From Methanobacteriota archaeon (lineage in GTDB: Archaea; Thermoplasmatota; Poseidoniia; Poseidoniales; Thalassarchaeaceae), in NCBI GenBank assembly GCA_002723045.1, contig PBNI01000019.1, positions 17,336 to 57,478 on the forward strand: a DNA stretch of 40,143 nucleotides, in the 5' to 3' direction. The translations under genes were made by a program, and so were the position numbers. Of the stretch, positions 1 to 40,143 are shown in pieces. The notes under the pieces are model-generated. The model worked only from the letters and a program-made list of their open reading frames with translations, had not been told where the DNA came from and made no database searches. Every line of letters starts with the position of its first letter. The stretch's first letter is position 1.

Positions 1-960
1 AAGTCAGACTCAGAGGTAAAGAGATTCTGCCAGTCATTCATGAGCGAGCTATGGAGGCATATTGGTGCAGATCTAGATGTCCCAGCAGGGGACATCGGAG
101 TAGGTGGAAGAGAGATTGGATACCTATTCGGAATGTACAGGAAGATGGCAAACGAGTTCACGGCGGGGGTCCTAACAGGGAAGGGCCTCTCATACGGTGG
201 TTCCCTAGTCAGGCCAGAGGCAACAGGGTATGGCTTGGTCTACTTCGCAAGGGAGATGCTTGCAACAAAGGGCAAGTCGTTCGACGGGGCAACAGTCGCC
301 ATCAGCGGCTCCGGAAACGTCGCCCAGTTCGCCTGTGAGAAGGTGCTAGACCTAGGGGGCAAGCCAGTCACCATGTCAGATAGCAGTGGATACATCTACG
401 ATGCATCTGGAATCGATCGCGAGAAGCTGGCTTGGCTGCAGGACCTGAAGAACAACAGAAGAGGGCGAATTAAGGAATATGCCGAAAACTTCGATGGAGT
501 GGAGTATACAGCATCAAAGCCAGAGCCAAATCACAACGAGCTCTGGAGTACAAAGGTCGACGTCGCTCTTCCTTGCGCCACCCAGAACGAGATAAACGGC
601 GCAGAGGCACAGATGCTAGTAGAGAGTGGAGTAACTGCGGTAGCCGAGGGGGCTAACATGCCATGCACCCCGGAGGCGGTCGAGGTTTTCCTTGAGAACG
701 GGATCCTCTTCGCACCTGGTAAGGCTAGCAACGCAGGCGGTGTTGCAACATCGGGTCTGGAGATGAGTCAGAATAGCCTTAGAATGAGCTGGACAAGGGA
801 AGAGGTAGACCAGAAGCTCGAGGGAATCATGGTGAACATCCACAAGAATGCATTCGAGACGGCTGAGAAGTACGGCATGCCCGGAAATTATGTCGCTGGA
901 GCAAACATCGCCGGCTTCCTGAAGATAGCACAGTCTACGATGGCACAGGGAATCCTCTGA
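1..960 (+). CDS. gdhA: NAD(P)-specific glutamate dehydrogenase, 5' truncated by window edge
   Basis: The frame is open from base 1 (KSDSEVKRFCQSFMSELWRHIGADLDVPAGDIGVGGREIGYLFGMYRKM...). Glu/Leu/Phe/Val dehydrogenase motifs include DVPAGDIGVGGREIGY, a Rossmann GSGNVAQ, and PCATQNEI...VAEGANMP. Stop TGA at 958-960. Confidence 0.95.
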   Translation, partial: KSDSEVKRFCQSFMSELWRHIGADLDVPAGDIGVGGREIGYLFGMYRKMANEFTAGVLTGKGLSYGGSLVRPEATGYGLVYFAREMLATKGKSFDGATVAISGSGNVAQFACEKVLDLGGKPVTMSDSSGYIYDASGIDREKLAWLQDLKNNRRGRIKEYAENFDGVEYTASKPEPNHNELWSTKVDVALPCATQNEINGAEAQMLVESGVTAVAEGANMPCTPEAVEVFLENGILFAPGKASNAGGVATSGLEMSQNSLRMSWTREEVDQKLEGIMVNIHKNAFETAEKYGMPGNYVAGANIAGFLKIAQSTMAQGIL

Positions 961-962
961 TG

Positions 963-2684
963 CTACTCTTCTAGATCCTCTTCTCTTTCGTTGTATATCG
1001 AGAATAGAAAGAAACCCCCGACAGAAGCCGCTATTGCTAATGCGATTAAGGCTGGCAGGAGTGAGTCCCCCCCATCATCTTCTGCTGCAACCCAATTCAC
1101 ATTCTGACTGGACATTTGTCCTCCTCCGAAAGCAAACTCATCCACTAGTTGTGTAGGGGTTAGAATTCTGCAGGAGAGGGAATCTTCACCCAGAACCGAT
1201 ACTCTCCAACTGAACGAAATCGTCACTTGCTCCCCCGGTCCGATGATGGAATTGGGGAATGAGGGTGAGATTTGTGCAGTTGTATTGGTACTGACGTCCT
1301 CGCAATTGATTGCCAATGATGCTGCTGCTGAACCTGAATTCGAAATTACGGCATCGACATTCACAGAATCGCCGACTGAGGCTTCATTCAGCGCCCCATC
1401 TTCTCCACTAACGGAAAGACTGTCCCAAACCACCATCGGAGTTCCACTTTCCACCTTTACTTCAGAATCCCAAGTAAGTTCGAATTGACCCCCCCCATAG
1501 TGGCCTATTCCCGATTCCTCCGGATTCCATGCAGTTCTGTAGTCTGTAATGGTGACAATAGCCTGCTCACTCCAGATCTCTTCTTCCTCCCAAGTATTAT
1601 CTTCCGACCAAGCTATCTCGACCACTCTCTCCCTCCCACCATCTATGAAGGAAACTCCAATTTCGTTGCTGAAGTTTGAGTAACTGGGAAATTTGTGCAT
1701 CCCTGTGATCTCGTATGTGATGAACATTGCATCGAAGGAAAGCCTCTGACTCGATACTCTCCTCTCCCACTTGTCGGTTAATCCGCCTGAACCGGCCACA
1801 TCATCGCCCCAGATGATTGTAGAGTGTGCATTGGCCCTGACGTCATGGTCGTCAGTACTGTTTGTGAATTGCGAACCCCCTCCTAGGTGGATTTCTGCAT
1901 CATCGCTAGTCAATAGGATTGGTCCGACTCTATTCAGCAAAGAATCATTGATGTGGACATTGCTCGATGAGGAAATTTGACCTCCGAAGATAATTGAATT
2001 GGTGGAGACAAATTCACCCTCAGTCAAAATAGTAAATCCAGGAGGGCCATAAACCATCATATTTCGGAATTCAAACTCAGCTGCGTTTGTTGGATAAATA
2101 CAAGATGGACAATCAAAATCGCCTCCATTTGCTCTTTTTACTGATATGGAGCTGACCGACGGGGGATGGCACAGCGGCCCAACCAGATCAATCCATATTT
2201 CACCATCAGGAACATTTTCAATTTCTAACGAGTACTCTTGTCCCGACAAATCCTCAGAGTGATCCCCAAAATACGCTGTAACTCCATCAAATGTTGTTGG
2301 CTCAATCGCAGTCATAGTTACAAGGACAGTTGAGGAACTAGGCCATTCAATTTTGACTCCAGATCTATTTCCCTGGTCACAGTATCCGTAACCCACTAAT
2401 TCTCCAGGAGGGGCCGAGGAAATAAGACTCGAGTTGTATATGCCAAGAATTGAATTTTCATCGACAAAAATTTCTACCCCATCAGATATGGAGACCTCTG
2501 AATCGACAAAGTTCAGTATCCCTCCGTTTACTACTCTGACATTATGTGAGAGCGACATGTCATCAGACCATGTCATGTTTGACTCAATGATGATGTCATC
2601 CTCTTCAGCGACAACGCTGTTTGGGAACATTGCCACTGAAAATAATAGGACGAGGCACAACATTACAGGATTTCTTCTATTCAT
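963..2684 (-). CDS. Putative secreted/cell-surface protein with signal peptide and C-terminal transmembrane anchor
   Basis: ORF 963..2747. The likely start is the internal ATG (MNRRNPVMLCLVLLFSVAMFPNSVVAEED, a typical signal peptide). The C-terminus has a TM (LLPALIALAIAASVGGFFLFSIY) and an acidic tail. An Ig/CARDB-like segment (VDAVISNSGSAAASLAINCE...) precedes the anchor. Confidence 0.75.
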   Translation of the reverse strand: MNRRNPVMLCLVLLFSVAMFPNSVVAEEDDIIIESNMTWSDDMSLSHNVRVVNGGILNFVDSEVSISDGVEIFVDENSILGIYNSSLISSAPPGELVGYGYCDQGNRSGVKIEWPSSSTVLVTMTAIEPTTFDGVTAYFGDHSEDLSGQEYSLEIENVPDGEIWIDLVGPLCHPPSVSSISVKRANGGDFDCPSCIYPTNAAEFEFRNMMVYGPPGFTILTEGEFVSTNSIIFGGQISSSSNVHINDSLLNRVGPILLTSDDAEIHLGGGSQFTNSTDDHDVRANAHSTIIWGDDVAGSGGLTDKWERRVSSQRLSFDAMFITYEITGMHKFPSYSNFSNEIGVSFIDGGRERVVEIAWSEDNTWEEEEIWSEQAIVTITDYRTAWNPEESGIGHYGGGQFELTWDSEVKVESGTPMVVWDSLSVSGEDGALNEASVGDSVNVDAVISNSGSAAASLAINCEDVSTNTTAQISPSFPNSIIGPGEQVTISFSWRVSVLGEDSLSCRILTPTQLVDEFAFGGGQMSSQNVNWVAAEDDGGDSLLPALIALAIAASVGGFFLFSIYNEREEDLEE

Positions 2685-2802
2685 TGACAACCCGTACTGA
2701 AAGAGGGACATGAATATCACCCCTCTGGTCTCTATCTTTACACGCATTATTCACATCCGAAATAGTGCGAAGGTTCATCCTCCTAATTTCACTGCCACGG
2801 TT

Positions 2803-3486
2803 GTGTCATCGGATACACTTCCTTGGGACGACCCCTTAATTGCCCCTCTTCTCGTGCTATGGCTTTACCTGCCCGGATATCTTTCCAATACTGCAGCCAT
2901 GCTGGGTGGCAAATGGATTCCAGATCTGACAGGGATCCCAGTTTTCACTATTGATGGGGGCAGGGTGATGTCGGACGGGAACCGAGTATTGGGGGACGGG
3001 AAGACCTGGAATGGCCTAATCGGGGGGACCATCGGAGGTGGCCTTTTGGGAGTTTTAACCCAAAAGATTGCGAATGGCAATACGGCGGATTCTGCCCCAT
3101 TCCTTGACTCCCTTTCGACATATGGTACGAATTCCTCGGAGATCTCTGATGCATGGTTCTACTTCGGAGGAGAATCTGCAACTGCATTCACAATCGGATG
3201 TGTTCTCGGATTTGGTTGCATGGTTGGTGACTCTGCTGGTTCCTTCGTCAAGAGAAGACTCGGGCACAAGAGGGAAGGAAGTGTCAGTTCAAAGGCCCCT
3301 CTGCTTGACACTCTCCCATTCGCAGCCTCTGCTTTCGTCTTTGGACAACTCCTACTAGGGCCGTCTATTGTAGGTAGCCCGGAACTCCTCATGGGAATGG
3401 TAATTCTGCTCTTTGCAACGCCAATTCTTCATAGGTCTTTCAACATCATAGGATTTCGATTGGGGCTAAAGTCGGTGCCCTATTAG
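2803..3486 (+). CDS. carS: CDP-archaeol synthase (CDP-2,3-bis-(O-geranylgeranyl)-sn-glycerol synthase, DUF46 family)
   Basis: GDGKTWNGLIGGTIGGGLLGVL and GDSAGSFVKRRLGHKREG...PLLDTLPF motifs, with multiple TM segments. The ORF track extends to ATG 2710. I prefer the GTG near 2803 because family members start close to the first TM; the start is uncertain. Confidence 0.85.
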   Translation: MSSDTLPWDDPLIAPLLVLWLYLPGYLSNTAAMLGGKWIPDLTGIPVFTIDGGRVMSDGNRVLGDGKTWNGLIGGTIGGGLLGVLTQKIANGNTADSAPFLDSLSTYGTNSSEISDAWFYFGGESATAFTIGCVLGFGCMVGDSAGSFVKRRLGHKREGSVSSKAPLLDTLPFAASAFVFGQLLLGPSIVGSPELLMGMVILLFATPILHRSFNIIGFRLGLKSVPY

Positions 3487-3519
3487 TAAAAGCACTATGT
3501 CGCACCCATATTACAGAAG

Positions 3520-4806
3520 TTGGAGGAACGAAACATGACAGGAATGGAGGTACTAGTGGTTGGTTCCGGCGGTAGAGAACACGCATTGGCGATTGGTCTT
3601 TCTGAGAGCGATTCCGTTTTCTCAGTACACTGTGCCCCGGGTAATGCGGGTACATCGATGGTGGCGACCAACCATAATGTGCCGGATTCTGACATTGAGG
3701 GAATCGTCAATCTAGCCAAAGATCTGGGAGTTTCATTGGTTGTTGTAGGTCCAGAGGCACCTCTAGTGAATGGCCTATCTGATAGGCTAAGACAGGAATC
3801 AATTCCTAGTTTCGGGCCTCATTCCGAGGGTGCCTTACTAGAAGGTTCTAAGACTCACGCAAAGACAGTGATGCAATCACTAGGAATCCCAACTGGGAGA
3901 TTCGAGAGGATTGACGAAATTGACTCCATAGAGGCCAACTTAGAATCATTTGAACCCCCATGGGTCATCAAGAGGGACGTTCTCGCCGGAGGGAAGGGAG
4001 TAACCGTAACTTCCTCAAGAAAAGAGGCGTATGAAGCACTGAGAAATGGGATTGAAACAGATGGTTTCGTCCTCGTGGAAGAGCATCTTTCAGGAGAGGA
4101 GGCCTCAGTCCTAGTGATAATGGACGAGTCCGGTTATGTGATGCTGCCAGCAAGCCAGGACCACAAGAGAGTTGGAAATAATGACCAAGGTCCAAACACC
4201 GGGGGAATGGGGGCATATGCGCCTGCTCCAGTCGCAACACCATCGGTATTGGCTAGAACAAGGGAAGAGATAGTAGAACCGATGCACCACCATCTAAGGA
4301 ACTCGAAGATACCCTACCGTGGTTGCCTATACGTCGGGCTGATGATTGATGAAAATGGAGCTCCCAGTGTTGTCGAGTTCAATGTGAGGCTAGGAGACCC
4401 AGAGGCCCAGGTCACTATCCCCCTGTTTCAGACAGATTTGGGCCTTGTTCTCCTTGCAGCCTCTCGGGGAAACCTCTCAGATGTCGAAGTCGAATTCAAG
4501 GAAGTCCACGCAGCAACAGTTGTGCTTGCATCGGAGGGTTATCCTGGGGATGTGATTTCAGGAAGGGTGATAGATGGTTGGGACGCCACAATAGAGGAGG
4601 GACAAGTTCTCGGTTTTGTCCATCTTGCCGGAGCAAATATCAACGACTCTGGAGAATTAATTTCAACTGGAGGGAGAGTACTCTCGTCAACAGGAGTTGC
4701 TCCTTCACTGGATGAGGCATTGGGAGCCGCTTACCAGATTATTGAGGGAATAAATCTGAAAGGTTCCCACTACAGGGAAGACATCGGTTTTCGCGCAATT
4801 CCGTGA
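3520..4806 (+). CDS. purD: Phosphoribosylamine--glycine ligase (GAR synthetase)
   Basis: VLVVGSGGREHALAIGLSES, VVVGPEAPLVNGLSDRLR, WVIKRDVLAGGKGVTV and VVEFNVRLGDPEAQVTIPL motifs. Internal ATG starts a few codons downstream are possible. Confidence 0.95.
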   Translation: MEERNMTGMEVLVVGSGGREHALAIGLSESDSVFSVHCAPGNAGTSMVATNHNVPDSDIEGIVNLAKDLGVSLVVVGPEAPLVNGLSDRLRQESIPSFGPHSEGALLEGSKTHAKTVMQSLGIPTGRFERIDEIDSIEANLESFEPPWVIKRDVLAGGKGVTVTSSRKEAYEALRNGIETDGFVLVEEHLSGEEASVLVIMDESGYVMLPASQDHKRVGNNDQGPNTGGMGAYAPAPVATPSVLARTREEIVEPMHHHLRNSKIPYRGCLYVGLMIDENGAPSVVEFNVRLGDPEAQVTIPLFQTDLGLVLLAASRGNLSDVEVEFKEVHAATVVLASEGYPGDVISGRVIDGWDATIEEGQVLGFVHLAGANINDSGELISTGGRVLSSTGVAPSLDEALGAAYQIIEGINLKGSHYREDIGFRAIP

Positions 4807-4814
4807 AGAAAAAT

Positions 4815-4858
4815 ACCTCCAATCTGGAGGTTCTCTTTCCAATCCGTTCTACGAACGG
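4815..4858 (+). terminator. Two tandem perfect hairpins in the purD-STT3 intergenic region (candidate terminator or 5' regulatory element)
   Basis: 4815-4831 ACCTCCA-ATC-TGGAGGT (7-bp stem, 3-nt loop), then a pyrimidine run TCTCTTTCC, then 4844-4858 CCGTTC-TAC-GAACGG (6-bp stem, 3-nt loop). Located immediately after the purD stop. Confidence 0.45.
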
Positions 4859-4884
4859 TTAAAACAAGCGTTTTGGTCGGCGCG

Positions 4885-7800
4885 ATGCTGAGTCATTGGC
4901 AAATAGGTCCGGTGGATGGGATGGAAGAAGAGAAAGAAGCCCCTCAAGACGTCCAATTCAACAACCTTGTAGCCCCTGTGTCAATAACGCTGGCACTACT
5001 TGGTTTGACTATCGTAGCCTCTTCTCTCGAAGGTAGAGAAGTTGACGGAGATTTCCTCTCCAAGGCAATCGTAATCTCTCTATCGGTACTAATTCCTGCC
5101 TGTATTGGCAGATCATCTTGGCTGATACCTCTTGATTCTGGAGTCCTGCGTGTCGGATCCATCACACTTGCAGTCTCTCTATTGGGGGTGATCGCAAATT
5201 CAGCAGACCCAGAAAACTTCAATCATTTGTTTGTCACAACATTCGTATTCGTTGGATTCGCTTCCGCGGTATTACACGAATCAGAACGATTTGAAGAGTC
5301 TGCAAATCTCCTTTCAATAGTTCTCGGCGCTCGTCTTGCAGCATTCTATTCAGGGGGCCTCATAATCGCTCAAAGTGACTCCCTCGCTGTTATTGACACA
5401 GTAAGGGAATCAATAGGGGCCGCATTCTTCTCATTCTGGCTCTCTTCAATATCACTCGGATTCCTTGTGATGGTTGGACTAAGGGGCACAGTCGAGAATA
5501 GAGGCAAGGGGGGCCTAATGTCAAACCTTCCAAACATCAGGGATAACCCAGAGGTGGGAATATACTCGTCCCTGGTCTTCGCTAGTTTCCTGATTCCACT
5601 CATCTGGATCGGACAAATTGACTCTCTCCAGGATTTCTCTCAACAGAGTCACATTGGAGTGGCTTGGGCATCATTCTCAGCCTTGGTCATCTTCATTCAT
5701 GCCTTTTTCAGAGCAGAGGGTTGGCACGTATTGGGTGCACTGCTGGCAGTGAACTGGATTCTTTACACCATTGGCCATATTCATGAGATTGGAAACGAAC
5801 TCCCGTCCTTATTCTCCGAGGACGGATTCGTTGGCTCATTCACCTGGTTCTTCCTATGGTTCTGGATGAATTTCTTTGCTCTCTTCTTTGCTTCCAGAGG
5901 GGTTTTCGGCGATGTAGCACCCAGAAGGGAGAGGAGCGGTTTCAGAGTCTGGTGGGACGGTAACTCCTACGCAGTGATGGTCTCTCTTGCCTTCCTGATA
6001 GCTCTAATCGTTAGAACCGCATGGAACGTAATACCAGCAATGAATGCGAACGGAACCGGGTTATGGGACATGACAGGTGGTTCTGACCCATGGTACATGA
6101 AGAGAGTAGTTGACTACGTTATTGCCGAGCGGAGTCATCTGATATTCGATCACGATAGGGCTTACCCTACTGGTGGCATTAATCCAAGGCCACCACTCTT
6201 CTCTTGGTCCCTGGCCTTGGGCGGTTTGTCCCTATCTTGGATCCTCGAGATACCGGCCGATCAAGCGGTCTGGTGGTCTATGGCTTCTCTTCCAGCAATC
6301 TATGGGGCACTCATAGTTCTTCCAATCGCAGGGATAGCCTCTCGCGCTCATAGTAAGAGGTCCGGCATTATTGCAGCTTGGCTTATCGCCCTAATGCCCG
6401 GACACATGAGCCGCTCTACATTCGCAATGTCTGATCACGACTCCTTTGCGATGCTTTTCCTGGCAATCGCATTCTATTACTGGATAAGGGCAATAGAGAA
6501 TATCGATCACAATAAACTCTTCAAGTCAACTAGTACAAACCCTCTGTACATCATTGCGGGCATGAGGGAGACGTGGAAGAGGAATCCTTCACTGATGGCT
6601 AATGCATCGATGTCCGGAATCGCATTCTCAATCATGGCTCTAGGGTGGAAAGGATTCGTATACGGCCCGGGAATCCTCTTCCTGGCTTACTCGTTCCAGG
6701 TTGCAATTAATATTTTCAAAGGCAGAGATAGCATTCAATTCACCTCTGCAGCACTTCAGATGATGCTAGTCGCAATTCTAGTACCGGCCCCATTCTACGC
6801 ATGGCCGGGTATGAACCTGCTTTTCGCACCCAGTGGGATGCAGCCCATGTTCTACATAATCGGGTTTACTTTCGCCATGGGGTGGGTGTCTAGCTCATTC
6901 AGGGACAAGCCATGGCTATTGGTAGTCCTTGGGGGTAGCGCATTATTCGGCTCCATCCTCGCTTTGCTATTCATACTCCAGGTTAGAGGGCTATTCAATG
7001 GGTGGGATATCCTTTTCACTGGCGGTTTCTACTTCTCCAAGAACAAGATCTTCGGAACTATCGGCGAGGCACAAGCCCCCGAGCGTGGAGTTCTTTTCGC
7101 ATCCTACGGGCCCATAGTGGCCTTAATCGCAATAGGTTGTGCATTCTTGCTATTGTGGAGGGGAAGCAGGAAGAACAAGTCGGAACTTACTCTTCTGGGT
7201 CTCTGGACCATTATCGCGACATACATGGCATGGTCAGCCGGTCGTTTCATCATCAACGCAACTCCTGCAATGGCGGTAGTAGGAGGTATCGGAATCTCCA
7301 TGCTATGGGGCTCTGCAAGTTTGCCATCTTTCACCAAGGTATGGAGGAACTCGGGCATTGGAACCCCAAGGACTCGTTTCAAGTCTCTTTGGCCCGCCTC
7401 CAAGGCCCGTCCAGGAGTCCCAGCCATGGTCATGGTTTTGCTTCTGATCACATCTCAACATGCAACTTACGGAATTGACGCTGGAATTCCAAGAGGGGAC
7501 AAATCCGCAAGCGAAATCGATCAGAGCCTATACGACATTGTTCCGGACATACTGAGGCAGGACTTGTTAGGCTTGTTTTCAGTCATGAATAGCGATGCTT
7601 ACGACCAGAGTGACTCTGGACTATGGTACATGGGCACTTTCGGCCCAAGTTTCAATTCCCAGGGATGGAATGAGGCATACGATTGGCTCTCACAGCAGGA
7701 TACCGAAACTCCATTCAGCGATCGTCCCGCCTTCGTTTCCTGGTGGGATTATGGTTTCCAGGCCCTTGCATCTGGACAGCACCCCACTGTTGCGGACAAC

Positions 7801-10800
7801 TTCCAATCTGGGATCCCGAACAGCGGAGCAATGCTGCTTTCGGGAGGTCAGGAAGATACACTTTCGTTATTCATCACTACCTTGGCGATGGGGGACAAGA
7901 GCATCAATGGCCAACTCGGTGAATCTTTCCTAAACGTCCTAGACGAGCACATGTCCCCAGAACAAGTCCAAGAGTTCGAAGCGATTACTTCCAATAACAA
8001 TAAGGAGTTTGTAAAAGACCGTTTGATGGCGGTCGTTGCTGAATATGGTGACGCTGAATTGCTCATGGGTAACCCCCTTGGGGCCGACGGCCTAACATGC
8101 GCTGAAGAAACCTGTTTGCATACCTATGTCGTATTGGTAAACGGGGAACAATTCGGCGAATCAACCACTAATTCATCCGAAGCAATGTCTCTCTTCGACC
8201 AGGCTCGCGGCTCCTCATCTTCCTTCGAATTAGCAGAATTCGATGACGCCAGTCACTACGACATGGCAGGATACAGATACACCAGAGACATCATTGATGA
8301 CTACGACGATCTCTCGACTGCCCTCCACAGAACCAACGCTAGATTCGGATTGGCTCGTGCCTTCCTGATTACTGCCTTCGCGCTCGATGATCTCGTACAG
8401 ATTTACGACGGTATCTCTTCGATTGACTCGTACGAGGTCTCAGATTATGAGGAGTCACATGGAAGTACAACTTCGAGGAATCATGAGATTCGCTACTTCG
8501 CGGTAGATAACCGCCTATATCCTCTCGGAGGCAAGTACTACCAGGATTATCAGTCATATCACAGGGGACAAACTACAGGAATCTTCCATGCCCCAACCCA
8601 TCTTTCTGGCCTCGATATCAACTCCTACATAACAACAACTTACGAAACAAACCAAGGCCCGATGTCCCCTGATGAGTTCCAAAGCAAGTACATGGAGGAT
8701 CTGAAGGCTCAGGCCTCCGGAGCATCTACGGGAGAGGATATGATCCAGATGACGGACATGGAATATCAGCATCTGGACAGTTTCTTCGATACGATGATTG
8801 CCAGGACATATGTCGGTTATGGGACCTCTACCTTGGGCCTCCCATCGATAAGTGGGCAGACAGGAGATGCCGACACCCCTTCTACTTGGATTCTGCCAAA
8901 CTCACTTACCGGGACTCCCGGGAGCTATCTGCAGGGAGCAATGGCACTTCCTGGAGCAATGATGAATCACTTTGTTCTATCAAACTGGTACGATCCGACA
9001 AACGGAACTTCCTGCGAAGAAATCCAGATAACAGGCTCTGCCTCAACAATAGTGGGTAACTCTCAATTGTCGGACGTCTCACTATATTCCGCTGATAGCC
9101 TTTCATCAGGTTGGTCACAGATTCAATCAGGAGGCCCCTGGAAGATGATCGAAGTCGAAGAGGGCGTAATTCCAGTGAACGCATTTACTAGCAATTATGA
9201 TCCCGAAGAAGAGACCCTCTCAATCAGCTCACCAGCTTCATCCTCTGCAAATGATACTGAATTCGTTTTAACCGGAAAGGTAGACAGGTACTGCGGCTCA
9301 ATTTATGACTCCAATAGGAATGTAAAGGTTCTGAAATACTACAGTGGCGCATCACTTCAGGGCACCGTCACACTGGAAGGAGTAGGACCGGTCCCTAATG
9401 CAAGGATTCTGATCGAGAGGGATGCATTCAGCGGAGATGAGTCCGCAGACGAGAACGGCAATGTTGTAGACAATGACTCCCGGACATACTGGATACCCAT
9501 TGGGTCAACCCAAGCAGACGAGAATGGCCACTTCTCTTTCTCAGCCCCTGCTGGAAAGATACGAGTCTCGGCCTTTACTGGGGATCCAGACTTGGATTCC
9601 GCCCGAACATCCCTGCTATCAGGATCGGCCAACCTAATGTCAGAGCTATTCTCTGAGACATCTCAGAACCGTGCAGTAAACCCAGTAACTGGAATTCTAG
9701 CGAACGTCTACGGTTCAACATGGCTCTCTGAGACAATAGTGAACATTTCTGGTTCTGATGGCCACAGCAATGGTGAATCAGTTATACAGGCACCAATATC
9801 GGTTTCTCCGTCAACTGCTTCGGGCATACTTTCTTGGTCGGGAGAACTTGACTTCGACGGAGAACCCGTCCTTTCTGCCAATGTAATCCTCACTCCCTCT
9901 TCAGGAGAAGTAGAAATCCAACCATATGAGGTCATGACTTCTGATGGGAGTATGATAGGAGAGGATTTGAGGTTCAGCGGAACAGGGGAGGTAACATTCC
10001 TAGGCGAGGGGTCAATGGAGAGTATGGGAGCAGTGTCCGTTCAAGACTTCACTGGCACCCATACACAGGCTGTATTCGATAATCACAGTATTACTGGAGA
10101 GGGTCAATTCTCTGGAAAGGGCATCATTGATGGGGCACTATCTGGTGATTTCCCCGATTGCACTGGAGACTTAGTCCCCGAAGGTCATGACGCGTGCATT
10201 AACGTGGAAGGGCAATATTTCTTGGAAGGTATAGCAAACGGTTCTGGAAAGTTCACATCTGAGGGAGTCAGTGAATTTACCAGGGAACTATCTCAGGCCA
10301 CGTTCATCGGTTCGGGCAATTTCGCCACATCTACTTCAGATGGACTTTCCACATTTGGGACAATCAACGGGACTGGAATTTTCTCGGGTCACGGATCGTT
10401 TAGTGGGCCTATGGTCAGACCAGGCTCCTTCCACATCGTCGACGCACTACCCGGGGAGTATGTTGTTTCAGTGGACTTTGGAACTGGGGATCCAGTGGAG
10501 TTATCGGAACCATTTGTGATTCCCCTGTCTTCCTCAGAGATTCAGACACCGGTAACTATCACTGGAGGTGCGGTCAAGGGCACTGTATCGATTTTCACCG
10601 GTAGGCCATTGTCTAGCGAGGTTTCGGTTTTCTCAATCAATGGCTCCAGTGATGATTCTGTTGTGGAGTGCCAGGGTGTCATCACTCAACCATGCTTCGT
10701 CACTCCCGACGAAAGTGGATCTTTCGAAGTCGGTCCAATAGTGCCCGGCTCCTACCTAGCAGAGGTAGATATTGATGACGACGGCTTCCCCGAGATATCC

Positions 10801-13800
10801 CAGGCATTCACATTCGAATCCGGATTAGTGACTCTGGTTACCTTCCCTTCAGAAGTTCCCCAAACATCCGACATCACATTCACCCTCTCTGATGACGGAG
10901 CCAGTGTCGATAATCTCCAACTGCAATTCATCCCGGAGGATCTTTCCAGAAACTCTGTCACAGCATTGTTCGACAATGCAACGAAGACTTACCATGCAGA
11001 ATTGAATCCAGGTAATTGGATACTCAATTACACCCTAAGCGATCAGAAGCAACTGTGGCAGCGCGTCTCAATCGGAGATGTTGATTTAACCGATTCTTTC
11101 GAGTTCTTGGTAAGCCAAGTTGTAACTGGTACTGTGATAGACAAACCACTCAAGAGCGACGACGAGACTCCTGATCCAACGTCAAGAGTAACAAACCAGG
11201 AGGTATTGTTCCAATGGGAGGGCTTCACCCTCGAATCAATTACAGACTCATTTGGGGAGTTCAGCGTCATCCTACCCCAAGGGGCATTTATCCATGCCAC
11301 CGTGGAGAGAATGGTTGGGGCAGGTGGATTCTTATCGAACGGTACCAGTTTCCAAGTGACGGATTCGATGGAAAATATCACAATCGAACTCACAGATTCA
11401 ACCATGGTTCTAGGAGAGGTAAGCCTCAACCGAGAAGGGAACACGTACAACCAAGGGTTCTCCGGATGGACTCCAGTTTTTGCTAAAGCAAGCAACTTGG
11501 ATGGGGTAACTGACGCCGTTTGGAGGGAGGAAGTGGATGATCTCGGAAGATTCGACATGCTATTGCCCCTTGGAAACTGGTCGTTTACACTGGAAGCAGG
11601 TAATGAAATGTCAGCCAATGCGGTAGTAAAGGAAGTCAACACCTCATCAGAGCCCATGGTCGAACTCCTGGTTCTTCCCACCAATAGTACCGTGGAGATA
11701 GATTTCTTCATCGACCACGAAGGGGATAACAACGCATCCAATGGCACCCCCGTTTCTTATCCATTCGAGATAAAGCCCCTATCGCCCAATGGTGCTGGTT
11801 ACACTGTATCTGGAGAAGGATCCGAATGGACTCAGACGGGGTTGGCGGAAATATCTCTTGAACCCGGCAGGTATCGAATAGTTGTCGAGAGGGCCAACTC
11901 ATCTGCTGACGAACCATTCGATACACTATATGACACAAATGAGATCTTTGAAGTTGAGATAGGATCCACTTCTACCGTAGGGCGTTCTGTAGGATTCGAG
12001 CCAAGATGGTTGGTTAACATAACGCTGAGGAATGAAAGCGGTCAATTGCTCGAAAACCACGAAGTCAAACTTGAGAACGTCGAAAATGGTTGGATCCAGA
12101 CGTTCACAACCAACGAAGATGGAATGTTGGTTGAGTACATTCAGGAGGGGGATTGGATCGTTATCGTAGACGACTTCGAGACCAACCCAGGGGTGTACGA
12201 GGGATTGCGAAGATCGATTTCAGTCTCCCAATCATCAGCAGTTTCCAGATTGAACTTCCAGACAGCCGAACTTGCCTCTGTGACCGTGACCCTACAATCA
12301 ACTTCCGATGTTGCATCGCCCGAGTTGATCGATCTCAAGATTTCTTCACAGGAGGGCCTTGGATCATTTGTTAGTTCGGTAGGAGGTTTCGAACAACCAC
12401 TTGAGATTAGACTCGTACCCGGGTCATGGAATGTTGAGGTTAACCAGACCAACCAAGATGGAGTCAGGAATCTATTGGAGAACACTTCGCTGGTTGAATC
12501 CGGTGTGACTGTGGGCACCAATCACCAAGTTTTCCTCACCGTGGAGAAACTTGTCAGCCTCAGCGGGAAGGTATTCTGGGATCTGGATGATGACGCCTCT
12601 CCAGGTTTCTCAGAGGGACTTTCCAATGCTACTGTGAACATTACCGGAGACTCGGAATCGCCAATTCATCAATTAGTAACGGACAACGACGGAGTCTGGT
12701 CCACATTCCTACCTGTGCAAAGCTCATGGAATATCACTGTGGAGAGAGACGGCTTCGGCACTCAGACATCTCTAGTCGAAATCGGAGAAACCTCAGTGAT
12801 CGAGAATATCGAGATCTCGGCCGGAGAAGTTGAAATCTCCGGGAGCATATCATATCTTGACCAGTCCTGCATTTCTAGCGGCGAGTGGCAAGTTGAGATG
12901 ATTCCATCGCATGGAATCTCAAGAGAACGAGTCACAGTATCTGGAAATCCCCTTGGTGAGTGGTCTGTCATGATCCAGCCAGGCAGTTGGGTGGCAATGG
13001 CAACATCAACATCGGAGGCACCTGATTGCATAGGCCTGATCTCCATCGAGCCTCTGGAAGTGGGGGTGGATGGCGGTTCGGTAGAATCAGAACTCACAGT
13101 TGGAGGGACTCTCAGGCTTCAGACCAGTTGGTTGGCCTTCGATTGCAGTAACCATGATCTTACTGAGATTGATGATTATGACCTCGTCATAGAATACGGC
13201 CAAATATCATGGTCCGAGGAACTGGGAAGCGATGGCATCCTGACTCTATTGCTTCTACCGGGTACGGTGCAGACATCCAGCAGCTTCGAATTGAACGAGG
13301 GCGTTCGAAACGTATCCTACTCCGGCGGAAAGGGAATTTCCATCAGGGCCGGACAGGTTAGCCCGCTCAATACCCTTAGCATCGATAGGGTCTCCAAGCA
13401 GAGCGTCAATGTTACAGTGCAAGGGGACGATAGATTGGAAGTCGAAGAGATCGATACCACTTGCACTAACGACGATGACGGTGACGGGGTAATTAATGGC
13501 GAAGACGCATTCCCTGACGACTCTACCGAAACCTCAGACAATGACAATGATGGAATTGGTGACAATCGAGATGCCGACGACGACAACGACGGCTTCAACG
13601 ACGAAGACGACGAATTCCCTCTGGGACAAGGTCTGTCCTCAAACACAGCCGTTGGATGCAAATACCATAATGCAGCGTTCACAATCTCAGTTGAGTACGA
13701 CGGACACAACTCATTCGACGAATACACAGTCGTTGGAACTGTTCCCGGTGCCGATGGACTGGATTGGAATGTACAATTCCAGAATTCATCTGGAGAATGG

Positions 13801-14808
13801 GTGGATTCAACAAAATTCGACTTGGGTTTGACTGATTCAGACCTAACCGAACAAATTAGCGTCCGAGTAGTCCCAGCCAATGTCGGAGTCGCACATCACT
13901 TCCCAGATGGCCACTTGGTCCTGATCAAGATGTCAACCGATCAAGGATACTCTACTCAGGTAGAATTGAGAGTTGATGTGCCAGAATACAACGGAATCGA
14001 ACTCAATGAACCCGAAAACCTCTACTTTGATGGGGAGGAAACCGCCGTGACTATCGAGATTCCATTCAAGAACACCGGCAATTCAGACGAGTTGTTCTAC
14101 TTCGAATTCGATAGTTCAGAGTGGTGGCAATTTGCCGGTCCGACGACTCAGCCCATGTCTCCATTCTCCGACGGAACCGCCACATTCACCCTAGTTCGAC
14201 CATCTGAACCAGAACTCCCTTCTCCTTACACCGAAGAGATCACATTCACAGTTTCTGATCAGGACAACAATACATACTCGGGCTCAACTGTGATGAAGAT
14301 GGACTCCCCAGTTCTCGCAATAGTTGGAGGTACTGCTAGGATCCTCGGAGGAAATGGATTCGCTTCCTTTGGCCAAATAGAGAGCTATTCGGTAAATATC
14401 TCGAATAACGGCAATGTGGATGCAGAGAACGTCAATTTACTGGCTACTCTATGCTCCGACATTGCCTGTGAAAACGAGTTAGGTGTCAACTCCACATCCA
14501 GCGGATCAGTCTCAGCCATGAGCGAATCGACATTCTACCTGACTATGGACTACACCCAGTTTTCTGAGTCCAAGAAGTACTGGATAGTCTTCTCAATTGA
14601 AGGTGAATCGATGGATGAACAGTCAGAGTCTTGCACATCACCGAGGTCAGACGGCAAGGCTTCCTGTGTATTCGAGGCTCAGCTATGGACCAGCTCCGAG
14701 GAGAATGACAATCTGAAGTACCTAGCATACGCATTCCTGATAATGCTGGTTGCAGCTCTACTGTACTTTACTAGAAGGCCAGGAAGACGAGTCAGCGCCC
14801 CGTTCTAA
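4885..14808 (+). CDS. Giant STT3/AglB-type oligosaccharyltransferase fused to long extracellular multidomain region (Ig/CarboxypepD-reg-like repeats, Gly-rich repeat, DxDxDG Ca-binding loops) with C-terminal TM
   Basis: The N-terminal part is polytopic. It has an STT3 first-loop acidic motif GGSDPWYMKRVVDY, SRSTFAMSDHDSFAMLF, and the STT3 signature WWDYG (7741-7755, FVSWWDYGFQALASGQHPTVADNFQSG). Downstream beta-sandwich-type repeats include QGTVTLEGVGPVPNARILIERD, GKVFWDLDDDASPGFSEGLSNATVNITGD and DDDGDGVINGEDAFPDD. The C-terminal TM is YLAYAFLIMLVAALLYFTRRPGRR. TTG 4873 and ATG 4921 are alternative starts. Confidence 0.9.
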   Translation: MLSHWQIGPVDGMEEEKEAPQDVQFNNLVAPVSITLALLGLTIVASSLEGREVDGDFLSKAIVISLSVLIPACIGRSSWLIPLDSGVLRVGSITLAVSLLGVIANSADPENFNHLFVTTFVFVGFASAVLHESERFEESANLLSIVLGARLAAFYSGGLIIAQSDSLAVIDTVRESIGAAFFSFWLSSISLGFLVMVGLRGTVENRGKGGLMSNLPNIRDNPEVGIYSSLVFASFLIPLIWIGQIDSLQDFSQQSHIGVAWASFSALVIFIHAFFRAEGWHVLGALLAVNWILYTIGHIHEIGNELPSLFSEDGFVGSFTWFFLWFWMNFFALFFASRGVFGDVAPRRERSGFRVWWDGNSYAVMVSLAFLIALIVRTAWNVIPAMNANGTGLWDMTGGSDPWYMKRVVDYVIAERSHLIFDHDRAYPTGGINPRPPLFSWSLALGGLSLSWILEIPADQAVWWSMASLPAIYGALIVLPIAGIASRAHSKRSGIIAAWLIALMPGHMSRSTFAMSDHDSFAMLFLAIAFYYWIRAIENIDHNKLFKSTSTNPLYIIAGMRETWKRNPSLMANASMSGIAFSIMALGWKGFVYGPGILFLAYSFQVAINIFKGRDSIQFTSAALQMMLVAILVPAPFYAWPGMNLLFAPSGMQPMFYIIGFTFAMGWVSSSFRDKPWLLVVLGGSALFGSILALLFILQVRGLFNGWDILFTGGFYFSKNKIFGTIGEAQAPERGVLFASYGPIVALIAIGCAFLLLWRGSRKNKSELTLLGLWTIIATYMAWSAGRFIINATPAMAVVGGIGISMLWGSASLPSFTKVWRNSGIGTPRTRFKSLWPASKARPGVPAMVMVLLLITSQHATYGIDAGIPRGDKSASEIDQSLYDIVPDILRQDLLGLFSVMNSDAYDQSDSGLWYMGTFGPSFNSQGWNEAYDWLSQQDTETPFSDRPAFVSWWDYGFQALASGQHPTVADNFQSGIPNSGAMLLSGGQEDTLSLFITTLAMGDKSINGQLGESFLNVLDEHMSPEQVQEFEAITSNNNKEFVKDRLMAVVAEYGDAELLMGNPLGADGLTCAEETCLHTYVVLVNGEQFGESTTNSSEAMSLFDQARGSSSSFELAEFDDASHYDMAGYRYTRDIIDDYDDLSTALHRTNARFGLARAFLITAFALDDLVQIYDGISSIDSYEVSDYEESHGSTTSRNHEIRYFAVDNRLYPLGGKYYQDYQSYHRGQTTGIFHAPTHLSGLDINSYITTTYETNQGPMSPDEFQSKYMEDLKAQASGASTGEDMIQMTDMEYQHLDSFFDTMIARTYVGYGTSTLGLPSISGQTGDADTPSTWILPNSLTGTPGSYLQGAMALPGAMMNHFVLSNWYDPTNGTSCEEIQITGSASTIVGNSQLSDVSLYSADSLSSGWSQIQSGGPWKMIEVEEGVIPVNAFTSNYDPEEETLSISSPASSSANDTEFVLTGKVDRYCGSIYDSNRNVKVLKYYSGASLQGTVTLEGVGPVPNARILIERDAFSGDESADENGNVVDNDSRTYWIPIGSTQADENGHFSFSAPAGKIRVSAFTGDPDLDSARTSLLSGSANLMSELFSETSQNRAVNPVTGILANVYGSTWLSETIVNISGSDGHSNGESVIQAPISVSPSTASGILSWSGELDFDGEPVLSANVILTPSSGEVEIQPYEVMTSDGSMIGEDLRFSGTGEVTFLGEGSMESMGAVSVQDFTGTHTQAVFDNHSITGEGQFSGKGIIDGALSGDFPDCTGDLVPEGHDACINVEGQYFLEGIANGSGKFTSEGVSEFTRELSQATFIGSGNFATSTSDGLSTFGTINGTGIFSGHGSFSGPMVRPGSFHIVDALPGEYVVSVDFGTGDPVELSEPFVIPLSSSEIQTPVTITGGAVKGTVSIFTGRPLSSEVSVFSINGSSDDSVVECQGVITQPCFVTPDESGSFEVGPIVPGSYLAEVDIDDDGFPEISQAFTFESGLVTLVTFPSEVPQTSDITFTLSDDGASVDNLQLQFIPEDLSRNSVTALFDNATKTYHAELNPGNWILNYTLSDQKQLWQRVSIGDVDLTDSFEFLVSQVVTGTVIDKPLKSDDETPDPTSRVTNQEVLFQWEGFTLESITDSFGEFSVILPQGAFIHATVERMVGAGGFLSNGTSFQVTDSMENITIELTDSTMVLGEVSLNREGNTYNQGFSGWTPVFAKASNLDGVTDAVWREEVDDLGRFDMLLPLGNWSFTLEAGNEMSANAVVKEVNTSSEPMVELLVLPTNSTVEIDFFIDHEGDNNASNGTPVSYPFEIKPLSPNGAGYTVSGEGSEWTQTGLAEISLEPGRYRIVVERANSSADEPFDTLYDTNEIFEVEIGSTSTVGRSVGFEPRWLVNITLRNESGQLLENHEVKLENVENGWIQTFTTNEDGMLVEYIQEGDWIVIVDDFETNPGVYEGLRRSISVSQSSAVSRLNFQTAELASVTVTLQSTSDVASPELIDLKISSQEGLGSFVSSVGGFEQPLEIRLVPGSWNVEVNQTNQDGVRNLLENTSLVESGVTVGTNHQVFLTVEKLVSLSGKVFWDLDDDASPGFSEGLSNATVNITGDSESPIHQLVTDNDGVWSTFLPVQSSWNITVERDGFGTQTSLVEIGETSVIENIEISAGEVEISGSISYLDQSCISSGEWQVEMIPSHGISRERVTVSGNPLGEWSVMIQPGSWVAMATSTSEAPDCIGLISIEPLEVGVDGGSVESELTVGGTLRLQTSWLAFDCSNHDLTEIDDYDLVIEYGQISWSEELGSDGILTLLLLPGTVQTSSSFELNEGVRNVSYSGGKGISIRAGQVSPLNTLSIDRVSKQSVNVTVQGDDRLEVEEIDTTCTNDDDGDGVINGEDAFPDDSTETSDNDNDGIGDNRDADDDNDGFNDEDDEFPLGQGLSSNTAVGCKYHNAAFTISVEYDGHNSFDEYTVVGTVPGADGLDWNVQFQNSSGEWVDSTKFDLGLTDSDLTEQISVRVVPANVGVAHHFPDGHLVLIKMSTDQGYSTQVELRVDVPEYNGIELNEPENLYFDGEETAVTIEIPFKNTGNSDELFYFEFDSSEWWQFAGPTTQPMSPFSDGTATFTLVRPSEPELPSPYTEEITFTVSDQDNNTYSGSTVMKMDSPVLAIVGGTARILGGNGFASFGQIESYSVNISNNGNVDAENVNLLATLCSDIACENELGVNSTSSGSVSAMSESTFYLTMDYTQFSESKKYWIVFSIEGESMDEQSESCTSPRSDGKASCVFEAQLWTSSEENDNLKYLAYAFLIMLVAALLYFTRRPGRRVSAPF

Positions 14809-14836
14809 TACTAAATGCCACCCAAGTGTGAACTAC

Positions 14837-16069
14837 ATGCGTGGAACCTCGCGTCTCGAGTTGATGCCTGAGCCCGATGAACCCAGTCTACTTACCGCCG
14901 TAGACAGCAATGCACCCGGATATCCGGGAGAGTCTTACGGAATCAGTGATGAAGAGGCTAGGAGGCTTAGGTCTCCGATGGGCCCAATAATGAGGTTCCT
15001 ATGGCCTTGGGGGGCCGTCGGATTCTCCGCAGTAGTGGCCTCTATCTTACTTCTTTATCCTTCAATATACTCACTCATAGGAGAGGTTCTCGATTCTGAG
15101 TGGGCATTCGAGGATAGCGGCATTAGGGAGTTACAGGAATCTGGAAACCTGGGTGAAGGAGTCAGAGTTTGTATGGTTGACACCGGAATAGATGTCTCCC
15201 ACCCGGACCTATCGCACCTAACATTATCCGGATTCCGTGATTTCTATAGCGAAAAAGACTCACCTGTCAGGGACATTGGAACAAATAGCCATGGCACTTT
15301 GATGGCCGGTCTTCTGGTTGCGAATGGCTCGTTCACCGGAGCCGCTCCAGGGGTTTCTCTCTCTGTTGCCATTTCTCTAGGGCCAGATGGAAAGTCTGCC
15401 AACGAGAGAATGGTCTCACAAGCGATTAGGTGGTGCCGAATTTCTCAGGATTCGGATATAATTTCACTAAGCCTGGGAACTGCTCCCGGGTCCAGCTTCT
15501 CAGCAACATCCGATACCCTTGATGCCGTCAGAGAGGCTTTGGATGACGGCATTTTTGTTATTGCAGCAGCTGGAAATATCGATCCAAAACAGAACATTTC
15601 CGACGTCTCTTCCCCTGCTAGCCTATCGGGAGTGATCGCCGTTGGGGCACATGATAGAAATGGAGATCCGTGGATCGATAGTGCCGAAGGTGCACAATAC
15701 GATCCTGAAACAGGTGAGGAAAGAATATTCCCTAACCAGAAACCAGAGATCAGTGCTCCCGGCGTCGATCTATGGTCTTGCAGAGACAGTGACAGGGACC
15801 CCCCATACGCATTCTCAACCGGAACCAGCGACTCTACCGTGTTGGTTACTGGAGCCCTCGCATTGATCCTCTCGCTATACCAAGACCAGATAGAGGGCGA
15901 GAACGGAATAATAGACCACCATGAAATGGACTTAGTCAAGGTCGCGCTTGCAAACTCGGCAAGAACAGACCCGAACCAATCCGATCACGACTCGAAGAAA
16001 GGATATGGCCTCCTAGATGCTCAAGAATGGTCTAGGCAAGTAGAAATCGAATTCGGAATAAACCAATAA
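14837..16069 (+). CDS. Subtilisin-like (S8) serine protease with N-terminal membrane anchor
   Basis: Catalytic motifs: Asp VCMVDTGIDVSHPDL, His TNSHGTLMAGLL, oxyanion Asn VIAAAGNID, Ser STGTSDSTVLVTGALAL. TM near the N-terminus: FLWPWGAVGFSAVVASILLLYPSIY. In-frame ATG 14837 (MRGTSRLELMPEPDEP) is preferred over the ORF-track start at 14750, which overlaps the upstream gene. Confidence 0.88.
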   Translation: MRGTSRLELMPEPDEPSLLTAVDSNAPGYPGESYGISDEEARRLRSPMGPIMRFLWPWGAVGFSAVVASILLLYPSIYSLIGEVLDSEWAFEDSGIRELQESGNLGEGVRVCMVDTGIDVSHPDLSHLTLSGFRDFYSEKDSPVRDIGTNSHGTLMAGLLVANGSFTGAAPGVSLSVAISLGPDGKSANERMVSQAIRWCRISQDSDIISLSLGTAPGSSFSATSDTLDAVREALDDGIFVIAAAGNIDPKQNISDVSSPASLSGVIAVGAHDRNGDPWIDSAEGAQYDPETGEERIFPNQKPEISAPGVDLWSCRDSDRDPPYAFSTGTSDSTVLVTGALALILSLYQDQIEGENGIIDHHEMDLVKVALANSARTDPNQSDHDSKKGYGLLDAQEWSRQVEIEFGINQ

Positions 16070-16144
16070 AACACATGATTCGAGGATAATCGATGAAACT
16101 CCTTTGCCCTATGGTTAAATTGTCTAGATGTTGTCCGATGCATT

Positions 16145-19100
16145 ATGGCGCGGGAAGAAAAATTGAGGTCATTCTCATTAACAGGGCTATTCTTGTTGAG
16201 CATCTTACTTTCATTGGCCTTACCTGCAGGTACTGTATCAGCATCAAATGAGACTACCACGGGTACAATTACCGGTACTGAGACTTGGGCCGGAGTACAC
16301 ACTCTGACCGGAGATGTCACAATTGCCCCCGGTGCTAAATTGATCATCAATCCAGGGGCGACCATTGAGTTCCCTAACGGCACTCACCTAGACGTGCGAG
16401 GAAGCCTTTGTGCCGGAGTTTCTTCGTGTGGGGCTTCTTCAAACGCAGGTCCTGCGATGCAAATAACCCTTAGATGGAGTGAACCCGCAAATTCGAGTGC
16501 AATTGGTGAATGCTATGGAATGAGTTCCGGCAATCAAGAAATTTGGATCGATGATCCTTCATGTAGCGAGGGAGTACTAATGAGGAGCTCAATCGATCTT
16601 TCTGAAACCGGCCTCAGATATGTCACATTCGATAGTGCCTGGGGGATTCCACAATATGTCTCAGCAGTAGGAGAATTCCGTTACGGGGCACTAGTCCTAG
16701 ACGGGGCCAGTCCGACACTTACCGAACTTTCTTTCAATCAGATTAACACCTCCAGCGTCCTGACAACCAACCTTGCCCAACCCACCTTCAATGGTGGCGA
16801 ATTCGTCGTAGGGGTCGATGCGAGCACGAGTATCGTCGGGGCAGCACTACAGATTTACTCTTCAGGATCCTCAGTTAGCCCATTCGCACTGTCCGATATT
16901 TCTCTCACCGGGACCAACAACGGATGCGGCAATAGGGATGGGGGGAGGCACACAATCTGGGCCGAGGACTCATTTATCGAGATAGATAACGCCGAAATCT
17001 CTTCAGGAGACTTTGGAATCGGACTTTACACATCCGCAGGGAGTGTTACAAATACCCAAATCAATGTCAACTGCAACGGTATTGACCTAAATGGGAAGAA
17101 AGCGGTTGGAGGCACATCTTTCGGCTTCGATATCTCGGATAATGAAATCACTACGGTCGACGGAGCGGGGGTTTTTGCAGCAGCCGGTGCACTGGTGACT
17201 TTGATAGACAACGACATTGGAGGGGCAGCATCTGGTTCTGGAATAGCCGTTTACAATAGCGAGGCCCATATCCATGAAAATGAAATCGGACCAATAGGGG
17301 GGTACTTTGGTTTGTGGCTGGGCGGCTCCTATGACGTAGTTGCCGAGAACAACTCTATTTTCGACACTACCTTAACTCCAGTGGTTGCTGGAATGTACTC
17401 ATATGCCATCCAAGCAGCTTCTAGGCTATATTTGGCAAACAACTCAATCTCCTATGACGGCACTGGTACTTGTGGCAGTGAAACTAATTGGGGGGGCGAG
17501 TTTTCTTGTCCGGTATTGCATGCATATGTGACGGGGGTAACCATGTATGACAACATCATTACTGCTGGAGGTACGGCCGATGGGATCAGAGCAGTTGGAT
17601 CACTGTTGGATATTCAGCGGAACTCATTCGATGTGCAAAAGACCGGTGCCGTGATTAAGAATTATGACAGTGGATATGCAGAATCACAGCAATTCGGATC
17701 ACTAGCCTACTTCTCTGAAAACGACTGGAACCAAGCCGAGACTGTATACAACGTGACAAAAAGCTCGGTCACTGCCCAATCAGAGTACATACCCTCCCCT
17801 CCCAGCGGGGAATTCCCCGTCCGACTATCGTGGCCAGATCAAGAGGCATGGCCAGACAATGAATTTCAGGGGGCGATTATCCCTACTCCAGTAAAGGACT
17901 GCAACAATTGCCAGAACATGACGCCGAGGAACTTCCCATTAGGAGTTAGCATGGACAACAACTCAACAGTGTTCACATTCGCAGATTTGACGAACTTGGA
18001 CCTGTCTAAGGTGAAGATTGCGACACAACCAACACACTTCGCAGTACAGGTTAGCAGGGCCGAACTAGTCAGATTCCAGACACTAATCGGTGGTGAAAAG
18101 GTAAGTGATGCATTGGTCATAGTGGAGGATGCATTAGGTAATGACCTGTATCGTATCAATACTGGCGGTGATGGCTTTACTCCTTGGGTGGCCCTCCCAT
18201 CCAACTTCCATCTCGACTTCAGGGGACTAGGGGGAGGGGATAACCCAGATGGTTTTGCAGATGATGAGTACGAGGACTCTTGTTCGGACGGCATAGATAA
18301 CGATGGCGATCTCACCATCGATACCGCCGATTCCAGTTGCGATTATTCAGCAGGAACCAGGGAACTGTCGCTTTACAGATATACTGCCTACAGATTTGGA
18401 TATGGGTACTTCTCAGGCCAATTCACCCTTGAGGAGAACTCGCTGGAGGAGACCGCACACCTAGAGAACGAAGCCCCAACAGTGAAAGTAACCGAGAATG
18501 ACGGGCACTCGTTCAGAAGGGTCGTCAATATCACTGGAAGCGCTCATGATGGGACTTTGGCGAACAGCTACCTTACCGACGAGAGAGCCCAATGGGACCA
18601 AGGGGGTTATGTTCATGCCGTTCAAGTAAGAAACCCATTCACCGGTTCATGGGAGGATGCCGAATACGCAATTGATACAAGTGGTGCAGATGAGGGGGAG
18701 GTCACACGATTCAACAGGCCATTCAGTTCTTGGTACTACAATATCGATATGACTGGTCTTGCAGGGGAAGGCGATTACACATTCGAATTCAGGGCATTTG
18801 ATGGGATAGACTACAGCCCTGTAGTTTCGCGAACAATCAAACTCAATACCCAAGCTCCTAGCATATTCGTAACTACTCCGAGCTCATTCTCATCCCACGA
18901 TGAAGGATCGGTAGTTTTCGATGGCTATTCCCAGGACCCCTATGGCTGTCCAGACAATTGTAACACTGACATCGGCCTAGTATACATGCAGATTTCAGGT
19001 CCAAATTACCAAGTTACCAGTCCAGTTGAAACAAATGAAGATGGAACTTGGGGCTGGGAATGGGACTTCAGCACCCGACCCAGGGAATTGACCACATACA

Positions 19101-20464
19101 CCTTCACAATTTGGGCATCGGATTCAGATTTCTGCAATGGCGATGTGGACGAGTGCCAGCCAGTAATACTGACACTTACTATCGACAACAGAAATAGCCA
19201 ACCTACAATTAGTGTCAATCAGCCATTTTCAGGAACTCGGATATCCACTTCCTTGGACACTATCCTTACCGGAGTGGCTAGGGACTTTGACGGAGGGGTT
19301 ACGAGGGTCGATCTGGAAGTAAAGGACGTATCAAATGACTACGTGTCGGTTTTCGAAACGAGCACCAGTGAATTTTCTGAAGATGGAATATGGGAGATAG
19401 AGTGGGATACAACACAACTTCGCCATGACGCAGAATATCTGCTGCGCTTCCGATCTTATGACGGGATTGACTACAGTAGTTGGACCGAAGTAACAATCGT
19501 GGCCGATAACCCTCCAAATGCAGGCAACAATCAACCTGAATTCGACTCATCTGGATGGCAAAGTGAAATCATCCTTTATTGTGACTCTGAATCCAACTCT
19601 GTTGACAAATGCACCACAGCAGAGATAGACTTGAAGGAATATTTCTCCGACGCAGACAACGACATCCAATTCATTTCTGTTTACAATGACACATCAATCG
19701 ACTCAGACGACAGGCACCCTCTTGTCGTAGGCGTCGGAACAGATGGAATTGCTCGATACGACCCTGCTGACATGTTGTTCTTCGACGACAACATGGAGTC
19801 TTGGACTCTAAACAACGTGATCTTCATTGCAACCGATGCATGGGATTCACGGGTCAACTCAAACCCAGTCACCTTCAGAATCGTACCTCTTCAATTCATG
19901 ATTCAGGAGCCTGAGCAGTCTTGGGTCGAAGAAGACGAAATGGCAATATATTCCGGCATCGGACTTCCTGGTAAGCAAGTTTCCGTTTTGATTGGTGGCA
20001 ATCCAGTCAACAACACAATCGTCTCTGAAGATGGAACATGGGAACTCGGAATTCCCGCTTCTAGGATAAAGGGGGACTCATCAATACCAGAGTTCACCTA
20101 TGCTGGACAAACCACAGAAGTTAGCGCAATTGGCAAGGGAGAGCCAATCACAGCCTCAACTAATTGGTTGGCAGTTGTAGGGGCTTCTATAGTCGCCATA
20201 CTAGCTCTGGCCGCCCTTGCTTACTTCACGGGTTTCATTGGAATTGAGATCGAGGAAGAAGATGAAGAGTACAAAACCCCGGCACAAATCCCTGATGGCT
20301 ACGGTGACGGGGGAGAGAGAGGCACACCAGAGGGAGAATCCAGAGAGTGGTGGAGTCCTGAAGATAAGGGAGAGAACACCCTAGAGAGGTATGATGACCA
20401 CCCAGGTTGGCTATGGGATGCATCTTCTGAGGAATGGGTCCCAGATCCGGATTTCCAAGGATAA
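16145..20464 (+). CDS. Large cell-surface protein: right-handed beta-helix-like region, Ig-like domains, C-terminal TM and cytoplasmic tryptophan-rich tail
   Basis: Signal peptide LFLLSILLSLALPAGTVSAS. Parallel beta-helix-type repeats (IEIDNAEISSGDFGIGLYTS..., FDISDNEITTVDGAGVFAAAGALVTLIDNDIGG, IHENEIGPIGGYFGLWLGG). A CSDGIDNDGDLTIDTADSSC motif. TM WLAVVGASIVAILALAALAYFTGFIGI, with tail HPGWLWDASSEEWVPDPDFQG. Confidence 0.8.
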   Translation: MAREEKLRSFSLTGLFLLSILLSLALPAGTVSASNETTTGTITGTETWAGVHTLTGDVTIAPGAKLIINPGATIEFPNGTHLDVRGSLCAGVSSCGASSNAGPAMQITLRWSEPANSSAIGECYGMSSGNQEIWIDDPSCSEGVLMRSSIDLSETGLRYVTFDSAWGIPQYVSAVGEFRYGALVLDGASPTLTELSFNQINTSSVLTTNLAQPTFNGGEFVVGVDASTSIVGAALQIYSSGSSVSPFALSDISLTGTNNGCGNRDGGRHTIWAEDSFIEIDNAEISSGDFGIGLYTSAGSVTNTQINVNCNGIDLNGKKAVGGTSFGFDISDNEITTVDGAGVFAAAGALVTLIDNDIGGAASGSGIAVYNSEAHIHENEIGPIGGYFGLWLGGSYDVVAENNSIFDTTLTPVVAGMYSYAIQAASRLYLANNSISYDGTGTCGSETNWGGEFSCPVLHAYVTGVTMYDNIITAGGTADGIRAVGSLLDIQRNSFDVQKTGAVIKNYDSGYAESQQFGSLAYFSENDWNQAETVYNVTKSSVTAQSEYIPSPPSGEFPVRLSWPDQEAWPDNEFQGAIIPTPVKDCNNCQNMTPRNFPLGVSMDNNSTVFTFADLTNLDLSKVKIATQPTHFAVQVSRAELVRFQTLIGGEKVSDALVIVEDALGNDLYRINTGGDGFTPWVALPSNFHLDFRGLGGGDNPDGFADDEYEDSCSDGIDNDGDLTIDTADSSCDYSAGTRELSLYRYTAYRFGYGYFSGQFTLEENSLEETAHLENEAPTVKVTENDGHSFRRVVNITGSAHDGTLANSYLTDERAQWDQGGYVHAVQVRNPFTGSWEDAEYAIDTSGADEGEVTRFNRPFSSWYYNIDMTGLAGEGDYTFEFRAFDGIDYSPVVSRTIKLNTQAPSIFVTTPSSFSSHDEGSVVFDGYSQDPYGCPDNCNTDIGLVYMQISGPNYQVTSPVETNEDGTWGWEWDFSTRPRELTTYTFTIWASDSDFCNGDVDECQPVILTLTIDNRNSQPTISVNQPFSGTRISTSLDTILTGVARDFDGGVTRVDLEVKDVSNDYVSVFETSTSEFSEDGIWEIEWDTTQLRHDAEYLLRFRSYDGIDYSSWTEVTIVADNPPNAGNNQPEFDSSGWQSEIILYCDSESNSVDKCTTAEIDLKEYFSDADNDIQFISVYNDTSIDSDDRHPLVVGVGTDGIARYDPADMLFFDDNMESWTLNNVIFIATDAWDSRVNSNPVTFRIVPLQFMIQEPEQSWVEEDEMAIYSGIGLPGKQVSVLIGGNPVNNTIVSEDGTWELGIPASRIKGDSSIPEFTYAGQTTEVSAIGKGEPITASTNWLAVVGASIVAILALAALAYFTGFIGIEIEEEDEEYKTPAQIPDGYGDGGERGTPEGESREWWSPEDKGENTLERYDDHPGWLWDASSEEWVPDPDFQG

Positions 20465-20520
20465 TGTAGATTCCAAGTTCTACTAACATTTGTATATTGA
20501 GTGAGATTAGTGTTGGGTAT

Positions 20521-23049
20521 ATGGCATCGAGCGCTTCAACACGACCAGGAGTCCAAGAGAGGATTTTCCTTCATCTTAGTGACTACGTAGACCATAGTGA
20601 GAAGGTAGAGGTCCCATTTGCATTGTCCCAAATGGGAATCGCAAATGCCGTATCGATTGCCCGCTCCAATGTCCCCCGGGCAATTTCTGGTATGAAGGAG
20701 GCCGGCCATCTTATTGAGAGGCAGGCACACGTAACAGGCGTATCTAGGAAAAGGAAGGCTTACTTTTTGACCGATGAGGGGGCCAAAGTTGCAGATGAGA
20801 TTTGGACAAGGGTTTCAGAGACAAATGTAAGAGTAGTTTTCTCCGACGGGCGTTCTGAGCAAATATCTTTGGCAGAAGCAATCGAGTCCACAGAATTGCC
20901 TCTAAGGCATGTCGACATGTTGCGATATATGGACGATTCAGGAACTATCGATCTATCAGGACTGACTCCCGAATTGGTAGAGAGAGACCTTTCGAAACAT
21001 ATTGAGAAGCAATTAGTATCGTACCTAAACGATCTTCCGCGAACAAGAAGATTCTACGGTCGAGAAAAGGAACTGGACGTGATGGCAAATCTACTGGAAG
21101 CCAAGTCAGCATCGATCCTTGTCCCGGGGATAGCAGGAATCGGAAAGACTTCCCTTTCCACAAAAATCCTCGATAGGTTCACTCATCGGAGAAATCTTCT
21201 CTATCACAGATGCCAGGACTGGGAAGGGTCTCGAGCATTCCTGGAGGCATGCGCAGAATGGCTCTCAGCAGTGGGAAATAACGATCTTTCTGACTATCTT
21301 GCTTCATCTCCAGTACCACAAACGAATATGGCCGTCAACCTGATCGCTACCGGCTTGTCCGAGGCTCCATCTTTGATTGTGATAGACGATTTGCATAAGG
21401 TCGGCGATGAAACCCTTTACTCAATTCTCAGAGAGCTCACTCTGAGGATTAATACTTTGAAGGAAGTTGGTCTAGTGATGTTCTCTAGATCATTCAGAAT
21501 GGTAGTACCAGAATCAGACCAGTCGGGCAATATCGTTACCCTGGTAATGCCACTTCAGGGGTTGGATGCTGACTCTAGCAGGCAGATCCTGACGGCAATG
21601 CCAAAAATGGACTCGGATCAGTTTACTCACATTTATTCACTGTCTCGAGGACACCCCCTGATTCTAGAATTGATAAACAGGGGAAACGTTGCCGAGACAT
21701 TCCATGCCACGCTAGAGGCCTTCGTTGAAAAGGAGATATTTAGCCGACTCTCGGGCCCGGAGAAACGCCTATTGGGTGCAATTGCAGTATTTCGTGAGCC
21801 TATCCCTGTGCAAGCCATCCATCAAGTCGAGGGTAGCGTAGATCTACTAGACGATCTAGTAGAGAAGGGTCTGGCACGTCAATCTGATGCTGAGAATTTC
21901 GATGTTCACGACCTAGTCCGTGAGTTCTTGTTAAGATCAATGGACGAGGAAATGAGGAACTCCCTTCATTTGGCTGCCGTAAATTGGTATAGGGAGAAGA
22001 AGGACGATGCTGCAGATAGAATTGAGTTCATCTACCACCTTAGCCATACGGGGGATGAGGATGGTCTCGCTGAAGTCTTAATCTCAGAGGGGCACAGTTT
22101 GGTTAGCACCGGTCACACAGAACTACTATCTATTCTAAACTCCCTCGAAAGCAGTGATTTTGACTCAAAAAGTAGAGGCCTAATTAGAGAACTAAAGGGT
22201 GACATTCTGACTATCCAGGGGAGGTGGGATCAGGCTGAAGAAGAATACGATGCTGCAACAAAACATATTGGGGGTGGTACTCCAAGTAACGAACTTGCTC
22301 GCCTTCTTTCTGCAAGGGCGGATATAGCAGTAAAGAGAGGGGCAATGGACGATGCACTCGAACTTCACCGAAAGGCTCTGGAGATCCAGATTGGCATCAG
22401 GGACGCTGTCGGAGCAGCAAGAAGCTACAACAACATGGGACATATATTCCGTCGAAGGAGAGACACACGTAGAGCACTAGAGGTGTATGGGAACGTAGAG
22501 GAACTACTGGAAAAAGAGAAAGACCCGGTTTTGAATGAAGCCAGAATTAGGCTAGCATCGGCATTCATAGAAATGGGAGAGCTAGACAGGGCAAGGGAGC
22601 ACGCCATTTTTGCCTATGAGGATACCCGAGATTCAAATCAAGATTTCCTCCATGCTCGGTCAAGAGCGGTTTTGGGGAGGTACTATGCAAAGATCTCAGA
22701 TAACGATCTTGCACTATTCCATTACTCGGGAGCACTGGAGACTCTCTCCGATCAAAACGACCCCCAAAGCACAGTGGAGGTGGAGATGCTACTTGGACAG
22801 GTGCTAATAGACGCAGGCCGAAGGGAGGAGGCTGCAGAGCACTACCTCAATGGTTTAGCAGTCGCAGAGTCGAACGACTTCCGTATGCTTCAAGGAGAAT
22901 TACTAGCAAGGCTAGGCGAGGTAGAGCCAGATCGCTCTCAGAGGATGGATTACCTACAGAGGTCCCTTTCTCTCTTCAGAGATCTCGGCGCTGTGGGAAG
23001 GATGAAAGAAGTACAGACTTCAGTTCACAGAGCAGTGATGGGGAGATAG
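20521..23049 (+). CDS. STAND-type NTPase regulator: N-terminal winged helix, P-loop ATPase, C-terminal TPR repeats
   Basis: wHTH-like N-terminus (ALSQMGIANAVSIARSNVPRAISGMKEAGHLIERQAHVTGVSRKRKAYFLTDEG). Walker A PGIAGIGKTSLSTKIL, Walker B SLIVIDDLHKVG. TPR-like helices (ALELHRKALEIQIGIRDAVGAARSYNNMGHIFRRRRDTRRALEVYGNVEELLE). ATG 20521 is preferred over TTG 20497. Confidence 0.85.
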   Translation: MASSASTRPGVQERIFLHLSDYVDHSEKVEVPFALSQMGIANAVSIARSNVPRAISGMKEAGHLIERQAHVTGVSRKRKAYFLTDEGAKVADEIWTRVSETNVRVVFSDGRSEQISLAEAIESTELPLRHVDMLRYMDDSGTIDLSGLTPELVERDLSKHIEKQLVSYLNDLPRTRRFYGREKELDVMANLLEAKSASILVPGIAGIGKTSLSTKILDRFTHRRNLLYHRCQDWEGSRAFLEACAEWLSAVGNNDLSDYLASSPVPQTNMAVNLIATGLSEAPSLIVIDDLHKVGDETLYSILRELTLRINTLKEVGLVMFSRSFRMVVPESDQSGNIVTLVMPLQGLDADSSRQILTAMPKMDSDQFTHIYSLSRGHPLILELINRGNVAETFHATLEAFVEKEIFSRLSGPEKRLLGAIAVFREPIPVQAIHQVEGSVDLLDDLVEKGLARQSDAENFDVHDLVREFLLRSMDEEMRNSLHLAAVNWYREKKDDAADRIEFIYHLSHTGDEDGLAEVLISEGHSLVSTGHTELLSILNSLESSDFDSKSRGLIRELKGDILTIQGRWDQAEEEYDAATKHIGGGTPSNELARLLSARADIAVKRGAMDDALELHRKALEIQIGIRDAVGAARSYNNMGHIFRRRRDTRRALEVYGNVEELLEKEKDPVLNEARIRLASAFIEMGELDRAREHAIFAYEDTRDSNQDFLHARSRAVLGRYYAKISDNDLALFHYSGALETLSDQNDPQSTVEVEMLLGQVLIDAGRREEAAEHYLNGLAVAESNDFRMLQGELLARLGEVEPDRSQRMDYLQRSLSLFRDLGAVGRMKEVQTSVHRAVMGR

Positions 23050-23856
23050 TCACGCTGCCACGATACTATTAGGCTCAGATTGCCCCGTCAAAAAACTAAA
23101 TTCTGGCCCAAGTTGCTTAGAAATAGAGATATTTCCCGTAAACTCATCGCCTATCGCCATTAGGACTTCACTCTCAGCCAAATGAGGTGCGTTATTCTTC
23201 TCTGAAAGGTGACAGAGGACAATGCTCTCCAAATCGTCATGCATTACTTCCAGCAGTATTTCTCCGGCTTGCCTATTAGAAAGGTGACCCCCTCTGCCCG
23301 TAATCCTCCTCTTCAGAGATTCTGGATAGGGTCCACCAACTAACCTCTGGTGGTCATAGTTTGCCTCAATAGAAATGTGGTTGCAACCAGATAAATGTTT
23401 GATCAGGTCTTGCGGTGCTTCACCCAAATCTGTAACAATTGCGGCCCTATCTCCTCCCCCATCACTCACAATTAGCCCTACATTGTCAGCATCATCATGA
23501 GGAACAGGAACCGGCAACATGCTAAGCTCTGAAGAGAACTGCACTCTCTCTAGATTGCCAAATGTGGCACATTCTTCTACCAAATCCCATCCCATCCTTG
23601 ATGCAGTTCCTAGATTGCAATATAGGTCAGAACCCCACTTTTTTGATGCCCTAAGTGCCGAACCAGAGTGATCCTTGTGGTGATGGGTAACCACAATGGA
23701 ATCAATACAACTCGGATCAAACCCCGCTATCCCAAGCCTCTTCTCTGTTTGTTTGAGACTGAAACCACAGTCTACTAGAACATTGCAGCCCCCTGAACTG
23801 ACAACGGTGGCATTTCCACGACTGCCAGAACCCAAATGCATGATCCCAATCGCCAT
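23050..23856 (-). CDS. Metallo-beta-lactamase fold hydrolase (YycJ/WalJ-like)
   Basis: MAIGIMHLGSGSRGNATVVSSGGCNVLVDCGFSLKQTEKRLGIAGFDPSCIDSIVVTHHHKDHSG: MBL HxHxDH-type motif and the SGSxGN motif of the YycJ-like subfamily. The ORF extends to 23910. Confidence 0.85.
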   Translation of the reverse strand: MAIGIMHLGSGSRGNATVVSSGGCNVLVDCGFSLKQTEKRLGIAGFDPSCIDSIVVTHHHKDHSGSALRASKKWGSDLYCNLGTASRMGWDLVEECATFGNLERVQFSSELSMLPVPVPHDDADNVGLIVSDGGGDRAAIVTDLGEAPQDLIKHLSGCNHISIEANYDHQRLVGGPYPESLKRRITGRGGHLSNRQAGEILLEVMHDDLESIVLCHLSEKNNAPHLAESEVLMAIGDEFTGNISISKQLGPEFSFLTGQSEPNSIVAA

Positions 23857-24028
23857 CAAATAATACGCGGTTCCAGACGACCTTTCAACAAATCCATGGA
23901 AAATAGACAATTACTGCCCTTTTCAAACATCAAACATCATCCTATGCCCTACTAACAGCATATGTCCGAACGACGCTCCATCACCATGATAAATCTCTGA
24001 ACCCGGGATTTTGCATAGAGGTGGGCGG

Positions 24029-27000
24029 ATGCGTAGGAAGCAAACAGCTTTACTAGTTGCAATGTTGATTTTTTCTAGTCTAGCTTTCATCTCCCAGACT
24101 CGTCCACAATCGCCAGTATCCTCCACGGACCCTAATTTGGCAGAAGGTACAGAATCCCCAGTTACCGACCAAGATGGCGACTTAATGCCCGATCTATTTG
24201 AGGTGATTTTTGGAGAACCCGTAGATATTGAGACAGCAACATTCCAGGGCACCATATCCGGCCTCGATCCATCAGATTCTACTGATAATTCAACTGACCA
24301 TGACAGAGACGGGTTAACCGCTTTGCAGGAATACTGCTGGCCTTATACCTTGGATAATTGCTTTGAAGAACGTAATACCCTTACAGGAAAATCGCCAGAG
24401 GAAAGCGAATCTGGATTGCGTGAGTATCTGGACCCAAGATCTTCAGATACCGATGGTGATGGTTTGCCAGATGGATATGAGGTACACATGTGCACCCTGG
24501 GGGGGCTATACAAGAAAGACCCAAACGACCCCTTGAACCCAAACAATTTCTGGGAATGTCGATATTTCGATCCTCTCGACCCCAGTGATATCAACATCGA
24601 TTTTGACAGGTGTGAGGCTGACTTCAGTTGGGGTTGTGGGGACGGATTCGATTTCAATAGCGATGGAGAGATTGACCTTGGAGAAAGATTCACGAACTCG
24701 GAGGAATACTGGCTGGGGGCCCCCGATGATTGGATTACTGAGAGGGATGGGCTCTGGTGCTGGGGCTCGATTCACGGGCTCACTGAAGACTCATGCCAGA
24801 CTCAGTTCGAGAGGCCAACAGGTGAATCCGGTTGGATGGGCTCTGACCCCAGATTCTCGGACTCGGACTACTTCTTCTGGGATGAAATAACCCCTGCTAC
24901 ACTAGATGTTTTGGGAGATGGAATTCCGGATGGCTGGGAAGCCCAATATGGACTCGATCCTCTAAACTCCAGCGATGCGATAATTGACAGTGATTCTGAT
25001 GGATGGGACAAAGACGAGGATGGTTTCATTACGGCGGATGTAACAATCGGGACATCTCAGTGGGGCGAGGCATTCAGTAATTTCGAAGAGTACTCGGTTG
25101 ACTTCGATGAAAACTCGGGAGTAATGCCGGGAGTTAGGGGGATTGAGATTTCTCCCGACTCCGATACTCTCATCAATTTTGACCATTCAACCGCAATAAG
25201 GCTAGTTGACTCCGCCGTACATAGCATAATTCCAGACCAACCAAGAGAGAGGTTGTTGGTAGGAAGCAAATATGGGATTACAGCATTAGATCCATTCAGA
25301 GGAATCTCTTCGTCATTTGAATTTCCTCCAGGAGTAGAACTGTACACAATGGAGAGGAATTCTGTAGGGAACATAGATTTCCTAATGTTGGGATCAAACC
25401 TAGGACTTCATACCTTAACTCTTGAAAACGGGCTACCAGTAATGGACACCCTAACTACCCATGAACTAGGTGAAGCATCTGTATTATTCCAGTTCGTCTC
25501 AGACTCTTTTGACCCAGGGGTACTGATTATGGGCAAGGATGGCGTCTGGAGGACAACATTCTCCGAGTCTGAACAATCGCTATCCACCTCTGAGATTATT
25601 TTTGTAGAGTCACTCTCATCAATGCTGAGTGATTCTAACGCAACCGCAACCTCTGCAGGACACGCCAAGATTTTTGGAAGAACCCCAATTCTACTAATAG
25701 GGTCCGATTTCGGACTAATCGCCTGGAATTCTTCCGATGGCTCTGACAACAATGGCATGCCATGGTGGGTCTTCACAAGAAATAACGCCGACGAATTTGT
25801 TAGCCCGGATATTCTGGATACCACTAAGACAGCCACTGTCAACTCCATAATGGTAGAATCTTCTGAACAAGGCTCAGACGACGTGTGGTTGGGGATGGGA
25901 GGGGGGCTGCATCTAATCACAATGGACTTATTTATTTCTCAGCCCAGGGAGTCAATCGACAATCAGAGGATGCTCAATCTAGGAGGACTTCTAACTGGCG
26001 CTAATGATGTTCACTCCATACTTCCGCTCGAAGGGATGATAATTCTGGGCTCTTCAGACGGAACTTGGTGCCTAGAAGGGAGCTCGGATGGGATTCTTGA
26101 TATCCGCCAGAATCAGACAGATATACCGGGCCTTGTTACCTCACTTGCTTCTCTGGAGAGGGACGGTCAGATTTGGGTTTTCGCTGGCGTTTCACCGGGG
26201 AGATTCATGAACATAGCCCCCATGAATCCAAATTCCCATGATTCTGATCTTGATGGAATCCCTGATGGTTGGGAGTTTGCATACGGGCTCGATCCCACTG
26301 ACCCATTCGATGCATCTAGGGATAATGATGCTGATGGGGTTTCAATCGGAGGAGGAAGCGGCCATGGGTTTGACAGATTGTGGACAAACTTGGAAGAGTA
26401 TAGGTTCGTAACCCCCTCTGAATTTGGACAAAATGGAACCGATCCTAGAGTAGCGGACTCAGATGGAGACGGACTTACTGATGGAGAGGAGTATTGGGGT
26501 TGGTTCATCGATCAAACATCATTCGATTGCTTCTACCTTAATCAGCAGTACCTGTGTGATGCCGGCATAGGCACATCTGCAGAGGAAGTACATCTCGGTG
26601 GATGGACTGGAACAGGCTCCAGTGGCGGCAGCGATCTTCCTACCGATCCGACAAACCCCGACTCAGATGGGGATGGAATGCCCGATGGATGGGAAATCAA
26701 ACATCGTCGTTGGATTGGCGACATCTATACAGGAGGGAATGAATGGACATTGGATCCCAATAACCCAGAAGATGCTTCTGGAGATGCTGATGGAGATGGG
26801 TTATCTAATCTATGTGAGTATGAGTGGGAAAGACTACTGGATAGGTCAATTTCAACTGGGATAATATCACATGGTGAAACTTCTGCTTCAGTCCAGAAAT
26901 GGGTCCCGACAGACCCAAATTCTGTAGATTCAGACTCTGACTCACTTCCCGATGGTTGGGAAGCTAGATATTCATGCAACTGGCCATCTTCGAATTCAGG

Positions 27001-29740
27001 CATCAATCCAATGAATGGATCTGATGCATTGGAAAATCCGGATGGAGATGGCTTCGATGTCAACAAGAATGGAATTATAGAGTCAGAAGAAGCATTTGTG
27101 AATTGGATGGAATATCACATCAAATCAGATATTCTGGGATCCGACTCAATATCCTCGGGAACAATGTACCCAGAAAATCACACATCATTTTTACCTCATC
27201 ATTCATGGCAGGGTCTGGCAGACAAATCATTCGGAGAAAGAACCGGTGAGTACTACCTCTCGCTATGGACAGGGCTGCCAAACGAAGACATCGGTTCATC
27301 TGACCCGTTGAATTCAGATTCCGATAACGATGGCATGCCAGATGGATGGGAGGTCTTCCATGCACGGTGGAGTCTTTTCGACAGTGATTGGACTCTTAAT
27401 CCAGTCAATGGGGGGGATGGCCTCGGAGACCCGGACTTGGACGGGATGTCAAATTGGGAAGAGTACAACTCAATCGATAGCTCAATTAGCGAATCAGACC
27501 CAACCATTTCATCACCGCAATTTTACCTAACCGATGCAGCCGGAGCACTCCTAGAGACTCCATGGATTGGTGCTGAATCGTCTCTTTCGTTTGGCTATTT
27601 CTTGACAGAAGAGCAATCTAATTTGACAGGAACTTCTGCAGACCCTAACAATCCAGATACCGACGGAGACGGTTTGCTCGATGGAATCGAGGTGATTTTT
27701 ACTACTTGGAATTCAAGTGCTGGCGTCTGGACACTAAATCCACTAATTCCTAACCAGGGTGGGTTCGACTCGGATGGAGATGGGATTGGCGACCTGGTCG
27801 AACTAAATCTGACAGCAAATCTCCCAATTAATGGGGAATCTTACCCAATGGGGGCACCAACATTCGGTGTTGAGTCGAGGGAAATAGATGAGACTGCTTT
27901 CGAAAATAGGGTGTTTAGGATCCTCTTTAGCAAGGAGGGAAGGGCCGAACTAGGGATGGAGCAATACTTGGAGTGGAAATCCGGTTTGCCTGCAAAGCCG
28001 ATGCTACAGGCAATCTTCGGAATCACTGATCCAAAGGATCAAGATACCGATAGAGATGGTATGAGCGACGGATATGAGTACTGGTTCTCGGAATGGGATC
28101 TAGAGGAAAATCAATGGACAATGAACCCACTAACTGACTCAGATGTGAATTTCGACTCCGACGAAGACTCATTCGATTGTAATGGCGATGGGGAGATTTC
28201 CGACTCTGAATCTTTCGATAATCTGGCAGAATACGACTCCAGGTGGTATGGAAAGAGGTTGGAGGTAGGTAACGTGCCAAATGGGACATCTGTTGTCTCC
28301 TACGGAGCCGATGCAGCCAATGCGCTCATTGAGGAGACCGGCCTTTCAAATAAATCCGCATGGGGGCAGCTATACTCGTTGTTCTCTTCGAAAAGCTTGC
28401 GCTCTTCAGAAAAGATAGGCCTGATCAACCAGATCGATCCAGATAATTTCAACAAATCCCTAATTGGAATTAGTGACCCTACTCACGATGACTCTGATGG
28501 GGATGGAATGCCAGACGGTTGGGAATACTGCTACTCAATTTATGCCGAGATCTTACCAGTCAACTCATACCGTTGGTCATTAAACCCCCTAAATCCACTG
28601 GATGTCGATTATGATCCAGATGCAGACGGTTGGTTGGACAGGGAGATATTAGACACGCCCGCAATCCAAGGAAATTGGGACTCCCGGGTGTTCACCCCAC
28701 TTCCCGAAGATCAGCAATTCGGGAATGGGGCTAGCTCACTTTATTTCACAAATATAATGGAATATGACAATGGAACCGGGCCACTAGATCCCGATTCTGA
28801 TTCTGACTCGATTCTGATGACTCCAATTTTTGTGGATGGGGTGGTGGTTGACTATCGTCAAGACATGAGCCTATCTGATGGAAGAGAGATGTTCAAGTAT
28901 GGTACAAATCCACTTGATAACGACACCGATGGTGACATGATGCCCGACTTCTATGAGTATTATAGGGGTTGGAATGAGACAAACGATAACTGGTCTTCGT
29001 TCATGAAGATAAAAGTCCAGTGGACCGAGGTCACACCTCAGAACTGGAAGCCGATTAAGTTCTCAGATGGAGATATTACCAGGCCAGATTTGGACTGGAA
29101 TTGGTTTACTCATGACCCAACAGACCCATCCGATGCCACTCAGGATGCAGATAATGATGGGGAGTGGGACTGTTCGGGGAGCAGTTGCGAGTATGTTCCA
29201 TACAATAATTTCCAAGAGTATTATGCAGTAGTCAATGCGACCCTTTCTTCACCATCGATCGTACGGGCCTCAACATTGTTCGATTGTTCCGGAGAAAAGG
29301 TGGAAGAATGGTGGCAACTTAGAGAGACACTACTTGGGACCTGTTCAGGTTCGAACTCAATTTCTTCCAACTACTTACGAATCAACAAAATTAATGACGA
29401 CGACCAACTCTATGCCCTGATAGTTCAAGATAATGACTTGACATACTTGGATGTAAACTCCAGTAACGACATCATTCATGTAAATGGTGAATGGACTGAT
29501 GAATTCAACAGGCTTGCAGGAGATAGAAACCACTTGCCAAATCCAGGACTGGGAGAATATGCATATGGGTGGTGGATTCTCGATATCGACGGAGACTTGG
29601 TTGCTGACGGGACAGACCCAACTAATTGGGATACCGATGGTGACTGGTTGAATGATTTCTTCGAGATCGACGACGATCTACTAGATGGAATTAGGGGCAA
29701 TAGCGGTTCGCCGATTCGCTACGACGACAGGACTTCATGA
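24029..29740 (+). CDS. Giant secreted protein with many thrombospondin type-3-like/DxDxDG Ca-binding loops and a putative beta-propeller insert
   Basis: Signal peptide MRRKQTALLVAMLIFSSLAFISQT. More than a dozen units of the form D(S/T)DGDG(M/L/I)PDGWE (e.g. DTDGDGLPDGYEV, DSDGDGMPDGWEI, DSDNDGMPDGWEV, DTDRDGMSDGYEY, DSDGDGMPDGWEY). Repeating propeller-like units lie in the middle. No obvious C-terminal TM. Confidence 0.85.
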   Translation: MRRKQTALLVAMLIFSSLAFISQTRPQSPVSSTDPNLAEGTESPVTDQDGDLMPDLFEVIFGEPVDIETATFQGTISGLDPSDSTDNSTDHDRDGLTALQEYCWPYTLDNCFEERNTLTGKSPEESESGLREYLDPRSSDTDGDGLPDGYEVHMCTLGGLYKKDPNDPLNPNNFWECRYFDPLDPSDINIDFDRCEADFSWGCGDGFDFNSDGEIDLGERFTNSEEYWLGAPDDWITERDGLWCWGSIHGLTEDSCQTQFERPTGESGWMGSDPRFSDSDYFFWDEITPATLDVLGDGIPDGWEAQYGLDPLNSSDAIIDSDSDGWDKDEDGFITADVTIGTSQWGEAFSNFEEYSVDFDENSGVMPGVRGIEISPDSDTLINFDHSTAIRLVDSAVHSIIPDQPRERLLVGSKYGITALDPFRGISSSFEFPPGVELYTMERNSVGNIDFLMLGSNLGLHTLTLENGLPVMDTLTTHELGEASVLFQFVSDSFDPGVLIMGKDGVWRTTFSESEQSLSTSEIIFVESLSSMLSDSNATATSAGHAKIFGRTPILLIGSDFGLIAWNSSDGSDNNGMPWWVFTRNNADEFVSPDILDTTKTATVNSIMVESSEQGSDDVWLGMGGGLHLITMDLFISQPRESIDNQRMLNLGGLLTGANDVHSILPLEGMIILGSSDGTWCLEGSSDGILDIRQNQTDIPGLVTSLASLERDGQIWVFAGVSPGRFMNIAPMNPNSHDSDLDGIPDGWEFAYGLDPTDPFDASRDNDADGVSIGGGSGHGFDRLWTNLEEYRFVTPSEFGQNGTDPRVADSDGDGLTDGEEYWGWFIDQTSFDCFYLNQQYLCDAGIGTSAEEVHLGGWTGTGSSGGSDLPTDPTNPDSDGDGMPDGWEIKHRRWIGDIYTGGNEWTLDPNNPEDASGDADGDGLSNLCEYEWERLLDRSISTGIISHGETSASVQKWVPTDPNSVDSDSDSLPDGWEARYSCNWPSSNSGINPMNGSDALENPDGDGFDVNKNGIIESEEAFVNWMEYHIKSDILGSDSISSGTMYPENHTSFLPHHSWQGLADKSFGERTGEYYLSLWTGLPNEDIGSSDPLNSDSDNDGMPDGWEVFHARWSLFDSDWTLNPVNGGDGLGDPDLDGMSNWEEYNSIDSSISESDPTISSPQFYLTDAAGALLETPWIGAESSLSFGYFLTEEQSNLTGTSADPNNPDTDGDGLLDGIEVIFTTWNSSAGVWTLNPLIPNQGGFDSDGDGIGDLVELNLTANLPINGESYPMGAPTFGVESREIDETAFENRVFRILFSKEGRAELGMEQYLEWKSGLPAKPMLQAIFGITDPKDQDTDRDGMSDGYEYWFSEWDLEENQWTMNPLTDSDVNFDSDEDSFDCNGDGEISDSESFDNLAEYDSRWYGKRLEVGNVPNGTSVVSYGADAANALIEETGLSNKSAWGQLYSLFSSKSLRSSEKIGLINQIDPDNFNKSLIGISDPTHDDSDGDGMPDGWEYCYSIYAEILPVNSYRWSLNPLNPLDVDYDPDADGWLDREILDTPAIQGNWDSRVFTPLPEDQQFGNGASSLYFTNIMEYDNGTGPLDPDSDSDSILMTPIFVDGVVVDYRQDMSLSDGREMFKYGTNPLDNDTDGDMMPDFYEYYRGWNETNDNWSSFMKIKVQWTEVTPQNWKPIKFSDGDITRPDLDWNWFTHDPTDPSDATQDADNDGEWDCSGSSCEYVPYNNFQEYYAVVNATLSSPSIVRASTLFDCSGEKVEEWWQLRETLLGTCSGSNSISSNYLRINKINDDDQLYALIVQDNDLTYLDVNSSNDIIHVNGEWTDEFNRLAGDRNHLPNPGLGEYAYGWWILDIDGDLVADGTDPTNWDTDGDWLNDFFEIDDDLLDGIRGNSGSPIRYDDRTS

Positions 29741-30258
29741 ACTCAACAATTCATTTGCCCCCCTCCCCTCAGATACTCATGAGCGAAGGGGAGCGAAACG
29801 TCCCTGGGCCCGAAGCCTCTGCGAATGATAAACTCCTATTCCTAAGGGAGAATATGGTTCATCTGACTAATCAACTGAGCATGCCAATAATAGAAGTGGC
29901 ACTTGTCATCTCTAAGTACATTCGAACGGTACTGGACTCTCTCCAAAAAGCTGCCATCGAGGAGGGAGAAGAATTGCCAGAAGTCCTTCTAAATCCTCTT
30001 CCCAGCAACTCTCCACGATCAGAAACTAATTCTGGCATCGCTTCATTTCCACTTGAGAAGTTAATTGACAGAGTCGATCAGGACAGAATGGACATTTTGG
30101 ATACTCTAGTCAGAACAATACTCAATGAGAGTCAACTGGAATTCGTCTCCGCACTTCAAGAGTTTCGTGACTGGGAATTCGAAATCCGCAACCAACTTTC
30201 AGACGTATCAAGCCCAGGGGGCCTCTTTAGCCCACTCTCACTAGATGACGACTTCTAG
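29737..30258 (+). CDS. Conserved-looking hypothetical small soluble protein (helical)
   Basis: Its ATG overlaps the stop of the giant upstream gene (ATGA at 29737-29740). An alternative ATG is at 29779 (MSEGERNVPGPEASANDKLLFLRENMVHLTNQLSMPIIEVALVISKYIRTVLDSL). No family recognised. Confidence 0.6.
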   Translation: MNSTIHLPPSPQILMSEGERNVPGPEASANDKLLFLRENMVHLTNQLSMPIIEVALVISKYIRTVLDSLQKAAIEEGEELPEVLLNPLPSNSPRSETNSGIASFPLEKLIDRVDQDRMDILDTLVRTILNESQLEFVSALQEFRDWEFEIRNQLSDVSSPGGLFSPLSLDDDF

Positions 30259-30587
30259 CTATTCATCGACTCTGAAGATGCTACTATGCCACTGGAGACC
30301 CACCAAGCATCAGCTATCGACCAGACGAAAAGAAAGGGCCATAGAAATGCCGGAATCAGCGGAAACTGAATTAGAAACCACTCTCCGCCCTTCCTGTGTT
30401 GGCGATTGAAATGCTGCCCTAGGAAGAGGAAGGGGACAAGCGAAAGTGCCACTGCAAACAGTGGTCGTATAGCACCCCATGGACCTACGCCACCGCTCAA
30501 CTCGCTCCAAATGGCAGAAACAACGCCCAGAGGCCTGAAATCATCCTCTTCCACTGCCTCTACCCGGACTACGAACTCCCCTTCCAC
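30255..30587 (-). CDS. Hypothetical small membrane protein
   Basis: GTG-start ORF of 110 aa with two hydrophobic segments (AIRPLFAVALSLVPFLFLG; FPLIPAFLWPFLFVWSIADAWWV). Convergent with the preceding gene, overlapping by 4 bp. Confidence 0.5.
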   Translation of the reverse strand: MEGEFVVRVEAVEEDDFRPLGVVSAIWSELSGGVGPWGAIRPLFAVALSLVPFLFLGQHFNRQHRKGGEWFLIQFPLIPAFLWPFLFVWSIADAWWVSSGIVASSESMNS

Positions 30588-30672
30588 ATAGTTTGCGGTA
30601 ATTGTAAGCGGATGAATTTGCCGACCATAATATCATAGAAAACGAGAACAACCGATAGCGATTGCGAAAACC

Positions 30673-31254
30673 ATGCATGAGGGGTTAATAGTTACGGGAT
30701 TTGAGCCATTTTCAAATTTCAAGAGAAATATTTCCCAACAGATTGTAGAGATAATCTCCGCAGAAATGGTATCCGATTTCAAGATCAGTACTTCTATACT
30801 TGCAGTGGACGAAAACGGTTCACGAGAGATTTCTGAAAGGATAGAAAGCGGGGAAAAAATCGGTTCGGTCCTACATTTAGGATTCTCGGAAAGCGCCAAA
30901 GAAATACTACTAGAGAGATACGCTAGGAATAATTTTCAAATGAAAATTGCAGATAACTCAGGCAGGCTCCTCTCTTCTGGAAAAATATCCCCGGGAAAAG
31001 AAGTCCTCGAAACAAAGGTCCCACTGAACTTCATCGACAACTTTCTGGAGCGTAATTCAAAAATCAGATGGAACGAAGACGCTGGTGGTTTTGTTTGCAA
31101 TGAGACATACTTTCGCTCACTACTAGCCTCCTCAGAAGATCAGCAACCTGTTGTACTATTCATTCACCTTCCAAGCGAGGAAATTTTACCTCTCGAGGAA
31201 CAATATGACATCATTACATCGATTTGTAAATCCCTAAATCAGATACATAATTAG
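30673..31254 (+). CDS. pcp: Pyroglutamyl-peptidase I-like (peptidase C15)
   Basis: LIVTGFEPFSNFKRNIS N-terminus. Active-site regions LHLGFSESAKEILLERYARN (Glu), NEDAGGFVCNETYFRSLL (Cys) and VVLFIHLPSEE (His) match the C15 layout. Confidence 0.8.
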   Translation: MHEGLIVTGFEPFSNFKRNISQQIVEIISAEMVSDFKISTSILAVDENGSREISERIESGEKIGSVLHLGFSESAKEILLERYARNNFQMKIADNSGRLLSSGKISPGKEVLETKVPLNFIDNFLERNSKIRWNEDAGGFVCNETYFRSLLASSEDQQPVVLFIHLPSEEILPLEEQYDIITSICKSLNQIHN

Positions 31255-31268
31255 GCCCAACAATCTCA

Positions 31269-31763
31269 CTAATCTCTTCCGGACCCGAACCATTCCGAAG
31301 CCTCTCCAGTTCCACTCATGGCTAACTCGTCACCGACTTCCCTTGGCACAATGTCCCTCCCGGTATGCCATGTTGCCTGCTCTAGCCATAGGACAATGTC
31401 ACGACCAGTCAAAGAAACCTCCATTGTACCTCCCAGGGGGTTCTCTTTCAAAACAAAGGAGGCCTTTCCTATGGATGCGGACTGCCTCGAGAGTCTGAAA
31501 ACAGCCCCTTCTTCATCTGCCTCCATTGCCATCGCATCGAGTGCCGTGTCTAGGACTCGATTCTCCCTCAATATCGACAGAAGATTATCAATTGAATCCA
31601 CATTTCCACTTATTTTCTCAGAATCCCTACTTATTGGGAAATCAGATTTTTCTAGAGTACTATCGGGGCTCCATCCAGGAAAAATTGAACGAATTGAATC
31701 GAAAACCTTGTCTGGATCATCATGACTTCTGACAATCGTAGAAACTTGTATGATTGGCTCCAC
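31269..31763 (-). CDS. UPF0201-family protein
   Basis: IIQVSTIVRSHDDPDKVFDSIRSIFPGW..., LLSILRENRVLDTALDAM and FRLSRQSASIGKASFVLKENPLGGTMEVSL match the archaeal UPF0201 layout (LR.qRIlDtaR; lnKqaA..GkvsF.....LG.i.v). GTG start. Confidence 0.65.
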   Translation of the reverse strand: MEPIIQVSTIVRSHDDPDKVFDSIRSIFPGWSPDSTLEKSDFPISRDSEKISGNVDSIDNLLSILRENRVLDTALDAMAMEADEEGAVFRLSRQSASIGKASFVLKENPLGGTMEVSLTGRDIVLWLEQATWHTGRDIVPREVGDELAMSGTGEASEWFGSGRD

Positions 31764-31853
31764 ATGACCTCGAACAAATGGAAACTAATAGTGCTAACCG
31801 GTCTACAATCGATTTGCGCGAAAATTCAAACCATTAACAATCGACGATAAGGC

Positions 31854-32594
31854 GTGGCACAACGTTCTGGGTTGATTTCTCTTGCTCTTGTTTTAATACC
31901 TAACATTGTCATTCTTTCTTTCAGAACTCTGTCTCCTGAGCTCAATGAGGCTCTATCAAACGACTATTTCGGGCAAATAGTGGCACACTCACTGGCCCTG
32001 TTAATAGGGTTGATAATGGCATATCGATATTCAGTCGTCCATGATCACGAATTCCGTCGATCTAAGGCTATCAGTGCTTTATCAAAAACTTACAAACTAG
32101 AGGATAGAGGCCTCTGGGAAAAGGGAGAAGTAGCAATTCAGAAGCTGGAAGCAAGGGCTTTTTCGGATTTCAAAGGTAGAAAGGCAACCACCTCTAGACG
32201 TAGAATGCAGGGCAAGATTGGAGAGATAAATCGAGAATCCCAAGAACTCATACAAAAGATTGGAGATAATTCAGAATTCACTCTTTCAGTCGATGGAGTA
32301 GAGCAGAAACAGGAAACAATCGAAGAACCCCCAAAAGAAAAACCAAAACTAATCTCCCGAGTCTCAAAATTCATTTCTTCTTCTGTCGAAAAAACCGCGT
32401 CCAGGAGGGAAGAAAGAAGGAAGAAAGCCGCACTTCAGAAAAGTGAGTCTTCCTACCCTTTAGTGGAAGATGCAAACTCTAGATGGGCAATCCCACAAGG
32501 GACCCAGATGAAAACTAGATTGTGCAGCAGTTGTTCAACATACAATGATGCAGAGTCAGATTATTGTTCATCCTGCGGTTCGTTAATCGCTTGA
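31854..32594 (+). CDS. Membrane protein with C-terminal zinc ribbon
   Basis: Two N-terminal hydrophobic segments (GLISLALVLIPNIVILSF; IVAHSLALLIGLIMAYRY), a charged middle, and a C-terminal CSSCSTYNDAESDYCSSCGSLIA (CxxC-x10-CxxC). GTG start. Confidence 0.7.
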   Translation: MAQRSGLISLALVLIPNIVILSFRTLSPELNEALSNDYFGQIVAHSLALLIGLIMAYRYSVVHDHEFRRSKAISALSKTYKLEDRGLWEKGEVAIQKLEARAFSDFKGRKATTSRRRMQGKIGEINRESQELIQKIGDNSEFTLSVDGVEQKQETIEEPPKEKPKLISRVSKFISSSVEKTASRREERRKKAALQKSESSYPLVEDANSRWAIPQGTQMKTRLCSSCSTYNDAESDYCSSCGSLIA

Positions 32595-32643
32595 TTGGGG
32601 AACGGTTGATATGACTCCTTCAGGAGCCTAGGTCGGGAACGTT

Positions 32644-33786
32644 ATGGCCAGTAAGAGAGACTATTACGTTATTCTTGAAGTCGACAAAGACGCTTCAGAG
32701 GACCAGATAAAGCAGTCTTTCCGTTCCCTTGCAAGAAAGTACCATCCCGATAAGAATCCAAATGACTCAGAAGCAGAGACTAAATTCAAGGAGATCCAAG
32801 AGGCATACGCAATCCTATCTAACCCCGAAGAAAGGCGAAAGTACGATGTCTTTGGCCACGAAAGGCCCGGCGGCTCTCCATTTGGATCTCGAGGATTCCA
32901 AGGTGTCGACATTAGTTTCGATGACCTTTTTGGCGGTGGCTTTGACTCGATTTTCAGTCAATTCTTTGGCGGACAACAGGGCGATAGAACACGTGGTTCA
33001 GATTTATTGGTAAGGCATTCCGTACCCTTTCAAGCTTCAATGGATGGCTTGGAAGATGAAATAGAAATTGAGGCTCTGAAGTGCTGCGATAGTTGCAATG
33101 GCTCTGGCTCCGCGAAGGACGGAGGCTCACGTCAATGCCCTTCATGTGACGGAAGGGGCAGGATAGACGAGATTTCCATGATAGGCCCTTTCAGGCAACG
33201 AGTCAGAAAGGATTGCGCCCCATGTAGGGGTTCTGGAAGACTGATTTCTGATCCATGCCCAGATTGCGGAGGTGATGGAAGGGCCCTGCAAACAAATCGC
33301 GTCAAGTTCTCGATTATGCCGGGCATAACCTCTGGAAATCGTCTTAGGATGCGTGGACAAGGGGAGGCTTCAACATCACTCAATGGGAGTCCAGGGGATC
33401 TATTCATAGAAATTGATGTCGAACCTCACCCATGGTTCGAAAGAGACGGATCAGACCTTCTCATGGCCCTTCCTCTAAACTTCGCAGACTTGACCCTTGG
33501 GACTACCATCGAGATTCCCCACATAGATTCTGATGCCCTTAGGATTACAGTGCCCCCCGGCTCTAACCCAGGAGAAACAATTTCAATTCCCGGTAGGGGT
33601 CTGCCTTACAGCAACCGTAGAGCCAGAAGGGGTTCGGTAACCGTTGTACTAAGGCTCCAATCACCCAACAAGCATTCTCGCAAGTTGAAGAAGAAAATAG
33701 AAGAAATCAGAGTTGAACTGGAGAATCATACCCCACCCGTAGAAGAGAGAATTAGGGACGAAGCCAAATCAAGACGGGGACTTTGA
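32644..33786 (+). CDS. dnaJ: Chaperone protein DnaJ
   Basis: J-domain with HPD (KYHPDKNPND), Gly/Phe-rich linker (GGSPFGSRGFQGVDISFDDLFGGGFDSIFSQFFGG), four CxxCxGxG-type zinc motifs (CDSCNGSG, CPSCDGRG, CAPCRGSG, CPDCGGDG), and a C-terminal domain. Confidence 0.96.
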   Translation: MASKRDYYVILEVDKDASEDQIKQSFRSLARKYHPDKNPNDSEAETKFKEIQEAYAILSNPEERRKYDVFGHERPGGSPFGSRGFQGVDISFDDLFGGGFDSIFSQFFGGQQGDRTRGSDLLVRHSVPFQASMDGLEDEIEIEALKCCDSCNGSGSAKDGGSRQCPSCDGRGRIDEISMIGPFRQRVRKDCAPCRGSGRLISDPCPDCGGDGRALQTNRVKFSIMPGITSGNRLRMRGQGEASTSLNGSPGDLFIEIDVEPHPWFERDGSDLLMALPLNFADLTLGTTIEIPHIDSDALRITVPPGSNPGETISIPGRGLPYSNRRARRGSVTVVLRLQSPNKHSRKLKKKIEEIRVELENHTPPVEERIRDEAKSRRGL

Positions 33787-33790
33787 AGAA

Positions 33791-34891
33791 TCACTCTTCT
33801 CCCATTTCTATAGGATTTGTTGGAACCGCTGCTATCGGTTTCCCATCTACTAATCCTGAAATTTGAATATTGAATGCCGGCGGATTTCCCAGAGTTTCAA
33901 TTTGTACGAATTTCGTCGAACCCCCCTCTAGGTCACCCAAGAAAACCTCATCATCTCGAAAAATCATTTCTGGAATAACGCTCTGTATTGTGGCAACTTC
34001 TCCCAGCGGTGAGAAAATCCTGATCGCAGCCATTTCCCAGCCAATTGTCCCAGCCCTGATCCCAATTAGAAGTGAATTAATGGAATCCTCAAATCTCCAA
34101 ACACATATGTCGATATTTTCAGTAAAATGCCTTATCTCGGGCACTCCAAGTTCCTCAGAAACAGAATTCCATGAACCCTTGCCAAGTATGGATAGTGCCG
34201 CAGAAACCTCTTCACGGCCCTTTGTCAGATCTTTGATCGAGAACCTATCTCTAAGGGCATTCAAGATGTGCCTCTCATTTTCCACTAATTCTCCCCCTCT
34301 CTTTGAAGGCAGCAAATCACTTCTATTCCACCATAATACAATTACTAGTGGAAATATTAGGAAAAGGCCAGCAACCACATAGAATGGTGTAAACATCCAT
34401 GCTAAATTGACAAATTCCCCTTCGTCTTCAAAAGAACCTCTATTTTCCAGAGTGAATCGATATGCAATCTCCTCCCCGAAGTCACCATTCCTTTCCAGTC
34501 TGATAGCATGCACCCCAGGATCCAGTCCCAATTCACCCTGTTCACTATCGGCAAATTCAACAATCGTCCAAGTACTTTGATTCAGTCTCTGCACGCTAAT
34601 TCTAACTGTATCGTTATTTGAGACCCAAAATCCAACCATCGTCCAATTCGTTGAAGAAATTTCCAAGGCAAACACATCCACAGAGTCATTTGTTGAGAAA
34701 GATCCAATGGTCGTGGAATTATTTGGCGAAATTATCTGCCATTGCTCGCCTATTTCATTAGAATCCCACAACTTGCTTGGAGCATCCCCGAACTCCTCAA
34801 AAATAGAATTTTGCTGCCCTTCTCCAATACAAGAAAATGTGAAAATTGAGACAACAATTAGTGTAGAAATTACGACTCTGGCCTCATGCAT
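33791..34891 (-). CDS. Hypothetical membrane protein with signal peptide/lipobox-like start, extracellular domain, one TM and a cytoplasmic domain
   Basis: N-terminus MHEARVVISTLIVVSIFTFSCIGEGQQ, TM WMFTPFYVVAGLFLIFPLVIVLWW, cytoplasmic ERHILNALRDRFSIKDLTKGREEVSAALSILG. Confidence 0.65.
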   Translation of the reverse strand: MHEARVVISTLIVVSIFTFSCIGEGQQNSIFEEFGDAPSKLWDSNEIGEQWQIISPNNSTTIGSFSTNDSVDVFALEISSTNWTMVGFWVSNNDTVRISVQRLNQSTWTIVEFADSEQGELGLDPGVHAIRLERNGDFGEEIAYRFTLENRGSFEDEGEFVNLAWMFTPFYVVAGLFLIFPLVIVLWWNRSDLLPSKRGGELVENERHILNALRDRFSIKDLTKGREEVSAALSILGKGSWNSVSEELGVPEIRHFTENIDICVWRFEDSINSLLIGIRAGTIGWEMAAIRIFSPLGEVATIQSVIPEMIFRDDEVFLGDLEGGSTKFVQIETLGNPPAFNIQISGLVDGKPIAAVPTNPIEMGEE

Positions 34892-34953
34892 TATGCTTGG
34901 GAGGGCAACTAGGTCTTAGAATCCTTCAAGCGAAATGCTTCCATGGGCAGCCA

Positions 34954-36735
34954 ATGGATGAGCGGCCAATAGGTAGGAGTGTGATTTCAAGAGATAGATT
35001 TTCGAGACTATTTTCTCTTGGAGACAGGAATGATCCATCTTCATTTGCCCCAGGATTAATCATTGGAGAAGACGATCCAGATTTTCCCATTTCAATCGCA
35101 CCATTTTATTCTTCTATGGATAACTCCAATATTCCTTCTTCAATGAAGGTACAAACTCGTGCAAAACTCTGTTTTCCATTCGATTCTCTAGATACTTGGG
35201 AAGCTTCGCAGGGTTTGGTTCTCCCACCGAGTTTAGTAGAGTCCAATTCAGGCGAATTTGGTTCGGGAATCGAGTTAGTTCCGATAACTTGGAACTCATT
35301 GCATCATGACCAATCTCTTCTAACTAATGGGCTTCAGCCGTCATTAATTGTGTTGACCGACTCTCCTCAACTCTCAAGCAGTCCCGGTTTGTTAGAAAGG
35401 GCTCTATTGACGATTAGGACCTCCTTCCCTTCTTCGTTGATTTGGACTCCAGGGATTGGAGGTCCGGATAATTGTGCGCTGCTCTCATGGATGGGGGTAG
35501 ACATTTTCGACATGGCTCGCTCAAGACAAGCATCTTCCCTGGGCGTACTACTCTCTGAAACCGGCCCTAGAATGCCAGAAAGGTCAACAAATGAGGACTC
35601 ATCAATGGATTCCCAAAAGGAGATGTGGATCCGAGCAATTTCAGCTACTAGATCGGCAATCAGAGATTGTTCACTCAGGGATCTGGCAGAGAGGCAGAGC
35701 ACTTCTAGCCCCAGATCTGTAGAACATCTGAGGAGGCACGATCAACTCTCATTTGAGTTTTCAAAGAAAATAGGGATGACCAGCAGTTCTGTGGATTTCG
35801 GTAAAAAACTCCGTTGTCACTCCTTCGAGAGTAGGAACGATGTAACAATTAGGAATTGGAGGGAAGATATTTCTGAGAATTATGAGCCACCTTCAAGACA
35901 ACGTGATGTTCTTGTTCTACTTCCTTGCTCGGCTAAGAAGCCCTATCGACTCTCTCAAAGCCATTCTAGATTCAGACGTGCAATTGGAAATTCACGTGCT
36001 CATGAAGTGATGGTGACTGCCCCTCTAGGACTAGTTCCTAGGGATTTGGAAGATTTGTGGCCTGCTGCACACTATGACATCCCAGTTACGGGAGATTGGG
36101 ACGAAGATGAATTGTCCATAATTAGGAGTATGATTAGTAGACTTGTAGAAAGAGTCGGTTACTCCAAAATAGTGAATCATTCAGGAATCGAACTATCTCT
36201 AGGAGACTGGGTTGTAATTGATACTAGGATGGGGGCAAGTGCTGGTTCTGGAGAATCGTTGGAAAGGCTTCAGGATGCAATCTCTTCATCGTTCTCGCAA
36301 GGTGATGGAGGAGAAACCGATTTCAGCGTTAGAGAGGAGAAGATGAAATCAATTTCTAGATTCCAGTTTGGTTCGGATGAATGGCTTGAAGACTGTCAAA
36401 TCAGAGGTAGGCCTCCAATTTTTACAATCACAAAGGACGGTGTGCAAATGGCAAAATGGGATCCTCGTAGAGGGAGATTCTTGCTTTCCAAGGCAAGCCT
36501 CGGAATCATGAGGAGACTAAAACTCCTAAAATCCGTGGAAATCCATTCCGGATTGGACTGGGTCGGAGACATATTTCCAAGCATGATTGCACACTATGAC
36601 GGCTCAATTTTAGTTGGAGATGAGGTTCTGGTCATTCAGGAGGGGGAACTAATAGGCTCTGCCAGAGCACTTGCTCCTGGGTGGGAATGGCCCTTAGGCC
36701 CCGGCAAACTGGCAAAATCGAGACACAGGCTCTGA
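34954..36735 (+). CDS. arcS: Archaeosine synthase (ArcS; TGT-like paralog with DUF5591 and PUA domain)
   Basis: ArcS catalytic-type motif VLVLLPCSAKKPYRLSQSHSRFRRAI (PCSxxKPYxxSxSH). C-terminal PUA-like VQMAKWDPRRGRFLLSKASLGIMRRL...VLVGDEVLVIQEGELIGSARALAPG. TGT-like N-terminus. ATG 34954 is preferred over TTG 34897. Confidence 0.85.
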   Translation: MDERPIGRSVISRDRFSRLFSLGDRNDPSSFAPGLIIGEDDPDFPISIAPFYSSMDNSNIPSSMKVQTRAKLCFPFDSLDTWEASQGLVLPPSLVESNSGEFGSGIELVPITWNSLHHDQSLLTNGLQPSLIVLTDSPQLSSSPGLLERALLTIRTSFPSSLIWTPGIGGPDNCALLSWMGVDIFDMARSRQASSLGVLLSETGPRMPERSTNEDSSMDSQKEMWIRAISATRSAIRDCSLRDLAERQSTSSPRSVEHLRRHDQLSFEFSKKIGMTSSSVDFGKKLRCHSFESRNDVTIRNWREDISENYEPPSRQRDVLVLLPCSAKKPYRLSQSHSRFRRAIGNSRAHEVMVTAPLGLVPRDLEDLWPAAHYDIPVTGDWDEDELSIIRSMISRLVERVGYSKIVNHSGIELSLGDWVVIDTRMGASAGSGESLERLQDAISSSFSQGDGGETDFSVREEKMKSISRFQFGSDEWLEDCQIRGRPPIFTITKDGVQMAKWDPRRGRFLLSKASLGIMRRLKLLKSVEIHSGLDWVGDIFPSMIAHYDGSILVGDEVLVIQEGELIGSARALAPGWEWPLGPGKLAKSRHRL

Positions 36736-36818
36736 ATGTTCATTTCCAATTGATTTGGCGTAGCGGTTAAAGAGGGAGAGCAGGTCGCCCGGCTGTCCGA
36801 GGTATACATTTGTCAAGG

Positions 36819-37265
36819 ATGCACAGTAAAGGTAAGGGGTCTAGCGGCTCCAGCAAGCCTCATTCTCAGACTCCTCCAGAGTGGTCAAATTCGGACAAGA
36901 AAGAGATAGAAGGGATTATTGTTCAACTATCAGAAGAAGGCCATACAAATGCCTCTATCGGGACCATACTAAGGGACAAACATGGAGTTCCAGACGTCAG
37001 GCTAGTAACTGGGGAGAGGATTTCTCAGACTTTGAATAGGCTAGGCCAGTCTTCAGGACTACCGGAGGATTTGATGAGTCTGATGCGACGTGCCCTGCGC
37101 CTGATAGATCACCTCACTCAGAATTCCAAGGACATCCATAACAGGAGGCAACTGGAACTTTGTGAGTCAAAGATTAGGAGGCTTTCGAGGTATTACAGGG
37201 AAAATAACCAGATCGACTCAGAATGGACTTACAAGAGAGATCAACTCAGACTGATGGTCGAATAA
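36819..37265 (+). CDS. rps15: 30S ribosomal protein S15 (archaeal/eukaryotic type)
   Basis: MHSKGKGSSGSSKPHSQTPPEWSNSDKKEIEGIIVQLSEEGHTNASIGTILRDKHGVPDVRLVTG...LMRRALRLIDHLTQNSKDIHNRRQLELCESKIRRLSRYYRENNQI. Confidence 0.95.
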   Translation: MHSKGKGSSGSSKPHSQTPPEWSNSDKKEIEGIIVQLSEEGHTNASIGTILRDKHGVPDVRLVTGERISQTLNRLGQSSGLPEDLMSLMRRALRLIDHLTQNSKDIHNRRQLELCESKIRRLSRYYRENNQIDSEWTYKRDQLRLMVE

Positions 37266-37302
37266 TCAGTAGTGATTTGTACTCACCTCCAATCGAAGGA
37301 GT

Positions 37303-38148
37303 GTGGAACCTCTTATCGGACAGGATATTTTCTCCCCAGTTAGGGACTCAATCCAACTATTCGCTAATGATGCAATCAGTAGGAGAAAAACGATCCTATT
37401 AGTCTCAAAACCAAATTTCGAAGGCTCCCTCTCCATTGCCCCTATCGAAGCAGCTTTACTAGATGCTCGAATTCCATACAAGCGCAGATTTACACATTCT
37501 GATCCCGATTATTCTCCCTTCATCCAGATCTCAGATGGTTCAGGAACGACAATAACAGACTCCTATGGGCTGTCACTTTCTACAACCATTGTCGATGGAT
37601 TGAGGGGTAGATTAGGCGACTTTCGTAAGGGTCCCCTCAGTCCAGTTGCTCAGGCACATGTTCTTGCTAAGTCATTGAATCCCAATAGCCACCGACTTAG
37701 GAGAATGCGCCCCTGGATATTGTCCGGAAATTGGATTAATGGAGCACTAGACACAACATATGATCCTGTTTATTCATCCCTGCGGGATCATCTTTCATCT
37801 GAGGGATCAATACGGGTAATCCCAGTTACAGAAGTCCCAAATCTTCATTTCAATAATTACACATGGCTAGAAAGATGCGATATAGAGGAAGCAACCAGGG
37901 AATGGAACAACTCTGAGTTAGAAAACCGCGAAACAATCATGGGAAACCTGGCTAGGCCAGTTCTTAACTCCAGCTTGCCTTCAACATCGAGGGTAGAGGA
38001 ATTGCTCTGGCACTGCGTTCTCGGATCAGGTTGGGAATCTGATCTAGCATCTCAAATCAGCATTGCAAAGTCCAATTGGAAAAATCTCACTCCAATCAAG
38101 GCGGCTTCTATTGTTGCAGACTCTCTTGTTTCTACAGGAGAAATTTGA
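37303..38148 (+). CDS. Hypothetical protein, possible degenerate DHH/RecJ-Cdc45-like
   Basis: Immediately downstream of S15, a common archaeal location for RecJ-like DHH proteins. The N-terminal segment TILLVSKPNFEGSLSIAPIEAALLDARIPYKRRF resembles a DHH-domain start, with the canonical HxDxDG replaced. GTG start. Confidence 0.4.
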   Translation: MEPLIGQDIFSPVRDSIQLFANDAISRRKTILLVSKPNFEGSLSIAPIEAALLDARIPYKRRFTHSDPDYSPFIQISDGSGTTITDSYGLSLSTTIVDGLRGRLGDFRKGPLSPVAQAHVLAKSLNPNSHRLRRMRPWILSGNWINGALDTTYDPVYSSLRDHLSSEGSIRVIPVTEVPNLHFNNYTWLERCDIEEATREWNNSELENRETIMGNLARPVLNSSLPSTSRVEELLWHCVLGSGWESDLASQISIAKSNWKNLTPIKAASIVADSLVSTGEI

Positions 38149-40131
38149 CTATTCTATCCTGAGAATACTGCTGCACCCGGAGCATTCAATCCTTAGCGGC
38201 CTAATGTCCGACTCCACTGAGTTCCTTTTCCCGCAAGAAGGACACTTCACCCTTCCCCCCTTCTTCGAATTTCTCTGACTTTCGCTATCTTCAACTACTG
38301 GTGAGATTATTGCAGCCGGGAAAACCAGCAACACGCTTGAGCCCACCACTCCAAGAACAATAGGCATGGGAAGACCAAACCAATATATTGAGAGAGAAAG
38401 AACCCCCAAAACGCCAATCATGATCATACTCGGAACCCTAGTTCTCCTTTTTGTCAGAGCCATTCCTATTCCCAATGCCAGGCATAGAGCGAACACAGAA
38501 ATCATAGCCGAAATTAGAGGACTGAATAAGAGAGCATTTTTCGCTTCAAAATCAAGCCTAAAGTCAGTATCGGATTCTATTCCAGACTCATCCACGGTGA
38601 GTATCTCCATTACAATCCATCTTCTATGAGTGTAATCGACGTCCCCATTGTCCAGATTAACCCCATCGAAACCTGAAAGCATACCTGTGCGAATTTCGAA
38701 TGAAAGGTCTACCTCTTCCCAGAAATCATATCCTCCGGGTTTGATGAAATCCTCAATCAGAGTCTGCCTTGAATCTCTCTCTACTCTGTAGCTAGACTCT
38801 ACATATATGGAAATCTCATCTGAGTTGAATGCTCTAGATGGACCTAGATCTATACTGACAACCAAAGGTCCAAAGTCAACAGGATCCACTCCGAAGACAG
38901 ATTCAGAATTAATCATCAGTCCTATAGATAGAAATGACTTCAAATCAGACTTGGAACCCTTCAGATGACCCTCCAGTGCAGCCAACTCTGTGTTGTCTAC
39001 TCTGGCATTTGACTTCTCTGATTGGCTAACGGTATCTGAAAATGTATTCAGATTCCTCCACCAACTATTCGACCCCAGGCTCTTGTTTCCAATATTGTCG
39101 AGACCCCACCTCATCCACTGAGACATAGCGCCATCAAGGGTAATCGTAGTCTTCCTCTCTATGGAATTTCCATCGTATTTGCAATTTACTTCGACCATTA
39201 GGTCCGATCCCCCTGTCCGAGGGGGCTCCTCCTCGGGGTACCAGCTATTGTCTCCGGTATCTTGACCAAGTGTGACCTCGTGAATCTTGTCTACTGTGAT
39301 AACAAGTGAATCCTGCAGTGAGATCTGGAAGTCAGTTCTCACGGTCCCTCCACTGGAGCTGCTCGGTTCCCAAACAAACGTCACATCCACCCATTCCTCA
39401 TTTGAATTAACTATCGGACTTTCAGAGATCTCGACATTCTGGACCATTAAGCCACCCGTGGAACCAGTCCAAATCTTGTCACCGAATCCAGAAGTCAACC
39501 TTACAGGGAAGAAAACCAGATTTCCCTTTACGCTAGCCTCCCTAATCACCACGTTAACTAGTGGGAATGAGATTGATAGACCAGCATCAACTTCTTCCGC
39601 GCCCCAATGGAAAACTATTCCTGACTCACTCCCAGGATTGGAGAAAATCAAACTCCTCACAGAAAAGATAACCTCTATCTTCTCGTTTTTCGAGACTTCG
39701 CCATCTTGAACTTCTACATCCACTTGTACCTCTCCAGATTCAGAAAGATAGACTGCTGGTAATTGCGAGGAACTTTCGTATGTGTTTCCGCCGACCTTGA
39801 CGACTACTGTCGCATTGGCCGACACTCCAGCAGAGTCTGACACCTCGTATGGTATCGAGAATGTCCAGGTTCCAGAAGAGTAACTCCCTGCCTCTCCCCA
39901 CTCAATCATCCATGAGCCAATTTCTACTTCTCCAAGAACGGATGATGTCACTTCTACAGACTTCCTCTCTTCTAAGTCGGATTCGAATGGAGTCAGTTGT
40001 CCGCTGTCCGGGTCCCCAATAAGGAACAGATTGAACTCATCCGGAGATTCGCAGCAATTATCGCTCTCTGCAGCTTGGGCATTTATTGGTGAGATAATTA
40101 CTACTACCAGCATCAATGAAAATATGGTCAC
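38149..40131 (-). CDS. Large membrane-anchored surface protein with signal peptide, C-terminal TM segments and cytoplasmic zinc ribbon; N-terminus may extend past window edge
   Basis: IFSLMLVVVIISPINAQAAES signal peptide, TMs LLFSPLISAMISVFALCLALGIGMAL and VPSMIMIGVLGVLSLSIYWFGLPMPIVLGVVGSSVLLVFPAAI. C-terminal VKCPSCGKRNSVESDIRPLRIECSGCSSILRIE. The frame stays open to base 40143 upstream of the GTG at 40131. Confidence 0.75.
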   Translation of the reverse strand: MTIFSLMLVVVIISPINAQAAESDNCCESPDEFNLFLIGDPDSGQLTPFESDLEERKSVEVTSSVLGEVEIGSWMIEWGEAGSYSSGTWTFSIPYEVSDSAGVSANATVVVKVGGNTYESSSQLPAVYLSESGEVQVDVEVQDGEVSKNEKIEVIFSVRSLIFSNPGSESGIVFHWGAEEVDAGLSISFPLVNVVIREASVKGNLVFFPVRLTSGFGDKIWTGSTGGLMVQNVEISESPIVNSNEEWVDVTFVWEPSSSSGGTVRTDFQISLQDSLVITVDKIHEVTLGQDTGDNSWYPEEEPPRTGGSDLMVEVNCKYDGNSIERKTTITLDGAMSQWMRWGLDNIGNKSLGSNSWWRNLNTFSDTVSQSEKSNARVDNTELAALEGHLKGSKSDLKSFLSIGLMINSESVFGVDPVDFGPLVVSIDLGPSRAFNSDEISIYVESSYRVERDSRQTLIEDFIKPGGYDFWEEVDLSFEIRTGMLSGFDGVNLDNGDVDYTHRRWIVMEILTVDESGIESDTDFRLDFEAKNALLFSPLISAMISVFALCLALGIGMALTKRRTRVPSMIMIGVLGVLSLSIYWFGLPMPIVLGVVGSSVLLVFPAAIISPVVEDSESQRNSKKGGRVKCPSCGKRNSVESDIRPLRIECSGCSSILRIE

Positions 40132-40143
40132 TTGCCTTGCTCG

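Follow-up and report, generated by a model that had tools for sequence, protein, structure and literature searches.

To our knowledge, characterised oligosaccharyltransferases are either smaller than about 1,000 aa or built as multi-subunit complexes. The motifs of the archaeal enzyme AglB have been defined as GxDP in EL1, DXD in EL2, TIXE and WWDYG (PMC8342417), and the forms reported here are variants of these. A second system with which the locus can be compared is eukaryotic NOMO, which sits at a translocon and consists of prealbumin-like domains strung together ahead of a C-terminal anchor (PMC11169918, PMC11186639). Long STT3 proteins are easily lost from surveys; in the review of one STT3 phylogeny, a referee criticised the removal of overlong sequences (PMC4973528). 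We found no description of a giant STT3 in the open-access literature searched, which is no proof of absence, and the giant anchored-arm architecture of this known enzyme is real, conserved and apparently undescribed in that literature.

A continuous giant gene in both Poseidoniales families

The window (the whole 40,143-nucleotide stretch of DNA analysed) comes from an 875-kb metagenome bin that is 55% complete and in which a single STT3 copy was detected. A first-pass annotation of this DNA had described one uninterrupted frame running from STT3 into a long arm, and this description held, with the forward-strand frame open from 4873 to 14808 (3,311 codons) and the orthologs collinear with it. 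ATG 4921 was taken as the likeliest start: in the relatives L036 and L040 an upstream stop is followed by no in-frame ATG before the matching codon, and L039 begins there too. Residue numbers throughout are those of P0001, in which residue 1 corresponds to ATG 4885. The features of the locus are as follows.

4921..14808, +, giant STT3/AglB gene of about 3,295 aa, likely start ATG 4921, stop codon ending at 14808 (other possible upstream starts: ATG 4885, TTG 4873)
4921..5940, +, N-terminal membrane domain of about 10 helices, aa 13-352 (hydropathy and alignment A6)
5941..7374, +, STT3 transmembrane catalytic domain, aa 353-830 (Pfam, NCBIfam and PDB AglB matches)
6076..6093, +, EL1 motif GGSDPW with the catalytic Asp, aa 398-403, invariant in 34 of 34 orthologs
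6433..6441, +, EL2 DXD motif, DHD (motif check over orthologs)
7057..7068, +, EL5 TIXE motif, TIGE (as defined in PMC8342417)
7375..9321, +, soluble AglB core region, aa 831-1479
7741..7755, +, WWDYG sequon-binding motif, aa 953-957, invariant in 34 of 34 orthologs
9322..10164, +, first beta-sandwich unit, next to the core, and Gly-rich segment, aa 1480-1760
10165..14694, +, distal arm of divergent tandem beta-sandwich (carboxypeptidase-regulatory/transthyretin-like) units, aa 1761-3270 (Pfam and repeat homology)
12613..12801, +, CarboxypepD_reg domain above the Pfam cut-off, aa 2577-2639
13441..13617, +, Asp-rich TSP3-like calcium-loop stretch, aa 2853-2911 (weak NCBIfam match, missing in many relatives)
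14713..14769, +, C-terminal membrane anchor, aa 3277-3295 (hydropathy), followed by the basic tail RRPGRRVSAPF
14750-16069, +, S8 subtilase gene directly 3' of the giant STT3, present at nearly every Poseidoniales locus with downstream flank
16145-20464, +, secreted beta-helix/Big_7 protein of 1,439 aa, third in the conserved gene row in both families

Exactly one STT3 match was observed in 54 of the 60 relatives (17 genera, both Poseidoniales families), and about 40 of these 54 carried a collinear open STT3 frame of more than 3,000 aa. Nine named public records hold the giant gene, including Marine Group II MED-G35, a Candidatus Thalassarchaeaceae bin and the isolate AG-457-A01 (L040); eight are approximately full length and one (L037) is cut by a contig end. 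The shorter STT3 frames that we examined were mostly explained by contig ends, N runs and ambiguous bases. A split gene in G037 (1,603 and 1,646 aa) was rejected as such, since a 15-base N run causes the break, and the short frames of G014 and G005 had indels scattered over several unrelated places.

The incomplete state of the source bin and the shorter frames of some few relatives could be read as signs of a chimeric assembly or a frame artefact that joins two genes, a reading to which we give virtually no credence. The same frame occurs in independent assemblies, the isolate AG-457-A01 among them; the short cases examined came down to contig ends, the N run or, for two bins, scattered indels; and the flanks are conserved on either side of STT3. 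Relatives consistently splitting the gene near 9.35 kb had been named by the first-pass annotation as one observation that would overturn the fusion, and no such split was found among the relatives examined. The search for the same fusion in related genomes, also proposed there, recovered frames of about 3,120-3,335 aa in both Poseidoniales (Marine Group II) families, and as these are kept in a fixed gene order the fusion is not an assembly artefact; at the DNA level the artefact is refuted.

This gene order, PurD, STT3, S8 protease and beta-helix protein, was observed at nearly all loci bearing flanks in both families. The S8 subtilase is possibly co-transcribed with STT3; its likely start lies at ~14837, and a signal peptide was not evident there. 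Sequons (NxS/T) were not enriched in the beta-helix/Big_7 protein, with 13 seen and 13.9 expected. Elsewhere in the window, 24011-29740 (+) encodes a secreted 1,909-aa TSP3-repeat protein, matched in the closest named relatives with 80-96% identity over the part compared. A 594-aa protein with a signal-like N-terminus, a C-terminal membrane anchor and no Pfam family is encoded at 963-2747 (-), and the 5' end of its gene overlaps a CDP-archaeol synthase frame on the opposite strand.

Catalytic region and N-terminal membrane domain

The Pfam STT3 model (PF02516) matched aa 400-801 with 41.4 bits against a cut-off of 24.5, and the structures of A. fulgidus AglB in the PDB were matched by sequence. 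TIGR04154 (archaeo_STT3, archaeosortase-associated) also matched over aa 364-987 (E 7.5e-48; model positions 2-571 of 831), with a score of 163.5 bits that does not reach the curated cut-off of 450, so the protein is not counted as a member of that family. The STT3/AglB catalytic region that the first-pass annotation had recognised, with GGSDPW and WWDYG, was thus confirmed by a profile above its cut-off and by two motifs without exception among the orthologs, and DHD and TI/VxE were present in the commonest ortholog variants listed. By profile cut-off and motifs the protein is an archaeal STT3/AglB oligosaccharyltransferase, and on the same grounds it is predicted to transfer glycans. The soluble core contains a lineage-variable insert around aa 1310-1480. 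Two giant STT3s of a single family (L119 and L120, from G165 and G150; 1,861-1,896 aa) had a low STT3 score, and WWDY, WWDW or WWDF was not found in either.

Ahead of the catalytic region lies a membrane domain that the first-pass annotation had overlooked and for which sequence searches returned no Pfam or PDB relative. It was observed in 63 sampled genomes, all of them Poseidoniales, and in none of the 180 other sampled genomes, a set that includes two Poseidoniales-class bins, and it is fused to STT3 wherever the contig allows. A few residues are invariant (G136, G246, E266, Y282, W309, F314; A6 numbering), and dN/dS between close orthologs was 0.06-0.12. HHalign led us to reject the idea that it arose by duplication of the STT3 membrane module.

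The arm across Thermoplasmatota

The arm comprises aa 1480-3270 (about 1,800 aa). Its best conserved part is the first unit with the Gly-rich segment (aa 1480-1760). Here aa 1480-1600 are about 50% identical across the families (measured over aa 1501-1600), similar to the catalytic region; conservation peaks beside the core and falls outwards. Internal repeats were detected by HHalign between aa 1901-2400 and aa 2401-2800 (E 1.7e-14; nothing with the reversed control), and the units of the window protein are degenerate. Alignment coverage was close to 1.0 over almost the entire arm across both families, with few length changes, and was lowered at aa 2801-2900. A second membrane anchor had been placed at about 14.72-14.78 kb, and hydropathy located it at 14713-14769; the C-terminal hydrophobic stretch is retained in the full-length orthologs examined and varies in sequence. 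That the arm is bounded by membrane segments at both sides is thereby supported as a sequence feature, and the membrane topology of the giant STT3 is predicted on this basis.

Our survey of STT3 lengths, which covers Thermoplasmatota, placed the two Poseidoniales families (3,120-3,335 aa) at the upper end, followed by the other family of the same class (2,337-2,374 aa) and by many other Thermoplasmatota families with frames of 1,850-2,750 aa, single-contig genomes included. A second set within the phylum has short STT3 frames of 1,160-1,430 aa. Using HHalign, the Poseidoniales arm aligned with the arms of outgroup giants at E 1.2e-63, over essentially its whole length, and at 4.4e-44, while reversed profiles gave nothing and unrelated CarboxypepD_reg proteins of related genomes gave E 4e-6 or worse. 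Because the outgroup arms align, the reversed profiles do not and the unrelated proteins do so weakly, we regard the sequences as homologous as arms throughout the phylum. One protein that served as a control, L173 (G076:C112), is about 2,900 aa long with 15 CarboxypepD_reg domains.

Well-preserved members of different families have 7-11 units at nearly matching offsets from WWDYG, a fixed layout, and the short forms carry 1-5 similar units directly after the core. The first-pass annotation had begun its extracellular modules at about 9.35 kb. Beta-sandwich sequence starts at about 9.32 kb, but foreign sequence does not begin there, since the first unit of the arm has its counterpart in the first unit of the short STT3s. 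As the arms align end to end phylum-wide and the short forms carry 1-5 units, the arm appears as an elongated anchored unit array; judged from these alignments, it is a lengthened, membrane-returning version of the array that already follows the AglB core and not a recent adhesin fusion. On the STT3 tree the long and short states require two changes, and with the root unknown gain and loss are not separable.

Sequons had been noted throughout the arm, and counting bore this out, with 29 in the window protein against 18.5 +/- 3.8 after shuffling (1.6-fold). Pooled over 34 orthologs there were 1,405 arm sequons against 601 expected (2.3-fold), a figure that describes the set and carries no probability because orthologs are not independent, while the membrane part had 146 against 110 expected (1.3-fold). 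Sites at aa 1620, 1828, 2286 and 2967 were kept in 32-33 of the 34 orthologs. Given this richness in sequons the arm itself is probably glycosylated, and the enzyme that carries it may be what glycosylates it. The first-pass annotation had suggested a built-in substrate, an S-layer scaffold or a cargo presenter as possible roles of the arm, and of these three the sequon enrichment bears on the first alone.

A profile of 13 outgroup giants (A3) had as its best solved match NOMO2 of the eukaryotic BOS complex (E 1.9e-30), and a profile of arm units matched NOMO (9c7v) with 103 bits (E 5e-29). A control profile built from units of unrelated CarboxypepD_reg proteins also had NOMO2 as its best match (85 bits, 3.3e-23), and no NOMO match was obtained with single arm sequences, so orthology to NOMO was rejected as a specific relationship. 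The Pfam NOMO models scored 41-47 bits in two of four arms and 0-37 bits in controls, too weak a difference for use. Since control proteins match NOMO too, we treat the likeness as resemblance and not membership. The Poseidoniales arm profile found no PDB relative at E<0.2. AlphaFold2 models of aa 13-1205 and aa 1480-2675, built with nine close orthologs, had mean pLDDT of 33 and 39, respectively; both models were set aside, and with confidence this low they establish no fold for the arm or the N-terminal domain.

Possible roles of the arm and comparison with known systems

The reading that we tentatively favour, with rather less than even confidence, makes the arm of this giant single-chain AglB/STT3 a permanent scaffold outside the cytoplasm, next to the catalytic site. 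The membrane catalytic domain and soluble core would transfer a lipid-linked glycan to N-X-S/T sites on the outside of the membrane. In Thermoplasmatota the AglB core is followed by a unit array, and in the giant this array would have lengthened into the long arm, its far end returning to the membrane and its first units probably packing on the core, as their conservation suggests. Such an arm may tether the enzyme where proteins are exported and may hold or shape emerging acceptor chains, its covalent fusion substituting for the separate lumenal subunits of eukaryotic translocon-oligosaccharyltransferase assemblies. Against this stands the finding that short STT3 forms of the same phylum manage without the arm.

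On another reading the arm would be mainly a built-in, abundant surface glycoprotein, with the enzyme glycosylating its own arm to form a coat in lineages lacking an S-layer. Both the 2.3-fold pooled excess and the several almost invariant sites agree with this, as does the heavy N-glycosylation of Thermoplasmatales, which are without a paracrystalline S-layer (PMC12448462). An oligosaccharyltransferase is also among the genes enriched during activity of an MGIIb genus (PMC9723583); this Marine Group II gene, enriched in metatranscriptomes with genus O1 active and filed there under lipid metabolism, may be the giant STT3 gene. The literature searched yielded nothing on a Poseidoniales S-layer or on the abundance of the giant STT3. 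We nevertheless think a coat unlikely, as conservation is best beside the catalytic core and not in the outer part, and a single enzyme copy would be an odd route to a coat. Rather improbable, too, is a precursor from which a protease frees the arm, to be displayed on the surface or secreted, the fusion merely ensuring co-production. The S8 gene conserved 3' of STT3 would supply a candidate protease, and the culture-filtrate proteome of Picrophilus torridus contains an STT3 subunit, PTO0786, but that proteome is also rich in cytosolic proteins according to its authors (PMC8345856), no cleavage site was identified in the chain, and the S8 protein is the one lacking an evident signal peptide.

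A further reading would make the arm an adhesin whose attachment to the enzyme is incidental. The types of module in the arm (CarboxypepD_reg, SdrD_B, SpaA, CARDB) are frequent in surface adhesins, and 'adhesin-like' was the label given in the first-pass annotation. As a functional label it finds no support here. Repeat number and sequence do not vary between close relatives in the manner by which tandem-repeat adhesins are recognised; the arm is instead collinear, with few indels and with unit positions fixed across families. Its dN/dS between close orthologs (0.06-0.11, against 0.025-0.03 for the membrane catalytic domain) is low and indicates purifying selection, and the arm belongs to a phylum-wide family, single copy and retained beside the enzyme. 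We therefore hold an adhesin to be highly improbable.

One of the most abundant archaeal groups in the ocean and many of its relatives keep a single-chain oligosaccharyltransferase of 2,000-3,300 aa with a conserved arm on the outside, to which the Marine Group II form adds an orphan membrane domain. This raises the question of whether such an enzyme might bring along a scaffold of its own for handling substrates. A. fulgidus AglB (3waj, 5gmy, 7e9s; PMC8342417) is alike in having a motif-bearing membrane domain followed by a soluble core. It is 875 aa long, whereas the giant has about 3,295 aa: its core is followed by a long anchored unit array, and about ten further helices form an additional N-terminal domain. 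The AglB motifs DK/MI and DGGK were not located in the giant STT3, the region after WWDYG having been inspected by eye. Short Thermoplasmatota STT3s (1,160-1,430 aa; among L129-L142) have in common with it the catalytic region and 1-5 like units, but lack the long arm and the C-terminal anchor. Surface proteins of the CarboxypepD_reg, SdrD_B and SpaA kinds share a domain superfamily with the arm, which unlike them is enzyme-fused, co-inherited and fixed in layout.

The arm is also like NOMO (9c7v), in which about a dozen prealbumin-like (carboxypeptidase-regulatory-like) domains and one C-terminal anchor are found near the translocon. In eukaryotes NOMO is the lumenal member of the BOS complex, which belongs to the multipass translocon, and its partners there are nicalin and TMEM147. 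Tandem units with a C-terminal anchor, as in NOMO, are present in the outgroup giant STT3s, with the units degenerate in the window protein. It is conceivable, although we consider it doubtful, that the phylum has evolved a one-chain counterpart of the translocon-associated oligosaccharyltransferase, in which a catalytic subunit and an anchored NOMO-like scaffold would act on emerging chains and to which Marine Group II would have added the extra membrane module. NOMO is a separate eukaryotic subunit that is not fused to STT3, whereas the arm and the enzyme are one chain.
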